64,000 nucleotides of DNA from positions 753,888 through 817,887 of the forward strand of contig NZ_HG315686.1 of the NCBI RefSeq assembly GCF_000455365.1. Direction: 5' to 3'. The translations under genes and the position numbers were made by a program. The notes under the pieces are model-generated. The model worked only from the letters and a program-made list of their open reading frames with translations. It ran no database searches and was not told where the DNA came from. Positions 1 to 64,000 of this stretch are shown here, in pieces (positions within the stretch are counted from its first letter, which is position 1; each line of letters opens with the position of its first letter). The stretch comes from Halopiger djelfimassiliensis (GTDB lineage Archaea; Halobacteriota; Halobacteria; Halobacteriales; Natrialbaceae).

Positions 1-37
1 TGTATTCGAAAGCGATAAGCCGGCGAGATGGAGTCGA

Positions 38-823
38 ATGCCGAGTTCCATTAGCCGACGCGGTGTCCGCTCTCGCTCCACAAAACTCAAATCAATCCAG
101 TCGCTACAACCGTTGAGGCGGTCGATTTTTGCCATAGACCAGCACAAAATCGTGCCGCCTCACTTTTCACGCTTAACGAAACAGCGCCCACTGAGCGGGG
201 CCAAGATTTACGGAGGACAGGTTGAGGCGTCCGGATTCGAATTGACCCAGCGACGGTCGTTCTTCTTCAACTGGAAACATAAGCGAGTTACCTTTCAATC
301 TCGACCCAACGAGGCTACCAAGCTGGAGATTTCAGGAACGCTCGATCGAATTCGCTCGATTGCCCTCACGCCGCCAGTAGACCGGATTCTACGAATCGGA
401 GGGACATCTATCCGGACAGAGGTGTATGCGAACCAGTACGCGTCAACTTGGCGTGACAAGTTGACGCTAAGAGATTTCGCAGCGAGTTGTGCTCAACTCG
501 AAGTTCCCAATGATGCCCCCGTTATCGTCTATCTTCCCAATGGGGAAGGGACAACGATGTCATTCAGAGAATTCCAAGAGAGGCCACCGGAATTAAGTAT
601 CTTTGTCCGCGTGAATGGTCGAGAATCCAGCTTTACTTGGGAACGACTCCGAGAACAGTCTCCTGATGAGGCAGCCGCGATGATCGGCGTTATCAGCGGC
701 GATGGCCAACCTAAGCGACTGGCCGACGCCTTCTCACAATTCACCGATAGTAACTTCACTGATGCGGCAACCACTACCTTGCAAGACCTACTACAAACGC
801 CCTCTGTGGAGATCGAAGAATGA
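38..823 (+). CDS. Hypothetical protein, possibly 5' partial
   Basis: A 261-residue protein of unknown function. The frame stays open to the left edge of the window without a stop, so the ATG at 38 may not be the real start. The N-terminal 90 residues are rich in Arg, Lys and Ser, unusual for the acidic proteins around it; the C-terminal 130 residues are acidic and ordinary for a halophile. I see no membrane segment, no Cys cluster and no nucleotide-binding motif. It overlaps the next gene by four bases (ATGA), so the first three genes look like one operon. No family recognised. Confidence 0.6.
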   Translation: MPSSISRRGVRSRSTKLKSIQSLQPLRRSIFAIDQHKIVPPHFSRLTKQRPLSGAKIYGGQVEASGFELTQRRSFFFNWKHKRVTFQSRPNEATKLEISGTLDRIRSIALTPPVDRILRIGGTSIRTEVYANQYASTWRDKLTLRDFAASCAQLEVPNDAPVIVYLPNGEGTTMSFREFQERPPELSIFVRVNGRESSFTWERLREQSPDEAAAMIGVISGDGQPKRLADAFSQFTDSNFTDAATTTLQDLLQTPSVEIEE

Positions 824-1320
824 AGACCAGAAATTTACAGAAGGGATTAGGAAAACTCATCGAAACAGCGATTGCTAAATCGAAAACGACGGCGAAATGT
901 GAGGATTATATCCTCTGGCGAGGAATTTCGGTGTTCGTTGACACAGCTGCAGGGGAAAGGACAGACTGTAGGATTGCCGAATCAGGCCAGTACCGTATCG
1001 TCGTGAAAAACCATCACCCTCACCGAGTGCACATCTCTTCCGAGTCAACTATCGAAACAGACAATCTTCTGTTCAACAATGTCGATGGCGATAGGTGGAC
1101 GGTATCCGCGGAAGTCGAGCCACGCCATGATGAAGATGCATTCGATCTCAGTAATTCCGCATCCGCCACTAATTTCGTTGAAGAGGTCTTGCCGAATGTA
1201 GATCCAATCACCTCCGAAGAAATCCAGACGACTATCAACAGGAAGGTGACAGATCCCGAAACTCTACGGATTGCTAGGAACGACACTGACTCTACCCAGA
1301 TTATTGTTGACTTGGTCTGA
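820..1320 (+). CDS. Hypothetical protein
   Basis: A 166-residue soluble protein without a recognisable family. It begins with a basic helix of about 25 residues and continues as an acidic beta-rich domain. There are only two Cys residues and no signal or membrane segment. It overlaps the upstream gene by ATGA and the downstream gene by TGATG, implying translational coupling in a three-gene operon whose last member is a membrane protein. It might be a cytoplasmic partner of that protein, but this rests on gene order alone. Confidence 0.6.
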   Translation: MKTRNLQKGLGKLIETAIAKSKTTAKCEDYILWRGISVFVDTAAGERTDCRIAESGQYRIVVKNHHPHRVHISSESTIETDNLLFNNVDGDRWTVSAEVEPRHDEDAFDLSNSASATNFVEEVLPNVDPITSEEIQTTINRKVTDPETLRIARNDTDSTQIIVDLV

Positions 1321-1733
1321 TGATGAAGATGTTCATCGCTTTGAACGGCGGCTTCCTGTTTGCAATTCTATTGACTATCTACCGTGATTTGTCGAGCGAC
1401 CCCGGGGACCAACGGCACGCTGAGGCATACGATGACGAGATTACACGCTCTGAGGAATTGGCGGAAGGGCGTCGAGAGCGGCGATTGAGGCAGGTTCGAT
1501 TCGCATCAGTGGGAACCTTTCTATCCGGGGTTGGGCAGGGATTTTTTCTCGATATGTACATTGCCGTATTCGCAATTTTCGCAATCATCATTGGTCTTGT
1601 AGTGACTGCACGCTCACACGGGTTCCGACGAGAGAGCGCACGACGACTTGGCCTTTCGCTAGAAACTTGCGTTATCTTGCTTTCTAATTTCGCTTTGATT
1701 GTTGCCTCTATATTCGTCTATCTACGCTTCTAA
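1320..1733 (+). CDS. Small integral membrane protein, unknown
   Basis: A 137-residue protein with three likely membrane helices, near residues 3-22, 76-98 and 113-136, and a charged Arg/Glu-rich loop (about 25-65) between the first two. The start is one of two adjacent ATGs (1320 or 1323) overlapping the upstream stop. No family recognised. It closes the three-gene operon; about 230 bp of AT-rich non-coding sequence separates it from the convergent recombinase genes. Confidence 0.6.
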   Translation: MMKMFIALNGGFLFAILLTIYRDLSSDPGDQRHAEAYDDEITRSEELAEGRRERRLRQVRFASVGTFLSGVGQGFFLDMYIAVFAIFAIIIGLVVTARSHGFRRESARRLGLSLETCVILLSNFALIVASIFVYLRF

Positions 1734-1968
1734 GCGTAATCTGATTATTTGACAATATTTTCGATGAAATATATAGTGGGGAATTTGAAAAGCATGGACA
1801 AAGAAATCAACTACCAAATATATATCGGCTCCAATCGGATATAGAAAATACAAACTGATCGGTTGACCCGTCTGCTAATAGCTTCGGAGAGTGGGGCACT
1901 ATAGCTGTTCCCACTAGTATCTCCAGAAGGATGAAGGAATCTACCTGCGTTGATCATCCCACAGGGAG

Positions 1969-3150
1969 TCAGTCGTGATTGAATCCGGAATCAGGATCCT
2001 CCTCGGCATTCCTGAACTCGTCTTCGAAGCGTTCCCGTTCTTCAGTATCATCCGGTAGGTCGTAGTGGAGGTCTTGGACGCGAGGCGAGACATCGCACCG
2101 CTGATCGATAGCATCTGATGAAACACCCCGGTTCTTCTGGTCCGTAATGTACCCCGTCCGGATGTGATGGGGCGCCCGGCTACTCGGACACTTGTACGCA
2201 GAATTGTTCTTCTGTGCCGCCTCACACTCTTCTGGATCACGGTCGTGTGGACACCCTAACCCGACCGCACACGGTCGCGTCCACTTGTAAGCGATTTTCT
2301 GCAACATAGACGGGCTAATCCGTCCATCACCTTTCGTCAGCAGTGGTTTCCGCCCCTCGTCATCGGTTTCGTCTGGTCGTCGGTTCTCAAGATAGTCCTG
2401 AATGAATTCCGGGAGATCACCATAAAGCGTGACTTCCCGCTCGCTACTCTCGTTGTTCTTCAGCGGACTCGCCTCCTTATGCTCGTACTTGAGGATTCCC
2501 TCCTCGTAATCAAAGTGAGGTACATCACGGCCTCGTAACCCGTTCTTTCGAGGTCCAGACTGACACATCAACTCCATTGCGATGTGCTCCACATCAGCGT
2601 ACTCGTACTTGCGCAGATATTCCAGTGCTGCCTTCGCAATCTCGGGGTCTAACTTCTTTTCGTCTACGCCCTCCCCAGACTCATACTCGACTTCAGGAAT
2701 CTTGACGGATTTCTCGAAGCGAACTGGAGCCATCCGGTGCTCAATTAGGTACTGGATGAACTCCCGGAAGAGATACATATCGTCACGGAGGGTTGAATCC
2801 GATAGCGGCTCGTCGCGGTCTAGTGACTCGTTTTTCCGCCACTTATAGTATTGTTCGACGTCTTCGCTTGAGAGATCGTCAGTCGTTTCGATGCACGCTT
2901 CGCCTTCAAGATACGTCTGAAGATAGTTTAGCTTCCGCTCGTATTGTCCCGTCGAGTTGACCTCCTCCAGTTTCTCATCGCAGAAGTCGTCCAGAACATC
3001 TTCCATCGGTCGGGATTTCAGTGAGAGTTCGGGGAACGACTCGGACATCTCTTCCACGACCGTTGACGCAATCACTTCAATAAATTCTTCAGATGGATCT
3101 TCCGAAAGGTACTGTTTCAGAAACTCTTCATCGTTCAGGCGGTCCGTCAT
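1969..3150 (-). CDS. Tyrosine recombinase/integrase, SNJ2-type with Cys4 insert
   Basis: A 393-residue site-specific recombinase of the phage integrase family. An N-terminal SAM-like core-binding domain lies around residues 65-145. The catalytic domain shows Arg201 (or Arg206), the H-x-x-R box at His328-Arg331 and the nucleophile Tyr363. Just before the HxxR box is a Cys-rich insertion (Cys294, 300, 309, 321) shared with the integrases at 34.7 and 53.0 kb and probably binding zinc. It lies 40 bp downstream of a second recombinase on the same strand, so the two are probably cotranscribed. They may be the remnant of the element that delivered the neighbouring island, or a paired system like the multi-recombinase cassettes of other mobile elements; I see no matching attachment site. 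Confidence 0.85.
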   Translation of the reverse strand: MTDRLNDEEFLKQYLSEDPSEEFIEVIASTVVEEMSESFPELSLKSRPMEDVLDDFCDEKLEEVNSTGQYERKLNYLQTYLEGEACIETTDDLSSEDVEQYYKWRKNESLDRDEPLSDSTLRDDMYLFREFIQYLIEHRMAPVRFEKSVKIPEVEYESGEGVDEKKLDPEIAKAALEYLRKYEYADVEHIAMELMCQSGPRKNGLRGRDVPHFDYEEGILKYEHKEASPLKNNESSEREVTLYGDLPEFIQDYLENRRPDETDDEGRKPLLTKGDGRISPSMLQKIAYKWTRPCAVGLGCPHDRDPEECEAAQKNNSAYKCPSSRAPHHIRTGYITDQKNRGVSSDAIDQRCDVSPRVQDLHYDLPDDTEERERFEDEFRNAEEDPDSGFNHD

Positions 3151-3189
3151 TTGTGTTAGTATGGATATCTGATTTCGGGAGTGGCGGAA

Positions 3190-4494
3190 TCACTCGAAGT
3201 CGTCTAGTGAACTATTGAAGCCGGTACTGTCCTCGGTATCCACGTAAGCGTCCTCCGGCAGAACTTCGCGGATCCGCCGCCGAAAGAAGATTCGGCGGTA
3301 TCGTTGCCGGCGCTCAGGTGTCAGGTAGTAGTCGCGGACTGATGATGGGTCCTTTGCGCCTTGTTCGTCGGCGATTTCAGCGGCCATCTCTAGGAGGTCA
3401 GTCTCGGCGTCTGCGAGGATGTTGTAGTAGAATGATCGGCCGTGTTTCGGGGTTGCAACGTTGCCGTCGATAGTAACATTAGCTCGCCGGCAGAGCGCTT
3501 TGAACTTCTTCCGTGCCTGTTTTGCACAAAGGAACGACCGGTCGGCCTTCGGACTCGGGAAAAGGTATCCGTTCCAATCTAGTTGACGCGCGCGGTTATC
3601 TAGAAGGCGAGCCAGCTCATTAAGTCCGAACATTAGGCTGACTTCTCCGCACCCATTCTTCCGGTCTTCATCTTCGAAGCTGATTACTGGCTCCATCGGT
3701 TTCAGATGAAGCTGGTCTACGTGTATTGCGGGCAGTTCCTTCGTACGAACCCCCCAGACACAGTATCCGATTACCAACATCCGTTCTTCGTCGGTCTGAG
3801 CAGTAATCCAGAGTCGCCGGACTTGGTTGTCGCTCAGCGGGGTCGGTTCGGCTTCCCGGTTCCACTGGAAGTCCTCTTCGATGTCCTTCATCGGGTCATA
3901 TTCAATGCGGTTTGACCGTTCGAGCCATTCGAAGAACCGATGGGCAGCGCGCAGATATTTGAAGGCAGACTCGTCGGAACTGAGGTCTTCTCGGAGGTCT
4001 TTCGCTACTTGCTTGAACGTATCGTAGAGTTTTCTTTGGCGGTCGGACTCATTCGCGTACGCTACAACCGCTGCGTCTCCGTGTTCCTCGCTAAATCGCC
4101 AGAGGACTCCGTTGATTCGAGATCGATTTGTCCGTTTTGTCGAGTCCGACCAGCCGCGACATTCAACTCGATCTTCGAGATAGGTTTTTGCGTGCCCGAT
4201 CGTTGCGACGTCATCGATACGCCATTGGTATCCACTATCGTCGCCCGATGAGGTGAGGAGAACGAAGAATTCTGGCGTGCCCATGTCGTGTTTTTCGCGG
4301 AGCACCCACCGAAGGTGGGAGTAGCCGTTGTTGGTTAACCATTGAACGGTTGGGTAGTCTCGGGGAGAGTTCGGATTTTGAGTCCTCCACTGTTCAAGGA
4401 TTTCTTCCCCGATGTCTTGGAGGGCGGACAGATCGTGACTCCAGTCCCGATATGTGTCCGTGTCGTCGGGGTCGTCTGATGAGCTGGTCGTCAT
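3190..4494 (-). CDS. Tyrosine recombinase, divergent
   Basis: A 434-residue recombinase. Residues 100-195 form a core-binding domain. The catalytic part has Arg250 in a VWGVRTKEL box, an H-x-R at His351-Arg353 in place of the usual HxxR, and Tyr389/Tyr390 near the C terminus. It lacks the Cys4 insertion of the other three recombinases here, so it belongs to a different subfamily. The ATG at 4494 is preceded by a GAGGAG ribosome-binding site and, further upstream, a TTATTT-type box A. It is first in a two-gene operon with the recombinase at 1969-3150. The altered HxR box could mean reduced activity. Confidence 0.8.
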   Translation of the reverse strand: MTTSSSDDPDDTDTYRDWSHDLSALQDIGEEILEQWRTQNPNSPRDYPTVQWLTNNGYSHLRWVLREKHDMGTPEFFVLLTSSGDDSGYQWRIDDVATIGHAKTYLEDRVECRGWSDSTKRTNRSRINGVLWRFSEEHGDAAVVAYANESDRQRKLYDTFKQVAKDLREDLSSDESAFKYLRAAHRFFEWLERSNRIEYDPMKDIEEDFQWNREAEPTPLSDNQVRRLWITAQTDEERMLVIGYCVWGVRTKELPAIHVDQLHLKPMEPVISFEDEDRKNGCGEVSLMFGLNELARLLDNRARQLDWNGYLFPSPKADRSFLCAKQARKKFKALCRRANVTIDGNVATPKHGRSFYYNILADAETDLLEMAAEIADEQGAKDPSSVRDYYLTPERRQRYRRIFFRRRIREVLPEDAYVDTEDSTGFNSSLDDFE

Positions 4495-5008
4495 ATCTCC
4501 TCGTAGGGGTGATAGGCAAATAAGTATTATCAGATAGTAAATATGTTAGGTAAACAATATTGGAAGGGTCGAACGAGTACAAGCGTAATAAATTTTCTAA
4601 CACGATACACGGCCCTTGCAGCGGTCAATCAATCGGTGGGCTTGGTGACAGCCCCTTGCCGTGAACAACAGAGTTCACAGACGATAATTGCCAGCACCCA
4701 GAAACATCCTCTCAAAAACATACGGTAGTAAATATATTTGCTCACCTCGGTGTCATACTCTGTCACGCACTTCTCTTCATCGGCAATGGAATATGCATCC
4801 TGTCTACTTGTTTTGACGAAGGGGTTACTCAGGCGTGTGTAATTCTGCATGAGTAACCGCCCGCAGTCTTGCGTTTTCTAAAAATGTCATATCGGGGATT
4901 CAATATACTAGTATCAGTAACTCTTCCAAGGACATCTCTGCTGGAGGCAGGGAATTACCTAGTACGAGTTCACCAGTAGTTGTAGTGCTACGCTGGTCCA
5001 CGAAGGCG
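4495..5008. other. Intergenic, AT-rich
   Basis: About 510 bp between the recombinase operon and the 181-aa gene. It holds the promoter and ribosome-binding site of the recombinase operon at its left end. A 73-codon leftward frame at 4629-4850 has one hydrophobic stretch but no ribosome-binding site or familiar sequence, and I do not count it as a gene. Nothing else seen. Confidence 0.4.
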
Positions 5009-5554
5009 CTAAATCGAATTCGCGTGTTGATGTATGGACTGGAATCTGTTCGATCCGTTGTCGCGCTCCTCAACTCGTAGTTCCCGATCAACATTCGGTA
5101 ACTCTCCCTGGTCATACTCCGCTGCGGGGTACACCGACACGCACGTCGTTTCTAATTCAGGAGACCAGCCTGCGTACACCGGCTTCAACACGACACTTCC
5201 CTGCGTCAGTCGGTCACACAGTGAGTCTGGGAGTTCAGAAATTATCGTCACCCGCGCACCACTGACGTCTCCAGTCTCTAACGCATCATCACTGACACCT
5301 GACAACCGACACGCGCCGACCAACTCTAACGTCGGTCGGTCTACCGTATTGTTTCCCAGGACTGCCTTGTTCTCCTCCTCGTGGTAATACCATGCAACCT
5401 TCGCACCCTGAGCCACATCCGTTCTGGAACTCTGGAACCCGATCTCGGTGGCGAACTCTGCTGGCAGCTGAAACTGGTTGTTTCTAGAGACCGCGCGTCG
5501 AACCTGGGATGGCAGTGGATCGTCAACCTGGGTCTGTTCTCGTGATTCTGTCAT
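5009..5554 (-). CDS. Hypothetical protein, possibly AbrB-like N terminus
   Basis: A 181-residue acidic protein. Residues 15-60 contain a stretch (RRAVSRNNQFQLP followed by a hydrophobic strand) resembling the swapped-hairpin DNA-binding part of AbrB/SpoVT-type regulators, but the match is weak. The rest is beta-rich with no catalytic motif. It stands alone, with more than 400 bp of non-coding DNA on both sides, between the recombinases and the leftward end of the Argonaute island. Function unknown. Confidence 0.5.
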   Translation of the reverse strand: MTESREQTQVDDPLPSQVRRAVSRNNQFQLPAEFATEIGFQSSRTDVAQGAKVAWYYHEEENKAVLGNNTVDRPTLELVGACRLSGVSDDALETGDVSGARVTIISELPDSLCDRLTQGSVVLKPVYAGWSPELETTCVSVYPAAEYDQGELPNVDRELRVEERDNGSNRFQSIHQHANSI

Positions 5555-5967
5555 CAGTTCAAACTCTGTAAATGAATCAGGTGAATAAAAACCCTCGCTG
5601 TCCCCTAACCACCTGGCATCACACCGTGACTCTAAAACTCATATACCTGCGTCATCAGCACAAATAACGGCAGATTCGATAGAATTGCAGACTGGACCCG
5701 ATGTCACAGTAGTGATGGAATCGGTCGATAGATCGTTCGTAATTGATAGATGATGAGATAGATTTCGTTTAGATAAAAGTGGTTCATATGTATAATTAAC
5801 ATCAGCCAATGGCGATAACTCGACCAGCCATTACTGCTTTGAGAAAATTGCCCACCTAGAAGACGAGTACGACAGGTAACCGCTTACGAACGCCAACAAT
5901 CACTGTCTCAAGGAATTCAAAGAGCCACAGTGAGACCCCTCTCTAATTATCGTCTAATATAACTATT
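5555..5967. other. Intergenic gap at the left border of the Argonaute island
   Basis: About 410 bp. A short peptide-like stretch around 5840-5878 reads as a protein tail ending in a stop, perhaps a degraded gene, but it is too short to name. The AT-rich 5940-5990 segment carries T-rich tracts and may terminate the island's leftward operon. No repeats or RNA gene seen. Confidence 0.3.
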
Positions 5968-6648
5968 TTATGGTGTTTTATATACAAGGAAATAGGAGTG
6001 GTTTTTGCGAGCATGGACTTGTCGATTCATCCCAACGACGGTCGGTTTCTCTTTCCGTACCTGGATGAACAAGTCTTTAGTGTAGAAATCAAGTTCCCGT
6101 TCGTAATAATTAGTCACCTGAATATGGGCGAGTTCCTGTGTGTTTGATGATACCTCGTCCATTATTTTGATAATCAGTGTCCCATTGTCCCGCAAGACCC
6201 GCTTCGCTTCTTTTCCACCTTCGAAATAAGTATGCAAGACTGCTCCATGGTACTTTCCCGATCCTTCATATTCACGCACGCCACTGTATGTATCTCTGAA
6301 TTTCCCATGTGATCCGTGCCCGGCCATATGGTCCTTGTTTCGTCTGTAGAAACCTTCGGCGTACGGAGGGTCAAGAACCATGCAGTCGAGACTATCGTCC
6401 TTAAGTGGAAGTGCGCGGCAATCACTGATCATAGAAAGATCATCCGTCTTCGGCGTGATATCGGCCGTAACTAGGTCTATATCACGACTTTCAAGATCGA
6501 TATTCTGCCAGAAGATACCTGTACCATGCGTAACATCCGCGATCCGCGCACCGTCTTCCACATGTAGATCGAGTATTTTCGGGAACAATTCGCTACTATC
6601 GGCTGTGTAGGCAGATAGAATTAGGTCGTCATCTGCTTCACTGTCCAT
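5968..6648 (-). CDS. SAM-dependent DNA methyltransferase-like protein (DPPY)
   Basis: A 226-residue protein with a Rossmann methyltransferase core. Residues 38-44 (DVTHGTG) fit the SAM-binding motif I, Asp63 lies on the next strand, and DPPY at 93-96 is the catalytic signature of N6-adenine/N4-cytosine amino-methyltransferases. It is small and has no target-recognition domain, so it may need a partner for specificity or act on something other than duplex DNA. Its start overlaps the helicase gene by 11 bases, making it the last gene of the RecB-helicase operon. In a defence setting it could mark self DNA; that is inference from position. Confidence 0.75.
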   Translation of the reverse strand: MDSEADDDLILSAYTADSSELFPKILDLHVEDGARIADVTHGTGIFWQNIDLESRDIDLVTADITPKTDDLSMISDCRALPLKDDSLDCMVLDPPYAEGFYRRNKDHMAGHGSHGKFRDTYSGVREYEGSGKYHGAVLHTYFEGGKEAKRVLRDNGTLIIKIMDEVSSNTQELAHIQVTNYYERELDFYTKDLFIQVRKEKPTVVGMNRQVHARKNHSYFLVYKTP

Positions 6649-8233
6649 TATCTACTTCGATGTCGCTCACTGTGAATACTTCTAACTTTTCGTCGGATGC
6701 CATTTCAGGTACTTCTCCGGTAAATTCACTGATCGTCCCGGTCCATGGGTCCTGATCGGCTTCTTTTTGGACGATGCTATACATCCGCTTCCAAACTCGG
6801 GCCGCCTCGTACTGATCGGAGTCAGAGGGAACGAAGTCGATAAGAGATCGAGGAACAACTAGTACGAGCTTTTTCTTCATCCGACTCATCGCCACATTCA
6901 GCCGATTCGGACTCAGGATGAAATCTGCTTCTCGACGTACGTAGTCTGGATCCGAAACTGTGCCAGAGACTACGATCATATCACGTTCCCCACCTTGGAA
7001 TCGTTCAACGGTGTCTACATCCGCGTTGTCGTAGTCCCGGAGAGCTCCTCGAAGGCGCCCACGCTGCGCATTATGTGGCGTTACTACTCCTACGTCCTCG
7101 CCAGGATCTACTGTCTGTACGAGTGAATCCACAATTCCAACCTCGTATGGATTACTTTGCTGCGATTCCTGTTCTTCATGAACGATTAGAACGAGCGGAT
7201 ACTTCGGATTCATCACTCTCCTGACGCCGCCCCGTTTAGCCCTGCGTACGTTGAGTGTGTAATTCTGCTCCGACCGGTATTTGATACGGTCCTGAGCATA
7301 GATCAAACGTCGTAGGAACTCCGCTACAACTTGATGACATCGATACGTTACTGCAAGTTTATCGATAGGGATATCTTGGAATTCCGGCACCTCGACCTCT
7401 TCCGGCGATTCATCCATTCCAAAGCTATCCTGGAAGGAGAAAAGACGGAAGAAATCCATTGAACTCAAATGAGGTGCGACTTCTTCGACTATCCGGCGAT
7501 CTTCGCGGTCCCAGTCGTGGGTTTGAACGGGAGGCATCTGGCGCTGATCTCCGGAAATCAATATCTGCGCGTCGGCTTCCGACGATGCTCCAGGAATGAG
7601 TATATTCGGCATCGGGAGCATGGACGCCTCGTCGACTGCCAGTAGGTCAAAACAGCTCTCGGTTCCGCTGTCCCATACTTCGTCAACAAACTTGTACGCA
7701 CCTGATGTGGTTGCGAAGACTAGGATACCACTCGCAGCACCGGTAAATGCACCGAGACTGGTCTGAGTTGTCAGATCTTGTCGCATTTGATCGAGATCAT
7801 CAGTATGGTAATTAATAAAGTCTGTTTCTTGGTAAAGGTCTTCATCAACCTCAATATCCCGCCCAAGTGCTCGAATAAGACGGAGATTATCGAGTGAACT
7901 CGACATACCAGTATCATCGGCGTGTTGTTTCCAGTGATGGAGATTTTCGTCAACCTCCTGCAATGCAGCGTTCACTGCCCTGTTCGAAGGAGCAACAACC
8001 ATTCCCCGCATCCGGTTTTGTGACGCGAGGAGTGCGTACGCCCGAGCAAGTAGGGTATACGATAGCGTCATCGTTTTCCCGGTCCCTGGCGGTCCTTGTA
8101 GCACCGCTATTCGGTCCTCGTACCGGCGGATGAACCGTTTTTGCTCATCATTTGGCGAGTATAGCTCGCTATCGTCAATCCAGTCTAAGAACTCTTCGGC
8201 GATATCCTGTGAGAACAGGTCGAGATCACTCAT
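6638..8233 (-). CDS. SF1 (Upf1/Dna2-like) DNA helicase
   Basis: A 531-residue superfamily 1 helicase. Walker A GPPGTGKT is at residues 47-54, an N-terminal Gln-containing motif lies just before it (NDEQKRF), Walker B is AVDEAS near 204, motif III is a GDQRQMPPV segment, and motif VI is NVAMSRMKKKL near the C terminus. These are hallmarks of the Upf1-like group that includes Dna2 and the helicase half of TM0106-type RecB fusions. It overlaps the upstream Fe-S nuclease gene by eight bases. The two together look like a split nuclease-helicase of the AddB/Dna2 kind, expected to unwind and degrade DNA ends. Confidence 0.85.
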   Translation of the reverse strand: MSDLDLFSQDIAEEFLDWIDDSELYSPNDEQKRFIRRYEDRIAVLQGPPGTGKTMTLSYTLLARAYALLASQNRMRGMVVAPSNRAVNAALQEVDENLHHWKQHADDTGMSSSLDNLRLIRALGRDIEVDEDLYQETDFINYHTDDLDQMRQDLTTQTSLGAFTGAASGILVFATTSGAYKFVDEVWDSGTESCFDLLAVDEASMLPMPNILIPGASSEADAQILISGDQRQMPPVQTHDWDREDRRIVEEVAPHLSSMDFFRLFSFQDSFGMDESPEEVEVPEFQDIPIDKLAVTYRCHQVVAEFLRRLIYAQDRIKYRSEQNYTLNVRRAKRGGVRRVMNPKYPLVLIVHEEQESQQSNPYEVGIVDSLVQTVDPGEDVGVVTPHNAQRGRLRGALRDYDNADVDTVERFQGGERDMIVVSGTVSDPDYVRREADFILSPNRLNVAMSRMKKKLVLVVPRSLIDFVPSDSDQYEAARVWKRMYSIVQKEADQDPWTGTISEFTGEVPEMASDEKLEVFTVSDIEVDNGQ

Positions 8234-11021
8234 ATTGTCCCTCCAGAAGACTCGCTACGGTTTGGTAAAACGGCCCAGGATTGTTCTCTAGGTCGTCGAA
8301 CACAGCTGCAGCGTGCTCAGCTGTCCAGTCCGTTGTCTGGGGGTCAAGAATGAACTTGTTGCCGACTCCGAAGTATATGTCGTAGTCACTATCGCTGGCT
8401 TCTGCTGGATCTGGTGTCCATGTACGATGGTTTCGGATGTAATCAAATTCAACGTGAGGACTGTTAGCGACGAAGAAGTCGCTATGGAAATCACTTAGAT
8501 GGAGTATGATTTCTCGGTCAGGAATATTAACATCGACGACTTCTACTGGGACACCACGCTCTATCTGCCGGGGGCTTCCCCATTCGTCCCGATGGATTCC
8601 ATCGTTGTAATCCCATTCTACCGCATTCGCTACCAATCGAGACCCTGACGTAGTTCCTTCGGATCCTTTTAGCCTACATGAATTCGCAACGCGATCTTCG
8701 TTAGCAAATTCTCGTCTATCATAGATCAATGTACCTCGTATGATTTGGTCGTCCCCATCTATTTCCGTTTCTTCAACTTTCACAATCGCCGATTTCCCCG
8801 TTCTGACCCGTTCACGTGGGGATTTTGCGTAGTGGCGGAGAGTATCTTGTCTATTTGAGAAGTGCTCAAGGTTGACGTAGTCTTCGGATGCTTTCCGGAG
8901 GGTTGACTGTCCGAGATCGAACTCCGGAATATCGGGGAGTGGAATCGGTGATTTACCCATAAATGGGTTGTGGTAATAAGATAAGCTATGTTCAATGTGT
9001 TCAAGTGCTTGGCAAATTTTCTCCCCGAGAAATCCGATATCTTCCGGTATGATGCGGGTGTTCCTCTTCTCAGAATCGTGCCACTTATATGAGCGAATCT
9101 CCCACTTCTGTCGGTTTGATGTTGCCCAATCCGTGTCAAGTTTCCCGACTGCGGCCCAGATGTACTCTAGAGGTAATTGATTATCGAAGCGAGCACGCGC
9201 TGGATACCAACCATCTTCGTCTTCCACGTGAGGATCGATTACCATCTCCCCGTCATCGTTTCTCTGATAAGTAACCCGATAGTTGAAGAAGTTCCGATTA
9301 AAGACACTCCAAAGATCAATCTCAGTACCATCTTCACGTTCACCCGTCCATTCATCTGTCTCAAAATATGGGATTTCGTCACCACATCCACAGCGACAGT
9401 CTTCATTGTACGCTTGGTCCAAAATTGGGAGTAGGCCAGTGGACGTAAATTGAAGCGAGAATCGATCTTGGAGTTCATCCTGTAGGACCGATACCATTGG
9501 CTGGTCGATCGCTTGACGCAGGCCAAGCAAATCCCGGATTGCGCCGAAGCTTTCCGCGTCCCACTCTCCAATATGTCGTTTCACACCATCCATCAGGGCA
9601 TCTCTCTCCATCCGAGAGAAGAAATACAGATGGATCGTAGCCTCATCGTCACTGCCAGATATAGCATCAATAGCCCTGAAAAGTTGCTCAAAGAAATCAG
9701 CCAACAGTTCCCCCTCGACCTCAATCTGCTCTTCTTTGTCGTCTGGGAGCCTTTCCGAGACGGTTGAGAAAGATAGTGAATTGATTGGGGAGTTAGTGCG
9801 TGCGACCCGACCAGCGAGCATGGCGATGCTGTCACGCATGTAGTCTTCGCGGACATAGATATAACACCGAATCATGCTCCCACCTTGGTAGTCCATATAT
9901 TGCTGCTGACTAGGCGTTGGATCGTCTTCAGGAAGTGTACCCTGGCCTGATCCCTGCAATGGCCGTATCCATGGTTGTGTAGCGGCTTCAGGATGCTTGT
10001 CCTGTTGGTCTTCATCAATAATACCGCCTAAAACGGCCTGTGCTCGTTGGACTATTTCATCAAGACCGTCACCAATCACCGGTTCGTCAAGTAATTCTTG
10101 GACCTTCTCTTCATTTCGAGATGTTAACTCCCTGTAGTTGTCAGGTTGAGGACTATCTGGCACCTCTTTGAGACGAGCTAGTTGCGTTATAGTTTCGATA
10201 TCGTGATTATTGAGTACGCGCTGTTCTCCTTCGGTGAGCCCGAGAAGAGCAAGGTTTCGGGTCTCAATAGCATGACTGAAACAATCCTCACTATAGAGAC
10301 AGTAATTGCACTTGCCGCTAAGACGGTAGTTGACAGAATCATCTTCGGCAATTTGGTCAGCTTTCCCCCCTTCACGAAGCATCCGACGCACGTCCCCTTC
10401 AACAACACTTAGGTCGGGGACGGTGGGAAAGGAATCAGGATCATTGCCGTAGAATTCCTCGGACTCCCGATGTACGATGCCAGCATTGATGGCTGGATCG
10501 AAACCACTGACTTGCAGGTGACGCCGAAGCAAAAGGCTATAAATGGCTGCTTGGATCTGATGATACGGTTGGTCCTCGGTTGAAGACTTAATCTCTAAGA
10601 TATGCGCGTTGAGCCGATCGTCCTCGTACCAAAATGCAATAAGGTCGGCTTGGCCCTTGATCGGCCATGCGTCGATACGGCCCCAAAGAGAGGGTTGATA
10701 GACTAATATTAGTCCCTCTGTTTCTATTGCCTTTTCAGCTATATTAGAGATATTTCGTTGAATAACTGGGAGAGTGTCTGAAAACTCGTCGGGTAGATCC
10801 CACTCATCTCGGGCCTCCGCATTGATGAACTCTGCAGCTTCTTCACGAAGGCCCTCAAGTACATCCTCCTCGAACTGATTTCCGGCCTCTGATAGGAAAA
10901 CACCTAATTCATCCTGTGCACCGTCATCTGGTCCCACTGACTGCTTCAGGTATCGGGGACACTCTTCGAACCCCACCCAAAGACCGACATTAGAGGCATT
11001 TATTGGGTCTCGATCAGACAC
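8226..11021 (-). CDS. Cas4/AddB-like Fe-S PD-(D/E)XK nuclease, large
   Basis: A 931-residue protein starting with GTG. Residues 1-250 form a RecB-family nuclease: Asp126, Glu143-x-Lys145 and the Gln155...Tyr161 box make the active site, and Cys21 with Cys238, Cys241 and Cys247 would hold a 4Fe-4S cluster as in Cas4, AddB and Dna2. A helix-hairpin-helix-like segment follows near 260-300. The remaining 600 residues are unfamiliar; a Cys cluster (CRCGCGDE, around residue 535) may bind metal. Single TM0106-type proteins combine this nuclease, a hairpin, an RNase H fold and an SF1 helicase; here the helicase is the next gene. A TATA-like box about 30 bp upstream suggests its own promoter. Confidence 0.8.
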   Translation of the reverse strand: MSDRDPINASNVGLWVGFEECPRYLKQSVGPDDGAQDELGVFLSEAGNQFEEDVLEGLREEAAEFINAEARDEWDLPDEFSDTLPVIQRNISNIAEKAIETEGLILVYQPSLWGRIDAWPIKGQADLIAFWYEDDRLNAHILEIKSSTEDQPYHQIQAAIYSLLLRRHLQVSGFDPAINAGIVHRESEEFYGNDPDSFPTVPDLSVVEGDVRRMLREGGKADQIAEDDSVNYRLSGKCNYCLYSEDCFSHAIETRNLALLGLTEGEQRVLNNHDIETITQLARLKEVPDSPQPDNYRELTSRNEEKVQELLDEPVIGDGLDEIVQRAQAVLGGIIDEDQQDKHPEAATQPWIRPLQGSGQGTLPEDDPTPSQQQYMDYQGGSMIRCYIYVREDYMRDSIAMLAGRVARTNSPINSLSFSTVSERLPDDKEEQIEVEGELLADFFEQLFRAIDAISGSDDEATIHLYFFSRMERDALMDGVKRHIGEWDAESFGAIRDLLGLRQAIDQPMVSVLQDELQDRFSLQFTSTGLLPILDQAYNEDCRCGCGDEIPYFETDEWTGEREDGTEIDLWSVFNRNFFNYRVTYQRNDDGEMVIDPHVEDEDGWYPARARFDNQLPLEYIWAAVGKLDTDWATSNRQKWEIRSYKWHDSEKRNTRIIPEDIGFLGEKICQALEHIEHSLSYYHNPFMGKSPIPLPDIPEFDLGQSTLRKASEDYVNLEHFSNRQDTLRHYAKSPRERVRTGKSAIVKVEETEIDGDDQIIRGTLIYDRREFANEDRVANSCRLKGSEGTTSGSRLVANAVEWDYNDGIHRDEWGSPRQIERGVPVEVVDVNIPDREIILHLSDFHSDFFVANSPHVEFDYIRNHRTWTPDPAEASDSDYDIYFGVGNKFILDPQTTDWTAEHAAAVFDDLENNPGPFYQTVASLLEGQYE

Positions 11022-11043
11022 GAGATATCAATTGGAAACCGTT

Positions 11044-11055
11044 CTACATAAAACT
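11044..11055 (-). promoter_or_regulatory. Box A (TATA) for the nuclease-helicase-methylase operon
   Basis: Read on the minus strand, GTTTTATGTAG lies 25-33 bp upstream of the GTG at 11021, the usual place for an archaeal TATA element driving a leaderless or short-leader transcript. It sits in the only long gap (11022-11382) inside the leftward gene series. Confidence 0.45.
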
Positions 11056-11382
11056 TGTAGCAATTGATGGTATCCAATGGGAAATAGGGGAATGAACACA
11101 ATCTTTCTATTGTAGTTGATGTATCGGTAACCAGTTCCGATTAAATATGAATGTACTTCCCCCATTAATCATATAAGACCGCGAATGCGGAGATACTAGT
11201 TGGGTCAGCCTCGGCGTAGCCGCCAGTAAGACTACCAGGTTCGAATGAATCTGAACTCCGAAACAAAAGGTGGTCCAGCAGACGATTATTGATTGCACAG
11301 AGTGTTATATAATTTTGATTACTTATTAATGTATAGTATATCATTCAGTACAAATAGGTGTATGAGTGGAAAAGAGTACAAA
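11056..11382. other. Intergenic spacer inside the leftward series
   Basis: About 330 bp between the exonuclease and nuclease genes. A 63-codon leftward frame at 11107-11298 has no ribosome-binding site or convincing composition. A GGTTCGAAT string near 11240 recalls a tRNA T-arm but has no pairing stem. Apart from the promoter to its left I see nothing defined. Confidence 0.35.
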
Positions 11383-12399
11383 TTATAGGTCGAACAACGG
11401 TTCAACATCGGAAATAGCATAACGATATATCATTTCATATAATGCTCGATATTTAGGGCTACCTTTCGTGCTCGTGAGAAATTCTTGTCCAAAATACGGG
11501 ATATCGCTTCCACTTATAACAGGATCATCTAGTGGGCGATCTTCATCGAAGTTCCCAAGTTCTTTCTGGGTACGTCGCCAATCTGTAGGATCTATATTGT
11601 GATTATAGATATCCCAGTAGGTTTCAGGGACATCTGCGACGGTTTCGAGTGAGAGTCCTGGGCGCTTGAGATCATTATGAGTCAGTTGTGAGAAAAGCTT
11701 CTCGACCCGCTGCACCGTCTTTCCATCCCGCTGTTTGGTTGCTTGGCTAGCTAGTTCTGCTCGCGCTTGGATATGGCCCAGATCGAATTCGCCATTATAA
11801 GTGAGGAGTGTAGTTGCCTCTCGCGTTTCTAACCAATCACAGAGCGATTCAATAAGGTCTAATTCAGCTGCCGTTGATGAGCCTTCACGAAAGAGAACAT
11901 CGGTTTCGATTGGGCCGTCTGAGGACGGTTGATATCCAACACCGATGCACAATAATTCAAGGTGATTAGGATTATCTAAATCAAGTTCACCTTCCTCGAC
12001 AGTCTGGATCGTTTCGATATCCAGTGCCAGATTCCCATCAGCGCCGTCAGCCGTAGAGCTTTCATTTTCGTTCTCTTCAACATTGGAGAGGAGGTCTTTT
12101 GGTGGGTCAATAGGTTCAATACTCAGATCTCCAAAGTTCGGACGCAGTTCTTTTTGGCCTTGGTAGATGTTACCCGATGCACTTTGAAATAAGTACCATT
12201 GGTTTTCGACGAGATCATATTCTGGGCTTTGGTCAAATAGCGTGAGCTGGACGTCATTACCGTTGATATCTGTGAGAAGTACTCGTTCCCGAACGTTATT
12301 TCCCTCGTAGATGGCATTAACTTTCACAACTCTACTGATATCTTCATTCTGTTCTATATCATCGGCTACTGAAGTGGGTAATTCCATATCATGTTTCAA
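11383..12399 (-). CDS. OB-fold plus DEDD 3'-5' exonuclease
   Basis: A 338-residue protein with two parts. Residues 20-95 read as an OB-fold (VKVNAIYEG..., DVQLTLFD, ending near a YQGQKEL strand) of the RPA/RepA kind. Residues 122-338 are an RNase H-like exonuclease: Asp127 and Glu129 (LALDIET), Asn202/Asp206 (TYNGEFD) and Asp331 (AISD) supply the four acidic ligands. This matches DnaQ/PolB-type or YprB-like 3'-5' exonucleases. ATGs at 12399 and 12387 are both possible starts. The gene follows the MrfA-like helicase by 91 bp. The OB domain resembles the N-terminal domain of the Argonaute four genes upstream, which suggests both grip the same single-stranded DNA. Confidence 0.8.
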   Translation of the reverse strand: MKHDMELPTSVADDIEQNEDISRVVKVNAIYEGNNVRERVLLTDINGNDVQLTLFDQSPEYDLVENQWYLFQSASGNIYQGQKELRPNFGDLSIEPIDPPKDLLSNVEENENESSTADGADGNLALDIETIQTVEEGELDLDNPNHLELLCIGVGYQPSSDGPIETDVLFREGSSTAAELDLIESLCDWLETREATTLLTYNGEFDLGHIQARAELASQATKQRDGKTVQRVEKLFSQLTHNDLKRPGLSLETVADVPETYWDIYNHNIDPTDWRRTQKELGNFDEDRPLDDPVISGSDIPYFGQEFLTSTKGSPKYRALYEMIYRYAISDVEPLFDL

Positions 12400-12490
12400 T
12401 TACCGGCACGATAAAAACGGTCTGGATAGCAGTAGAAGCTCACGTGATGACTGTGGTACTGGTGTTATTAGCAGTGATCTACGCCCTTCA

Positions 12491-15223
12491 TTAGGAGTAG
12501 AAGACAACGGGACGGCGATCACCGCCGTACTTGTCATCAGGGTGGTATTCAGAAAGAGCATCACGGTCGTCGTCGCCAAGGAGTTGATTGAGGACGTCTA
12601 TGGCGGAGGCACGGAGGAGTGGTTTGTTGTCGTTGCCGCAGTGTTCGTCAAAGGTGCAGGCTGGGCAGCCATTGGGTTGTCCGCATTGGCAGTCACGGAG
12701 TTGGTCGCGGGCGCGTTCGGCGAGTACTTCAAAATTTTCGTAGATGGCGCGGGCAAATCCGAGGCCGCCGTCGACACCGTCGTAGATGAACCAACCGGAG
12801 GTGGTGCGGCCAGTGAGTTCCTGTGTGCGTTTTTCAAGGGCGTGGGTGGCGGCTTCGAAAGAGTCGCCAATGGAATCAGTGATCTCGTCGTATTCGGGGT
12901 GGGAATAATGAGTGTCCATGATGAGAGTAGCTAGGCCGCCGATGTCGTTTTTATCAACGCGGAGTTCAAGCGGGGCAGTTTGAATGGTGGCGTGTTCGGC
13001 GGCATGGAGGCCGGCGATGTATCCGAGGTGGGCGATACCGGTGTTTTCGGGGTCAACGCCGGTTTCGACGCCGAAGTCCTGATATTTGCGGACGAGTGCG
13101 GTTTCGACGTCTTCGGGGACTTCGATCCAGCAGAGTTGCGTGTCCATCAGAATCGGCGGTGTCCCGGTCGGGATTGCCTGCTGCTTCGGCTCGCTGTTGC
13201 CGATGTAAAGCTGGTCGTAGGAGTGGTGATGGACGAGGACTGTGCCGCGGCCGAAGTGGAGTGTAAACCCGTTAACTTCGCGGGATTCTTCGGAGTCAGC
13301 GTCGAGAACGTTGACTTTGTTGCGGGTTCGCGTGTAATACTCGCAATTGACAGGTTTGAGTTCGATGATGGGTTGTGGACGATCCTCGTCGATGTTGACA
13401 ACCTCGAATTGTTGTCCGTTCTGGAGACGGACTGCGCCTTCGTGATAGTCACGATAGGCGCGGTTCTGTTCGATGGGTTCTAAGTCGAGGTTGTCGGGGA
13501 GTCCCCACTTGTCACGGTCAACGTCGTCTGCGAGTTGGAGACGGTAGTCCGTGTCGGTGGTACCGTAGAGGTTAACGCGTTTTTGTGGACGACTTGGACC
13601 GGAGTAGTGGACAGCCGCGTCGAGGTAGCCGTCGACGAAGCCGACTTCGCGCCACATCTTGACGGCGGTTCGGAGTCGGTCTTCGTCGGCAAACGTGCCG
13701 ATATCTGATTCGTCGAGTGCGATCTCGTCGGCGGCGGCAAGGACGTGGGTTGCGAAGACGGAGTTATTTGAAGTATCGACGACGGCGTCTTCGACATCGT
13801 TTTCGAGGAGGTACTCGGGGTGGTTGAGGATGTACTGATCGAGTGTGCGATGGTCGCCGACGAGGACGGCAAGGCTACGGCTGGCTTCGCGGCCGGCGCG
13901 GCCGATGCGTTGCCAGAAGGATTGACGCTGTCCGGGGTAGCCCATAAGCACGGTCGCGTCGAGGTTACCGATGTCAATGCCGAGTTCGAGTGCAGATGTC
14001 GTTGCGAGACCGGTGAGGACGCCGTTTTTGAATTGGTGTTCGCGGGAGTGGCGGGTGCGGCGGCCGAGCCCAGCGTTGTACGCTTCTCGGCCGACGGTGG
14101 TCGAGCGGTCGTATTCGCGTGGGTTGTTCTGCCGGTGTTCGTCTGCGCGTTGGATACTGAGTTCGGTGAGTTTGCGGCTCTCGCAGAACAATAAGGTGCG
14201 GATGTCGCGGGAGGTTAGATGGTTGAAGACTTTTGGTGCTTCGACGCTGGCTGGGACCCGTTCGGCGACGAACTCGTCGTCATCATCCGCGGTCTCGGTC
14301 CCGTCATCGATGTCGAGGTTGAACGATTCTTCCTCGGGAGTGGGGTCGTGCGTTTTGTCTCGCGGCGGCGGGTTCCAGAGGACGATGTCGCGGGGACCGT
14401 GTGGTGAGCCGTCGTCATCAATGACGGTCACCGGAGCGTTGATAAGTTCCTCGGAGTGGTCGTTCGGGTTTCCGATCGTGGCTGAGGTGAGGACGTATTG
14501 CGGGTCGCCGCCCCAGTAGTCGGCGACGCGTCGCATCCGACGGAGAATCCACGCGACGTGCATTCCTTCGATGCCGGTGTAGGTGTGTGATTCGTCGATG
14601 GCGACGAGATCGAGGGCGCTGTAGAAGCGGCTCCACTTGTCGTGGTGTTCGAGGTAGACGTTGAGCCCGGCGAAGTTCGTGAGGATGACGTCGGCTTGTT
14701 CGCGGATGGCGCGCCGGTCACCAGTAGTGTCGCCGTCGTAGGTCTCGACGCGGATGTCCATCCCGAGCTGGTCGTAGAGCTCGTCGAGAGCTTCCTGTTG
14801 GTCTTTTGTGAGTGCCTTCATTGGGTACACGCATAGCGCGGTTGAGGCGGCGTTCTGTTCGGACGCTCTGGTCCCGTCGGAGTTGAGGACACCCGCATCG
14901 AGGAGATTCCGCGCGATTTGCAGGCCGTAAATGTGGGTTTTTCCGCTGGATGTGGAGGTCGTGACGGTGACGTTGTCACCTGTGTTGAGTGCGTTGAGTG
15001 CGTCGGCTTGATGGCTGAATAGGTCGTACGGGTACGGGTCGGCGAGTTCCGGGCGAAGTACCTCTGCTGTCGGAACTGTGTCCGCCGGCTTTGGTGGGAG
15101 TTCGATAGTTTCGATGTACTCTGAGTCCGGTGTGAGGCTGGTACGTGGGAATGTCTCGATGATGGTGTCTGCGTTAACGTCGGTACGAGCGTTCGCGTCG
15201 GTCGAGGTGGTGTCGTCACTCAT
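12491..15223 (-). CDS. DEAD/DEAH-box helicase with DUF1998 domain (MrfA/YprA-like)
   Basis: A 910-residue SF2 helicase. Gln72 is a Q-motif residue, Walker A is at 88-96 (TTSTSSGKT), DESH at 210-213 and motif VI (QRIGRAGRE) around 430. The C-terminal third carries the Cys-rich DUF1998-type module (Cys845, 847, 853, 856, 862), as in Bacillus MrfA (YprA), which with the exonuclease MrfB repairs mitomycin C damage; DrmB of DISARM also has DUF1998. Immediately upstream, one base away, is an MrfB-like exonuclease, so this looks like a complete MrfAB pair. Codon composition is very GC-rich at third positions, more so than the nuclease genes to its left. Confidence 0.87.
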   Translation of the reverse strand: MSDDTTSTDANARTDVNADTIIETFPRTSLTPDSEYIETIELPPKPADTVPTAEVLRPELADPYPYDLFSHQADALNALNTGDNVTVTTSTSSGKTHIYGLQIARNLLDAGVLNSDGTRASEQNAASTALCVYPMKALTKDQQEALDELYDQLGMDIRVETYDGDTTGDRRAIREQADVILTNFAGLNVYLEHHDKWSRFYSALDLVAIDESHTYTGIEGMHVAWILRRMRRVADYWGGDPQYVLTSATIGNPNDHSEELINAPVTVIDDDGSPHGPRDIVLWNPPPRDKTHDPTPEEESFNLDIDDGTETADDDDEFVAERVPASVEAPKVFNHLTSRDIRTLLFCESRKLTELSIQRADEHRQNNPREYDRSTTVGREAYNAGLGRRTRHSREHQFKNGVLTGLATTSALELGIDIGNLDATVLMGYPGQRQSFWQRIGRAGREASRSLAVLVGDHRTLDQYILNHPEYLLENDVEDAVVDTSNNSVFATHVLAAADEIALDESDIGTFADEDRLRTAVKMWREVGFVDGYLDAAVHYSGPSRPQKRVNLYGTTDTDYRLQLADDVDRDKWGLPDNLDLEPIEQNRAYRDYHEGAVRLQNGQQFEVVNIDEDRPQPIIELKPVNCEYYTRTRNKVNVLDADSEESREVNGFTLHFGRGTVLVHHHSYDQLYIGNSEPKQQAIPTGTPPILMDTQLCWIEVPEDVETALVRKYQDFGVETGVDPENTGIAHLGYIAGLHAAEHATIQTAPLELRVDKNDIGGLATLIMDTHYSHPEYDEITDSIGDSFEAATHALEKRTQELTGRTTSGWFIYDGVDGGLGFARAIYENFEVLAERARDQLRDCQCGQPNGCPACTFDEHCGNDNKPLLRASAIDVLNQLLGDDDRDALSEYHPDDKYGGDRRPVVFYS

Positions 15224-15224
15224 G

Positions 15225-16772
15225 TTAGAAGTCGGTGAGCCCGGCTTGTTGGCCGGTTGCGCCGCCGGTACCGCTGTCGGTCATGTCTCGACGTGTAGCG
15301 TTCGTAATGGCTTGGTAGACATGCCAGAGGGCGCGGCAGTCGTCTTCACAGTACGCTTTGTGGCGATCCCAGTCTGGTTCGGCTGCTGGGGAGTCAGGGT
15401 TCCGCATGAATTCTTGATACGCGGCTGCGGTTTGTGCCCCGGTCAGGCCGGTCCCAGCAAAGTCGTAGCCGAGCGCACGGGCGACGTGGTCGAGCTTGTT
15501 CGTTCGACCAGGGAGGAGGGCGTTCTTGTCGCCGACGGCCCATTTGTACAGGTCATAGGTCCAGACGTCATCCCATGCATCTACGTATTCGGGAAGGTGG
15601 TGTTCGAGGAACTGGGAGATGTGCCGGTAGTCGAATTTGTGGCCGTTCCACGTGAGTACGGTCCTGTCTTCGTGGTTGGCGAGGAACCACGTGATGAACG
15701 CTTCGAGTACGGGCTTCGGGTCCTTTGGGTGTTGCTTCTCGATGAACGCCTGATAGTCGTCGGTCGCCGGATCGTAGACGCCGAACTGCCAAATGATGGT
15801 TGGGGAAAGTCCGTCAGTTTCGATGTCGAGACAGAGAGGTGGGCGGTCATCACGTGTCTTGACTGGGGTTTTGTTCGTGAGAACGATCGGTTCACCAGAA
15901 TCAATGACGTCTGCGTGGGCGTGTATCTTCTCGGCAGTTGTCTGCCCGATGCCGGGTAGGTCGGTAAGGGTACTGACGGCAAGGTTCTGGATATCGCGTA
16001 TTGTTTGACATCCCTGTTTACGAAGTCGCTTGGCAGTGGACTGGCCGATTCCGTTCAGTGCTCTCAGTCCGAACTTGTCGGCGTCGACAGCTTCTGCTGC
16101 GACGGTCCCGTGAGGGGTACAGGTGTGCTGGGCGAACATCGAGCCCTGTAGTTCAGACGCGCCGAGCCCGGTGATCGGCACGTGGACTGGCGAGTGGTTG
16201 TGCGGTAGGGACCACTCGTGATAGTACTCGGCTGGTTGACCACCGGCAAGGACGGTTACCGGCTCGGTAAGCGTAGCGCTGATCGCCGCTAATTCCTTTG
16301 CGTTCGGGAGGGTCGTGGAGAGCGTCGTTGTATCCCACTCGACGGTGAGTTGGGGGATGAGGAGGAACGTTGCAGCCTCAGTGCCGGTCTGGCGTCCGCC
16401 CGAGGTAAGTTGGGTCTGGAGTCGTGTGAGGAGGTCCCGGCTTTGAACGGCTATAAGGTCTATTGTCTCAGGTGGCGGGGCTGTGTCAGGTGCCTCGTGA
16501 ACACCGGTGTTAGGGGAGTATCGGTAGTGATGGATGTGTTCCGCACCGTTGCCGAGCTGTGGGTGGATGACAGGGAGATTCGGAGCAGCGTCACGGGCGG
16601 TCGCGTACGCAGTAGGGTTTCGAGTCCCGGGAACGGTGACGAGGTCAGGGGTGAAGTACTGTACTGCGTCACGGACTGCCGGCTGTGACACCCGGTCCAG
16701 CGTCGATGCCGGGAGCGTCAGTAACTCTAAGTGCGCGTCAGCGTCCGTATTCCGAGCGGAATGTCCTGACAT
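15225..16772 (-). CDS. MrfB/YprB-like exonuclease with helix-hairpin-helix
   Basis: A 515-residue protein. Residues 232-290 hold tandem helix-hairpin-helix motifs (ALNGIGQSTAK, DLPGIGQTTAE) for DNA backbone binding. Residues 312-490 form a DEDD-type RNase H exonuclease: Asp316 and Glu318, Asn376 with Asp381, and Asp477/Asp478. The N-terminal 230 residues are unfamiliar. The YprB family pairs with YprA/MrfA helicases, and here the genes lie one base apart. The helicase would open damaged or targeted duplex and this enzyme would trim a strand. It starts eight bases after the Argonaute gene ends, so the three are surely cotranscribed. Confidence 0.85.
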   Translation of the reverse strand: MSGHSARNTDADAHLELLTLPASTLDRVSQPAVRDAVQYFTPDLVTVPGTRNPTAYATARDAAPNLPVIHPQLGNGAEHIHHYRYSPNTGVHEAPDTAPPPETIDLIAVQSRDLLTRLQTQLTSGGRQTGTEAATFLLIPQLTVEWDTTTLSTTLPNAKELAAISATLTEPVTVLAGGQPAEYYHEWSLPHNHSPVHVPITGLGASELQGSMFAQHTCTPHGTVAAEAVDADKFGLRALNGIGQSTAKRLRKQGCQTIRDIQNLAVSTLTDLPGIGQTTAEKIHAHADVIDSGEPIVLTNKTPVKTRDDRPPLCLDIETDGLSPTIIWQFGVYDPATDDYQAFIEKQHPKDPKPVLEAFITWFLANHEDRTVLTWNGHKFDYRHISQFLEHHLPEYVDAWDDVWTYDLYKWAVGDKNALLPGRTNKLDHVARALGYDFAGTGLTGAQTAAAYQEFMRNPDSPAAEPDWDRHKAYCEDDCRALWHVYQAITNATRRDMTDSGTGGATGQQAGLTDF

Positions 16773-16780
16773 GGTGGGGG

Positions 16781-19390
16781 TTAGATGAAGCCGATTTTGT
16801 CTCGGAGTTTGTTCGTTGGGGGTAGATGCTGGCGAGCGGCGGCAGCGCTCGCCAAGTCGGCGTACATTGTCGTGATGGGGAGGCGGGCAGTGGCGTTGGA
16901 GGCCCCGATGTGTGCCTGCGATAGGAGGTATGTTTGTGCGGCTAACGTCTCGATAGGCGTCTCGCCGTGCACGCGTTCGACGGTGATAGGTTGGGGAAGG
17001 CCGGTGCTTTCTCGGCTGGCGAGAGTTTCTGGTTCGCCGAAGGTAGCGACGATGGCCTTGGGAATGTCCTCGTAGATGGCTGCAGTCGCTTTCTGCGGTG
17101 TGTCGAAGTGAGCGCCGCTGTACTTCAGGACCCGGGCAGGGGCTTGCTTCCGGATTTCGACGACATCGTACTCGACGTCGAGATCTGTGAGGAACTTCTC
17201 GACTTCGCTGAGGTCTTCGTTTGCGAAGCCGTCTCGGTGAATCGTAATGTGATTTGGATACCGGTCGTATCGAGTCCGGAATCCCATCACGGCCTGTTTA
17301 ATGATTTCTTTGAGTTCTTTCGGCGGGATTTTCTCCCCGGACTGCGGTCGGGAAGAGGTGTAGCCGAGGACGGCACCGTCTGCGTGTATCGCGGTCGTGG
17401 CGGCGGCGAGGTGGATGTGGTTTCCGTTCGCTGATTCGTCGTACTGGTGGGTGACGTCGATTCCGAGGTGGAGTTCAGAGTCACCGGGAAGAGCGCGTTC
17501 GATGGTGAACGGGATTCCTCCAGCAGCGGCGACCAAACCGAGTGCAATGTTGATAATTGTGAATCGCTCGTCGAGCGTCGCTTCGTACGCAAACTGGCTA
17601 TTGAGATCCTTCGTAGCGAGGACTTTCTTCAGTTCGTCGTACACTCGCTCCGGATCTGCTGTGTCAAAGTATCCTGTGTCCTTCGGCGGGAGCGTGCAGA
17701 ACGCGGCGTCGTAGTCGTGATCGTCTGGGATTTCAGCGGCGATCTCCATGCCGAGCTGGTCAGGCGACATCGTCGCATCGAAGGTGACCTCTTCGACGCT
17801 GTCTGGTGGGGCACCGATTTGTTCGAGTTTGGTTTCGAGTGTAGACCACCCCCGCTGAATCCGTTTGTCTCGTTTCTCCATCCGGATGTGGCATACTCGG
17901 AAGGGGTCTGGTGCTTCGTATACCCCGAGTTGTGTGACATCGCTTGGATGAGTCCCGGTTTGCCCACCACTGAACTGCAAGACGTTTGCCTCCGGATGGA
18001 AGAGTCCATCGATTGCGATGTTCCTATCGCCGAGCAACGGATTCGTTTCGAATTCGACTGTGTGCCCGTCGAACTGGAGTGGGCCGAGCCGCTCGACGAA
18101 GCGTTTCGCCTTTGTGATGCATTGCTCGGCCGACAGACGAGTATTGAGTCGTTGTTGCTCTGCGAAGTCTGATGCGAATTGAGCGAGGTTCTCAGGGTGA
18201 CCTTGGAGCGCGAGGAGTTCTGGTGGGAACGCCATCTCCGTTCCGTCGCCGCGCTGACGGACCGTCCAGATGACTTCCCGGTCTGCGTCCTTGATCTCCT
18301 GTACTTTCGCCGGATCAACCCAAGGTTCCTCGCGGTGATACTGAACGAGGCTTTTGTTCCCCTCGATGTGGAGCTTGTCAGTGACGGTTTCTGGACCAAC
18401 GCCGATAACGTATAGTCCCATATCTCGGTACGAGGGTGTCACCCTGAGCCCGGGATGAATCTCGTCTTCGTCGAGTTGGTCTAACGTTCGATCCGAGAGA
18501 ATCCGATGGCGGTAATCGACGTGTAGGTAGGCTGCACGCGAGGGGAGGACCTCGACGGTAAGGTTGTACCGCTCGTGAAGACGGAACCCTTCTTTCTCGA
18601 TGACGGGCTCGGGTTCCAGGATCTTGTCGATTCCGTGGATGTCGTACTGGTCGCGTTTCGCGTCCTTCAGGATTTCACCGAGCATTTCCCCTAGGACATC
18701 CCGATCATCCTCGTCCGCGTACACGATCGGTCGTTCATCAACCTCATTTATCTTGAAACGCGGGAGTTCTACTCGTTCGTGAGCAAGTTTCACGAGAGAG
18801 ACGAGTTTGAATGCGTCTCCCACCACGACCGGAGTGACATCGAGTTGTTGGCGGACTTTGCGTCGCGCACGGTACGTCGCTCGCAACGCGTTCTCGCCAG
18901 AGGGTCGGAATCCTTGCTTCGGAACGAGTTCGTACTCGTAGACATCGTAGTCTGGAAGATCGTCCGTGGTACGGAATGTCGTGAGTCCGTGATCGCCACT
19001 ATCCGCGGATGTGTCGGGTGTTTCGGCAAGCCCGTCTTCCAAGGCTTCCTCGGTACTCGGTGGACCCGACATTTCGAGAAGCGTTGCGTCGCTTTGAACA
19101 GTGAGATTCTGGTATCGCTCCCCGTCATTGCCTTCGTCGATGTCGTACTCGACAGCTGTGATGAGGTAAGTAGCTCCTCTCTCGTAGTCTGCTTCGTAGA
19201 TTTCCTCTGGTGCGGAGTTTTTCCAGATCGTGATGGTTCGGTCATCGCCACCACCGTCCGTGAATTTCAGGTTACGGCGCGGGTACTGACCTTCGTTCTC
19301 GAAGACTGCGTCTAAGGTGAACCGAACAGCGTAGGTGTCTCCAACCGGTACGTCGTTGAGTGAGTTCTCGTCTAGGTTGACTGGTTTCAT
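16781..19390 (-). CDS. ago: Prokaryotic Argonaute, long, catalytic, NgAgo-type
   Basis: An 869-residue Argonaute close in layout to NgAgo of Natronobacterium gregoryi. Residues 15-108 are an OB-fold (repA-like) single-strand binding domain typical of halophilic Argonautes. N/PAZ regions follow to about 480, MID to about 625 (Lys588, Lys589, Gln599 are candidate guide-phosphate contacts) and PIWI from 635 to the end. The tetrad is intact: Asp645, Glu686, Asp720 and Asp845, each exactly 18 residues before the NgAgo tetrad numbers I recall (663, 704, 738, 863). It should therefore be a guided nuclease. It overlaps the DUF2797-like gene by four bases and is followed by the MrfAB-like pair. Plasmid or virus DNA interference is the expected role for the family. 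Confidence 0.95.
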   Translation of the reverse strand: MKPVNLDENSLNDVPVGDTYAVRFTLDAVFENEGQYPRRNLKFTDGGGDDRTITIWKNSAPEEIYEADYERGATYLITAVEYDIDEGNDGERYQNLTVQSDATLLEMSGPPSTEEALEDGLAETPDTSADSGDHGLTTFRTTDDLPDYDVYEYELVPKQGFRPSGENALRATYRARRKVRQQLDVTPVVVGDAFKLVSLVKLAHERVELPRFKINEVDERPIVYADEDDRDVLGEMLGEILKDAKRDQYDIHGIDKILEPEPVIEKEGFRLHERYNLTVEVLPSRAAYLHVDYRHRILSDRTLDQLDEDEIHPGLRVTPSYRDMGLYVIGVGPETVTDKLHIEGNKSLVQYHREEPWVDPAKVQEIKDADREVIWTVRQRGDGTEMAFPPELLALQGHPENLAQFASDFAEQQRLNTRLSAEQCITKAKRFVERLGPLQFDGHTVEFETNPLLGDRNIAIDGLFHPEANVLQFSGGQTGTHPSDVTQLGVYEAPDPFRVCHIRMEKRDKRIQRGWSTLETKLEQIGAPPDSVEEVTFDATMSPDQLGMEIAAEIPDDHDYDAAFCTLPPKDTGYFDTADPERVYDELKKVLATKDLNSQFAYEATLDERFTIINIALGLVAAAGGIPFTIERALPGDSELHLGIDVTHQYDESANGNHIHLAAATTAIHADGAVLGYTSSRPQSGEKIPPKELKEIIKQAVMGFRTRYDRYPNHITIHRDGFANEDLSEVEKFLTDLDVEYDVVEIRKQAPARVLKYSGAHFDTPQKATAAIYEDIPKAIVATFGEPETLASRESTGLPQPITVERVHGETPIETLAAQTYLLSQAHIGASNATARLPITTMYADLASAAAARQHLPPTNKLRDKIGFI

Positions 19391-20253
19391 CGTGCCACCC
19401 CCGTTGCTGGGAGATACTCGGCAGGCGCTTCGATCGTGAGCTGTTCTCCTTTCAGGTGGTCAAAATTCACTACACCCTCTGCAGTCGCTAGGATCTGGCC
19501 ACGCACCCCGAGAACCTCCGACTGGAGGTGTTCATCAATACCGACTTCGGGAAGATCCGTGACGGTCGTATCATCGCCTGTAAAGTGAACCGGGACCGTG
19601 ACGATTCGATCTTCGAGAGCCTCCTCGTCCGCAGGGAGAACCGAGAACGGTTCCAGAGACCCAGTTAATTCCTTTCGACACGAGTGGGCGGCTTGAACGA
19701 GCTTTGTTCTTGGCCGGTCAAGCGGTTCGTACCACTCTTTCGTCGATTCCGTGGGGACCACTGCCTCCAGCGCATCCTCAACGATTCCAGCGACTCGACG
19801 GTTCGGTGTCCTAGCAACGATCATCCCGTGCGTCGCACCTTGCTCTGCCCAGCGACTGACGTAGCGATCAGCCTGCGTGATTCCGGCTTTCACGCCGTCC
19901 TTGGCAACCAGGTAGACCACGAAATTGTGGGCACACGACCGTCGTTTGAATGACGGGAACGGACAGTCTTGGTACGTACACGATGTGCCTGGGGTGAAGA
20001 CGCACTGCTGGTGTGGCGGCTTCGACCGACATTCCTGACACGGGGAGTTGTCTGCACGCTTCCCACAATGCTGGCAGCGGAATCCAGACCGGACATCGAC
20101 GCGGATCTCTTCGCCGACGAGACCAGCGAGGTCGATTGGTCCATCCACGTCAGCGAGATATAGTCGTGGTTTCCCCCGCGACCACGAGACCATCGTTGGG
20201 TGGCCATTCACCGACGCTCGTCGCTGAAGTGGTGTATTTTGTTGAGTCGCCAT
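19387..20253 (-). CDS. DUF2797-like zinc-binding protein
   Basis: A 288-residue protein. A first zinc site is formed by Cys60/Cys63 with Cys72/Cys75; a second Cys-rich segment holds Cys84, 92, 97 and 107. Residues 109-150 have the pattern H-N-F-x-x-Y-L-x6-G-V-K-A-G-I-T, then an Arg and a W-x-E-Q-G-A motif. This is the DUF2797 signature as I remember it and is reminiscent of the strand arrangement of GIY-YIG nucleases, although I cannot confirm nuclease activity. The stop overlaps the Argonaute start (ATGA), the tightest coupling Argonaute has, so it is a good candidate for an Argonaute partner. Confidence 0.7.
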   Translation of the reverse strand: MATQQNTPLQRRASVNGHPTMVSWSRGKPRLYLADVDGPIDLAGLVGEEIRVDVRSGFRCQHCGKRADNSPCQECRSKPPHQQCVFTPGTSCTYQDCPFPSFKRRSCAHNFVVYLVAKDGVKAGITQADRYVSRWAEQGATHGMIVARTPNRRVAGIVEDALEAVVPTESTKEWYEPLDRPRTKLVQAAHSCRKELTGSLEPFSVLPADEEALEDRIVTVPVHFTGDDTTVTDLPEVGIDEHLQSEVLGVRGQILATAEGVVNFDHLKGEQLTIEAPAEYLPATGVAR

Positions 20254-20254
20254 C

Positions 20255-20971
20255 TTAGTATCCTGTGAGGGTTCCCTGGAAATCGGTCGGGCTCTGGTAC
20301 TTATCGATGATCTCGTCTGTCAGGTGCCGCATCGCCTCGGCTTGAATCGCCATCTCGATCTCGCGGCCGTAGAGCGTGATTCGCCCAGTATCGTCGAATC
20401 CGACATCGACGTGGATGTTTCGATCCGGAAGGTCTACGCGTACCTGTTCGAATGGATCTGCGAGATACTGTCCCCACCAGTCCGTATCTCTGAGATCGCC
20501 CCTGTCATGGGCCGACACGTAATCTGGTCCGTCGCGGCTGCTGGGACTTACATCGACGCGCTGAACGCGGCTGGATTCCTCGATAACCCGCCGTAGATCC
20601 TCTTCGTCGAACTCAACCGGCTCGAATTTCACGTCTTCCGCGAGCACGTCGGCTACTGTCGTGAGCAGTTCCTCTTCCACTTCCTTCGTCGCCTTTTCGA
20701 TGGCAACGTATCCGTTCTGGAGGAAGAGAATCGCGTATCGTTCAGCGTGTTTCGTTTCCGCTGTTCCTTCGAGTGTCGGTCGATCGTAATACGTCTCACG
20801 ACCGTATTCCACCCAGCATAAACCGTCTGATCCCTCCGTGAAGGTGTGCGGGAGCATCCCGCTGCGGAGGTCGGCGTTCGAGTCGAATGCCGAGGTGGCT
20901 TCGACTCCGGCTTCGATGTCTTCAGTGGCGATGCTCTCGTCTCGTAGGGGTACGATCTTGTAGCTAGCCAT
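20255..20971 (-). CDS. Hypothetical Argonaute-operon protein
   Basis: A 238-residue acidic protein of unknown family. No Cys pairs, membrane segments or nucleotide-binding loops are visible; it seems to be a mixed alpha/beta protein with a beta-rich region near 170-210. It overlaps the ATPase gene upstream by eight bases and ends two bases before the DUF2797-like gene, so it is firmly within the Argonaute operon. An adaptor or DNA-binding accessory role is possible, without direct evidence. Confidence 0.6.
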   Translation of the reverse strand: MASYKIVPLRDESIATEDIEAGVEATSAFDSNADLRSGMLPHTFTEGSDGLCWVEYGRETYYDRPTLEGTAETKHAERYAILFLQNGYVAIEKATKEVEEELLTTVADVLAEDVKFEPVEFDEEDLRRVIEESSRVQRVDVSPSSRDGPDYVSAHDRGDLRDTDWWGQYLADPFEQVRVDLPDRNIHVDVGFDDTGRITLYGREIEMAIQAEAMRHLTDEIIDKYQSPTDFQGTLTGY

Positions 20972-22085
20972 TGAATTCGGCCTCCTGGTTGATTCGCTGT
21001 TGGATGAGTGGTGCCATCGTCTCGGTCACTCGGTAGAATGCGCGTCGTCCCTCGCGGTCACGTTCGACGAATCCTGATTCACTAAGTTCTCTGAGGTGAT
21101 AGGATATCGTCGATTTGTCACGGTGGAGTTCATCGACCAGTGTACCTGGTTGAACACCGCGATCGTTCGGCAGTTGGAGTATCTGTTTCAGGACGGCAAG
21201 CTTGGAATCCGAGAGTTCCTGTACGCGTGTGCTTGCGTTGGCGAGGTGGAGTCGTTTGGCAGCGGCGTTCGTGGCTGCGACGTCCCCTGGCTCCAGTTCT
21301 TTTCGAAATGCTTCTTGAAGCGACTCTACCGCGAGGATGTGGATTAGCCGTGGGATACCTTCGCTAAGTGCGTGAATTCGCTCCGCAGTTTCTGCGGGAA
21401 GCGAGAAGCCATCCTCTGATAGTACATCGAAGAGAACGCTGAGGGTTTCTTGTGTATCCTCGCGTGGGAATGCGTCGAGGTGGATTTCTTTTGCCGGAGG
21501 AAGGACGTCATGGATTCGATCCCGATTTACAGTCCACCGTTCCGGCGTCCATGTCGTCACGAAGAGCCCGCTATCGACTGCTTGTCGGAATTCAGTGAGC
21601 GATGTCCGGATTCGTTTATCGAGGCCACAATCGTCGATGCAGACGACTGGGGTCTCGAATCCGGCCAGTTCGTTAGCGAACTGATCAAGGAGGAATCCGT
21701 CGTCAACCTTCTTCCCGGGCTCGGTTGCGTCGATCAGCTTCGTATCGATGTCCTCGGGGAGTTCCGTGAGAAACGAGACGACGGTATGTAGCAACTGGGT
21801 CTTCCCGATTCCGGAGGGTCCGACAACGGGAATGTGGAAGATGTCCTGTTGACGAGTAACAAAACCTGCGTACTCAGCGATCTCGTCAAGCTCGTCTTCT
21901 TGGTTGGCCGCTTTTTCAGGGTGGTTCCGGAAGTAGTCCGTGAGTTGTTCACGGCTTACTTGTTCTGGTTGGAACCCGTGATCCGTCAACCAGACGTCGT
22001 AGCTCCCGACGTGCCCCTGTTGACCGCGTTCGAAAGCTTCTCGGAAGCGGTTTTTCTTGTCTTCGTCATCGTTAGGCGGTTCCAT
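20964..22085 (-). CDS. AAA+ ATPase with C-terminal winged helix
   Basis: About 373 residues. I take the ATG at 22085 (MEPPNDDED); a TTG three codons upstream (22094) is less likely. The P-loop is GPSGIGKTQ, Walker B is VVCIDDCG, and a Cdc6/ExeA-like lid region follows. The C terminus is a winged-helix domain of the type seen in haloarchaeal regulators (DKSTISYHLRELSESGFV), followed by a wing. Such AAA-wHTH proteins act as origin/repeat-binding ATPases or regulators. As first gene of the leftward operon, directly beside the shared control region, it may control both operons or load other factors on DNA. Confidence 0.75.
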   Translation of the reverse strand: MEPPNDDEDKKNRFREAFERGQQGHVGSYDVWLTDHGFQPEQVSREQLTDYFRNHPEKAANQEDELDEIAEYAGFVTRQQDIFHIPVVGPSGIGKTQLLHTVVSFLTELPEDIDTKLIDATEPGKKVDDGFLLDQFANELAGFETPVVCIDDCGLDKRIRTSLTEFRQAVDSGLFVTTWTPERWTVNRDRIHDVLPPAKEIHLDAFPREDTQETLSVLFDVLSEDGFSLPAETAERIHALSEGIPRLIHILAVESLQEAFRKELEPGDVAATNAAAKRLHLANASTRVQELSDSKLAVLKQILQLPNDRGVQPGTLVDELHRDKSTISYHLRELSESGFVERDREGRRAFYRVTETMAPLIQQRINQEAEFNG

Positions 22086-22166
22086 CGGTTCCAACTCCTC
22101 AAACTATCCAACTTATCCAAAACTATTAAAACCTGTTGGTTACACATACTGTGTGTGACATCCACT
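22086..22166. promoter_or_regulatory. Divergent promoter region of the two island operons
   Basis: These 81 bp separate the ATPase start (22085, leftward) from the Mre11 start (22167, rightward). They contain TATTAAAA at 22124-22131 (box A-like, usable in both directions), two direct TATCCAA repeats at 22105-22111 and 22114-22120, and an inverted repeat ACACA-TAC-TGTGT at 22142-22154 just upstream of mre11. These are plausible operators for the winged-helix ATPase or another repressor, coordinating the Argonaute and Mre11-HerA halves. Confidence 0.5.
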
Positions 22167-23687
22167 ATGTTGACGCTTACTCACATCGCGGACACCCACC
22201 TCGGCCACCGCCAGTACGGGTTGAAACAGCGCGAGGACGACATGGCGTCAACCACGCGAGCAGCATTCAATGAAATGATCGAGGACCGTGGAACCGACGC
22301 GATCCTCGTGCCAGGCGACCTGTTCCACTCGCGGGATCTCCGCCCGAAGGTACTGCATCAGACGGAGCAGGAGTTAGCGCGAGTGCCGGACAACGTTCCA
22401 CTGTTGGTATCGCGCGGGAACCACGACGAAAACCTGACACCGCGCGACGTGACGTGGTTGAATTACCTTCATCAGCGCGGACACGTCGTGTTCTTGAAGG
22501 CGGATCTATCCGCCGACACCGATACTGCGCAGTTCGAACCGTACGATCCCGACGATCCGGGCGAGTACGCAGGGTTTTACGACATAGATATCGACAAGTT
22601 GGACGGCCCGGTCCGCGTGTTCGGGTTGCAGTGGCGCGGGGCGAAGACCGGACAGGCTCTCCGGCAGGTGGCGAACGGGATTCAAGAGACGAACGAGACA
22701 CACGGTGAACCGGCGTTTACCGTGCTGTTAGCGCATTTCGGGATCGAGGACGAAGTACCGACGCTTGGCGGAACGGTGACGCACGGCGAGTTGCGAGACG
22801 TCAAGGAAGTCGTGGACTATCTCGCACTCGGACACATTCACAAGCGGTACGAGGCCGGTGGATGGATCTACAACCCTGGCTCGCCCGAGGCGCATAACAC
22901 ACGCGAGGGCCGGGACGACTGGGAGCACGGGTATTATTCGGTAACGCTGACCTCCGACGCATCGGGGGGCGATGTGTCGGTCGGATTCGAGGCGACGCAC
23001 CACGAGACGAAGCGCCGACCGTACTACCGGATGGAATTTGACGTGACACCCTACGAGTCGCCCGGAGAGCTGGAATCGGCGTTCCGTGAGCACGTGCAAA
23101 GCGAGCGATCGGATGTTGAGGAATACTGCGGGAAGTCGGCATACACAGCGCAGGGGGAGCCGCGGTCACCGATCCTCGATCTGCGGTTTACCGGGACGTT
23201 GCAGTTCAGTCGAGGGGACTTTCGAACCGATGAACTCGCGTCGTTCGCGGAGAAGGAGTGCGACGCGTTGTACGTCCAAGTGAACACTGGAATCCGAACA
23301 GCGAACGTCCAGCAGCTTATCTCCGAGATCGATGAGGGTGAGGTGTTCAAAGACGGCCAGTTAAACACGGCGGCGTTGGAAGATCAGGTGTTCGAGACGA
23401 TCGCACAGGAGTCGATGTACTCAGAGAAAGCCTCGGACGTCGCTGACGTCCTGGGGAATGCGCATCAGATGGCACAGGCCAAAGAAGCAGCTGAGGATAT
23501 CCGCGACACGGTGAGTTCGGCGCGCCGCGACCTGTTCCCAGAACTCGTCGACGATGTGGTCCTCGATATCGAGGAGGACCCGTTCGACGATGGTGACGGC
23601 GACATTGAAACGACAACATCGGAAACCGCGGGAGATGAGGAATCAGATTCCGAGACTGACGAGACTGCGGAGGTGGTGAGCGAATGA
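22167..23687 (+). CDS. mre11: Mre11 nuclease
   Basis: A 506-residue protein starting at the ATG at 22167; an open frame extends upstream but the conserved start MLTLTHIADTHLG fits the family. The calcineurin-type phosphoesterase motifs are present: Asp9/His11, GDLFH with Asp51, GNHDE with Asn85/His86, a later AHFG and GHIH. It is a Mn-dependent 3'-5' exo/endonuclease that with Rad50 processes DNA ends. The last 60 residues are a very acidic tail. Its stop overlaps the rad50 start (ATGA). Haloarchaea usually have a chromosomal mre11-rad50; this is probably an additional, island-specific copy. Confidence 0.93.
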   Translation: MLTLTHIADTHLGHRQYGLKQREDDMASTTRAAFNEMIEDRGTDAILVPGDLFHSRDLRPKVLHQTEQELARVPDNVPLLVSRGNHDENLTPRDVTWLNYLHQRGHVVFLKADLSADTDTAQFEPYDPDDPGEYAGFYDIDIDKLDGPVRVFGLQWRGAKTGQALRQVANGIQETNETHGEPAFTVLLAHFGIEDEVPTLGGTVTHGELRDVKEVVDYLALGHIHKRYEAGGWIYNPGSPEAHNTREGRDDWEHGYYSVTLTSDASGGDVSVGFEATHHETKRRPYYRMEFDVTPYESPGELESAFREHVQSERSDVEEYCGKSAYTAQGEPRSPILDLRFTGTLQFSRGDFRTDELASFAEKECDALYVQVNTGIRTANVQQLISEIDEGEVFKDGQLNTAALEDQVFETIAQESMYSEKASDVADVLGNAHQMAQAKEAAEDIRDTVSSARRDLFPELVDDVVLDIEEDPFDDGDGDIETTTSETAGDEESDSETDETAEVVSE

Positions 23688-26395
23688 GGATCACGAAAGT
23701 CGCACTGGAGGACATCAAGTCCTACGAGGGCCGGACAGAGGTACCGATCGAAGGCGGCGTCACGGCGATTCTCGGCGAGAACGGGGCCGGGAAATCGACG
23801 ATCCAGGAGGCGATTGGGTTCGCGTTGTTCGACTCGCTCCCGTTCAATAACAAGGACTTCGTGCGGGAGGGCGCAAGTTCGGGAACCGTCGAGATCACGT
23901 TCGACATAGAAACGGAGAGCGGTACGGAGCGGTTCCGAGTAACGCGGTCGATTGGCCGGTCAAACTACGGTGTCCATCGGTACGGCGCTGAGAGCGACAA
24001 GTGGGTGGATCAGGATATCGACTCGAAAACGGAGCTGATGCGGTGGTTACGCGCCCGGTTCGACGTCGAGGACAACGACGAACTGCAGAGCCTCTGGGAG
24101 TCGTGCATTGGGGTGCCGCAGACACGGTTCCTCTCTGACTTCTCCCAGACGGCGAAGAATCGAAAAGAGACATTCGACGCGTTACTGAATCTCGACGCGT
24201 ACGAGGAGTCGTGGGAGGCGCTCAAGGACGTCCCGGACGCGATCGAGAAGCAACAGCAGGACCTCCGGAGCGACATCGATACGCTCACCGGGGAGGTACA
24301 GAGTCTGCCGGACGAGCGTAGAGAAGCGGAATCGTTGGCTGAAGAAGTAGAGGAGTTGGAGACACGCATCGAGCGGAAATCGAACGAGTTGTCGGAGAAA
24401 AAGACGGAGTACGAGGAGCTAGAGGCCGTCCAAGAGGAGATCGATCGTCTCGGGGATGAGGTCGAGTCGCTGCAGCAGAAGATCGAGGCGAGCGAGAGCA
24501 AGCTAGATACAGCCGAACAGGAACTCGAAGCCGCCAAGGAAGCACAGGAGAAGTGCGAAGCGAACCGAGAGGGATATCAGCGGTACAAGCAAGCGCAGGA
24601 CCGGCTGGACGAGCTAGAGGAGCGAGAGGAAAAACGAGACGCGCTCCGTGAACGGAAGAACGATAAAGAGCAAGAGGTCTCGACCATCGAGGTCGAGGTT
24701 GAGCAGTTGGAAGACAATCTGGCGGAGTTAGAAGCGGCCAAGGAGACGCTAGATGAACTAGAAGACGAGAAGGAGCGATACGAAGAACTCGACGAGTGCA
24801 TCGAGTCGCTGAAACAGCGCGAGGACGAGGTCGAGAAGTTACAGCGCAACATCGAGGAACTGACGACAGAAATCGAGGAGAAGGAAGACGAGATCGAGGA
24901 GAAGGAGGAGACGATAGCAGAGATCGAAGCCGAGTGGGAGGAGACGACCGATCCCGAGGAGATCGCGGGTGAGATTAATGAGAAAAAAGCTCAGCGGAAG
25001 CAGCTGAAGCGAGAGCGCAACCAGCTCGACGAGCAGTTAGAGCGATTACGTGACACGGACATCGACGCGCCGTGCCCGACGTGTGACCGACCGTTGTCCG
25101 AGAAACACCGGTCCGATGCGATCGAACAGCACGAAACACGGATCGAGGAAATCAAAGAGGAACGCGATCGGCTCGACGAGGAAATCAGCGATCTACGCGA
25201 CCGCCGCCAGGAGGCGCAGGAGGTCAAACAGCGGTTCGACAAGGTCTCGATGTATCGGGAGCAGATCGAGTCGCTGGAGAACGAGATCGAAGACCTCCAG
25301 GGGGAGAAGGAAGAGACCGCGTCCGAGTTAGAAGAACTGAAATCAGATCTGGAAGAACTCCCCGAACTCGAAGCGCAACGCGACGAGTTAGAAGAAGCGT
25401 ACGACGAGTACCAAACGGCCGAGTTCCGGGTGCGGGAGAACAGCGACGTGCCCGAGCAGTTGGAAGAGATGCAGGAAGAACTAGCAGAAGAACAGTCGGT
25501 CCTCGAAGAGATCAAAGACGACCTGGCGGAGTTCGAGGAGTTAGACGAGAAGATCGACGACGCCGAGGCGACGATGGAAGAGACAGAATCGGCATATCAG
25601 ACGTACATGCAGTACGAGAAGCAGGCTTCGCAGGTAGAGGACCGACGAGAGACCGTTGAAGACCTGGAGAGCGAGCTTGAGGAACTCGAAGCGGAACGCG
25701 ACGAAACGGAAGCAGAACTGAAGGAGTCCAAAGAGTCGTTTGACGAAGAACGGTTCGAGACGCTTGAAGCGGAGATCGAAGAGCTCAACGGCGAGATCCA
25801 GCGTGCAAGGGGAACGCTCGAAGAAAAGGAGAAGAACCTGAAGAACACACGCGAGGAGATCAAGCGGTTAGAGACGAAACTGGAGGAGCGACAAGAGAAG
25901 ATCCAGCAGTTGAAGGAATTGAAAGCGGATCACAAGTTCGCTACGTGGGTTCGGAAGAATGTGCGGGAAGCCGGGCCGAAGATGCGTGAGATCATTACGG
26001 ATCAGATCGGCGCGCGAGCGAACGAGCTGTTCCGGTCGATCCGTGGTGTGTCTGCAGAGACGCTAGAGTGGACAAGCGACTACCAGATCGTCGTACACGA
26101 TGCGAACGTGCGGAAGTCGTTCTCGACGCTGAGCGGCGGGGAGAAGATGGCAGCCGCGCTCGCAGTACGGCTCGCCATCCTTGAACAGTTAGCGTCGGTC
26201 GGTGTGGCGTTCCTCGACGAGCCGACGGCGAACCTGGATCGACAGAAAAAGCGGAATCTCGTGACGCAGTTGAAGCAACTGGACAGCTTCGAGCAGCTCA
26301 CGGTCATTAGTCACGACCAGACGTTCGATTCGATGACGGACTACACAGTCACTGTCGAGAAGCCCCGGCAGACGTCGGAGGTGACCATCAATTAA
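23684..26395 (+). CDS. rad50: Rad50 SMC-like ATPase
   Basis: A 903-residue protein with the SMC layout. The N-terminal Walker A is GENGAGKST at 31-39, a long Glu/Lys-rich coiled coil runs to both sides of the zinc hook CPTC (Cys464, Cys467), and the C-terminal lobe has the LSGGEK signature near residue 817 and Walker B FLDEPTANLD near 845. Length and hook position are normal for archaeal Rad50. It partners Mre11 encoded just upstream; its TAA stop overlaps the nurA ATG (TAATG), so the MR complex and the HerA-NurA module are translationally linked. Confidence 0.95.
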   Translation: MRITKVALEDIKSYEGRTEVPIEGGVTAILGENGAGKSTIQEAIGFALFDSLPFNNKDFVREGASSGTVEITFDIETESGTERFRVTRSIGRSNYGVHRYGAESDKWVDQDIDSKTELMRWLRARFDVEDNDELQSLWESCIGVPQTRFLSDFSQTAKNRKETFDALLNLDAYEESWEALKDVPDAIEKQQQDLRSDIDTLTGEVQSLPDERREAESLAEEVEELETRIERKSNELSEKKTEYEELEAVQEEIDRLGDEVESLQQKIEASESKLDTAEQELEAAKEAQEKCEANREGYQRYKQAQDRLDELEEREEKRDALRERKNDKEQEVSTIEVEVEQLEDNLAELEAAKETLDELEDEKERYEELDECIESLKQREDEVEKLQRNIEELTTEIEEKEDEIEEKEETIAEIEAEWEETTDPEEIAGEINEKKAQRKQLKRERNQLDEQLERLRDTDIDAPCPTCDRPLSEKHRSDAIEQHETRIEEIKEERDRLDEEISDLRDRRQEAQEVKQRFDKVSMYREQIESLENEIEDLQGEKEETASELEELKSDLEELPELEAQRDELEEAYDEYQTAEFRVRENSDVPEQLEEMQEELAEEQSVLEEIKDDLAEFEELDEKIDDAEATMEETESAYQTYMQYEKQASQVEDRRETVEDLESELEELEAERDETEAELKESKESFDEERFETLEAEIEELNGEIQRARGTLEEKEKNLKNTREEIKRLETKLEERQEKIQQLKELKADHKFATWVRKNVREAGPKMREIITDQIGARANELFRSIRGVSAETLEWTSDYQIVVHDANVRKSFSTLSGGEKMAAALAVRLAILEQLASVGVAFLDEPTANLDRQKKRNLVTQLKQLDSFEQLTVISHDQTFDSMTDYTVTVEKPRQTSEVTIN

Positions 26396-27660
26396 TGCCA
26401 ATCGACAAGCACGGGGTCGCTGCCGAGCTGGAGTCCAACGTTGAGACGATCGAAGCGTATCTGGAAGACGATACGGGGATTGTCGAGCGGTATCAGGACG
26501 CGTTCCAGCGTCTCCCTAAAGAATGGACGAGCGAGGAGATCCGTGAGGCATTGGAGGACGCGTCATATCCGGGTGCGTACCCGACCGACGAGTTCAATGA
26601 CGTGAGCAGCATCGTCGTTCCGCACGCTGAGAGCGACGGATGGGAGAACCACGAGAATGTCAACGAGTGGGCTCGTGAAATCCTCCGCGATGTTCCGGTC
26701 ATGGCCGTAGACGGGTCACAACTCCCGCCGACAACAGAGTTCAACGTGCCGCTGGCGTACGTGCAGTCTGCATGTGCGGTTAATTACCATCATGCTGACG
26801 GGCGTCTCGATCGAGACGTCGAAGGGCGGCTGTTGACACCCGACGAGATCACGCGGGAATCACAGGAGGGAGACTACCGGTTCGTGGATTCGCAACTCGT
26901 CGGCCATCATCGGTTCGAACACGAAGGGGCGCTGCTCATCGAGCAGCTCGTGGAGCTGGCGGAGGCCCGCGACGCCGGTGATGTTGCCCATACGCCAGTC
27001 GTGTTCTACGACGGTCCCTTGATCGCGTCGTTTGCGAACCCGTTGAAGCCGGAAACGCGTGAGCGGTACATCTCGACGCTGAGTCGGGTGATCGCCGCGA
27101 GCCAGCATCACGAGATTCCACTCGTCGGGTACGTCGCGGGATCGAGCGCGACTGAACTGGTGAAGATGACGCGGCTCCTATTGCGCGATGAGTTCGAAAC
27201 CGACCGCGTCATTCCGGACGCGCATGTCCTGACCGAACTCATGAGCCCGTGGGGCGACACGACGGTCCCGTTCATCTCGAAGCGTGACGGGAGCGTTGAC
27301 GCGCTGCAGGCGACCTACGAGGGCGAGCGGTACGAGTTCCGTGACGACATCCTGTTCTCGTACCTGAACGTGCCACCCGGTGCGGGTCTCGATCGGATCG
27401 AGTTCCCTGGGTGGCTATGCCGCAGCGACGGGCCCGATGGGTACGACTCGATGTACGAGTACACCGTCGAGATCGTGCGCGCAGAGGCCGGTGTCGGTCG
27501 CGGGTACCCAGAAATAATCCAGCAGGCCGACAGCGACGCCGTGCTTGACCATCAGGACCGGCAGCAGTTCCACCGGATCGTCCAGCGATGGGCCGAGTCG
27601 AACGACGTGCCGGTCGAATGGAACGTGAAGGCCTTGAGCAAGGAACTCCGCCGACGATGA
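26395..27660 (+). CDS. nurA: NurA 5'-3' nuclease
   Basis: A 421-residue protein with the NurA domain. The catalytic motif AVDGSQ is centred on Asp106, and an acidic C-terminal half contains further conserved-looking acidic patches. NurA is a ring-shaped 5'-3' ssDNA/dsDNA nuclease that works inside the HerA translocase to resect ends prepared by Mre11-Rad50. The start overlaps the rad50 stop by one base. It is followed after 25 bp by a HAS-barrel protein and HerA, the standard archaeal order being mre11-rad50-herA-nurA in various permutations. Confidence 0.88.
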   Translation: MPIDKHGVAAELESNVETIEAYLEDDTGIVERYQDAFQRLPKEWTSEEIREALEDASYPGAYPTDEFNDVSSIVVPHAESDGWENHENVNEWAREILRDVPVMAVDGSQLPPTTEFNVPLAYVQSACAVNYHHADGRLDRDVEGRLLTPDEITRESQEGDYRFVDSQLVGHHRFEHEGALLIEQLVELAEARDAGDVAHTPVVFYDGPLIASFANPLKPETRERYISTLSRVIAASQHHEIPLVGYVAGSSATELVKMTRLLLRDEFETDRVIPDAHVLTELMSPWGDTTVPFISKRDGSVDALQATYEGERYEFRDDILFSYLNVPPGAGLDRIEFPGWLCRSDGPDGYDSMYEYTVEIVRAEAGVGRGYPEIIQQADSDAVLDHQDRQQFHRIVQRWAESNDVPVEWNVKALSKELRRR

Positions 27661-27685
27661 CAACCTACCATTACAGGAGGAATAC

Positions 27686-28351
27686 ATGACAGATTCTTCG
27701 ACAGCCACAGACGACGCGGACGTCGATTCGTGCGTCCGGATTGGGAGTATCGTTTCGTCGAACAGCCACCTCGACTACGTTGTCGAGGTGTACAAGGAGC
27801 GGGACTGCGAGCGCCCACCGAAGCTCCACGAGCGCGAGTTCGGGCAACCGGTGTTCATCAAGAAGACCGTCGACGGGACCGAACACGTGGTGATGGGCGT
27901 GATTTACGACACGCAACTGGTTGATCCAGACCAGGGGCGAACCGGGCCGCGGTTAGCGCAGGACGACCAGGCACAATTCACGCCCGGATACATCGAAGAG
28001 CGAACGACGCTTGCGGGCGTAGCGCTTCTCGGCACTGCGGTCATCACCGAAGACCGATCGATCGCGGACCCGTCGCACCAGATGCCGCGCTGGACACTAG
28101 AGGTCGATGACACGGTCTTCCACTGTCCGAACGAGGTCACAGTCGCGTTCCACACCGTCGACGACCAGATCCAGTTGGCGTACGTCGATCGCCTCATCGA
28201 CGTTGCGGGCGACCTCGGCGCGGAAGTCGTCGTCGCGTTGATCGAGCGGTTACGCGGTATGCTGCCGGACGATGATCCGAACCAGCGCGTGCTGGACGTC
28301 GTCGAGCAGAACGTCAAGTGGCAGGCGCGGCAACGCCGGGGGGTGGTGTGA
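27686..28351 (+). CDS. HAS-barrel protein next to HerA
   Basis: A 221-residue protein with a strong ribosome-binding site (AGGAGG, 27675-27680). Residues 14-75 follow the same strand pattern as the HAS-barrel at the start of HerA: an IGSIV strand, then a VVEVY strand, FGQPVFIK and a VMGVIYD strand. No P-loop is present, so it is not a second HerA but resembles the N-terminal half of one. The stop overlaps the HerA start (TGATG). It could insert into the HerA ring, cap it, or link it to NurA, much as HAS-barrels mediate such contacts. Function inferred from fold and position only. Confidence 0.65.
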   Translation: MTDSSTATDDADVDSCVRIGSIVSSNSHLDYVVEVYKERDCERPPKLHEREFGQPVFIKKTVDGTEHVVMGVIYDTQLVDPDQGRTGPRLAQDDQAQFTPGYIEERTTLAGVALLGTAVITEDRSIADPSHQMPRWTLEVDDTVFHCPNEVTVAFHTVDDQIQLAYVDRLIDVAGDLGAEVVVALIERLRGMLPDDDPNQRVLDVVEQNVKWQARQRRGVV

Positions 28352-29993
28352 TGTCGGAACGTTCGAACGTGATCGGCACGGTTGCTGGTCCAGGCGATGA
28401 TCCGAACGAGTTCGTGTTCGTGGCCCCGGCGGACCAGCCAATCAAGACGGGCGAGTTCATCACCTACACCGTCTCGGTCGATAGCGAGGACCGGTCGGTC
28501 TTCGCTCGCGTGACGAACCGCGAACTGATAAGGGGACTTCCAGAGGGGTATCTCGCCGATCCAGAAGTGGGGCCGGAGACGGTTGCAGCGACACTCGGTG
28601 TCCCGACCGACGATACAGAGTTGTATCGGTTGACGGCGACGGTCATCGGGTTCTACGATACGGACATGACGACGTTCGCCAATCCGCGGCAGCTTCCCGA
28701 CCCCGGAACACCGGTGTCCATCGCACCCGATTCCCAACTCGAAACGGTACTACCGAATCTTGGATGCGAATCCGTCGAAACGGACGTTACAGACCTCGAC
28801 GGCGTCGCGCACATCGGGTGGCTATTGAATCGCCCGGCAGAAGCGACGAACATTCACATCCCGATCGACAAGTTCGCTTCGACGCACTTAGCGATCCTCG
28901 CCGCCACGGGGAGCGGGAAGTCCTACACAGCGTCGGTCTTGATCGAGGAGATGATGCGACCGAGTTCACGAGCGTCGATGCTCGTGTTTGATCCGCACGG
29001 TGAGTATGACACTCTGGCTGAGATGCAAGGCCATGAAGCCTTCCAAGGCAAAGATGGATACGAACCAGACATGGTCTACTACGATCCAGAGCGGCTCCGT
29101 GTCCGGATTTCTGAATTGGATATCGGGGACGTCATGGCGATCTTGGATAATCCAAGCAACCGGATGCAGGATCGCCTCTCGACGGCGTGGCGTTCGATGC
29201 AGAATCAGGAAAGCCGAACGTGGGGGATTGACGAACTTATAGCGGAAATGCGAAGCGAGTTCGGCGCTGATGACGCCAGTGTCGGCGCATTAGAATGGCG
29301 ACTCCGGCGGTCGATCCAGCGAAACGACCTGTTCCATCCGGAAGAGAACGTCCCACTTGACGAAACGTTAATCCCGGTCAGTGTACGGTCCTCCAGATGG
29401 ACACGCTTGATCGACGTGATCAGCAACTCATTACGACCGTTCTTCTGCGACGGCTGTACCGAGAACGACTCGATAACGTGCGGAATCGTGAGTCTGAGAT
29501 AGAGCACCCGATTTTCGCACTGTTCGAAGAAGGCCATCGGTTCGCACCAGCCTCGGGAGATGCTCCGTCGTTAGGGATAATGCGGACGATCACGTCTGAA
29601 GGCCGCAAGTTCGGGTTCGGACTCGGAATCATCAGTCAGCGGCCATCGAAAATCGATCCGGATGTCCTCTCGCAATGCGGCACGCAGATCTCGATGAAAA
29701 TCCGGAATCCGAACGACCAGGACGCGATCAAGAAATCGGTTGAGGCTGCCGGCGAAGATGTCCTTCGAGAACTACCGGGACTAACGCCTGGGCAGGCAAT
29801 CGTCTCAGGGGATGCGATGAATACGCCAGCGTTGATTCAAGTGCGGCGTCGGCGTACCGAGCACGGGGCGGAGAGTCGGCCAGTGATCGAAGAATGGCAC
29901 GAAGCCTACGACGAACGGCAGCGTGAACCGACGCAGTCAGAAGCTGCTGATTTCGGCGAAGGCGATTCGACCGGAGTCCAGAGCCTCGACTGA
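28351..29993 (+). CDS. herA: HerA DNA translocase, interrupted by an apparent -1 frameshift
   Basis: HerA is a hexameric FtsK/HerA-class ATPase that pumps DNA into NurA. The first frame (28351-29502) carries the HAS-barrel (residues 6-75), Walker A ATGSGKS near 187-194 and the MLVFDPHGEYD segment; the second frame (29397-29993) carries Walker B (FALFEEGHRFAP), the QRPSK segment and the C terminus. Reading the second frame upstream gives NPGQCTVLQMD, the expected HerA continuation, so the shift lies near 29371-29380, where one C appears to be missing from a run of three. Joined, the protein would be about 547 residues, normal for HerA. It could be an assembly error, a recent knock-out or recoding. 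The start at 28351 overlaps the upstream stop. Confidence 0.82.
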
Positions 29994-30010
29994 ATCTATC
30001 CACCTCTTAA

Positions 30011-30082
30011 GAAACCGTAGCTATCACAACTGCGTTCAAGCCGTACTGGTTGCAGAACGCCGACCTCCCAGTCGGTGCCTGA
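30011..30082 (+). pseudogene. Protein-tail remnant after HerA
   Basis: A 23-codon open stretch ends in FKPYWLQNADLPVGA and a TGA. It is preceded by an in-frame stop and has no start codon. The composition looks like a genuine protein C terminus rather than random sequence, so it may be what remains of a gene removed by recombination. The family is not recognised. Confidence 0.3.
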
Positions 30083-30209
30083 CGACATCGTAGCCACGCT
30101 CGCCAAGCGCTTCGACGAACTTCGAAAGGCAGCACGATGTGACGAGAGCGACGCGATCGAGGCAGCGCTGATCCAGCAGATTGATACGCTGCTCCGGCAG
30201 GAACTGTGA
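30075..30209 (+). CDS. Possible 44-aa microprotein
   Basis: A GTG-initiated frame whose start overlaps the stop of the remnant above in the way haloarchaeal operon genes overlap (GTGCCTGA). The 44 residues read as an acidic-basic amphipathic helix pair (KRFDELRKAAR, then EAALIQQIDTLLRQEL), plausible as a small coiled-coil protein. It ends 30 bp before the convergent PLD-ATPase gene. No family known; it may belong to the truncated gene before it. Confidence 0.35.
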   Translation: MPDDIVATLAKRFDELRKAARCDESDAIEAALIQQIDTLLRQEL

Positions 30210-30238
30210 CGCTCGAAAGACCGACGCGTTCCCGGGAC

Positions 30239-32512
30239 TTAGTCGCTGAACAACCGCGAGAGGAACCCGCCAGACTCGTCCTCGTCAGAAGTTTTCGTCG
30301 TTTCGACCGGCTGATCGCTGACTTCTTCCGTCTCCGCGACACCATTCAGGAGTTCATTGACAGAGTATCCGATCCACTCGGCGAACTCCTCAGGTGCGCC
30401 AATGTAGACGCTGGTGGATGACTTCTCGGACATGAACCGTTTGGGTAGGCGTTTCTCGTAGTCATAAACTTCGTACTCTTCGCGGTCGAAATCGGCAGTA
30501 ATCGCGTCGGGTTCTGGCTCGAACGTGACGCGTCCGCCCTGAATGTCACGCTGCCATTTGATCCGTCCCGTATCGTACGTTTTCTCTGCTGGTTCGCCAG
30601 CAGGGAAGTACTCTGGTTCGTCTCGCCCGGCTTCGGCGTAGAACTCGCGGAAAATACGTCGAACGTCTTCGATGGTGCCGTTCCCACTGGTCCAGGGTTG
30701 CTCGGTAAGCATTCGGCGAGCGACGTAACTGAAGATCGGGTTTTCCCGTTCTAGTACTTCTGCGAGATCGTCTTGCGCTTCTCTGAACCCTGGGTCTTCC
30801 GGATTCGAGGGGAACGAGACGTCCATACTCAGAATCTTCATCCGATTCCGGAACTCGGACTTGGGGAGAGCGTCGTTCGTTGTAAATATCAAGCACGGCT
30901 GATCGACACTGGTTGGCGTCCAGTCTCCCCAGTAGTTCCGGATCGGACTCCAGTTCTGAATCTTGCGTTTTTCCGCGTCGATAATGGCGTACGGGAAGCA
31001 CGTGTCCCACTCGCGGATACCCCGGATCTCACCGACGCCGACATCGTCCGCATCGACACCGGAGATAACCGTGTTGTCGGAGATCAATCGAAGGATGTAC
31101 TCAGTGAGTTTGTCTTTCCCAGCGTCGCTTTTCCCTTCGATGTAGAGGTGCTGGAGAACGTTATCGAGTGTCCGTGATGGCGAGGAGAGTGCCTCGGCGT
31201 ACTGGTTTGCGAATGGGGCCCAGAATCCGTAAAGGAACGCCTCGTACATTTGGGCCATCACCGCTGTTTCAGATTGCGTGTAGCCGTGATTCTCGACAGT
31301 CTCGATGTAGTCCTCGATCGTTTCGAGACAGTGATTCAGGACTTCAGGGGTCGGTTCGTCAGTGGCAACCAGAATCATTTCATCGTCTTCGCCGATCACG
31401 ACTTGCTCAGCGTCTGGAAGGACAGACATCGACGGAATGGCTGTCGATTCCTTCACCTGGTTGTTGTACGCGCTCAGTGGTGCGGTAATACTGTGGTCCT
31501 CGACGGTCGCACCGCGGTCACGGAGACTCGCTCCGAACTCATCGGCTGTATCCTTGTCCACTTTGCTTGTTCCCATTCGGATTTTCTCATCGGGCGCACG
31601 AACTCGTGGTCGGTCGAGTGTATCCGTCAGACTCGTTTCGTGATCGGATTCGACGAGTCCTACATCTGGAGACTCATTACTATCGTCCATCTCGTCTGGA
31701 TCATCCTTGTCCGTTGAATCGTCCGGTTCTACGATGGTTCGATCGGCGTTCTCGGGTTCCTCGATGAACGCGACTGTCTCGTCAGCTTCTGCTGGATCAT
31801 CAACGACAGCAGTAACTTGATCTGCGACGTCTTTCAGATCCTCTACTGCATCCTGATTTAGCGCGGCCGTGTCACTCACATCGAGGTCACCTGCCCCAAC
31901 CCAGTACTCAATGCGGTTTTCTCGCTCTTCTGGCGAGTCAGCTTCTTCGAGCGCTTCAACCAATCCTTCTAACAGTGTCTGATTGCTGTAGGTCTCCCGA
32001 TATTGGTCGATAAAACGCTTGAATTCCTTGTCTAGTTGGGTTCCGACATCAGTCGTGAAGACAGAAATCTGGTTCGTATGGTACTCCCAAGAGTTCCGCG
32101 AGAGATTTGCGGATCCTTGCACGAGCTTCACCGTGTCGTCCGGCATCACGATCCGGTAAATCTTCGAGTGGACAATCTTCCGGTTTTTCAGTCGAACAGT
32201 GAGCCGGTCGTCCTGTCGAAGCTGAACCAGTGAGCGTGCAGTAGAGACGTCGTTAACCTGATCAGCATACTCGTCAGCGTTTCCGATAAGGACGTCTAGT
32301 GACCCGATATCGTATTCGGTCAACATCTTCACCATCAAATCTGGTGTCTCGGCGTAGGTTACTGCATCCACATGATGAGCTCCTTCGAATAGATCAAGGA
32401 AGTCCTCCCGATCTTTCACCATCGCTAAACGGTAGCCAGCTGCACCGGACCCGTAGAACTCCGGCATATCTGCGAACTTATCGAACGAGATGTTTGCTCT
32501 CAGCTCCTCCAT
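30239..32512 (-). CDS. Phospholipase D-like domain fused to a P-loop ATPase
   Basis: A 757-residue protein. Residues 30-175 form a PLD-type domain with one HKD half-site: His115, Lys117, then Gly133, Ser134 and Asn136; such domains occur in nucleases that dimerise to make the active site. Residues 190-340 are a very acidic linker. Residues 410-640 are an ATPase with GKSDAGKD at 460-467 as an unusual Walker A and an FTTND sensor-like segment at 543-547, arranged like SF3 or primase-associated helicases. It converges on herA. Its own box A (AATAAAT, about 32534-32544) lies upstream. PLD nucleases occur in DISARM (DrmC) and other defence loci; this fusion could be an effector of the island. Confidence 0.7.
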   Translation of the reverse strand: MEELRANISFDKFADMPEFYGSGAAGYRLAMVKDREDFLDLFEGAHHVDAVTYAETPDLMVKMLTEYDIGSLDVLIGNADEYADQVNDVSTARSLVQLRQDDRLTVRLKNRKIVHSKIYRIVMPDDTVKLVQGSANLSRNSWEYHTNQISVFTTDVGTQLDKEFKRFIDQYRETYSNQTLLEGLVEALEEADSPEERENRIEYWVGAGDLDVSDTAALNQDAVEDLKDVADQVTAVVDDPAEADETVAFIEEPENADRTIVEPDDSTDKDDPDEMDDSNESPDVGLVESDHETSLTDTLDRPRVRAPDEKIRMGTSKVDKDTADEFGASLRDRGATVEDHSITAPLSAYNNQVKESTAIPSMSVLPDAEQVVIGEDDEMILVATDEPTPEVLNHCLETIEDYIETVENHGYTQSETAVMAQMYEAFLYGFWAPFANQYAEALSSPSRTLDNVLQHLYIEGKSDAGKDKLTEYILRLISDNTVISGVDADDVGVGEIRGIREWDTCFPYAIIDAEKRKIQNWSPIRNYWGDWTPTSVDQPCLIFTTNDALPKSEFRNRMKILSMDVSFPSNPEDPGFREAQDDLAEVLERENPIFSYVARRMLTEQPWTSGNGTIEDVRRIFREFYAEAGRDEPEYFPAGEPAEKTYDTGRIKWQRDIQGGRVTFEPEPDAITADFDREEYEVYDYEKRLPKRFMSEKSSTSVYIGAPEEFAEWIGYSVNELLNGVAETEEVSDQPVETTKTSDEDESGGFLSRLFSD

Positions 32513-33014
32513 AGAGGGACCAGTAACCTAACACGAATAAATCCAAGTAGCGGACTGGTAGTGTAAATATCAAGAAAGCCAAGACCCTAGCCAAATACAC
32601 AATCAGTTTTGCCCGAAACAGATTTCTGGTTAGAGTACGTGACGACGTAGGTTAGAAGGTGAGAACCTACTCACAGGTCTACTTGGGTCTGTATACAGGC
32701 ACTCACATATTGATGTACGTAAGCACGTACGTAGCTGTGTACTTGTGTATGTACCTGGCCGTGTACGTGACCTCGGCACCAGGTTTCTGAAGGGAGTGAC
32801 TTCGTCGACAGTGACGGCCATTCCTGAGGACGCTCTCAACGGTGTCGATTCTCCCGGTAGTTCCTGGGTGGTTCAGCTTCGACTATCCGCCACCGATGCC
32901 TTGTCATTCCCCTGCGCTGAAGAGGTGGCTTCCACTCGTTATATGTCAGAAGTGTTGGTGCAACTGATCCAATATCTCGTATTATGACCCAGTCCTTTAC
33001 CTTCCCTATCGGAA
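32513..33014. other. Intergenic region with the PLD-ATPase promoter and a 12-bp repeat array
   Basis: About 500 bp without a convincing gene. It holds the PLD-ATPase promoter at its left end and the 12-bp periodic array described separately. Open frames of 69-80 codons cross it on both strands but have no start signals and odd composition. Confidence 0.4.
32667..32774. repeat. Degenerate 12-bp tandem array with GTAC at exact 12-bp spacing
   Basis: GTAC occurs at 32715, 32727, 32739, 32751 and 32763, exactly 12 bp apart, and related tetramers keep the same phase to the left (CTAC at 32667 and 32679, GTAT at 32691). The unit is roughly GTAC-K-T followed by six free bases. GTAC is a palindrome, so each unit could be a dimer site on one face of the helix. 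Confidence 0.6.
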
Positions 33015-33197
33015 TCAGTCATCTGATTCCTTCTTCCGATCAGGGAGCGGCACCTTGCCGAGATCCGGCATCTTGGCGATTTTATCAAGTTCCGGCTCAT
33101 CCGTCCCGTCTTGAGGCCTAACCGTACGGGCTACATCATCGCGCTCTGGGAGCGGTTCTTTGCCAAGATCTGGCATTTCAGAGATCCAATCAGACAT
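33015..33197 (-). CDS. Small protein with duplicated MPDLGK-x-PLP motif
   Basis: A 60-residue hydrophilic protein with two copies of M-P-D-L-G-K-x-P-L-P (residues 8-17 and 43-52), each followed by a charged tail, separated by 25 residues. This internal duplication argues that the frame is real. The motif might be a short linear docking peptide presented twice. There is no fold or family I recognise. It lies alone between the island and the att site. Confidence 0.45.
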   Translation of the reverse strand: MSDWISEMPDLGKEPLPERDDVARTVRPQDGTDEPELDKIAKMPDLGKVPLPDRKKESDD

Positions 33198-33277
33198 AAT
33201 CAGGCCTACGGGCTGGAGATACTAATTCTTCATCTGGTCTAAGTTCGGATCTGGTTCGAGTAGGTCCTTGAGTCCGG

Positions 33278-33469
33278 CTATGTGGTCAGTCGGGTTCGAG
33301 CGATCACTATAAGTTCTGCACAGAGAACCACTGCTGATATGCCGTAAGCTAGCCACAGAACGGCGCTTGGCAGTATTCCTTGAAGGACGAGAATGGCTCC
33401 GGCGGCAGCAACGAGTAACGTGCCTGTGACAACCGGATCAGAACCGACTATGTCGAGGGGAGCTGCCAT
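33278..33469 (-). CDS. Small two-helix membrane protein
   Basis: A 63-residue hydrophobic protein with two membrane helices, about residues 12-30 and 33-55, ending in a short basic tail. Many such proteins exist in haloarchaeal accessory regions; no specific family can be assigned. The start ATG is at 33469. Confidence 0.45.
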   Translation of the reverse strand: MAAPLDIVGSDPVVTGTLLVAAAGAILVLQGILPSAVLWLAYGISAVVLCAELIVIARTRLTT

Positions 33470-33658
33470 AGGTTCGTGGTTGTGATCCTTCGTTTAATAG
33501 GTGTATGGGACCGGCAGGTAAGTGTTGTTATTACCCATCTGAGGGCATGTGTAGGCTGTTTACCCTCCAAGTTTTGATGATAGACGATTAAATCGGTGGA
33601 AGAGTAGTAGAGGGATCGCTCCCCAGAACACTTACCGCTGCCAGATGTTCGAAGAGAT

Positions 33659-34021
33659 ATGGCTACGATCACGATTGAACGAGAAGACGACTGGTTCGTG
33701 ATTACGGACGAAGAGACGGGAGTGACAACGCAGGGAGAGACGAAATTTGAAGCGCTGTTAATGCTGGCCGATGCTCTCGCTGGCTATACCGACACTGACG
33801 AGGATCCACTAGCCACTGCGCTTGATATCTTCGTCCCCGATCCAGACGCTGAAGAGTTCGCTGCCGACCTTCGAGATGAGGAGTGCGAATCCCCAGAAAT
33901 ACCTGAAGAACAGGTTGCACGGCAAAGAGAAGCATCGCTATGGCTACCCAAATCTCACAAGAAGACAGATTTCTCTGATCCAAATCAAGTCGAAGCCCTC
34001 CTTGAGCGCCTCGAAGCGTAA
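33659..34021 (+). CDS. HicB-like antitoxin-family protein, orphan
   Basis: A 120-residue protein whose first 45 residues match the HicB partial RNase H-like fold: a short strand, then WFVITDEETGVTTQGET and a helix with EALLMLADAL. HicB proteins neutralise the HicA mRNA interferase. The C-terminal 70 residues are acidic and do not resemble the usual ribbon-helix-helix. No HicA-sized partner is seen on either side, so it is an orphan or its toxin has been lost. Confidence 0.55.
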   Translation: MATITIEREDDWFVITDEETGVTTQGETKFEALLMLADALAGYTDTDEDPLATALDIFVPDPDAEEFAADLRDEECESPEIPEEQVARQREASLWLPKSHKKTDFSDPNQVEALLERLEA

Positions 34022-34631
34022 TTCCAAGGAATGTAGTCACGTCAGCAGTGGATTTTGGAGAGACGATAGTCCCGATTTGGGCTCGGGGAACTCTGTCATT
34101 AGGATTCACTGAAAATCCGTACTTTTGATATTTCCGATTCTGCCATCATGCTGCTGAAACAGGTGAGCTTTCGCTGCTCTGTTGTAATTTTCTCTTCCGG
34201 CTCATAGCAGGTCATACGTTGAATAATGATTACTGCGATAATGACTTATCCAGAGCAAGCAGAGGACTTTCCCACGATAGGAGGAACTATGCTGGTATTA
34301 GCGAAAAGACAATCACCTAATGAACATCAGTCGGGATAGAAATCCGAGTCTGCCGTGCGCATGGTGGTCAAATCCAATGGCCTGACGTCGATTGCTTCAA
34401 ACCGTACTGTGACGTAGAACCTGAGTTCGCCGAGTTACTTACACGAATTCAGTCTGTTGGGTTGGGTGTGGCCCTAGTACTATGTGTCTATGCGTCCATC
34501 CAAATGTAGGCGAATCGCATGACACCGGCGATCCCCGTCACGAATCGTAACGAAATCAAATCGGCCGAAGAGGGGTTCATTTATAAGTGTCATACTGCCG
34601 TTTGCCAAATGTTGCCCGTCACGCAGAATGA
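34022..34631. other. Intergenic region left of provirus A
   Basis: About 610 bp of presumed host DNA downstream of the target tRNA site. A TTATAAG box A-like sequence lies near 34581. No open frame longer than about 20 codons with a plausible start was found. I see no inverted repeats typical of an insertion sequence end. Confidence 0.35.
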
Positions 34632-34644
34632 TGGGCGCTGCAGG
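34632..34644. repeat. Left attachment-site core of provirus A
   Basis: TGGGCGCTGCAGG recurs exactly at 52839-52851 in the same orientation, 18,207 bp away. At the right copy it is the 3' end of a minus-strand tRNA fragment. The adjacent integrase lies 43 bp to its right. SNJ2-type integrases use short cores at tRNA 3' ends, which fits. Confidence 0.7.
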
Positions 34645-34686
34645 CCCCCGGATTGCCGCTCGTTTGGGGATACGCGGGTGCGTGTT

Positions 34687-35739
34687 TCATTGGTCTGAAT
34701 TCCTCCGGATAATGTCCCAGCGGCGCGCTGCCTTCTCGCGCTCTGAGGCGCGGTCGTAGTGCTTATCGAGGATCTTCTCTGAGGCGTCGAGATCGTCCGA
34801 AACGACCGGGCGCGGGACGCCGTCGTTCCGGAACTTCGTCACTCGCGCCTTCCGGACGTCGTGGGGCGAGCGCGCCGACGGACACTTGCTCATCGACGAG
34901 TGCTCGGTCGCTTCGCACGTCTCGGGATCGCGGTCGTGGGGGCACTCTTCACCTCGAGCACATGGCCGAGTCCACCGATAGACGGCGTCGCGGATGCAGC
35001 TTGCTGACGCCCGACCCTGGTTGGTCGCGATCAAGGGGTGTCGGCCGTACTCATCAGTGACATCCGGCCGTGGGCCTTCGATCCACGCCTCGAGAACCTT
35101 GGCGTCGCGTTCGGTGAGCCGGACGAAACGTGCCGACTTCTCAGCATTCTTGAGGCGTGTCCCTTCTTCGGGGTTATTTTTGAGCCGGATTCCTGGCTCC
35201 TGGGTGCCGGTATCGAGATCGCCGATGTCGGGGGCGCGGATCGCGCCGGTGCGGAGTCCGCGCCAGAGCAGCACCCAGATCGCGTGATCACGGCTGCCGT
35301 ACTCGTACCGCTCGAGGTAGTCGAGGATCGGCGGAACGCGCGCCGGAACGATCTTACTGTCGCTCACCTCGTCGTCGTCGGAGAGCTCCGGGAGCGGGAC
35401 GCTCAGGTACAGATCTTCCGGTACAGCGCCGATATCTTCGACATTCCTGAGAAACGCGCGGAGTGTGCTCAGATTGCTATGAACCGTCTTCCGCGCGAGT
35501 TCGTCGTCTTGACCGTTGCTGTAGCCGCCCTTACGCCGCCAGTTGCGGTAATCGTAGAGGTCGCGGCCGCTCAGGTTGTTGAGATTGTCGATCCCGCCTT
35601 CTTCGCGGCACCACTCAACGAACGGCCGTAGTTCGCTCTTGTGGGAGGTATGCGTCCAGTCAGCACCGTCGTACTCGACGGCGTCGAGGTGGCGCTCCAC
35701 GGCGGCCGACGGCGTGATCGGCTCGAGATCGTCACTCAT
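34687..35739 (-). CDS. int: SNJ2-type tyrosine integrase of provirus A
   Basis: A 350-residue integrase. Core-binding domain residues 12-110; catalytic Arg163 (WRGLRTGAIR), His293-Arg296 HxxR box and Tyr328 near the C terminus. The Cys-rich insertion before the HxxR box (Cys260, 266, 275, 286) matches those at 1969-3150 and 52986-54017. It lies just inside the left attachment core and reads toward it. It would catalyse integration at the tRNA 3' end. Its start overlaps the end of the small zinc-finger gene upstream, so integrase expression is coupled to that gene. Confidence 0.9.
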   Translation of the reverse strand: MSDDLEPITPSAAVERHLDAVEYDGADWTHTSHKSELRPFVEWCREEGGIDNLNNLSGRDLYDYRNWRRKGGYSNGQDDELARKTVHSNLSTLRAFLRNVEDIGAVPEDLYLSVPLPELSDDDEVSDSKIVPARVPPILDYLERYEYGSRDHAIWVLLWRGLRTGAIRAPDIGDLDTGTQEPGIRLKNNPEEGTRLKNAEKSARFVRLTERDAKVLEAWIEGPRPDVTDEYGRHPLIATNQGRASASCIRDAVYRWTRPCARGEECPHDRDPETCEATEHSSMSKCPSARSPHDVRKARVTKFRNDGVPRPVVSDDLDASEKILDKHYDRASEREKAARRWDIIRRNSDQ

Positions 35740-36028
35740 CGGAGGCCCTCCGTCGCGCGCAGTCGCGACAGATCGGAGCTATGAGCGTCGCGTCGAGCCC
35801 GTCGGCTGGGGCTCCGCAGACGGTACACTCGCCTCCGCTAGTGGTTAGTGCGTGCGGTTCGTCTTGCCGTTGAGGGCGTCCGTGCGCCCTCGTGGTGGCG
35901 TCTGTCATCGTTCGCGTGGTTGACGCCACCTTTTCGGGCCCGCTGGAACGGGCCCGTTCTTCATCGTCCGAGAGAGTCATCAACGACCGTTTCGGTGGCT
36001 TAGTTCTACGTATGGATGGGTGTTGCAT
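35732..36028 (-). CDS. Small zinc-finger protein upstream of integrase
   Basis: Up to 98 residues. The C-terminal 35 hold a CxxC...CxxC zinc knuckle (CTVCG, then CRDCARRRA) typical of small haloarchaeal viral proteins. The N-terminal 40 residues are poorly supported and overlap a strong inverted repeat; initiation at the ATG at 35908 giving 58 residues is at least as likely. The gene overlaps int by eight bases. It could be an excisionase-like or regulatory partner, judged only from position and size. Confidence 0.55.
   Translation of the reverse strand: MQHPSIRRTKPPKRSLMTLSDDEERARSSGPEKVASTTRTMTDATTRAHGRPQRQDEPHALTTSGGECTVCGAPADGLDATLIAPICRDCARRRASDE
35894..35956. repeat. Nested inverted repeats near the integrase operon start
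   Basis: GGTGGCGTC (35894-35902) pairs perfectly with GACGCCACC (35922-35930) across a 19-base spacer and is followed by TTTT. Next to it the self-complementary CGGGCCCG occurs twice (35935-35942, 35949-35956). The ATG at 35908 lies in the loop of the first repeat. This may be a terminator for rightward reading or a hairpin masking the start of the zinc-finger gene. Confidence 0.45.
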
Positions 36029-36108
36029 AAGTGTAACGCTATATTGGATTCAGTATTCGGGTCCGAATCTACCATACTCTTATAATCCTCGTCGGACAAG
36101 CTAGGGTA

Positions 36109-36429
36109 GTGAGACGGAGCGCGGACTGGCAAACGATCTGGGACGATCGTATCCTCGAGTTATTAGCTCGCGAAGGGCCTACGGCGGTCGGGGATATCGT
36201 TGATCATCCTTTGATTCGCGTGAGTAAGGCAACTGTGAGCCGTCGCTGCCGTAAACTGGCTGACCGCGGACTGCTTGAGGCTCACGGAAATGGAGTATAC
36301 AGCGTTACTGATAACGGATTAGCGTATCTTGAGGGGGAGTATGATGCAGCGGACGCAGATACTCTCGATGTAACTCCCGAAGAAGGAGCGCGAAGGACGG
36401 CAGAATCACTCAACGACGACGGTAATTAG
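36109..36429 (+). CDS. Winged-helix regulator, phiH1-repressor-like
   Basis: A 106-residue protein starting with GTG. Residues 12-75 form a winged helix (LELLAREGPTAVGDIVDH; recognition helix VSKATVSRRCRKLAD; wing GNGVYSVTDNG), as in the haloarchaeal PhiH1-repressor-type family. A TTATAA box A about 30 bp upstream (36080-36085) suggests a leaderless transcript. It is divergent from the integrase operon with 80 bp between them, the arrangement of a lysogeny switch: it probably represses int or the structural genes. Confidence 0.7.
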   Translation: MRRSADWQTIWDDRILELLAREGPTAVGDIVDHPLIRVSKATVSRRCRKLADRGLLEAHGNGVYSVTDNGLAYLEGEYDAADADTLDVTPEEGARRTAESLNDDGN

Positions 36430-36504
36430 CCCTAAGCCGGTACAATTCCGCTATCGCGCCGACGAGATAGAGTAGATGCAACAGGATAGCGGACTCTACT
36501 AAGC

Positions 36505-37149
36505 TCATAATCCGTATAATTCTCCGCGATCGAGCGCTCTCCCGATTGTTCTCCGACTCGTATCCAATTCTCTCGCCGCTTGACGCTTTGACATCTCACC
36601 CTTTGAGACCATCTCGAGGACTGTGGTGACGCGATCGTAGTCGTCGGACTCTACGAGCCGGCCATCGTCTTTTGCGAAGCCGAGCGGCGCGGGTCCGTGG
36701 TGATACTCTTCGTTGTTCATTCGGGCCGCGATCCCCTCCTTCGTCCGCTGCTGGGCCATATTGGCTTCAAGCTCCGCGAATACGCCGAGTAGTTGCAGGA
36801 CAGCGCGCTGAAAGGGGTCATCGTCGTCCGGCCGGATCTGCAGGCCCTCGTCGATGATATGCAGCTCCGTTCCCGCGCTCTCGAAGCGCTCAACCGTCCG
36901 ATCCAGATCCCTAATCGAACGTGAGATACGGCTCACGGACTTACAGACGACCGCATCAAGGTCCTCGAGGGCATCGATCATATCCTGGTAGCCGCTCCGC
37001 TCGGTGTCCGTGCCGGTGCTCTTGTCTGTCCAAGCTACGGTCTCGTTGAGCGGACGCTCAAGCGTGTCTGTCACGTACGTAGTGGTCGTTTCTCGTTGCC
37101 GGTCGACGGACTGGTCCTCGGTGCTCACGCGGAGATATACGCCGATCAT
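36505..37149 (-). CDS. Serine recombinase (resolvase/invertase family)
   Basis: A 214-residue small serine recombinase if begun at the ATG at 37149 (MIGVYLRVSTEDQ); the frame extends 31 codons further upstream without resolvase similarity. Ser9 is the nucleophile; the CKSVSRISRSIRDL segment carries the conserved arginines, and a C-terminal helix-turn-helix (SKRQAARELDTSRRTIGRAL) binds the site. Such enzymes resolve dimers or invert DNA. Having it beside a tyrosine integrase suggests a job in plasmid-state maintenance of the virus genome rather than integration. Confidence 0.85.
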   Translation of the reverse strand: MIGVYLRVSTEDQSVDRQRETTTTYVTDTLERPLNETVAWTDKSTGTDTERSGYQDMIDALEDLDAVVCKSVSRISRSIRDLDRTVERFESAGTELHIIDEGLQIRPDDDDPFQRAVLQLLGVFAELEANMAQQRTKEGIAARMNNEEYHHGPAPLGFAKDDGRLVESDDYDRVTTVLEMVSKGEMSKRQAARELDTSRRTIGRALDRGELYGL

Positions 37150-37549
37150 CGTACGATAGACGCGCAGGTAGGTGGGCATATGAAGAGCCGCCCTTACGCA
37201 CAGTCTGTGCAAATACGTTCGTTCCCGCTGGGGGTTCGACAAGATACGGTCGGTGGGGGAGGGGGTATCTCCCGGCTATGCGCGCGCGTGGGAGAGGCAA
37301 TACTTACCAACGGGCGGATCCGAGTCTCGGCTGGTTCGTTGGTAATCGAGACGGATGTCGCGGGGGTCGATTAGATTACCAACAGATTGGTGAGTCGTTG
37401 AATCGGTGAGTGGGTTAGTCGTGTAGTGGGTCACTCGCCGAATCAACGAGTCGTTGAGTAGGCGACTCGTGAATTCGTTGATTGGTAGATTCAGGCCTGA
37501 TATCCTGGCTATACGGCATTTTATGGGCCACGGATTAGAGGGATAATGT

Positions 37550-37861
37550 ATGTCGGAACATATGACCGATCGGACTAACGAACCGGACGTGGAAGCACTT
37601 GAGAGACTCCGAAACGGCCGATATAACCACCTTAGCGACGATCGGTCACTTGCGGCCGACGGACTCGAGGGAGATCTCTCAGATATCCAGCGGCTCAAGT
37701 TGGTAACAGTATTCGACGAGATATTCTCAATCGAGATCGAGAGTGTCTCAGTCGGGGATTTACCAACGAACCCGGTCGTTGTCATTCCGGAGTGCGACCC
37801 TGATACCGAGATCCATCTCCGTCGGAGCGCTCCAACTCCCGAATTGGTAACGGTTGAGTGA
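37550..37861 (+). CDS. Hypothetical provirus protein
   Basis: A 103-residue acidic protein. It begins MSEHMTD and contains a possible helical N-terminal region and a beta-rich C terminus ending in TVE. No known fold is recognised. It is convergent with the winged-helix gene at 37935-38285, and the pair enclose two copies of an ORB-like repeat; its stop codon abuts the first copy. Homologues, if any, should be sought in other pleolipovirus-like elements. Confidence 0.5.
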   Translation: MSEHMTDRTNEPDVEALERLRNGRYNHLSDDRSLAADGLEGDLSDIQRLKLVTVFDEIFSIEIESVSVGDLPTNPVVVIPECDPDTEIHLRRSAPTPELVTVE

Positions 37862-37936
37862 CCCCACCCCTAGTTTGGAGTGAGCTTCTCAAGGAGTCAA
37901 CAGGAAATCACCCCACCCCTAGTTTGGAGTGAGCTT
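37861..37936. repeat. Two 27-bp direct repeats resembling origin recognition boxes
   Basis: A perfect 27-bp repeat lies at 37861-37887 and 37910-37936. On the minus strand its core CACTCCAAACTAGGGGTG resembles the haloarchaeal Orc1/Cdc6 recognition box as I remember it (CACTGGAAACGAGGGGT). They fill the gap between two convergent genes, overlapping both stop codons by a base or two. Either an origin element of the provirus or paired transcription-stop signals. Confidence 0.6.
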
Positions 37937-38285
37937 ACCAATTCTCGGTTGTGTCGATACTCGGAAGTTCGTCTTCCCACCCTTCCTTGGCGTAAGCGTC
38001 GTCGCTGGGCGCGGATTCGAAGAGTTGAACGGCTGAATCGAGCGATTCGAGCCGGCGCTTTAGCTTATCTGCTCGATCTGGGTCAACGTAGTAGGCACTG
38101 TCCGACCGTTCGACGAGCTCTTTCTCGAAGAGGCGTTCCATCGTGTTCGACGCGCTCGACTCGCTGATCTCGGTCTGCTCTGCGATCACGTCGGGGGTGA
38201 ATCCGTACTCACGGTGCGTGACCAGAAAACTGAGCGCCTGGTACTTGTTCGTATCTGGCTTAACCGGGAACGGATCCTCCGGCAT
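37935..38285 (-). CDS. MarR-like winged-helix protein
   Basis: A 116-residue protein. Residues 15-70 are a winged helix with DVIAEQTEISESSASNTMER as the helix-turn-helix and a DSAYYV wing; the C terminus is a short helix and an acidic tail. It may regulate the downstream leftward structural operon or bind the adjacent ORB-like repeats as a replication initiator. Betapleolipoviruses lack a rolling-circle Rep, and a small winged-helix protein next to repeats is a reasonable initiator candidate. Confidence 0.65.
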   Translation of the reverse strand: MPEDPFPVKPDTNKYQALSFLVTHREYGFTPDVIAEQTEISESSASNTMERLFEKELVERSDSAYYVDPDRADKLKRRLESLDSAVQLFESAPSDDAYAKEGWEDELPSIDTTENW

Positions 38286-38325
38286 CGTTACCGATCTATT
38301 CGTCGGTCAATACATCAACCCCACG

Positions 38326-39240
38326 CTAGTCCTGCCACTCAGGCTCTTTATCGACAGACGCCTCTCCGCCGTTGAGCGATTGCTGACCGTCTATCTCTTC
38401 CGTCTCTGTCGTGAGCTTGGCGTCTTGGTACTCCGGCTCCTCCTCGGCGTGGCGATCGTCACGGTCGTCGGCAAAGCGCTCAGACGCACCTTGCGTGCTC
38501 TGCCCCAGGCGGTCGGATGTCCTGGCGGCCGCGTCACCGACGTCAAGCTGGCCCTGCCGGTCACGATCGTCGACGAGAGCCGGCTCATCTGCGTCCTCGG
38601 GACGCTCACCCTGGGGGTCGGGATCGAGGACTCCGGCCTCCTCGGCGTCCCGGATCCGCTCCTTGAGCGCGTCGCGGTCAATCTCCCGCGCCAGATCCTC
38701 GGCCAGGAGGTCCTCGTCCTCGTCCCAACTCTCGATATCTCCCGGCCGGATCTCTGGATCGGTCGCGACGCCCCGTAGTGCCTCATCGGGAGCGAGCGAG
38801 ATATCGGCTCGAGACGCCCGCAGTGAGAGCTCACGATCGCGGTCCATCCGGTCGACGTGGTGCCGCACGGCCGGCTCGAGATCGTCGACGTCGACCTCCT
38901 CTCGGATCCGCTCGTGGATAGCGCGCTCGAGGAGATCGTGATCGTCGTCCCACTCGTCGCGATCGCTCTTAGCCATCAGCCGCGAGAGAGTTACCAACTC
39001 GTCGACTGAGAGATCTTCAATCGGTGGAATCTCGTCCGGAGCGGGCGGCATATCCGCGACTGTGAGCTTACCAACGTCGACCGGCTGGGGGTCGGCTGCT
39101 GGCTCCTCGACATCGATGTTACCGACGTCGACGTCTCCAGCCGGGCCGAGATACTCCCAGTGGTGCTCACCGCCATCGTAGGTGACTCGGTAAGCGTACG
39201 GCCCCGCACCGTTGATCCGCTTGGTTTGGATACTCGTCAT
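38326..39240 (-). CDS. Paralogous acidic protein 1
   Basis: A 304-residue protein. The first 40 residues (TKRINGAGPYAYRVTYDGG, then HHWEYLG) match the start of the upstream gene product at about two of every three positions, marking an old duplication. The rest is very acidic, helical and low in complexity, suggesting an elongated or disordered charged protein. It could be an internal virion or DNA-compacting protein; no family is known to me. It follows the paralogue by 7 bp in the same operon as the VP8-like ATPase. Confidence 0.6.
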   Translation of the reverse strand: MTSIQTKRINGAGPYAYRVTYDGGEHHWEYLGPAGDVDVGNIDVEEPAADPQPVDVGKLTVADMPPAPDEIPPIEDLSVDELVTLSRLMAKSDRDEWDDDHDLLERAIHERIREEVDVDDLEPAVRHHVDRMDRDRELSLRASRADISLAPDEALRGVATDPEIRPGDIESWDEDEDLLAEDLAREIDRDALKERIRDAEEAGVLDPDPQGERPEDADEPALVDDRDRQGQLDVGDAAARTSDRLGQSTQGASERFADDRDDRHAEEEPEYQDAKLTTETEEIDGQQSLNGGEASVDKEPEWQD

Positions 39241-39247
39241 CTGCTCG

Positions 39248-40147
39248 TTAGTCGCCCGCTGCGGGGCTCACGCCCGCATCTTTGCGTTCGTCATTCATAT
39301 TCCGAGCAAAGTCCTCGGCGTCGCGGCTGTAGTGCTCGAGTTGCTCGATCTCCTCGTCGGACCAACCGAGATCTCGGAGTTCGTCACAGGCTTCGTCGTG
39401 GCCTTCCTCACAGGCTTCGCGGGCGCGCTTCTCAAGTTGGCTCTGTGCCTTGTTGTAGGCGTCTGCGTGCCGCTTGGCTTGCGCGCCCTCTCGCTCCTCG
39501 TGGTCCATTCGCTGGCCGCGATCGTCGCGCCGAGCGCGCTCCGCGACGCCCCGGTGCTCGTCGACTGTGAGCTCCGGATCATAGTGCGCCGTCCAGTCGT
39601 CGACGCCCTCGCCCTGGAGGATCGCCTTGGCGCTCCGGGCGTGCATCACGTTGGTGCGAGTGAAGTCTAATCTCCTCTTTTCGGCGTCTGTGAGCTCTGC
39701 CTGTCCGTGTTGGTCCGCGAGATAGGCTCGAGAGTCGGCCGCCTCGCCGGTGACGCGCGTCCGGGTCGCTCGAGTAGCCTCCGGCGAGAGCTCGATCGTC
39801 TTAGTCCGCCGATCGTCCGACTCGGCGAGGTGTTCGTCTGGGATCTCGTCGCGGACAGCGTTAGCCGACTCGCGGTCGCCAAACTCGACGGACTCAACGT
39901 CTCGAGCGCTATACCCGCCGTCCTCGGCGACGTCCTCGACCGGCTCGGAACCGATCTCTCCGCGCGCCATCATTTGCCCGGCTTCGGCTGGATCCAGGTC
40001 CTCGAGGTCGGGCTCGCCGTCGTCGTTGGTAGCGTCGACCTCGCCGGCTTTGCCGAGATACTCCCAATGCTGTTCGTCGCCGTCGTAGGCAACTCGATAG
40101 CTGTACGGCCCGTATCCGTTGATCGTCTTAGTCTGTATGCTTGCCAT
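39248..40147 (-). CDS. Paralogous acidic protein 2
   Basis: A 299-residue protein from the ATG at 40147 (MASIQTK). Its N-terminal 40 residues are shared with the downstream paralogue, including GPYSYRVAYDGDEQHWEYLG. The C-terminal 200 residues are charged and helical with long runs of Arg and Glu, perhaps coiled coil. It starts nine bases after the VP8-like ATPase gene ends. The conserved N-terminal module probably binds something common to both, and the divergent tails may differ in partner. Confidence 0.6.
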   Translation of the reverse strand: MASIQTKTINGYGPYSYRVAYDGDEQHWEYLGKAGEVDATNDDGEPDLEDLDPAEAGQMMARGEIGSEPVEDVAEDGGYSARDVESVEFGDRESANAVRDEIPDEHLAESDDRRTKTIELSPEATRATRTRVTGEAADSRAYLADQHGQAELTDAEKRRLDFTRTNVMHARSAKAILQGEGVDDWTAHYDPELTVDEHRGVAERARRDDRGQRMDHEEREGAQAKRHADAYNKAQSQLEKRAREACEEGHDEACDELRDLGWSDEEIEQLEHYSRDAEDFARNMNDERKDAGVSPAAGD

Positions 40148-40155
40148 ATTGGTAA

Positions 40156-41268
40156 TCAGTCCTCCTTGAGTCGCGGATCCGGCTCGCCGTCCCACTGTGA
40201 CCGATGGGCGTGACAGTATCCGGACTCGTGCTTAACAGTCGCTCCGCAGTCTGTACCGTCGGTTTTCTCGCCCCGGCAGCTCCGGTAATCCTTGGCCGAG
40301 TTTCCGGCGTCATCGGCGTCCTCGTCATCCTGGTACTGCTCCCAGTCCTCGATGAGCTTCCCCTTCCGGATCTGCTTCGCGGGGTAGTCGAGATCGAGCT
40401 CGAACGTCGCGAAGTAGTTGGTATCAGCACCCCACGCGGACGACTCCGGTACGTCGCGCATCCCTCGGATTTTGATCCAGGGCTCGCCGCGCTGGTAGTC
40501 CGTCCAGCCCTCGTAGACGGTCGCACAGTCGATCAAGCCCTCGTCGACCTTGCCGTCCGCCTCGAGGACGACATCCGACTGATTGCGGACGATCGCGGCG
40601 ATGTCCGTGTCGTGCTCGTGCCCGATCACGATTAGGCGAGTAGAGCCGCCCTCCCCCTTGCGGAGCGCGTTGATGAACCGGCTGAAGCTCGCTCGGACCT
40701 CCCCGCCGCCGTGAGCGTGAGCGTTGACCGTCGACGACCACTCGTCGCCGATTACCAATTTCTCCCCGTCCGTGTCGCGGACCCACTCGAGCATCCCGGA
40801 GAGTGTGTCGGCATACTCGACGTCGTCGTGCTCGTCGGGCCCCCGGATATTGGTAAGCACCGAGAGCTCGCCGCCAAACTCGGCGTGTAGGTGACGCGCG
40901 AGATCGAGCGCTTTGGTCGTCTTGCCGCTCCCCTTGGGGCCCTTGATTAGGAGCTGTTGAGCGGCCGGCTTGAGCGCTGAGACGAGCATATCGTAGCCCG
41001 TCGCTTCAACACGGGACTCCGACAGCCCGGTTGCGGCGTTCATCGTCGCGACATCGCCACTCCGGCGCGCGTCGCGGAGCGCGTCGGTCGCCGTCTGCCG
41101 CGCGAGCATATCGTACAGCGGACTCTCCTTGTCGAGATCGGCTCGCTCGCACGCGAGTAGGACGTCGCCGATTCCAGGGTCGTCCGACAGCACGCTCTCG
41201 AGGTTAGCCTCGACGTCGCCGTCGCGTAGCTGGTCGGCGAGCTCGGCCGCCTTGTAGCCCTCGCTCAT
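40156..41268 (-). CDS. VP8-like P-loop ATPase of pleolipovirus
   Basis: A 370-residue ATPase. Walker A GPKGSGKTT at 110-118, Walker B LVIGDEW with Asp175/Glu176, an ISHEH-like sensor (VIGHEHD). A C-terminal segment (CRGEKTDGTDCG, then CHAHRSQW) is a zinc finger. The family (pleolipovirus VP8-like, related to Zot/HerA-type NTPases) is presumed to act in genome packaging or virion assembly. It overlaps the upstream membrane protein gene by four bases and closes the structural block in the standard order. Confidence 0.8.
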   Translation of the reverse strand: MSEGYKAAELADQLRDGDVEANLESVLSDDPGIGDVLLACERADLDKESPLYDMLARQTATDALRDARRSGDVATMNAATGLSESRVEATGYDMLVSALKPAAQQLLIKGPKGSGKTTKALDLARHLHAEFGGELSVLTNIRGPDEHDDVEYADTLSGMLEWVRDTDGEKLVIGDEWSSTVNAHAHGGGEVRASFSRFINALRKGEGGSTRLIVIGHEHDTDIAAIVRNQSDVVLEADGKVDEGLIDCATVYEGWTDYQRGEPWIKIRGMRDVPESSAWGADTNYFATFELDLDYPAKQIRKGKLIEDWEQYQDDEDADDAGNSAKDYRSCRGEKTDGTDCGATVKHESGYCHAHRSQWDGEPDPRLKED

Positions 41269-42719
41269 ACGGCCGATTCCTCCGTTGATCCGCCACCGTC
41301 GGCGTCGGCCGTCACATCGGCCCCGGAGGATCCGGTATTATCGGCGTCAGGGGTGGGGTTCGAGTCCGAAGGATCCGGTTCCTCGGCGTCGCTCTCGGGC
41401 TTATCCGGCTGATACGTCCCTTCGTAGCGCGTGCCCTCGACGGCGTCGACGAGCACCTGCTCGAGAGAGTCACCGCCGGCCGAGAGTGAGTCGCGGATCG
41501 AGGCGTCGATATCCCGCACAGCGTTGGCGTCAGCGACGACTCGGAACGTCGACATACTCGCGATCAGGTCGCGACCAATCTGCGCCAGATCCGTGAGCTT
41601 CTGCCGATTGGCCTCAATGCGATCAGCTTCAATGCTCACCTCGCGGTCGTCGTGGAGATACGGCGGATTACCTTCGGCCTCATTAGCCTCAGCGTCGAAT
41701 CCGCGAACGAGGTGACATCGGCCGCCGGGCGTCGACAGCGTTGTCATTGCACCGTCGACATCGAGATCGTCGATTCGCTCCGGTGGCGCGCTGTAGGTGG
41801 CGATCGATCCGGACTTATCGCCGTCTGCAGCCCGGTAGACATCCTTCGAGTCGAGATCGAGGACAAACTCCCGGTCGGGGTTCCAGATCCGCTTAACGAG
41901 CAAATAGACGGGTCCAAGAGCGACTATAGATGCGCCGAGCGACCCAGCAACTAGGAGGCGCTGAGAGTCACTGAGACCATCCCAAATCTCGCCCGGTGTT
42001 GGGACGGTGCCAGCGGCCATTCCTACGAGCACGAGCACGAGAGCACCGACGAGAGCGATACGCAGCTTACTCTCGGCTGTGTTCTTGAGCGCTCGCAGCA
42101 GCCACTCGTAGATCCCTTCGACCGGATCCTCCTCGATCTTGACTCTGCGGTCGCTATACAACTCCTCGTAGGTATTGGAATGCCGCCGGCGGAGTTGGCC
42201 GATTACAATCCCGAGCGCGATTATCGAACCGATCACACCGGACAGCGCGCCGATCTGGATTAGTTGGTCAGTCGGCTGATCGACGACCGAGACGCCGATG
42301 TCCCCCTGGTGATAGTAACCATCGGAGCTCGTCGTCACAGTAATCTCCGGGGACCGGACCGGGATCTCGACTGTGACCTCTTCGCCGGGAATCACCCGGA
42401 TGGTCTGATAGCTGAAGCTCCCGCTTTCCTCGAGTCCCGCATCAGCGACCGAGAGCGTCTCAGGGCTGCCGCCCTCCGGGATCCCCAGCGTCACGAAGGC
42501 TGTCCCGTTGTCGTAGGTAACGGAGCGCAATTCGGCGTCGCTGTCGTCGAACTGGTAAATGAGCGAGCGATCGGTATCAGTATCGTTAGTAACAGTGCTA
42601 TTCTCCGGCGTGGTCGTTTGTGCGGCCGCTGGCGTCGTCACAACCCCCAGGGTAAGCGTCCCGATAAGGAGGATTACCAACGCTGCAGCCGCGTGCCGCT
42701 TGGTTTTGTCTGAAAGCAT
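41265..42719 (-). CDS. Large membrane protein (pleolipovirus ORF7-like)
   Basis: A 484-residue protein with a Sec signal (residues 10-33, cleavage after PAAAQ), an extracellular beta-rich domain to about 140, and three further membrane helices near 145-168, 217-237 and 250-275, followed by a 200-residue cytoplasmic domain with an acidic Ser/Asp-rich tail. It sits between the 94-residue membrane protein and the ATPase, the place of the conserved ORF7-type gene in pleolipoviruses. It probably interacts with the ATPase during budding. Confidence 0.65.
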   Translation of the reverse strand: MLSDKTKRHAAAALVILLIGTLTLGVVTTPAAAQTTTPENSTVTNDTDTDRSLIYQFDDSDAELRSVTYDNGTAFVTLGIPEGGSPETLSVADAGLEESGSFSYQTIRVIPGEEVTVEIPVRSPEITVTTSSDGYYHQGDIGVSVVDQPTDQLIQIGALSGVIGSIIALGIVIGQLRRRHSNTYEELYSDRRVKIEEDPVEGIYEWLLRALKNTAESKLRIALVGALVLVLVGMAAGTVPTPGEIWDGLSDSQRLLVAGSLGASIVALGPVYLLVKRIWNPDREFVLDLDSKDVYRAADGDKSGSIATYSAPPERIDDLDVDGAMTTLSTPGGRCHLVRGFDAEANEAEGNPPYLHDDREVSIEADRIEANRQKLTDLAQIGRDLIASMSTFRVVADANAVRDIDASIRDSLSAGGDSLEQVLVDAVEGTRYEGTYQPDKPESDAEEPDPSDSNPTPDADNTGSSGADVTADADGGGSTEESAV

Positions 42720-42731
42720 AGTTTTGGAGTG

Positions 42732-43016
42732 TTAGAAGGGGTTGATCGCGTCGACAAAGCCGGAAATCCCTCCGACGACCGCGTCGACGATCCCATCGAC
42801 GAGACCCGTTCCAAGGTCGACCCAAAAGTCGAAGAGCCACTTCTCGAACCCGATGAACCAGTCGGCGACCGTACCGCCGATATCGCCGAATAGACCGCCG
42901 AGACCACCGAGTAGGTCGGGAACGAACCACACGCCAAGCACACCGATCACGATGAGCGCGAGTAGGCGTTTGAGAGGGCCTGATGCCGCCTTTGCGCCGA
43001 GAAGTGCTCCCAGCAT
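42732..43016 (-). CDS. Small membrane protein (pleolipovirus ORF6-like)
   Basis: A 94-residue protein with a membrane helix near 18-40 and a second amphipathic or membrane stretch in the repetitive, Gly/Val/Asp-rich C-terminal half (FEKWLFDFWVDLGTGLVDG and the region after it). It begins on the last base of the spike stop and is followed by 12 bp and the large membrane protein. Gene order matches the ORF6-type gene of the pleolipovirus block. The exact function is not known for the family. Confidence 0.6.
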   Translation of the reverse strand: MLGALLGAKAASGPLKRLLALIVIGVLGVWFVPDLLGGLGGLFGDIGGTVADWFIGFEKWLFDFWVDLGTGLVDGIVDAVVGGISGFVDAINPF

Positions 43017-44905
43017 CAGTTACCACCCCCAAAGCCGGAGAGGTCGACGTCGACTCCGCCACCCCCACCTCCGCCGAAGAGGATCCAGATCGCACCGAGT
43101 CCGCCGGCGATCAGGGCGAGCGTGCCGGCTCCGAGTATGTCCTCACCGGAACCACCGCCGCCTCCGAGGGTGTCGAGTTGCTCACGAATCTCTCGCCACG
43201 CCTCGAGCATCCGATCGACTCGAGTGTTGGTCTCGGTCGGGTTGGTGGGGTCCGAGACGTAGCTCGTCGACCGAGACTCGATCACGAGTCCCTCGAGAAC
43301 CTCAACCTGCTCGACAGCTCCGATGGTGTCGCTTTTCGTCGAAAAGCTGTAAACCGCGTCTGCCCCGCTCGGTGTCGTACCTGGATCCGTGTTCAGATTA
43401 CTGTAGTCGAAGGCGCGGGATCCGTTCTCACCGGTGACGTAGACGGCGGCGTCCGAGTCGGGGCCGAGTAGCTCGTGGTCTTCGAGGATATACACGAAGT
43501 CGTTAGACGCATCGGTCCTCTCAAATTCGTACTCAAGAGCGTAGCTATCGCCGCCGGTGTACTCGACAATCTCGAGGTCGTTCTCACCAGAGAGCATCTG
43601 GGTCTGCGTGCTCCCGTCAACCTTGCTCTCGAAGACGATATACGCCATCTCGTAGTCGCTCGAGGAGACGGTCGACCCAGACGTGAGCACAAGCTTGGAG
43701 CTGGTGTCGACGAACAGCCAGCCCGTCGTCTCGCCCTCTAAGTCCGGATGATTGACGGTGACGGGCGTCTCGAGATCTGACGGGAGCGCATATCCACGGG
43801 CGACGAGCGCGGCGACAGCCGACTGTTCGGAGAGCTCGCCGTCGCCGGCGTCGAACTCTTGGAGCATCCCCTGCGCCGAGATGATGTCGCTTGGCGATTT
43901 CTCGCCAATATCGAATTGTTGGTAAATCGCTGAGACTGTCGTTGCGAGATCCGCCGACAGATCGTTACGGAGTGTCCGTGTCGTGTCGACGAGCGTCGCA
44001 TACAGACCCGCGTCGGCGAGCGTTTTCGTTCCGTAGTCCGGGTGTACGGCGTTGATCTTTCCGCTCGTCGCTGGGTCGAGAATATCGACGACCGAGCCGT
44101 CGACGACGTACCTGGTGACGTAGAGGTCGCTCGCTTCAACAGAGTCATCATCGTTGGCGACGGCCGTCAGATCCAGCCACGACGGCAGATCGACGTTAGG
44201 GCCATCAAGATAGTCCGCCCAGACGTACGTCTTGCCGTTGGCTTCGACGATCGGCTCAACCTCGGCGGTGTCGATCGCCGACTGACTCGAATCCTCGAGC
44301 GCGGTGAACGAGCCGTTAGCCGGCGTAACCACGCCCTCACCAGTAATCGACTTACCAACAGCCGACGAGACGGCCGTCCAAAAGCTATTCCAGCGGTCGA
44401 TGTTATTCCAAGTGCTCGTTGCGGCGTACTGGTTGAGAGCCGCGCGAGCGTCTGTCTCAGCAGCTGTCTCGCTGTCGTCATCGATCCGCGAGCGTGCGAT
44501 ACTCGTCTCGACCGCTGACCACATCGCAGCGCCGTGCGACGTCTGTAGCGTGTCGACTGACTCGCCGATCCCGTACTCGTGCTTGATTTCCTCAACGAAG
44601 GTATCGCGGCCTTTCGAGACGGAGGTGGCGATTTCCCAGGTTGACTGTTGGACAGCTGTCTCATTGACTTCTTCGGGAGTCACGTCGTCATCGCTATCAC
44701 CAAACACGAATCCGGTGACAGCGGCCGCGATCTCTCGAGCCGGGATGGCTGGCGTGGTGAAAGTGTAGGCCGCTGCTGGCCGGGTTTGCGTCCCGATACC
44801 GGCCGCACCAACGGCGAGGGTTCCTGCTGTCGTCCGCATTAGCCCGCGCCGTGTTAGCGCTGGTTGGTAACTATCCGTTCCGTCAGTAGTGTCTGAGTGT
44901 GTCAT
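43016..44905 (-). CDS. Spike protein, Tat-exported (pleolipovirus VP4-like)
   Basis: A 629-residue protein with a twin-arginine signal (TRRGLMRTTAG, residues 18-28, cleavage near 48), a large beta-rich ectodomain, a heptad-like segment near 555-575 (DRMLEAWREIREQLDTL), then a Gly linker, one membrane helix about 590-607 and a Gly-rich cytoplasmic tail ending VDVDLSGFGGGN. C-terminal anchoring with a preceding coiled coil is typical of pleolipovirus spikes, which bind the host and drive fusion. The C-terminal helix and tail resemble those of the element B spike at 60468-62243. Confidence 0.75.
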   Translation of the reverse strand: MTHSDTTDGTDSYQPALTRRGLMRTTAGTLAVGAAGIGTQTRPAAAYTFTTPAIPAREIAAAVTGFVFGDSDDDVTPEEVNETAVQQSTWEIATSVSKGRDTFVEEIKHEYGIGESVDTLQTSHGAAMWSAVETSIARSRIDDDSETAAETDARAALNQYAATSTWNNIDRWNSFWTAVSSAVGKSITGEGVVTPANGSFTALEDSSQSAIDTAEVEPIVEANGKTYVWADYLDGPNVDLPSWLDLTAVANDDDSVEASDLYVTRYVVDGSVVDILDPATSGKINAVHPDYGTKTLADAGLYATLVDTTRTLRNDLSADLATTVSAIYQQFDIGEKSPSDIISAQGMLQEFDAGDGELSEQSAVAALVARGYALPSDLETPVTVNHPDLEGETTGWLFVDTSSKLVLTSGSTVSSSDYEMAYIVFESKVDGSTQTQMLSGENDLEIVEYTGGDSYALEYEFERTDASNDFVYILEDHELLGPDSDAAVYVTGENGSRAFDYSNLNTDPGTTPSGADAVYSFSTKSDTIGAVEQVEVLEGLVIESRSTSYVSDPTNPTETNTRVDRMLEAWREIREQLDTLGGGGGSGEDILGAGTLALIAGGLGAIWILFGGGGGGGVDVDLSGFGGGN

Positions 44906-44923
44906 AAATTGGTGAGGTGGTGG

Positions 44924-45727
44924 TTACTCGCGCATTAGCAGCAGCGCGCCGCCGACAGCGGCCGCTGCGAGCACGTACATCATCGTCGTTGAGTCGCCAG
45001 ACCCACTCCCGCCGCCACCGCCGCCAGTGTCGCTGAACGTACTCACGGAGTAGCTGGCGATCGCGCCATAGTCGGTGCCACCGTTCGGGCCCGTCGCGTC
45101 GGTGAGAACGACCGTCGCGTTCGTCGTCGAAGAGAGCCCGAGCTCACTCGAGTTTAGCTCCGCGTAGGACGCCGAGCTATTGTCGACCGCGACTGTCGTT
45201 GAGCCGAGCGCGGTCCCGTCGTCGTAGGTGGTGACGGTGATGTCGATCGGCTGGGAGTCAGCCGGGATCGAGTCGATGATACTGATGTTAGCGCTCACTC
45301 CCTCATCGGAGCCGACCTCAAGCGTCTGAGAGCCCATCTCTCCCTCGGTTTGCCGGAGCAGCCCGACGGAGCCGAGCGTTGAGTCGGCGAGAACGACGTC
45401 GACCTCGGTCGTCGCGTCGCTCGAGGTCGGGATCTGGTACTCGCTCATCGGGAGCCAGTACGTATCAGTACCGCTGGCGTTACGGACGGTGACCGTCGCG
45501 GTGTCCGCCGTAGTGCCCGCTGTTACGTCTTCGATGTTGAGCGTCGCCGTGTCGCCGCTGGCGACGTTAGCGCTATCCCACGAGACTTCGACGACGAGTC
45601 CGTTGGTGTCGCCGGTTGGGAAGACCGTCGAGTCGGCTGCTGCTGCCGGCCCAGCGATCGCCGTAAGTACGACGACAAGGGCTGCGAGCGCGGCTGTAAG
45701 CCGTTGCTTGTCGATCATCTGAGTCAC
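44924..45727 (-). CDS. Secreted, C-terminally anchored virion protein
   Basis: A 267-residue protein with a Sec signal (residues 8-30), a Thr/Ser/Asp-rich beta domain, a Gly/Ser linker near 235-247 and one C-terminal membrane helix (248-264) ending MRE. The design resembles a small S-layer-like or accessory envelope glycoprotein. It overlaps the VP3-like gene by four bases and precedes the spike gene, so it is probably a second surface protein. No homologue named. Confidence 0.6.
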   Translation of the reverse strand: MTQMIDKQRLTAALAALVVVLTAIAGPAAAADSTVFPTGDTNGLVVEVSWDSANVASGDTATLNIEDVTAGTTADTATVTVRNASGTDTYWLPMSEYQIPTSSDATTEVDVVLADSTLGSVGLLRQTEGEMGSQTLEVGSDEGVSANISIIDSIPADSQPIDITVTTYDDGTALGSTTVAVDNSSASYAELNSSELGLSSTTNATVVLTDATGPNGGTDYGAIASYSVSTFSDTGGGGGGSGSGDSTTMMYVLAAAAVGGALLLMRE

Positions 45728-46122
45728 CCCTTGTACGAGATGTAGACCGCCGCGCCGCTGATTGCGAGCCAGAGCACAAGCGGGATCGCGTCAGCCATCC
45801 CGACGAGTTCGTTAACGGCCGGAACGAACACGTACAGCGGGACAACCGCCATACTGCCGGCGATCACGTACCACTCTTCATCCTGATAGTCTCCGCGTGA
45901 AACCTGGCCCTGGATGACGAGCGCAGCGATGCTCGCAATCACGGCGATGAACGGGAGTGTGATCTCCGCGCCGCCGAAGGTTACGAGCGCCTGGCTGAAA
46001 TCGAATCCACCGAAGACGTCCAGAGACAGGCTCCAGACGCCGAGTACCATACCGGCCGCGATTGGCAGCGCTACGAGCGCCGCCAGGTCGGGTGTATCGA
46101 TCTGGTTGCGTGCCATATGCAC
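45724..46122 (-). CDS. VP3-like envelope membrane protein
   Basis: A 132-residue protein with four membrane helices, about 14-34, 45-66, 79-97 and 105-127. Small four-helix proteins facing the inside of the membrane (VP3-like) are the most abundant envelope proteins of pleolipoviruses and precede the spike gene. The start is ATG 46122 or 46116. A promoter-like TTAA within GCCCTTAACGGGGC lies some 30 bp upstream. Confidence 0.7.
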   Translation of the reverse strand: MHMARNQIDTPDLAALVALPIAAGMVLGVWSLSLDVFGGFDFSQALVTFGGAEITLPFIAVIASIAALVIQGQVSRGDYQDEEWYVIAGSMAVVPLYVFVPAVNELVGMADAIPLVLWLAISGAAVYISYKG

Positions 46123-46172
46123 GCAATAATAGATGTCTCAAGCCCTTAACGGGGCAAATTATCTAATCACAT

Positions 46173-46484
46173 TTAATCGTCCGACGGCTTACGAATTCGT
46201 GCCTGGACGATTATCTCCTCACCCTGATCGTGGACTGAGACAGCCGCTGTGATCCCGTCGTCGTTGGTAATCGGCGTCTCAGTTGCCCCAGGGATTGAGA
46301 CTAACGCCGAGTTAGATGCTGTCACGGTGACTTTGCGCCGGTCCATGGCGATGAGCCGGCCATTGTTTCCAAGTTGATCCATATTCTGGATCGACCGATG
46401 TAGGCATTTGAATAGCTGGTTGGTGATTTCAAAAGCATTGGTAACTTTGTTGCATTTCAATAGATTCGTTCCTTTATTTGACAT
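46173..46484 (-). CDS. Hypothetical protein at the head of the structural operon
   Basis: A 103-residue protein. The last 57 residues (from MDRRKVTVTASNS) look like a compact beta domain, and the first half has a basic, helical character with two Cys. An internal ATG at 46343 could be the true start. It carries two of the RTTGGTAA octamers (46264 and 46438). It might be a small regulator of the structural genes, or a virion protein; unknown. Confidence 0.5.
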   Translation of the reverse strand: MSNKGTNLLKCNKVTNAFEITNQLFKCLHRSIQNMDQLGNNGRLIAMDRRKVTVTASNSALVSIPGATETPITNDDGITAAVSVHDQGEEIIVQARIRKPSDD

Positions 46485-46547
46485 TGGGTATCCTTATGCG
46501 AATGACAATATTGATATGCTAGAAGTACGAGTCAATATAAATATTCA

Positions 46548-47762
46548 ATGAGTGCTCTTGTCCACGCCACTGTCTGGGAGAATTTAGGGAATGGACAATA
46601 CACTGTGAAAGTTTCTAACGGGAGTATTTTTCAAATATCTGCAAGCACTGCATTAAATGAAGGCGATTCAGTGAAAATTGACTCTGAGAGTTTGCGTTTT
46701 GAGGGGATGGCTAACTCGGCTCCATCAACACGAAACGAATTTGGGACTGTAAAGAAGGATTTGGGAGACTCTGTACTCGTTGAGATTAGTGGTGTCACCC
46801 AAAGTGTTTGGAATCCAAATGACATCTCGGTGAAGAGAGGGGATGCTGTCGAGATTAGTGACACAGGAATAGTTTCGGATGTATTTCCGGATGTAGATCC
46901 TTCCCTTTCCATATTTGAGAGAGACAATGATTCCTTGATTAGGTCATTCAAAAAAGATAAACCCGAAGATAAAGACGACGAAGATATTCTCTCATTCAGT
47001 GATTTTGGTGGCATGACGATACAGCAAAATCAGTTCCGTGAACGAGTGGAGCTATTCTTAGAGGACGCCGAAGCGCTTCGAGAAATAGGTACAGAACCTC
47101 GGATGGGTGCTCTATTCTATGGTCCGCCTGGGACAGGGAAGACCCACTTCGCTCAGATTCTCTCTGATTCCCTCGAAGCGCAGTTCTATCGAATTCGGGG
47201 ACCAGAAATTGTAAGCAAAGGTATTGGAGACACAGAGAAACTGATACGCGATATTTTCGACGATGCAGCAGATGAGAGCCCCTCTATTATCTTCTTTGAC
47301 GAAATTGATAGTATTGCTGGGGATCGTGGAGACAGTGAAACGAGAGACTTCAGCCAGAGAATTGTTGCCCAATTGCTATCAATTATTGATGGGTTTGACA
47401 GAGCGCGTGAAAATGTGTTTGTCATCGCCGCAACGAACCAGATTGACGAAATAGATGAAGCTTTGCGCCGCTCAGGCCGGTTTGATTGGGAGGTTCATTT
47501 CCCGGAACCCGACTCTGAGCAAAGAAGACAGATCTTCGAATCCCTCCAGGAGGAATATAAAATCTCGGAGAGTGTGTCTGAAGATAATATAAATCAGGTT
47601 ATATCTCGAACTGAAGGCTGGACTGGAGCAAAACTGCGTAAGTTGTTAAATGAGGCGGGAGTTCTCTGCGTGAATGAGGAATACGATGAGATACGACACT
47701 CCCATCTGCTAAAAGCACACGAGAGGGTTCAACAAGAGGAAACAACTGAAGGGGGTATATAA
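46548..47762 (+). CDS. AAA+ ATPase, PAN/Cdc48-like, cargo gene
   Basis: A 404-residue ATPase. Residues 1-120 form two small beta domains resembling the OB region of proteasomal ATPases; the AAA module has GPPGTGKT at 192-199, FFDEID with Asp251/Glu252, sensor Asn297 and the RRSGRFDWEVHFPEP second region of homology with Arg307/308/311. Unlike PAN it lacks an N-terminal coiled coil and the C-terminal HbYX motif, so it is not a proteasome activator. Base composition is clearly AT-rich compared with its neighbours. It is followed after two bases by an unknown partner, and the pair lie in opposite orientation to the structural genes. Confidence 0.8.
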   Translation: MSALVHATVWENLGNGQYTVKVSNGSIFQISASTALNEGDSVKIDSESLRFEGMANSAPSTRNEFGTVKKDLGDSVLVEISGVTQSVWNPNDISVKRGDAVEISDTGIVSDVFPDVDPSLSIFERDNDSLIRSFKKDKPEDKDDEDILSFSDFGGMTIQQNQFRERVELFLEDAEALREIGTEPRMGALFYGPPGTGKTHFAQILSDSLEAQFYRIRGPEIVSKGIGDTEKLIRDIFDDAADESPSIIFFDEIDSIAGDRGDSETRDFSQRIVAQLLSIIDGFDRARENVFVIAATNQIDEIDEALRRSGRFDWEVHFPEPDSEQRRQIFESLQEEYKISESVSEDNINQVISRTEGWTGAKLRKLLNEAGVLCVNEEYDEIRHSHLLKAHERVQQEETTEGGI

Positions 47763-47764
47763 AT

Positions 47765-49117
47765 ATGGGTGTTTGGAGTAAAATCAAACGAGTCGGATTA
47801 GCGACGGTAAGACTTCCCCTGCGTGGGATTGATTGGATTAAAACTAAATTAGGTTATGTATCTGTACCTACACATCGAGAATTCGTTTACTTGGACGAGA
47901 CCTCGGTGATCAGTCTGATCGCATCAACGACCGGAGGAATCACCGAACAAAAAAGTACAGTAAAACGTCGACAGATCTCAGGAAGCATCACAGGAAAATT
48001 GGGTGACAAATCTTCATCGCTGGGGGCGAATGTGGGCGCTACAAAAGAGAGACAGACTCAAGCAACTCATCGCTATGTGATTCAATCAAATTTCAAGGAA
48101 CTATACGATATGCGTGCAGATGACATGGTGATAGCCGATGAATATGAGGAAAGCAGACCAATACCGAAGAAAATTTGGAATTATATAATTCCGGGCGAAA
48201 GCAATAAAAACGCCCTACATGAAACTGAATTTAATCGCGGTAACTTAGCAGAAATAAATGTAGACCTTGGATCACATAAGGTCTACAATTTTTACACGGC
48301 AGTTGGGTCAATTGCGGAGATGTACGACGTTTTTCCCGAGGGCTCACAATTTGTTGATGAATTAGAGAATGAAGACTTTTCAATTGAAATTCTAAATGCG
48401 TTTTCCGAGCTAGTGGAACATCTGCTGGCAGGATTGGTTCCTATTGTGGGTGAAGTAAAGAACTATGGTGTCGTAGTTGAAGATAACACGGCGAAAATCG
48501 TCTCTAAAGAATACGCGTTAGAGCATAATATTGAATATGATCGACTAAATATAGTAGGTTTCGTTAATTCTGAAAAGTTCTGGCAAGAAGAAACACGATT
48601 TTTATTTGAAGATGACGAGTACAGCGTCTACTGTCGATTAGAACATGACGAAGTTATGGATGAATGGATGCCGATTAAGCTGGCATCCGTAATCAGTTCT
48701 ATTGACTCGGACCTTGGCAACTCAGTTCACGATCTTCCGGAAGCGTTTGAGATTCCGGATTCAGATCAAAGCGATAAGCAACAGAGTCAGATCCAACTAC
48801 GGCCTCGGTTAGAGAAGTTTATCGAAGATTTGCAGGATAAAGCCGACCTCGATATTGAGCAGAGCTCCGTCGACAACGTAGTAGAAACAACTCTACAAGA
48901 CACTGGGAAAACAACGACTCGACTCGAAGGTATCGAAGAGGCGCTGGATCAACTCCAGGAGGAGATTGATGATCGTGGGTACACTTTTGAAATGAGCCGT
49001 TCAGAACGTGGTGATCTTATCGACGAGATTCTGGCTTCCGACTTTGATGATCTCAATTCATCAGAAGAAGATGACGAGTGGTATTTGGAAGTGAGCTTCA
49101 CCGCGATTTATTGGTAA
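47765..49117 (+). CDS. Partner of the cargo ATPase, DUF6414-like
   Basis: A 450-residue protein. After a basic 30-residue N terminus comes YLDETSVISLIASTTGGITE, reminiscent of DUF6414 proteins as I recall them; residues 165-300 read as mixed alpha/beta and 385-410 as coiled coil. No nuclease, protease or membrane motif is evident. It is AT-rich like the ATPase and almost certainly cotranscribed with it. An AAA remodeller plus an effector within a provirus is the usual form of a superinfection-exclusion or anti-virus cassette; that function is inference. Its stop codon is part of an RTTGGTAA site. Confidence 0.6.
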   Translation: MGVWSKIKRVGLATVRLPLRGIDWIKTKLGYVSVPTHREFVYLDETSVISLIASTTGGITEQKSTVKRRQISGSITGKLGDKSSSLGANVGATKERQTQATHRYVIQSNFKELYDMRADDMVIADEYEESRPIPKKIWNYIIPGESNKNALHETEFNRGNLAEINVDLGSHKVYNFYTAVGSIAEMYDVFPEGSQFVDELENEDFSIEILNAFSELVEHLLAGLVPIVGEVKNYGVVVEDNTAKIVSKEYALEHNIEYDRLNIVGFVNSEKFWQEETRFLFEDDEYSVYCRLEHDEVMDEWMPIKLASVISSIDSDLGNSVHDLPEAFEIPDSDQSDKQQSQIQLRPRLEKFIEDLQDKADLDIEQSSVDNVVETTLQDTGKTTTRLEGIEEALDQLQEEIDDRGYTFEMSRSERGDLIDEILASDFDDLNSSEEDDEWYLEVSFTAIYW

Positions 49118-49169
49118 TCATATCCAGTAATATCGGATACCCGAACCAGAGGGGTTCGCACACGTGAAC

Positions 49170-49460
49170 CTATTGGTAAATCTCTATCGTCGCTTGATGA
49201 TTCATTTCTGCGCTGTCCTCGTCGGTAACCAGTCGAAGCATATCCCACGCAGCCTTATCCGTACGCCAGAGCCGCTTACCGCCGCCTACTGGCCGGATCA
49301 CGCCCCGGCGTTTAGCCTGCTCGAGGAGGGGCTTACCAACGGCTACCTCCGACCACCGCCACCGACAGCTCGGATCCGGGAGCTTCGACAGCTCCCGCTG
49401 GTGGGCCCGGAACCAGTGGGGGTCGCTCCGGTTGTCGTAGCGGGCGGGATTGCTGGACAT
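49170..49460 (-). CDS. Small winged-helix-like protein
   Basis: A 96-residue basic protein. WRWSEVAVGKPLLEQAKRRG and the VGGGKRLWRTDK segment after it form a helix-turn-helix with a wing. It starts two bases after the replication ATPase gene ends, so it is in the same leftward operon. It probably binds DNA alongside that ATPase or regulates the adjacent cargo. Three RTTGGTAA sites lie in or next to it. Confidence 0.55.
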   Translation of the reverse strand: MSSNPARYDNRSDPHWFRAHQRELSKLPDPSCRWRWSEVAVGKPLLEQAKRRGVIRPVGGGKRLWRTDKAAWDMLRLVTDEDSAEMNHQATIEIYQ

Positions 49461-49462
49461 CG

Positions 49463-51922
49463 TTACGTCGGCCTCCAGCCGTCCCCGTCAGGGTCATGGA
49501 TATCGCCCTGCTCGGCAAGCTTCTCGAGCGTCGCCTGAACCTTGTCTGGTGCGTAGTCGTCCGAGAGCGCTGCGGCGAGTGCGCCGTCGCTGACCGGAGC
49601 CATCTCGCTCACCGCCGTCCGGACGTCGTCGATCCGCTCCGCTTGCGTCGGCTCGTCGCCGTCGTCGGCCGCATCATCGAGCCCCGTCTGACCGCCCTCA
49701 GTCGGCTCCTCAACGACTTTGATCTCGGACTCGGGGATAAGCTCAATCTGCTTGGTGCCGTCGTACTCGCCGGCCTGAGCCCGCACAATCTGGATTGTCT
49801 TGCCGACGTACTGCTCGAGATCGTGGTCGCCGTCCCAGTCAATCACGTCGACGACGTCGAAGCCCGCGACAAGCTGGATCTTAGTGCCGTCGCCGATCCC
49901 GGAGACGCCCGACTCAGAGACCGTCCCTTGGACGGGCTTCGGGATAGTTGCTGTTGCGGTCTCCTCGAGTATATCCGTGATCGGCGTCTGACTCGGCTCG
50001 GCGGCGTTAGTGTCGGCCTCTTCGCCGTCGTTGGTCTCGGAGTCGTCGATGTCGATGAACGCAGCCGCTTGGAATCCTTGGAGTAGGTCGTCGGCCGACC
50101 GAATGTCGAGATATACGGCTTTTGATCCGTTCTCGAGCCCGTTGGTTTTGCGGTTGACATCCAGTACGTAGCCCTCGTTTTCTCCCATCTTGTCACGGAA
50201 ATTATCGAGGTAATCCCGCTTGCTGAGGACCGTCTCATCGAGATTGAAATCTTGGATGTACCTCCGGACGGACGGGTAAGCGCTTGGCATATGGAGCGCT
50301 AAGCACTCTGTACCCCATTTTCGGCTGTTCACGACTCTGTAGTGCTCACCCTCGCTTAGGTAGTCGTCCTGGGCGGCCGCAGTTACCAGTTCGACGTAGT
50401 CGTCGACGTGCTCCCGGCGGTGACCGTCCGGGCCGATCCGTTCGACGACGTGCTCGAGCCCGGCGATGAGATCTTCGGCAGTAGGCAGTTCGTCGGAATC
50501 GACCCCCATATCAGCCGCAAATGACTGATACAGCTTCATCCCGACACAGACTGTTCTCAGCCCGTTCCGCTCCGATTCGCCGATATCTGCTGTGATTGCT
50601 TCGTCGATGAAATCGTCAGCTTTGGCCCAGGCCTCTCGGATTTTGCTGGGAGTTATTTGCCCAGTGAGCCATTGGTAATAGGCGATCGCGTACTGGGACA
50701 ATTCGTGGTCCCGCAGCCGATTGTAGGCGTCGCGATACTCGTCCGCTGTTGAGCCGGTGGTGAAGTTCACCAGGACCGAGCGCCGGCGGACGGCTGACTC
50801 TTGGACCTCTTGCTCACCAGAGAGGATTATGGGTGCCCCGATTCGGTATTTCACCGACTCGAGGTTGGCTGTTCCTTTTGTGACGGTTTTGCCTTTCGTC
50901 GCGTGCCGAAGTTGCTCGTGCAACCGGTCGACCTTGTGGTCCGCGATCTGCGACGGTTTGTACTCGTCTAGCCACACCGGGACCGCGTTACTCGACGACA
51001 GTTTCTTCTGGGTCGTGAAGTTCGTGTCTGTTGCTCCGAACGGTTCTCCGCGCAGGCCGAACAATTCGTAGAGCGCTTCTAGCGTCGATGTTTTGCCAGT
51101 TCCAGTCGTGCCGCTAATCGATAGGATAGGATACTCGCCCGCGATCTCCATCACTAAGGGTCGGATGGCCGCGGCATGCATCCACCCCAGCACCGGGACG
51201 AGTTCGTCGATACAGCGGATATCTGACAAGGTCTCACAGATATCAGGCATCTCATTTGGGTTGTAGCCGTCTCCGGGTTCGATGTCGACGGCCGTCCAGA
51301 GCCCTGAGTCACCCGTCGGTGCCCACGCGGCTCGATCAGGATCCTCGAGCCAGCCCTTTGGCCCGAGAGTACCCCCTGGGAGTACGTACTCCGTGTTGTG
51401 ATATCCGACGTGTTCAACGCCTCTATAGTCCGAATAGTCCTGCTGATTAATCGTCGACCGAATATCTGCTAAAACCTCACCGTTTGACCGGTTTGCCGCA
51501 CCTGGAGTGAATCTCGTCCAGAGCCGCTCAGATAAGATTTCCTCCCGAAATTCACGAGGCTCGTTGAAAGCTGAGACTGGGATTTCGGTCTCGAAGGAGT
51601 CTGCATCGACGGATTCGGCGGGATGGATTTGAAGCCGGATTAGCGGCTGTCCGTCGTCGGGTTGGACTAAGGCCTTGGTCTCGGCGACCCAGTTGGTGAT
51701 CTCGTTCCATTCTGAGTACTCTTCCCCGTTTCGTTGATACGTTGACCGGTAGCCATAACGCCCGGCTTCGACGGCCAACTGGCCGGCTGCGGAGAGGTAA
51801 CCCTCGTCGCTATCGAAAATCGAGCTGGAGCGTGCCTCCCGTGACCGATTCCGGCTCTTTTGGCGGGCTTTGCGCTTATTGGTAAGCTCTTCGTCGTCCG
51901 TTGGGTCCGTTGATTCTGACAT
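49463..51922 (-). CDS. Replication-type AAA/SF3 ATPase with OB and winged helix
   Basis: An 819-residue protein. Residues 60-220 form an N-terminal domain (primase- or DUF927-like region), Walker A SGTTGTGKT lies around 270-278, a WLDEYKPSQ Walker B-like motif near 315, and a VRRRSVLV arginine-finger segment near 385. Residues 660-740 resemble an OB-fold and the last 60 a winged helix (DGALAAALSDDYAPDKVQATLEKL). This is the layout of a replicative helicase-loader or helicase and is the best replication candidate in provirus A. The gene is transcribed leftward from a region upstream at 51.93-52.17 kb. Confidence 0.7.
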   Translation of the reverse strand: MSESTDPTDDEELTNKRKARQKSRNRSREARSSSIFDSDEGYLSAAGQLAVEAGRYGYRSTYQRNGEEYSEWNEITNWVAETKALVQPDDGQPLIRLQIHPAESVDADSFETEIPVSAFNEPREFREEILSERLWTRFTPGAANRSNGEVLADIRSTINQQDYSDYRGVEHVGYHNTEYVLPGGTLGPKGWLEDPDRAAWAPTGDSGLWTAVDIEPGDGYNPNEMPDICETLSDIRCIDELVPVLGWMHAAAIRPLVMEIAGEYPILSISGTTGTGKTSTLEALYELFGLRGEPFGATDTNFTTQKKLSSSNAVPVWLDEYKPSQIADHKVDRLHEQLRHATKGKTVTKGTANLESVKYRIGAPIILSGEQEVQESAVRRRSVLVNFTTGSTADEYRDAYNRLRDHELSQYAIAYYQWLTGQITPSKIREAWAKADDFIDEAITADIGESERNGLRTVCVGMKLYQSFAADMGVDSDELPTAEDLIAGLEHVVERIGPDGHRREHVDDYVELVTAAAQDDYLSEGEHYRVVNSRKWGTECLALHMPSAYPSVRRYIQDFNLDETVLSKRDYLDNFRDKMGENEGYVLDVNRKTNGLENGSKAVYLDIRSADDLLQGFQAAAFIDIDDSETNDGEEADTNAAEPSQTPITDILEETATATIPKPVQGTVSESGVSGIGDGTKIQLVAGFDVVDVIDWDGDHDLEQYVGKTIQIVRAQAGEYDGTKQIELIPESEIKVVEEPTEGGQTGLDDAADDGDEPTQAERIDDVRTAVSEMAPVSDGALAAALSDDYAPDKVQATLEKLAEQGDIHDPDGDGWRPT

Positions 51923-52176
51923 TTGTAGTCTGTATTCTCTTTGTTCCCTTTACCACAGAGTCAGAAGGGAATAGGAAAACCGCAGCACGGCGGATGGGGT
52001 TACCCCACTTATTCCCTCCATTCCCTTCATTCTGTGAGTAGGGATTAGATAGACAGCCAACTCCCCATAGAGAGCTTCCGTCAGACTCGGGGGAATGGAG
52101 GGAATGGCGTGGTCCATCCTTGTGCCGTCTTGCGATTATCTTATTCCCTTCCGGATTTTGTGGGAGGGGAATGGGG

Positions 52177-52434
52177 TTACTCGGAGGGCTGTGCTACTTC
52201 GGTTGCATCGAGATCGCCGTGAGTTTGGCACCGATAGCCGCCCGACCGGGCGTAGTCGACCGGCCGACCACAGTAGCAGCAGCGGAGCGCGTCCGGCCGG
52301 ACGTCAGCGATCGCGCCAGTCAGGGGCTCATCATCCTTCTCGTGTTCGTGCTCGAGGTCGTCGATCGTCGGGCGGCCGTCAAGCTGCCGCACGACGTTCG
52401 GAGCGCTCAGACCGCTGTAGCTCGAGGTACTCAT
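52177..52434 (-). CDS. Small zinc-ribbon protein
   Basis: An 85-residue acidic protein with a C-terminal zinc ribbon: CCYCG and, 13 residues on, CQTHG. Such short C2CH proteins are common at the ends of haloarchaeal viruses and may bind nucleic acid or regulate early genes. It overlaps the 77-residue zinc protein upstream by ATGA. Confidence 0.5.
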   Translation of the reverse strand: MSTSSYSGLSAPNVVRQLDGRPTIDDLEHEHEKDDEPLTGAIADVRPDALRCCYCGRPVDYARSGGYRCQTHGDLDATEVAQPSE

Positions 52435-52664
52435 CGGTCATCACCTCGAGGAGCGGCCGAGAGCGGCTTGCGGCCGTCGCGGATGCACGGCCAGCAGGGT
52501 ACTGGCGCGTCGATCTCGTGGCAGCGACACTCGAGATCGAGGACATCGTCGTCCTCGAGGATGGGCTCCAGGTCGTCATCCCCGCCGCCGGTGTGGGTTT
52601 CGGCGGGGACGTCCATCTCGTCGTATATCGATTTCCAGCCGGCCGACGGGCTCGAGCGGCTCAT
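52431..52664 (-). CDS. Small CxCH zinc-binding protein
   Basis: A 77-residue acidic protein. Residues 46-60 hold CRCHEIDAPVPCWPC, a compact zinc knuckle. It is the first gene of the short leftward operon at the right end of provirus A, beside the attachment site. Its function is unknown. Confidence 0.5.
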   Translation of the reverse strand: MSRSSPSAGWKSIYDEMDVPAETHTGGGDDDLEPILEDDDVLDLECRCHEIDAPVPCWPCIRDGRKPLSAAPRGDDR

Positions 52665-52985
52665 CTCGGACCGCCCCCATTGGTTTTGAGATTCGCAGGA
52701 CAGCGCGGGGCCGCCGGTTGTCGCGACTTGGTATCAGATTTTACCGGCCTCTTTTCGGAAACGTATTCTCTGGTTTTCGTGGTCACTGACGTCTCTACGA
52801 ACTGTTCGGGGTTGGTCGTAGAACGAGCGGGAAGTGAGTGGGCGCTGCAGGATTTGAACCCGCGACTCGCCCTTTTCCGGGGCGTGCGGCGCTCTCGCGC
52901 CGTTCCGCGCAAAACGGCGGCCAAAAGGGGATTCGAGCCAAGAGGCAGTCCACGATTCCTGACACGAAGCGCGAACGAGGCAAGA
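52665..52985. other. Junction between provirus A and element B
   Basis: About 320 bp containing the tRNA 3' fragment at 52839-52867 and the leader of the element B integrase. The segment 52868-52985 is GC-rich with the palindromic-looking GGCGCGAGAGCGCC on the minus strand. It does not contain the 5' half of the tRNA. Confidence 0.4.
52839..52867 (-). tRNA. tRNA 3'-end fragment (attachment site), not a full gene
   Basis: On the minus strand GCGGG-TTCAAAT-CCTGC is a perfect T-arm (one G-T pair), followed by AGCGCCC and the discriminator A. The matching acceptor strand GGGCGCT is absent where expected, about 70 nt upstream, so only the 3' part is present. The last 13 bases recur at 34632-34644. 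It is the remnant left by integration of element B, whose far end should carry the rest of the tRNA gene. The identity of the tRNA cannot be told. Confidence 0.65.
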
Positions 52986-54017
52986 ATGTCAGGAACCAAC
53001 CCCAACGGGCAATTAGAGCCCCTCGACCCCAGTGAAGCACTCGAACTATACATCGCCGACCGGCAGACAGATGGAGCCTCAGAAGCCACCCTGCGCTCCC
53101 ATAGAAGCCGACTGGGCCACTTCCTCGACTGGTGCGAGGCAGAGGACATCGACAACCTCAATGACCTCACAGGCCGCGACCTGCAACGCTACAAGGTCTG
53201 GCGGAGCGACTTTGGCATCAACCGAGTTACCTTGAAGACCCAGCTGGACACCCTGCGAGTATTCATCCGATGGTGCGAGTCCGTCGACGCAGTTACCAAC
53301 GACCTCAGCGAGAGCATCGTCAGCCCGAATCTTACCAACGGCGAGAACAGCCGAGACGAGATGCTCGACACAGAGACTGCTGAAGCCGCCCTCGACTGGC
53401 ACCGGCGATACCAGTACGCCAGCGAACAGCACGTAGTGCTGCGGCTGGCGTGGCGCACATGGATGCGTCGAGGAGCCATCCGCGCCCTCGACCTCGACGA
53501 CTACCACCCCGACGAGGAATACGTCGAGGTAGTCCACCGACCAGAGAGCGACACGCCCATCAAGAACAAGGAGGCGGGCGAGAGACACGTCGCTCTCGAC
53601 ACAGGGACCTGCACCATCCTCAACGACTACCTCAACCAGCACCGGCACGACGTAACCGATGACCACGGGCGTAACCCGCTCATCACCACGCCGCAAGGCC
53701 GCCCTCACGTCCAGACCATCCAAACATGGGTGTACGCCGCTACTCGACCGTGTCAGTGGGGAGATTGCCCTGACGACCGCGACCCGGACGAGTGCGGGCC
53801 AGCCGTCGACCGGAGCCAATCATCGAGCTGCCCCGCATCGGTCAGCCCGCACCCCGTGCGGCGGGGAGGGATTACCCACGCTCTCCGCGAAGAAGTGCCG
53901 ATACAGGTGGTCAGCGACCGAGCGAACGCCAGTGCCGAGGTCTTGGAAGAACACTACTCGCAACTAACCAACAAGGAGAAGATGGAGCAACGCCGGGACT
54001 ACCTTGACAACCTATAA
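52986..54017 (+). CDS. int: SNJ2-type tyrosine integrase of element B
   Basis: A 343-residue integrase from the ATG at 52986 (MSGTNPNG); the frame is open much further upstream but that part runs through the attachment region. Core-binding domain 15-115; catalytic Arg161/Arg162, the HxxR box His289-Arg292 and Tyr324. The Cys-rich insertion (Cys256, 261, 270, 282) is shared with the other two integrases of this type. Unlike in provirus A it reads away from the attachment core. Two RTTGGTAA sites (53293, 53332) lie inside it. Confidence 0.9.
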   Translation: MSGTNPNGQLEPLDPSEALELYIADRQTDGASEATLRSHRSRLGHFLDWCEAEDIDNLNDLTGRDLQRYKVWRSDFGINRVTLKTQLDTLRVFIRWCESVDAVTNDLSESIVSPNLTNGENSRDEMLDTETAEAALDWHRRYQYASEQHVVLRLAWRTWMRRGAIRALDLDDYHPDEEYVEVVHRPESDTPIKNKEAGERHVALDTGTCTILNDYLNQHRHDVTDDHGRNPLITTPQGRPHVQTIQTWVYAATRPCQWGDCPDDRDPDECGPAVDRSQSSSCPASVSPHPVRRGGITHALREEVPIQVVSDRANASAEVLEEHYSQLTNKEKMEQRRDYLDNL

Positions 54018-54210
54018 CCCCGTCGAGGCCATCCCGTCTGTCGATTCCGTCGTGACAGACGATAGATACTTAGGATGTCGGCCCACAACCACACCCGAAC
54101 GCCAGTAGGTCTCCTCGGTGGTGTGGCACACACTAAGAGAGGCCGTAGGCCTCTCGGTGGCCGCAGAAGGGCGGCGAGTGCCGTACCCGGAGAGCCCCCA
54201 CCCCACTCCC

Positions 54211-54256
54211 CTACCACTACCACTACTACAACTACAACTACAACTACTACTACCAC
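54211..54256. repeat. Trinucleotide-like repeat, (CTA/CAA/CCA)n
   Basis: About 46 bp made almost only of CTACNA-type triplets (CTACCACTACCACTACTACA and on). It yields long apparent Val-rich or Thr-rich frames that are not genes. Purine-poor on this strand, it could adopt unusual structure or be a slippage-prone tract. Confidence 0.6.
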
Positions 54257-54298
54257 AAAGACGGTACGGAGGTCCCTACTCGGAACTCAAAGTAATAA

Positions 54299-54316
54299 TA
54301 ATACTTTAAAGTATTA
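54299..54316. repeat. 18-bp perfect palindrome
   Basis: TAATACTTTAAAGTATTA is fully self-complementary. Related TAATACT and GAGTAT strings recur to 54.5 kb and at 54737-54764. Likely a dimer-binding site for an initiator or repressor. Confidence 0.6.
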
Positions 54317-54395
54317 ATCATACTCTTGCCCGCTGTCTTGCGATTAGCTTGACGCCCCTACCAAGTGTATGATTATTATTCAATCGTAATACTTC

Positions 54396-54502
54396 ATACT
54401 CTGGGCCCTCAAGACCCTCTTCGGTGGCCCGAACCTGCGCTACTTGTTAACCCGAAATTCGAGAGTATGATTAATACTCTGGATTATTACGTAATACTCT
54501 GG
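54396..54502. repeat. Three ATACTCTGG iterons
   Basis: ATACTCTGG occurs at 54396-54404, 54474-54482 and 54494-54502, the last two starting 20 bp apart (two helical turns). The second pair is embedded in inverted GAGTAT/ATACTC halves. This is a plausible iteron cluster for plasmid- or virus-type replication. Confidence 0.5.
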
Positions 54503-54516
54503 AGGAGAGAGGTGGG

Positions 54517-54606
54517 TTAGTAGTAGCCGTACTTCCGCCACTTGTACTTCTCGTACTCCCACCGGGCATACTGGTGGTTACGGCTCGTGGGATGTCGAGG
54601 GTCCAC
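54517..54606 (-). CDS. Possible 29-aa microprotein
   Basis: A GTG-initiated leftward frame whose C-terminal half reads QYARWEYEKYKWRKYGYY, strikingly rich in aromatic and basic residues and unlike random haloarchaeal sequence. It lacks a clear ribosome-binding site, and a competing 66-codon frame overlaps it. Listed with low confidence. Confidence 0.25.
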   Translation of the reverse strand: MDPRHPTSRNHQYARWEYEKYKWRKYGYY

Positions 54607-54700
54607 CCGTCTTCGGTGTTCGGTGCTTCGGTGTCAGGGCTATCAGTAGCCATACAGGTACACACTCGCACGATACGCTTTAGCTCTGTTCCTGACCGTA

Positions 54701-54771
54701 TTCCTATATAGGAAAACCACGGGACGGAAGCCGAGATTAATACTTTCCTATCAGCATAATACTAATAGGAG
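54701..54771. promoter_or_regulatory. Tandem operator upstream of the RHH regulator
   Basis: TTCCTATATAGGAA (54701-54714) is a perfect 14-bp palindrome. Its two halves recur, separated by 13 bp, as TTCCTAT (54745-54751) and ATAGGAG (54765-54771), ending 21 bp before the RHH start. The TATATA core may also act as box A. The natural reading is autoregulation by the ribbon-helix-helix protein. Confidence 0.6.
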
Positions 54772-54791
54772 AGGGGGCCGACTGAGGGTGT

Positions 54792-55406
54792 ATGGCATCG
54801 AAAGAGCGAATCAGCGCAAGCATCGACCCCGAAGTGGAAGAGTGGCTTGACGGCCTTGATAATAAGAGCGCGGTGGTTAACGAAGCACTCCGCGAGCGGA
54901 TGACGGCCGGGCAGAAGACGGCCGAGGAACGCATCCAAGAACAAGTCGAAGAGGAGCGAGCGGAAATCGACTCCCTCTACCGTGAAATCGAGGAACGGGA
55001 GGAGCGCATCGACCGGCTCGAAGAGAAGCTCGAATCGATGCAGGATGAGCGCGAAGAGCGCGCAGAAGACCTTGTCGAGTGGGTAGATGGAATCCTCCAT
55101 CTCAGCAACGAACAGCGGGCGCGGCGTGCGAAGAGCGACAACCCGGCAGGCGTATACGGAGAGGATGCTGCGGCAATGGTGTCCGAAATCGTGCCCGACC
55201 GAGACACGCTCGCCGAGCGTGACGGCATCCGTGAGCAACTCGAAGAAGCTGGCGTGGTCGATAACAAGGGCGGCTGGGGTAGCGCGGTCGACTGGAAGCT
55301 CGGTGGTGTGAACTACGCAGACATTCTCACACTCCGCGATGGCGAGCGGGAGGAGGTCCGCGAGTGGTTCGAGGAGTACACCGCCGCCGACAGCGACGAC
55401 GAGTAA
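54792..55406 (+). CDS. Ribbon-helix-helix regulator with coiled coil
   Basis: A 204-residue protein. Residues 4-35 are a CopG/MetJ-type ribbon-helix-helix (RISASIDPEVEEWLDGL, then a SAVVNEALRERM helix), residues 45-105 a Glu/Arg-rich coiled coil and the C-terminal third an acidic domain with a GGWGSAVDWKLGG segment. It directly follows palindromic operator sites and probably represses its own promoter. Haloarchaeal plasmids and viruses often carry such genes as copy-control or partition regulators. Confidence 0.7.
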   Translation: MASKERISASIDPEVEEWLDGLDNKSAVVNEALRERMTAGQKTAEERIQEQVEEERAEIDSLYREIEEREERIDRLEEKLESMQDEREERAEDLVEWVDGILHLSNEQRARRAKSDNPAGVYGEDAAAMVSEIVPDRDTLAERDGIREQLEEAGVVDNKGGWGSAVDWKLGGVNYADILTLRDGEREEVREWFEEYTAADSDDE

Positions 55407-55421
55407 TCAGGTGAGACCACA

Positions 55422-55871
55422 ATGACGCAAACACAACTCCAAGAGTTTGAGACCTCCGCCGGTGAGGATACCGAAGATGATGGTGGAGGATTCGACGACC
55501 CTGTAGAGGCACTCCCTGCCACTGTGGGTACGTTCGAGTTGGAGGAGTTCGACTTCGGGCCCGGCCATCCCCGTCACTCGTACTACTCGGACGAGTTCAA
55601 TGCCGAAATGACGTTTCACGGGTATTGCGTCCACTTTGAGTGTGGCGGCGGGAACAGGAACCATCAGCCCTACAGGCTCTCCAAAGAGGGGTCACTCGTC
55701 CCAGACCGAGAGACGCCGGCTGCTGGGGTCGACGCTCAGTACTGGTACAGTGGGGAAAGTTACATCGACTTCACCGAAGAGGATGCCCGCGAGTCGTACA
55801 AAGCGGGTGTGAGTTTCTTGAAGGCGTTCGGAGACAACCCAGACCCCGAAGCCCACCTGTGGGTCAAGTAA
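55422..55871 (+). CDS. Hypothetical protein in the element B early operon
   Basis: A 149-residue very acidic protein with a Gly-rich centre, three Tyr-rich segments (SYYSDEF, YCVHF, YWYSGESY) and the ending HLWVK. Its single-Cys pair (Cys at about 69 and 74) is not a zinc motif. It lies 15 bp after the RHH gene and is probably cotranscribed. No family recognised. Confidence 0.55.
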   Translation: MTQTQLQEFETSAGEDTEDDGGGFDDPVEALPATVGTFELEEFDFGPGHPRHSYYSDEFNAEMTFHGYCVHFECGGGNRNHQPYRLSKEGSLVPDRETPAAGVDAQYWYSGESYIDFTEEDARESYKAGVSFLKAFGDNPDPEAHLWVK

Positions 55872-55970
55872 TCCGGTTGTTCTTCCGCCGATTTAATCCC
55901 AATCTAGCCGCTGCCTTATTTTCTACATCTAATACATGAGTTAATCCATCCATCTACAAACACACTAATA

Positions 55971-55983
55971 GGGGTATAACCCC
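55971..55983. promoter_or_regulatory. Palindromic TATA element GGGGTATAACCCC
   Basis: A perfect GGGGT-ATA-ACCCC palindrome with a TATAAC box A about 16-21 bp upstream of the ATG at 55996. A repressor bound to the symmetry would block TBP, so this looks like an operator superimposed on a promoter. Confidence 0.5.
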
Positions 55984-55995
55984 ATCATATCTGAC

Positions 55996-56286
55996 ATGGA
56001 GTCAACAGCCCTCCAGACTGACCAAGCAGACAAGCACGTACTCATCGACCGCGGCGAGTGGGATTGGACACTCTCCGTCGAGGACGGCGAATTGACCGCC
56101 AGTAAGGCCATCCCGCACGATGGCGTCCTCCGGTACACGACCCGCGACGAGCACTACTCGCGCCGCCAGAACAGCGAGGGCGGGCTGCCCACGAGTGAGG
56201 TCGTCGACCTCCTCGTCGAGGATGGTATCCCGCGAGCCCGCCTTGAGACTGCCCTGGAATTCGCCCGTGCGGCGGGTGAGCTATAA
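55996..56286 (+). CDS. Hypothetical protein, small
   Basis: A 96-residue acidic protein. A beta-rich first half (HVLIDRGEWDWTLSVEDG) is followed by a helical C-terminal half that resembles a winged-helix tail (VVDLLVEDGIPRARLETALEFA). Its promoter is the palindromic TATA element upstream. It starts a chain of three overlapping small genes. Function unknown. Confidence 0.55.
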   Translation: MESTALQTDQADKHVLIDRGEWDWTLSVEDGELTASKAIPHDGVLRYTTRDEHYSRRQNSEGGLPTSEVVDLLVEDGIPRARLETALEFARAAGEL

Positions 56287-56438
56287 TGGATACCGCGCTA
56301 CAACTCGTCCAGCGAGACCTCTTTGAGGACCTCGCGGCGGTCGAGCGGCGTGGTGACGAGGATGAGGCCGCCCGCATCCGGGAGCGACTCGATGAGTTTC
56401 GAGCTAACCCGCAGGCGTTCGCCGGTGGTCAGCGGTGA
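56286..56438 (+). CDS. 50-aa helical microprotein
   Basis: A 50-residue protein beginning on the last base of the previous stop (TAATG) and ending in an overlap with the next gene (GTGA). It reads as one long amphipathic helix of charged residues (LFEDLAAVERRGDEDEAARI). The overlap on both sides supports it as a real gene despite its size. Confidence 0.55.
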   Translation: MDTALQLVQRDLFEDLAAVERRGDEDEAARIRERLDEFRANPQAFAGGQR

Positions 56439-56707
56439 CTCGCGGGTGCGGCTCGTGTGGGTCCCGCCGCTCGTACATTGACGAGGACAAGCTCGTCGTC
56501 CAATGTGCGGGTTGCGGAGACGCCGTGCGCGAGCTACCGGATGGCTGGCAGCCGCTCGGCTGCGAGACGTTCGACGACCCGTACACAGAGGCGGTGAATG
56601 ACATCCGCGAGAAGCTTCGAGACGGCGAGTTCGTGACCGCTTACGACTTCTGGTGGTATCGGACGGGTCGTCACAACTACCACGCTGACGAGCCGAAGTT
56701 CGCCTGA
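56435..56707 (+). CDS. Zinc-ribbon protein
   Basis: A 90-residue protein starting with GTG in a four-base overlap. CGSC and CAGC, 19 residues apart in the first third, form a zinc ribbon. The remainder is helical and contains an aromatic YDFWWYRTGRHNYH stretch. Similar ribbons in viral genomes act as transcription or DNA-binding factors; no specific function assigned. Confidence 0.55.
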   Translation: MTRGCGSCGSRRSYIDEDKLVVQCAGCGDAVRELPDGWQPLGCETFDDPYTEAVNDIREKLRDGEFVTAYDFWWYRTGRHNYHADEPKFA

Positions 56708-56783
56708 CCGGGGCAGACAGCCGCTACACTTTCTATCAGTTCGACGACATACTAATAACCTTGGAGCATTTACTGTAGAGTGT

Positions 56784-56798
56784 CGCCCCTTCGGGGCG
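56784..56798. terminator. Terminator-like hairpin
   Basis: CGCCCC-TTC-GGGGCG forms a six-base-pair GC stem about 75 bp after the zinc-ribbon gene. There is no T-tract directly after it, so it is only a candidate for ending the early operon, or a structured leader. Confidence 0.35.
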
Positions 56799-56961
56799 GC
56801 CCTGCCGGAGACGGCACTCGAATCGGTTGCGTAATGCTAGTCAGTTCTGGGCTTTCGCCGATGGCACCGGCGGGGGATGCCTCCACCGCCCGTGTTGTCG
56901 CTTATCATGTCATTTCAGAAATAGAATTACGCTTAAACGGGAACGACCCGCACAAATCTGT

Positions 56962-57147
56962 ATGGGTAACCAACCTGATACCCGCGACATCGACGCCCAG
57001 CTGACCGGACACTTCCTCGTCGCAGCCGAGTTCGTGCGAGACCCCGACCGCGGCCCGGTTGAGACGCAAGCGGTGGTCGAGGCGGCCACGGACCACGTGC
57101 GCAACCTCTCCCGCGAGCGGGCCGCCATTATCGCCGACGCTGAGTAA
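56962..57147 (+). CDS. 61-aa hypothetical protein, leaderless
   Basis: A 61-residue acidic helical protein (MGNQPDTRDID at the start, ending AAIIADAE). A CTTAAA box A at 56932-56937 places the ATG at the likely transcription start, so I prefer this start to the longer frame that opens at 56827. No family recognised. Confidence 0.5.
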   Translation: MGNQPDTRDIDAQLTGHFLVAAEFVRDPDRGPVETQAVVEAATDHVRNLSRERAAIIADAE

Positions 57148-57256
57148 GCCCGCTACCATTCTGTCTTACCAACGCCCTCCACCCCGCTCCTCCACCTGAG
57201 CCACCCTCCACCCTGGGCGGGGATACACCTTTAGAAATTGACAACAACATGATACT

Positions 57257-57814
57257 ATGGCGAAAGTCCTGACGCCAAGCCCCGAGCAGTACGCTGACGC
57301 CCTTGATTGGGTTGAGAATTGCCCTCACGAGTACGACCCGGACGGCGGGATGCGCTCTCCTGAAGAGTGGGAGTTAGACGTGTTCCTCGCCCGACTTTCT
57401 GAACACTTCGCGGTCGAGTGGCTCGAATCCGAAGGGTTCGATGTCCGCCATGTCCCTGACTCCGAGACCGATGCCTACGACCTCATCGTCGATGGCTATC
57501 GGGTCGAGGTCAAATTCCGCAAGCTGTGGGATTACCGCGGCCCCGACCTCCTCATCCGCCGCCGGCGCGAAGAGTGTGAGGCGGACGCTTACCTGATGGT
57601 CGAGATGGACCGCATCGGCGGCCCGGCGAGCTACAATGGCTGGGTCACCAAGTGCATCGACGCTGACGAAGCGGACGCTCTCGCCGAGCCGTACGAGGAA
57701 GGGTCTCACGATAAGGAGAAGGTGTCGCGCGACTACCTTCTCCCGGCTGGTTGCCTGCGCGCCGTGCTTGGCGAACGGCAAACAACCACCGAGGCGAGCG
57801 AGACGGCGGTGTAG
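57257..57814 (+). CDS. PD-(D/E)XK nuclease-like protein
   Basis: A 185-residue protein. Residues 45-90 show the restriction-type core: Glu49, a V-P-D-S segment, Asp75 in YDLIVDGY, then Glu84-Val-Lys86, the D...ExK triad. A second half (residues 100-175) is beta/helix with WVTK. Likely a Holliday-junction-resolvase-like or restriction-like endonuclease of about normal length for the fold. It lies alone between the early genes and the structural block and could process replication intermediates or attack competing DNA. Confidence 0.65.
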   Translation: MAKVLTPSPEQYADALDWVENCPHEYDPDGGMRSPEEWELDVFLARLSEHFAVEWLESEGFDVRHVPDSETDAYDLIVDGYRVEVKFRKLWDYRGPDLLIRRRREECEADAYLMVEMDRIGGPASYNGWVTKCIDADEADALAEPYEEGSHDKEKVSRDYLLPAGCLRAVLGERQTTTEASETAV

Positions 57815-57890
57815 AGCGCGACTTGTCTTCGCTGCGGGTGATACTACTCGCAGGCCGACTTCTTGCTCAGCGACTGGCTGAATCGGGCCA

Positions 57891-57919
57891 TAATGTCAGA
57901 CAGCAGATATATAGTCTTG
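57891..57919 (+). promoter_or_regulatory. Structural-gene promoter element, copy 1
   Basis: TAATGTCAGACAGCAGATAT continuing into ATAGTCT lies 54 bp upstream of the glycoprotein ATG. Nearly the same block precedes the VP3-like gene, at the same distance. The GATATATAG core can serve as box A. Confidence 0.6.
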
Positions 57920-57944
57920 CAATCATATCCTATTACTCAGACGT

Positions 57945-59735
57945 ATGCTTAGCAGAATCAATCGCAGCCAGGTACTGGCCGTCCTGATGGCCGTAGCTCT
58001 CATGGGCTCGGCCTTCACGGCGTTCGCCGGAACAGCTGCGGCAAGTGACGGTAATGGTACAGTCGAAATCGTCAACAAGGGCGACTCAGGGCAAGACTTC
58101 AATGTCTACGATGACACGGGGACACAGGTTACCTCCGTGAATATCGCGGCTGGTGGCTCGGCGACGGTCGAGGTTGCCGCTGGCACGGGTTACTACGTGG
58201 AGGCGGCCAGCGACCTCACTGAGTCGCCGACGTTCGAGGTTGTCGAACACTACACGACGACGGTTGAGCACCACGGAGGCTCTACCTGGGTGGTTAACGA
58301 ACCGAAATTCGGTACGCTCGAAGTGCTCGTTGAGGACGCTGACACGCTTGACGGCATCGAGGGCGCAACGGTTGACGCCGTCGACCCTGAGACGGGCGAG
58401 GTCATTCAGACGACCACGTCCGACTCGACTGGCCTCGCTAACTTCTCGGAGATTGAAACGGGCACCTACGACGTGGAGGTGACCGCTGACGGCTACCAGG
58501 ATGGTGGTGCCTCGTCGCTGACGGTTAACCAGGGCGAGACGACTACCACGACGGTCTCGCTGAATGAGGCTAACAGCGTGCCGACGGCGGACGCTACGGC
58601 GTCCCCGACGACCGCGGAAGTCGGCGAGTCCATCTCGTTCGACGGTAGTAACTCGTCCGACCCGGACGGTGACACGCTGTCGTACTCGTGGGACTTCGAC
58701 GGTGACGGCGTCGAAGACGCAACCGGTGCGACGCCGACCCACTCGTACAGCGCAACTGGCAGCTACACTGCCGAACTGACGGTCACGGACCCTGACGGTG
58801 CGACCGCCACGGACACTGTCTCCATCACCGTCGAGGAAGCGACCTACCCAGTCTCGTTCAACCTTAGCGACGCTGATGGTAACGGCATCGAGGCTGCAGA
58901 CATCATCGTCACGGACGACGCTGACGGCACGCAGGTTGCCTCGCTGACCACTGACTCGACTGGTGCAGCGTCGACCAACCTCGCTGACGGTAACTACTCG
59001 TACGAGGTTGACGCCCACGGCTACACCGACCCCACCGGGTCGGTCAGCGTCTCCGGTGCCTCGGAGAGTGTCTCCGAGACGCTGAGCGCGGTCGACCTCT
59101 ACGACATCGAGGTTAACGCAGAGGATGACGGCACCGCGGTCGCCGATGCCACCGTAGACGTTGCGGGACAGACTGCAACCACGGACGCCGATGGCTACGC
59201 CATCGTTGAGGGTGTTGAAGAGGGTAGCTACTCCCTCACCGTCTCGCACGCCGACTACACGGACGATGTGACGGCTGACCTCACTGTCGACAACCACCTC
59301 GACGTTACCGCGGACTTCGCCGACCTCTCGGCCACGTCCGAGGTTGTCGAGACGTTCGACGTGACCTTCGACATCTCGGACGGTGACGCCGATGTCGAGG
59401 GCGCACTCGTCGAGTTCGCGGGCGAGTCGGCTGAAACCGACGTGGACGGCCTCGTGACGTTCGAGGGCGTCAAGGAAGGCACGTACACGGCCACCGTGTC
59501 GCACTCCAGCTATGCTGACGACCTGACGAACGACGTTACGGTCGACAGCCAGCTCAATGTCTCCGCTGACTTCGGCGCGGCGGACGGCGAGGTCTGGACC
59601 GTCGAGACGGTTAACGACGGCTCCGGTGGTGTTGGTGGTGGTGTCGGTATCGTCGTTATTCTCGCCATCCTCGGTGCGCTCGCTGTGCTCGGCTTCGGCG
59701 CATCCGGTGGACGGGACGACTACGGCTTCAACTAA
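57945..59735 (+). CDS. Surface glycoprotein with carboxypeptidase-regulatory-like and PKD repeats
   Basis: A 596-residue secreted protein: Sec signal 8-33 (cleavage near AGTAAA), a beta domain to 120, a carboxypeptidase-regulatory-like module at about 124-205, a PKD domain at 210-290 (SYSWDFDGDG, HSYSATGSY), three further carboxypeptidase-regulatory-like modules to 545, then a Gly linker, a membrane helix 562-582 and a short tail. Such repeat domains are adhesion or spacer units on haloarchaeal cell surfaces. As first gene of the structural block it may be a fibre or host-interaction protein. I see no equivalent in provirus A of that length. Confidence 0.7.
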   Translation: MLSRINRSQVLAVLMAVALMGSAFTAFAGTAAASDGNGTVEIVNKGDSGQDFNVYDDTGTQVTSVNIAAGGSATVEVAAGTGYYVEAASDLTESPTFEVVEHYTTTVEHHGGSTWVVNEPKFGTLEVLVEDADTLDGIEGATVDAVDPETGEVIQTTTSDSTGLANFSEIETGTYDVEVTADGYQDGGASSLTVNQGETTTTTVSLNEANSVPTADATASPTTAEVGESISFDGSNSSDPDGDTLSYSWDFDGDGVEDATGATPTHSYSATGSYTAELTVTDPDGATATDTVSITVEEATYPVSFNLSDADGNGIEAADIIVTDDADGTQVASLTTDSTGAASTNLADGNYSYEVDAHGYTDPTGSVSVSGASESVSETLSAVDLYDIEVNAEDDGTAVADATVDVAGQTATTDADGYAIVEGVEEGSYSLTVSHADYTDDVTADLTVDNHLDVTADFADLSATSEVVETFDVTFDISDGDADVEGALVEFAGESAETDVDGLVTFEGVKEGTYTATVSHSSYADDLTNDVTVDSQLNVSADFGAADGEVWTVETVNDGSGGVGGGVGIVVILAILGALAVLGFGASGGRDDYGFN

Positions 59736-59772
59736 TCGCAGTATTGCGGTTCGCGGTCTTCTTTTAGGGCGT

Positions 59773-59800
59773 TAATGTCAGACGGTAGATATTTAGTCTG
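59773..59800 (+). promoter_or_regulatory. Structural-gene promoter element, copy 2
   Basis: TAATGTCAGACGGTAGATAT continuing into TTAGTCTG, 52 bp upstream of the VP3-like ATG, differs from copy 1 at only three positions over 27. Both are followed by TTACTCA and then a GTATGCTTAGCA start region, so leader and first codons are also conserved. Confidence 0.65.
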
Positions 59801-59824
59801 CCAGACACGTTATTACTCACAGGT

Positions 59825-60256
59825 ATGCTTAGCAAGGCTAAAGACATGACTCACGCCCACCTTGAAGACGTGGGTGCGCTGGTAGCCGGTGGCGTCATCG
59901 GCTTCCCGCTAACAATCGGAGCAGCAAATATCAGTTACTTCGGCCACGACTTCAGCTCCATCAGCTACGAGGCTGCCGGGGCGACGTTCGGTCTGGGCCT
60001 CATCTTCTGCGTAATCGCAGGGATTGTCAGCCTCACGACGAACGATGTCCGGGGTGACGTGAGCCAGCTGGAGAAGGGCGCGGCGGCGACCGCTGTTGGT
60101 CTCCCGCTTGGCTACTCGTTTGTACCTCTTGTCCGTGAGATGGTTCATTACGGTGGCCAGACGACCGAGCTTGGCTTCTCCCTCCTCATCGTCGTGGCGT
60201 TCGCCATCCTCGCGGCGATGCCTAACGAGGCGGTGAAGCAGAATATCTTCGGGTAG
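59825..60256 (+). CDS. VP3-like four-helix envelope protein
   Basis: A 143-residue membrane protein with four helices, about 17-38, 48-70, 87-105 and 116-135. The size, helix number and position before the spike match the VP3-like proteins of pleolipoviruses and the 132-residue protein of provirus A, although the sequences are not obviously alike. Its promoter copy and start codon region are near-duplicates of those of the preceding gene. Confidence 0.65.
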   Translation: MLSKAKDMTHAHLEDVGALVAGGVIGFPLTIGAANISYFGHDFSSISYEAAGATFGLGLIFCVIAGIVSLTTNDVRGDVSQLEKGAAATAVGLPLGYSFVPLVREMVHYGGQTTELGFSLLIVVAFAILAAMPNEAVKQNIFG

Positions 60257-60279
60257 AACCGTTCAAACGGTGAAATTTT

Positions 60280-60471
60280 ATGACTGCACTACCGCTGATA
60301 GCCGTCCCCGGGGGTCCAGAGGTGCTGGTAATAGCACTGCTGGTCGTCCTCTTGTTCGGAGCGAACCGAATCCCGAAGCTCGCCCGGTCGACGGGTGAGG
60401 CTATCGGGGAGTTCCGCAAGGGCCGGCATGAGAGTGAGGCGGACCTTACCAACGATGGTGACCTACAATGA
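60280..60471 (+). CDS. tatA: TatA, twin-arginine translocase subunit, virus-borne
   Basis: A 63-residue protein with the full TatA/E architecture: a short N terminus, GGPEVLVIALLVVLLFGANR (one membrane helix with the conserved Phe-Gly hinge), an amphipathic helix IPKLARSTGEAIGEFRKG and an acidic tail. TatA oligomers form the channel through which TatC-bound folded proteins pass. Its stop overlaps the start of the Tat-exported spike gene (ATGA), so the virus supplies the transport component next to its cargo. It is close to the minimum length for TatA. Confidence 0.85.
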   Translation: MTALPLIAVPGGPEVLVIALLVVLLFGANRIPKLARSTGEAIGEFRKGRHESEADLTNDGDLQ

Positions 60472-62243
60472 GTACACAGAACCCACCTGACACGACCGAG
60501 GAACAGACCCCCGCTCCCGAAGCGGGTGAAGTAGACAACGAGGGCCGACTGTATCGCACGGTCGGCCCGGCGATGAGCCGACGCAACATCCTCCGTGCTG
60601 GGGCGGCCGCGGCTGGTACTGCTGCCCTCCCGCTGGGCGCGAAACAGCTAGGCTACGAGCCGGTTGGAACTGCGCAGGCAGTCGCCCCTGTTGCGGCGTA
60701 CTGGGGTGGCATTGTCGTAGCGACGGCGGCTGGAGCAGTCTATCACTGGTACACCGCTGACGACCTCCCTGACAGAGAGGACGCAACCCTCTCGCAGACG
60801 CACCGGGATGTTCACGCCATCGCCCGCGGCCTCGATAGTTCCAGCGACAAGGAGCAGGACTTCGAGAATCTCGTTGCACAGAACGCACACCATGCTATCT
60901 GGAGTGAGGCTCTGTACGACTTCGCCATCGACTACAACGAGGCTCTCGACAAATCTCTCGCCACGCTGAAGGATGAGTTCCGGCAGCGAATCCGTGACGA
61001 GTACGCTGAGCGAGAGAAGCAAATCCTGCAGAACTGGAACACGGATATGCGGCAGCTCGCGGAGATGCTGGCCCGCATCCAGGACTATGGATACGAGGCC
61101 GACCTCGACCAGATGCTCCGTGTGTACGTCGTCACGGACGACGGCCCGTACAGCTACTCACGGGAACATTACAACTACGCCACGTTCGCGGATACCCGGT
61201 GGTCCACGCCGTCGAGCGACCACGGCCTCACTGCGATGGTCGACCCCTACAGCGAGGAGAACGGCGGTACCATCTCGCAGGAAGACCTCGTCGAGCGCGA
61301 CTACGAGCTCATCAACTGGGAGGTCGAGACCGCCGTCGACTTCTGGCACAGCGACTTCAGCTGGTTCCAGTTCGACCAAATCAACGAGGGCGGGTGGCTG
61401 AACCTCGAAAACGGCGAGGCCGTCCAGTTCGACGGGGCGGATGTCGACCGCATCGAGCACGTCGTCGCCCAGCCCCCGGACGACGCAGACGGCGAGTACT
61501 ACTTCCTCCACCCGGAGCGCCGGATGAGTGCGCTCGACACCATCCGTACTGAGGCCAAGAACCTCGCCTCGGAGGTTGACGCCTACGTTGACGGGATTGC
61601 AGCTACTTACCCGCGAGGAGAGTTGCCCGTGATGGACGTGGTCCCGCCGTCCCAGCTCCACGAAGAGTTTGGGTACGAGGAGGGTGACGCTGGTCTCTCC
61701 GCCCTCTACCTGTCGCAGCTCGGCCTCAACACCGACCTGCGCGGGACTGTTACCGTCACCAACTACGGGGACACCTACGACCCGTCGACCGACGAGGGAG
61801 ATGGCACGGAGCTGACTGGCTACCTCGCCACGGCCGCTGACGAGACGTTCGAGACCGGGGAAGTGTATGACGGGGCGGACTACAACGAGGACATCCTCCT
61901 CGTCACGGATGCCGGTGTGAACAAGCTCACTCGGTACTTCCGTGTCGAGGAAATCCGCAGCTATGAGGGTGGGGAGGTCGTCAAGAAGTCCTCGTTCACG
62001 CCCGAGTCGTACAACTTCCAGAGTAGGGACCCTGACCTCTACGAGGAAGACATCAAGTCGAACCGTGACGCTCGACAGGACGCCATCGAGAACGAGGAAA
62101 TCACCAAGGCAGGCATCGGGGGCGGTATCGGTGGCTCGGCTGGCACGGCACTTCTTATCCTCGGTGGTCTCGCAGCAGCCATCCTTGGCCTGTCCGGTGA
62201 AGATGGCAAAGGTGGAGTGAACGTCAACCTGCGAGACCGGTAG
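60468..62243 (+). CDS. Tat-exported spike protein of element B
   Basis: A 591-residue protein. The twin-arginine signal SRRNILRAGAAAAG lies at residues 37-50, unusually far from the start because of a 35-residue acidic leader. The ectodomain contains helical segments at 115-205 and a beta-rich centre; residues 550-575 are a membrane helix flanked by Gly-rich sequence and the C terminus is GKGGVNVNLRDR. The helix and tail resemble those of the provirus A spike (VDVDLSGFG). Cytoplasmic folding before export fits the twin-arginine route and the TatA gene upstream. Confidence 0.75.
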   Translation: MSTQNPPDTTEEQTPAPEAGEVDNEGRLYRTVGPAMSRRNILRAGAAAAGTAALPLGAKQLGYEPVGTAQAVAPVAAYWGGIVVATAAGAVYHWYTADDLPDREDATLSQTHRDVHAIARGLDSSSDKEQDFENLVAQNAHHAIWSEALYDFAIDYNEALDKSLATLKDEFRQRIRDEYAEREKQILQNWNTDMRQLAEMLARIQDYGYEADLDQMLRVYVVTDDGPYSYSREHYNYATFADTRWSTPSSDHGLTAMVDPYSEENGGTISQEDLVERDYELINWEVETAVDFWHSDFSWFQFDQINEGGWLNLENGEAVQFDGADVDRIEHVVAQPPDDADGEYYFLHPERRMSALDTIRTEAKNLASEVDAYVDGIAATYPRGELPVMDVVPPSQLHEEFGYEEGDAGLSALYLSQLGLNTDLRGTVTVTNYGDTYDPSTDEGDGTELTGYLATAADETFETGEVYDGADYNEDILLVTDAGVNKLTRYFRVEEIRSYEGGEVVKKSSFTPESYNFQSRDPDLYEEDIKSNRDARQDAIENEEITKAGIGGGIGGSAGTALLILGGLAAAILGLSGEDGKGGVNVNLRDR

Positions 62244-62285
62244 TCGTCACACTCTTCTCTACCTGTCCAACACCCTGCCCGACCC

Positions 62286-62318
62286 GTCAGAAATATCAGA
62301 GGAAAGACATTTAGACGT
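62286..62318 (+). promoter_or_regulatory. Related promoter element, copy 3 (weak)
   Basis: GTCAGAAATATCAGAGGAAA followed by GACATTTAGACG shares the GTCAGA and the GA-AT-TTAG-C core with copies 1 and 2 and lies about 50 bp upstream of the ATG at 62339. A TATTATAAA box nearer the gene may be the real box A. Confidence 0.35.
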
Positions 62319-62338
62319 TGATATTATAAATAGTAGTA

Positions 62339-62515
62339 ATGTCAGTAGTAGACCAAGATGGGCCACTAATCGCTATAGCTCTGCTCTTAGTGGCCTACGC
62401 CATCATCTGGCAAGGTATAGCTGACTGGGCGGCCGCCCTCCCAGTTGGAGCGCAAGTACTGATTGTCGCTGTCCTCGGCATTGCCGGCCTATCCCTGGCG
62501 GGAGGTGATGACTGA
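62339..62515 (+). CDS. 58-aa membrane protein
   Basis: A 58-residue protein with two hydrophobic helices, about 9-26 and 36-54, ending GGDD. It overlaps the next gene by one base (TGATG). Together with the following 71-residue protein it occupies the place of the small ORF6-type membrane protein between spike and large membrane protein in pleolipovirus blocks. Confidence 0.6.
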   Translation: MSVVDQDGPLIAIALLLVAYAIIWQGIADWAAALPVGAQVLIVAVLGIAGLSLAGGDD

Positions 62516-62730
62516 TGCTACCAATAGCACTCGGAGGAGCGAAAGCAGGGGCATCAGCCATCCGACCACTCGCCGCGCTGGTCCTCGCCCTCGCTATCCT
62601 CGACGTGACGGGTATCGTCCCATTCGAGATGTGGTTTACCTGGGCGTGGCAGCTGCTCGTGGCCCTGTTCGAGCGCCTCGCGGCTGAAGCACTCGGCCTC
62701 TCCGCCTATCCGGCGGGTGGTGGGCTGTGA
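62515..62730 (+). CDS. 71-aa membrane protein
   Basis: A 71-residue hydrophobic protein with one or two helices (about 16-33, 36-56) and a Gly-rich C terminus. It is joined by overlaps to the genes on both sides (TGATG before, GTGA after). Virion membrane or assembly protein by position. Confidence 0.6.
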   Translation: MLPIALGGAKAGASAIRPLAALVLALAILDVTGIVPFEMWFTWAWQLLVALFERLAAEALGLSAYPAGGGL

Positions 62731-63764
62731 CTCGCAGGGCCGTCACGGGGGTCTTCCTCGCCATGATGCTCCTCTCCGTCCTTGCGGTCGCACCGGCAGC
62801 TGCGGCTGACTACGAGGACTGCGAGCTTGACGACGATGTCGAGCAGTACCGTACCTGCCTCGCAGACTCGGTGACGCACGACCAAGTCCTCGACTGGACG
62901 CAGGAGGACCCAGACGACCTATCACAGAAGCAGATTGACGCCGTCTACGCCGTCCCACTCGACGGATTCTCCGACGAAGAAATGGAGCAAGTGTCCAACT
63001 GGATGGTCGAGGAGAAGACTGGAGTCGACCCGAGTGAGGTCAACTTCAATAATGACTCCCTCGACGGGCTGCGCAACCGACTCGACGACGCAGGCAGCGT
63101 CGAGGACGCCCGCAACCGGGTTGATGGATGGGTAGACACTCATACCGAGACAGGACACGAGGAAGACGGTGAGACAACCGTTGAGAGCGACGAGAATGTT
63201 GCGGATGGGTCAGAGGATGATACCAGTAGCGAAGCTACTGAGACAGCTGTAGAGGAAGTTTCAGGTAACGGAGTGGACTGGGACTCCTCTGTCATCTACG
63301 AGGTTGGCACGCTCCGAGTAATCGAAGAGGATTGGAGTGAGGGCTACATCGTCATTGAAGCCGACCGGTCACAGGAAATCACGTTAGCGAAGAAGTCCTC
63401 TATCACCAGCACGACCGGTACGTACGAAGAGATTAGCATCGACTCAGATGAGACGCTCCGCATCGACCTCGACGAGGCGAGCTGGTACAGTATTAGCTCG
63501 TCAGGCGAGTTTCGGGAGCGGACCAGTTCGCTGACGCTGCGGCTGTTCCAAACGGCCGCTACGTGGAGTTTCGTCCTACGGACGTTCCTCGTGACGCTCG
63601 TGGGGATGTCGGGGCTGATGTACTATATTCACTGGCGGAAGGAGCGCAAGCGCAACAAGGGCGCACGCAGCGAGCTGAGCGGGGAGTACATCGAGAACAT
63701 CCCCGCGCATACATCGGACAAAGCGGACGACGATGACGCCGACGAGGCGGGTGAGAGCGAATGA
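62727..63764 (+). CDS. Secreted, anchored protein (ORF7-position)
   Basis: A 345-residue protein starting with GTG in a four-base overlap. A Sec signal (residues 5-26), an acidic helical region to about 145, a highly acidic Ser/Thr/Glu linker to 180, a beta domain to 270, a membrane helix about 286-307 and a basic then acidic cytoplasmic tail. The topology matches the large membrane protein following the spike in provirus A, without visible sequence similarity. Confidence 0.6.
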   Translation: MTRRAVTGVFLAMMLLSVLAVAPAAAADYEDCELDDDVEQYRTCLADSVTHDQVLDWTQEDPDDLSQKQIDAVYAVPLDGFSDEEMEQVSNWMVEEKTGVDPSEVNFNNDSLDGLRNRLDDAGSVEDARNRVDGWVDTHTETGHEEDGETTVESDENVADGSEDDTSSEATETAVEEVSGNGVDWDSSVIYEVGTLRVIEEDWSEGYIVIEADRSQEITLAKKSSITSTTGTYEEISIDSDETLRIDLDEASWYSISSSGEFRERTSSLTLRLFQTAATWSFVLRTFLVTLVGMSGLMYYIHWRKERKRNKGARSELSGEYIENIPAHTSDKADDDDADEAGESE

Positions 63765-64000
63765 TGCTCTACATCGCTGGTACAGTGCTAGCCGTGGCGG
63801 TCATCGCGGCCGGGACGTACCTGTTCGAGCGGGAGGATGTGGTCGAGGGTTACCAACGAGTGCGGGAAGAGGTACTCGACACCCTCTCGCAGCCGTCTAA
63901 GCTGCTGACGTGGGGCCTCATCCTGTTCCTCGTCGACCTAATCCTCGGCGGGCCGGTCGTGGTGCGGCTCAACGCCCTGTCGCTGGCGAACCAGCTGACG
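63761..64000 (+). CDS. Membrane protein, 3' end outside the window
   Basis: At least 80 residues. It starts at ATG 63761 (overlapping the previous stop) or 63764. Two membrane helices are visible, about 3-19 and 48-65. It continues past the window. By position it may be fused to, or precede, the VP8-like ATPase expected next. Confidence 0.55.
   Translation, partial: MMLYIAGTVLAVAVIAAGTYLFEREDVVEGYQRVREEVLDTLSQPSKLLTWGLILFLVDLILGGPVVVRLNALSLANQLT

What the first reader, a model, noticed from the sequence alone, without database searches (positions are those of the whole stretch)
5968..11021. Split Fe-S RecB nuclease, SF1 helicase and DPPY methyltransferase as a sub-operon
A 931-aa Cas4/AddB-like nuclease, a Upf1-like helicase and a methyltransferase-like protein overlap each other and have their own box A. 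It resembles a TM0106-type fusion broken into two genes plus a possible self-marking enzyme, which could be a stand-alone defence module docked to the Argonaute island.
Basis: partly seen in the sequence, partly recalled or inferred. Interest (0 to 1): 0.6.

Follow-up and report, generated by a model that had tools for sequence, protein, structure and literature searches.

The report
Split DNA2-like nuclease–helicase with methyltransferase
A salt-loving archaeon carries a mobile three-gene cassette in which a DNA-cutting enzyme, a DNA-unwinding enzyme and a DNA-marking enzyme travel together, most likely a restriction-type defence in which the mark protects the cell's own DNA; it sits beside an Argonaute island here, but is a separate module.

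Summary
The three genes are real and intact: an Fe-S PD-(D/E)XK nuclease (8226-11021), an SF1 Upf1/DNA2-type helicase (6638-8233) and a DPPY amino-methyltransferase (5968-6648), with 8- and 11-bp overlaps. Among 392 haloarchaeal genomes, 41 encode the nuclease, mostly as fused proteins of 1450-1700 aa. The window and four other genomes form one fully supported split clade, and all five carry the methyltransferase beside it; none of the 36 others do. An 8.56-kb block holding the trio and a recombinase is 99.4% identical between two families, so it moves as a cassette. The Argonaute island is conserved in four genomes without the trio attached, and that homology stops at 12490: the trio is a neighbour, not a component. 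The methyltransferase belongs to the M.NruI/M.Sbo13I family (TCGCGA) but lacks the family's restriction enzyme. Fused relatives recurrently lie beside 7-deazaguanine-modification genes, and the nearest characterised enzyme (Geobacillus Bad) lies beside a methyltransferase. Best reading: a restriction-modification-like cassette with a motor-nuclease effector. Against a simple version: TCGCGA is not depleted in trio genomes, unlike two of three R-M genomes tested. Activity, motif and function are untested.

The parts
8226..11021 (-). Fe-S ('iron-staple') PD-(D/E)XK nuclease with a ~640-aa central/C-terminal region of unknown fold; N-terminal partner of the split DNA2/Bad-like enzyme
   Evidence: PDDEXK_1 E 1.9e-6; Cas4 models E 4e-5; conserved C21/C238/C241/C247 and E51/D126/K145/Q157/Y161
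6638..8233 (-). SF1 helicase of Upf1/SMUBP2/DNA2 type; C-terminal partner
   Evidence: AAA_12 E 1.5e-22; PDB SMUBP-2 E 2e-17, UPF1 E 3e-10, DNA2 E 9e-7; helicase motifs conserved
5968..6648 (-). DNA amino-methyltransferase of the M.NruI/M.Sbo13I family (DPPY; no separate target-recognition domain)
   Evidence: pSB13 methyltransferase 48.6% identical over 97%; N6_N4_Mtase; tree and alignment; AlphaFold pLDDT 77.5 with methyltransferase-like matches
11048..11053 (-). box A-like TTTTAT, ~30 nt before the nuclease GTG
   Evidence: sequence; similar element at a similar place in L032, L033, L034
3190..4494 (-). tyrosine recombinase (434 aa); orthologue (62%) near the trio in G270
1969..3150 (-). 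tyrosine recombinase (393 aa); orthologues (78-80%) near the trio in G270 and G216
5009..5554 (-). 181-aa ORF of unknown function; 54% relative near the trio and recombinases in G270

Best explanation
The trio is a mobile restriction-modification-like defence cassette. The methyltransferase marks host DNA at a short motif, most likely TCGCGA or a derivative (N6mA or N4mC). The Fe-S nuclease and the SF1 helicase act as two subunits of a DNA2/Bad-like motor-nuclease that loads on DNA ends, flaps or ss-ds junctions, unwinds 5'-3' and cuts DNA lacking the mark. It arose by one fission from the fused nuclease-helicases found in haloarchaea, some of which appear to serve other DNA-modification systems. 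Shown here: genes, intact motifs, monophyletic split clade, invariant linkage, transfer as a block, methyltransferase family, separability from the Ago island. Inferred: complex formation, degradation, methylation and its motif, methylation-dependent self-recognition, antiviral role.
For: Split clade monophyletic at 100% local support. Methyltransferase beside the helicase in 5/5 split-clade genomes down to 47% nuclease identity, in 0/36 others. 8557-bp block with trio and recombinase 99.36% identical between G270 (family f1) and G216 (family f5), clean edges. Methyltransferase from a bona fide R-M family (PMC2890505); haloarchaeal relatives convergent with R.Sbo13I-like genes (E 8e-26 to 1e-51), which trio loci lack. 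Ten of 46 nuclease-helicase loci have TGT/DpdA/QueC/QueD/QueE genes within 7 kb, against 1 of 23 control loci; seven of eight fused-type genomes tested have an extra ~415-aa TGT paralogue, within 5 kb of the nuclease-helicase in four, while trio genomes G172 and G270 do not. Geobacillus Bad has the same layout, nuclease and 5'-3' helicase activity, and neighbours a DNA methyltransferase in all Geobacilli examined; its authors proposed a new restriction enzyme (PMC7430649). No nuclease relative found in viral contigs, whereas the methyltransferase is common there.
Against: TCGCGA is not depleted in the window's genome (397/486 in 400 kb, ratio 0.82) or other trio genomes (0.73-0.99), while R-M genomes G130 and G537 show 0.03 and 0.15 (G067 0.72); so no imprint of TCGCGA restriction, or another motif. 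In G364 the methyltransferase is convergent rather than co-transcribed, and its grouping with the other trio methyltransferases is unresolved (AU p 0.43). The five cases are one clade with one near-identical pair, so the statistics are not independent. The other four trio methyltransferases sit on a long branch (0.97), so motif transfer is uncertain. The control comparison for modification genes is small (10/46 vs 1/23), and 31 of 46 loci have no recognised DNA-modification gene nearby. No experiment.
Confidence: 0.55

Rival explanations
1. The nuclease-helicase is a self-sufficient defence or DNA-end-processing engine that recognises ends, flaps or replication intermediates; the methyltransferase is a separate protective or regulatory passenger (for example against host NruI-like restriction), kept because the block moves as a mobile element.
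For: Fused relatives mostly lack any linked methyltransferase; related methyltransferases occur in many viral contigs, only 4 with an R gene; no TCGCGA imprint in trio genomes; some haloarchaeal genomes show strong TCGCGA depletion, so such restriction exists there; recombinases flank the trio.
Against: The methyltransferase overlaps the helicase gene or lies 5-8 bp from it in all five loci, which a passenger would not need; linkage persists to 47% identity; DNA-modification genes recur beside other members.
Confidence: 0.25
2. The trio is an accessory of the Argonaute island, supplying helicase and nuclease for Ago-guided DNA destruction.
For: Adjacent and same-strand in the window; fused relatives sit next to Ago in G256 (L037) and a Salinigranum rubrum plasmid (L073) and in an Ago-type operon in G307 (L042); pAgo neighbourhoods often hold nucleases and helicases (PMC6299218).
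Against: The island is conserved in G097, G142, G273 and G216 with homology ending at 12490; trio genomes G172 and G364 have no Ago hit, and G216/G270 have one 40-64 kb away; genome-level co-occurrence is marginal (9 seen, 5.1 expected, p 0.05); base composition differs between trio (0.46-0.51 GC) and island (0.58-0.59).
Confidence: 0.08
3. Modification-dependent (type IV-like) restriction: the nuclease-helicase attacks DNA carrying a foreign mark and the methyltransferase has another role.
For: Proximity of fused relatives to 7-deazaguanine genes would fit attack or protection; TCGCGA is not depleted in trio genomes.
Against: Type IV enzymes do not need a cognate methyltransferase; here it is invariantly linked.
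Confidence: 0.06
4. Chance neighbours in a recombinase-rich accessory region.
For: The surroundings are mobile.
Against: Same three genes in five genomes of three families.
Confidence: 0.03

Closest known systems
Bad, bacterial DNA2-like helicase-nuclease (Geobacillus stearothermophilus, PMC7430649)
   Same: N-terminal iron-staple nuclease, central region of unknown fold, C-terminal SF1B helicase; neighbours a DNA methyltransferase; proposed restriction role
   Different: Bad is one polypeptide with a type III Mod-like partner (GCCAT); here nuclease and helicase are separate genes and the partner is of NruI type. Direct homology could not be tested: Bad's sequence was not on hand
Eukaryotic DNA2
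   Same: Fe-S RecB nuclease plus SF1 Upf1-like helicase; helicase similar to DNA2 by sequence
   Different: One polypeptide, essential replication/repair enzyme, lacks such a central region (PMC7430649), no methyltransferase partner
NruI and Sbo13I R-M systems (TCGCGA; PMC2890505)
   Same: Methyltransferase 48.6% identical to that of pSB13, with conserved DPPY and IVa-like segment
   Different: No R.NruI/R.Sbo13I homologue in trio loci; nuclease-helicase in its place
UvrD-Cas4 fusions beside type III R-M or Dcm-Vsr (PMC5704561)
   Same: RecB-type nuclease with SF1 helicase tied to DNA-modification genes
   Different: UvrD-type (3'-5') helicase rather than Upf1/DNA2 type; other methyltransferases
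Dpd 7-deazaguanine DNA modification/restriction
   Same: Fused relatives lie beside TGT/DpdA, QueC/D/E and once a DpdJ-like gene
   Different: No deazaguanine genes in the trio loci; a methyltransferase instead
TIGR03491 (TM0106 family RecB-like nuclease)
   Same: Partial match at residues 231-286 (E 5e-7)
   Different: 29 bits against a cut-off of 97; no RNase H-like domain detected

Membership tests
DNA2/Bad-like helicase-nuclease | PD-(D/E)XK catalytic motifs in the nuclease | tested here: met
   E51, D126, K145, Q157, Y161 invariant in 46 homologues
DNA2/Bad-like helicase-nuclease | four Fe-S cysteines spanning the nuclease domain | tested here: met
   C21, C238, C241, C247 present here and in 44-45 of 46 homologues
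DNA2/Bad-like helicase-nuclease | SF1B Upf1-type helicase motifs | tested here: met
   motifs conserved; SMUBP2/UPF1/DNA2 by sequence
DNA2/Bad-like helicase-nuclease | nuclease and helicase in one polypeptide | tested here: not met
   two genes here; fused in most homologues
DNA2/Bad-like helicase-nuclease | sequence homology of the central region to Bad | not testable with these tools
   Bad sequence not on hand; nuclease model unusable (pLDDT 28.6)
M.NruI/M.Sbo13I methyltransferases | sequence similarity and gamma-like motif order with DPPY and a conserved IVa segment | tested here: met
   48.6% over 97%; alignment and tree; motifs per PMC2890505
M.NruI/M.Sbo13I methyltransferases | methylates TCGCGA | not testable with these tools
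   no methylome; TCGCGA not depleted in trio genomes
Type II R-M (NruI type) | cognate R.NruI/R.Sbo13I-type endonuclease nearby | tested here: not met
   absent at all five trio loci; present at L096, L097, L098, L114, L115
TM0106 family (TIGR03491) | score above curated cut-off over the whole model | tested here: not met
   29 vs 97.45 bits, 55 of 462 positions
Dpd system | DpdA/TGT beside the effector | tested here: not met
   none in trio loci; G172 and G270 hold a single TGT hit only
Argonaute island | conserved linkage with Ago | tested here: not met
   island homology ends at 12490 in four genomes

The most novel reading that the evidence does not exclude
DNA2/Bad-like motor-nucleases are an interchangeable restriction engine of archaea that is paired with different chemical self-marks: NruI-type amino-methylation in the split trio and 7-deazaguanine in several fused lineages. 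This would be a class of restriction system in which DNA is unwound and degraded together, with the mark setting self from non-self.
Probability: 0.35. Interest if true: 0.8.

Novelty: new variant of a known kind. Interest (0 to 1): 0.58.

Why it matters
The cellular role of prokaryotic DNA2-like enzymes is an open question; a restriction role was proposed in 2020 from one neighbour gene in Geobacillus. An independent archaeal lineage, with a different methyltransferase and recurrent proximity of fused relatives to DNA-modification genes, makes that idea directly testable in haloarchaea. It also separates this module from the Argonaute island to which it appears to belong.

Tried and rejected
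TM0106 membership: sub-threshold partial hit. A degenerate RNase H domain in the central region: suspected by eye, not supported by Pfam on six members or by hhalign against the RNase_H_2 protein of the Ago island. TCGCGA depletion: the window itself is depleted (11/32), which looked like restriction, but 400 kb of the same genome is not (0.82), so I do not use it as support. Methyltransferase fold search: methyltransferase fold only, top hits include tRNA as well as DNA enzymes, not decisive. Genome-collection scan with the helicase found only H. katesii. Viral scans for the nuclease found none, with few patterns; a 24-sequence alignment could not be used. A megablast of a 60-bp stretch against E. 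coli genomes was uninformative. Terminal repeats at the 8.56-kb block: none of 12 bp or more.

Full report
OBSERVATION. The nuclease gene overlaps the helicase gene by 8 bp, and the helicase gene overlaps the methyltransferase gene by 11 bp. The nuclease has a PD-(D/E)XK domain, the helicase SF1 AAA_11/AAA_12 domains, the methyltransferase an N6_N4_Mtase domain. In an alignment of 46 homologues the Fe-S cysteines C21, C238, C241 and C247, the catalytic residues E51, D126, K145, Q157 and Y161, and the helicase motifs are kept. By sequence the helicase resembles SMUBP-2, UPF1 and DNA2. A TTTTAT element lies about 30 nt before the nuclease GTG, and comparable elements precede three relatives.

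SPLIT AND LINKAGE. Of 392 haloarchaeal genomes, 41 have a nuclease relative. Most are single ORFs of 1450-1700 aa holding nuclease and helicase. The window and G172, G270, G216 and G364 have two genes, broken in the linker before the Walker A motif. These five form one clade with full local support in a FastTree tree. Each has the methyltransferase beside the helicase: downstream on the same strand in four, convergent in G364. None of the other 36 nuclease genomes has it linked. Fisher's p is 8e-6, but this counts related genomes. Other fissions exist without a methyltransferase: L119, L070 (the G120 gene has an in-frame TAG), and breaks inside the helicase in L061, L062 and L064. Searching further members of families f4, f5, f6 and f17 gave no further trio.

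MOBILITY. G270 and G216 belong to different families yet share 8557 bp at 99.36% identity, with sharp edges and no terminal repeat of 12 bp or more. The block holds the trio, three small ORFs and a tyrosine recombinase. The window has two tyrosine recombinases downstream (1969-3150, 3190-4494) whose orthologues lie near the trio in G270 (80% and 62%) and, for the first, G216 (78%).

ARGONAUTE. The block Ago, 515-aa RNase H-like protein and SF2 helicase is conserved at 84-85% nucleotide identity in G097, G142, G273 and G216; similarity ends at 12490/12491, at the end of the SF2 helicase gene. G216 has both island and trio, about 40 kb apart. G172 and G364 have no Ago hit. GC is 0.46-0.51 in the trio and 0.58-0.59 in the island. 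Fused relatives do adjoin Ago in G256 and a Salinigranum rubrum plasmid, and an Ago-type operon in G307, so a looser association is possible; genome-level co-occurrence is 9 against 5.1 expected, p 0.05.

METHYLTRANSFERASE. It is 48.6% identical over 97% to the methyltransferase on Shigella boydii plasmid pSB13. I take this to be M.Sbo13I because the organism, plasmid name and gene layout agree with the M.NruI/M.Sbo13I paper (PMC2890505); that match of record to enzyme is my inference. M.NruI is reported as probably N6mA and M.Sbo13I as probably N4mC, both at TCGCGA. Haloarchaeal relatives at L096, L097, L098, L114 and L115 lie convergent with a homologue of the pSB13 neighbour gene (R-type, E 8e-26 to 1e-51); trio loci lack it. 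Four trio sequences form a long, fully supported branch; G364's position is unresolved (AU p 0.43). Related methyltransferases are frequent in viral contigs (52 loci), four with the R gene.

MOTIF TEST. In 400 kb of the window's genome TCGCGA is at 0.82 of the Markov expectation; other trio genomes are at 0.73-0.99. R-M genomes G130 and G537 are at 0.03 and 0.15, but G067 at 0.72, and G097, which has no hit to this methyltransferase, is at 0.12. Depletion is therefore a loose marker, but the trio leaves no TCGCGA imprint. The 64-kb window is itself depleted (11/32), possibly from its own history as an acquired region.

WIDER FAMILY. Ten of 46 nuclease-helicase loci have TGT, DpdA, QueC, QueD or QueE genes within 7 kb, against one of 23 control loci. 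An extra ~415-aa TGT paralogue, besides the housekeeping copy, was found in seven of eight fused-type genomes tested, within 5 kb of the nuclease-helicase in four; G172 and G270 have only one TGT hit. Another group (seven loci) has a four-gene operon with a ~1578-aa SF2 helicase and two proteins without Pfam or PADLOC match. Members are recurrently placed with DNA-modification genes, but 31 of the 46 loci have no recognised one nearby, so this is a tendency, not a rule.

MECHANISM AND PRECEDENT. Geobacillus Bad has an Fe-S nuclease, a central region of unknown fold and an SF1B helicase, with ssDNA endonuclease, 5'-3' translocase and helicase activity; it neighbours a methyltransferase in all Geobacilli its authors examined, and they suggested a new class of restriction enzyme (PMC7430649). 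By analogy I propose that the split pair acts as this engine and that the methyltransferase marks self. Conserved catalytic motifs and gene linkage are shown; complex formation, activity, motif and role are inferred.

VERDICT. A real, conserved, mobile module and a new variant of the DNA2/Bad-like nuclease-helicase kind, with a partner from a known R-M family. Its place beside the Argonaute island is not conserved. Confidence in the R-M-like reading is about 0.55.

Noticed in passing
L036, L038, L040, L046, L053, L054, L067, L070: Fused nuclease-helicase genes close to QueC/QueD/QueE, TGT/DpdA-like and GHKL-ATPase genes, suggesting 7-deazaguanine DNA-modification systems in haloarchaea with this effector.
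   Followed up: partly
L045, L047, L048, L055, L056, L118, L119: Conserved operon: nuclease-helicase, ~1578-aa SF2 helicase with MZB domain, ~305-aa and ~285-aa proteins without Pfam or PADLOC match.
   Followed up: partly
L100-L105, L116: M.NruI-like methyltransferases with an N-terminal ParB-like domain (455-535 aa), a sister group of the trio methyltransferases; the domain was confirmed by Pfam for L100 and seen by alignment in the rest.
   Followed up: partly
L096, L097, L098, L114, L115; viral L130, L132, L143, L148: Apparent NruI/Sbo13I-type R-M pairs in haloarchaea and in four viral contigs.
   Followed up: partly
L235-L238 (G097): TCGCGA at 0.12 of expectation in a genome with no hit to this methyltransferase.
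   Followed up: no
window genome, L183-L202: GGCGCC at 0.06 and GGGCCC at 0.31 of expectation in 400 kb, suggesting other restriction pressure.
   Followed up: no
window 11383-12399: 338-aa RNase H/exonuclease-like protein between trio and Ago island; relatives (~250 aa) occur beside both Ago islands and nuclease-helicase genes, and part of its N-terminus resembles an Ago N-terminal region.
   Followed up: partly
window 21834-29502: By eye, Mre11, Rad50, NurA-like and a short HerA-like ORF on the other strand, upstream of the Ago gene.
   Followed up: no
L073, Salinigranum rubrum plasmid NZ_CP026313.1: Piwi protein, fused nuclease-helicase, metallophosphoesterase and AAA ATPase (DSB-repair annotation) in a row.
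   Followed up: no
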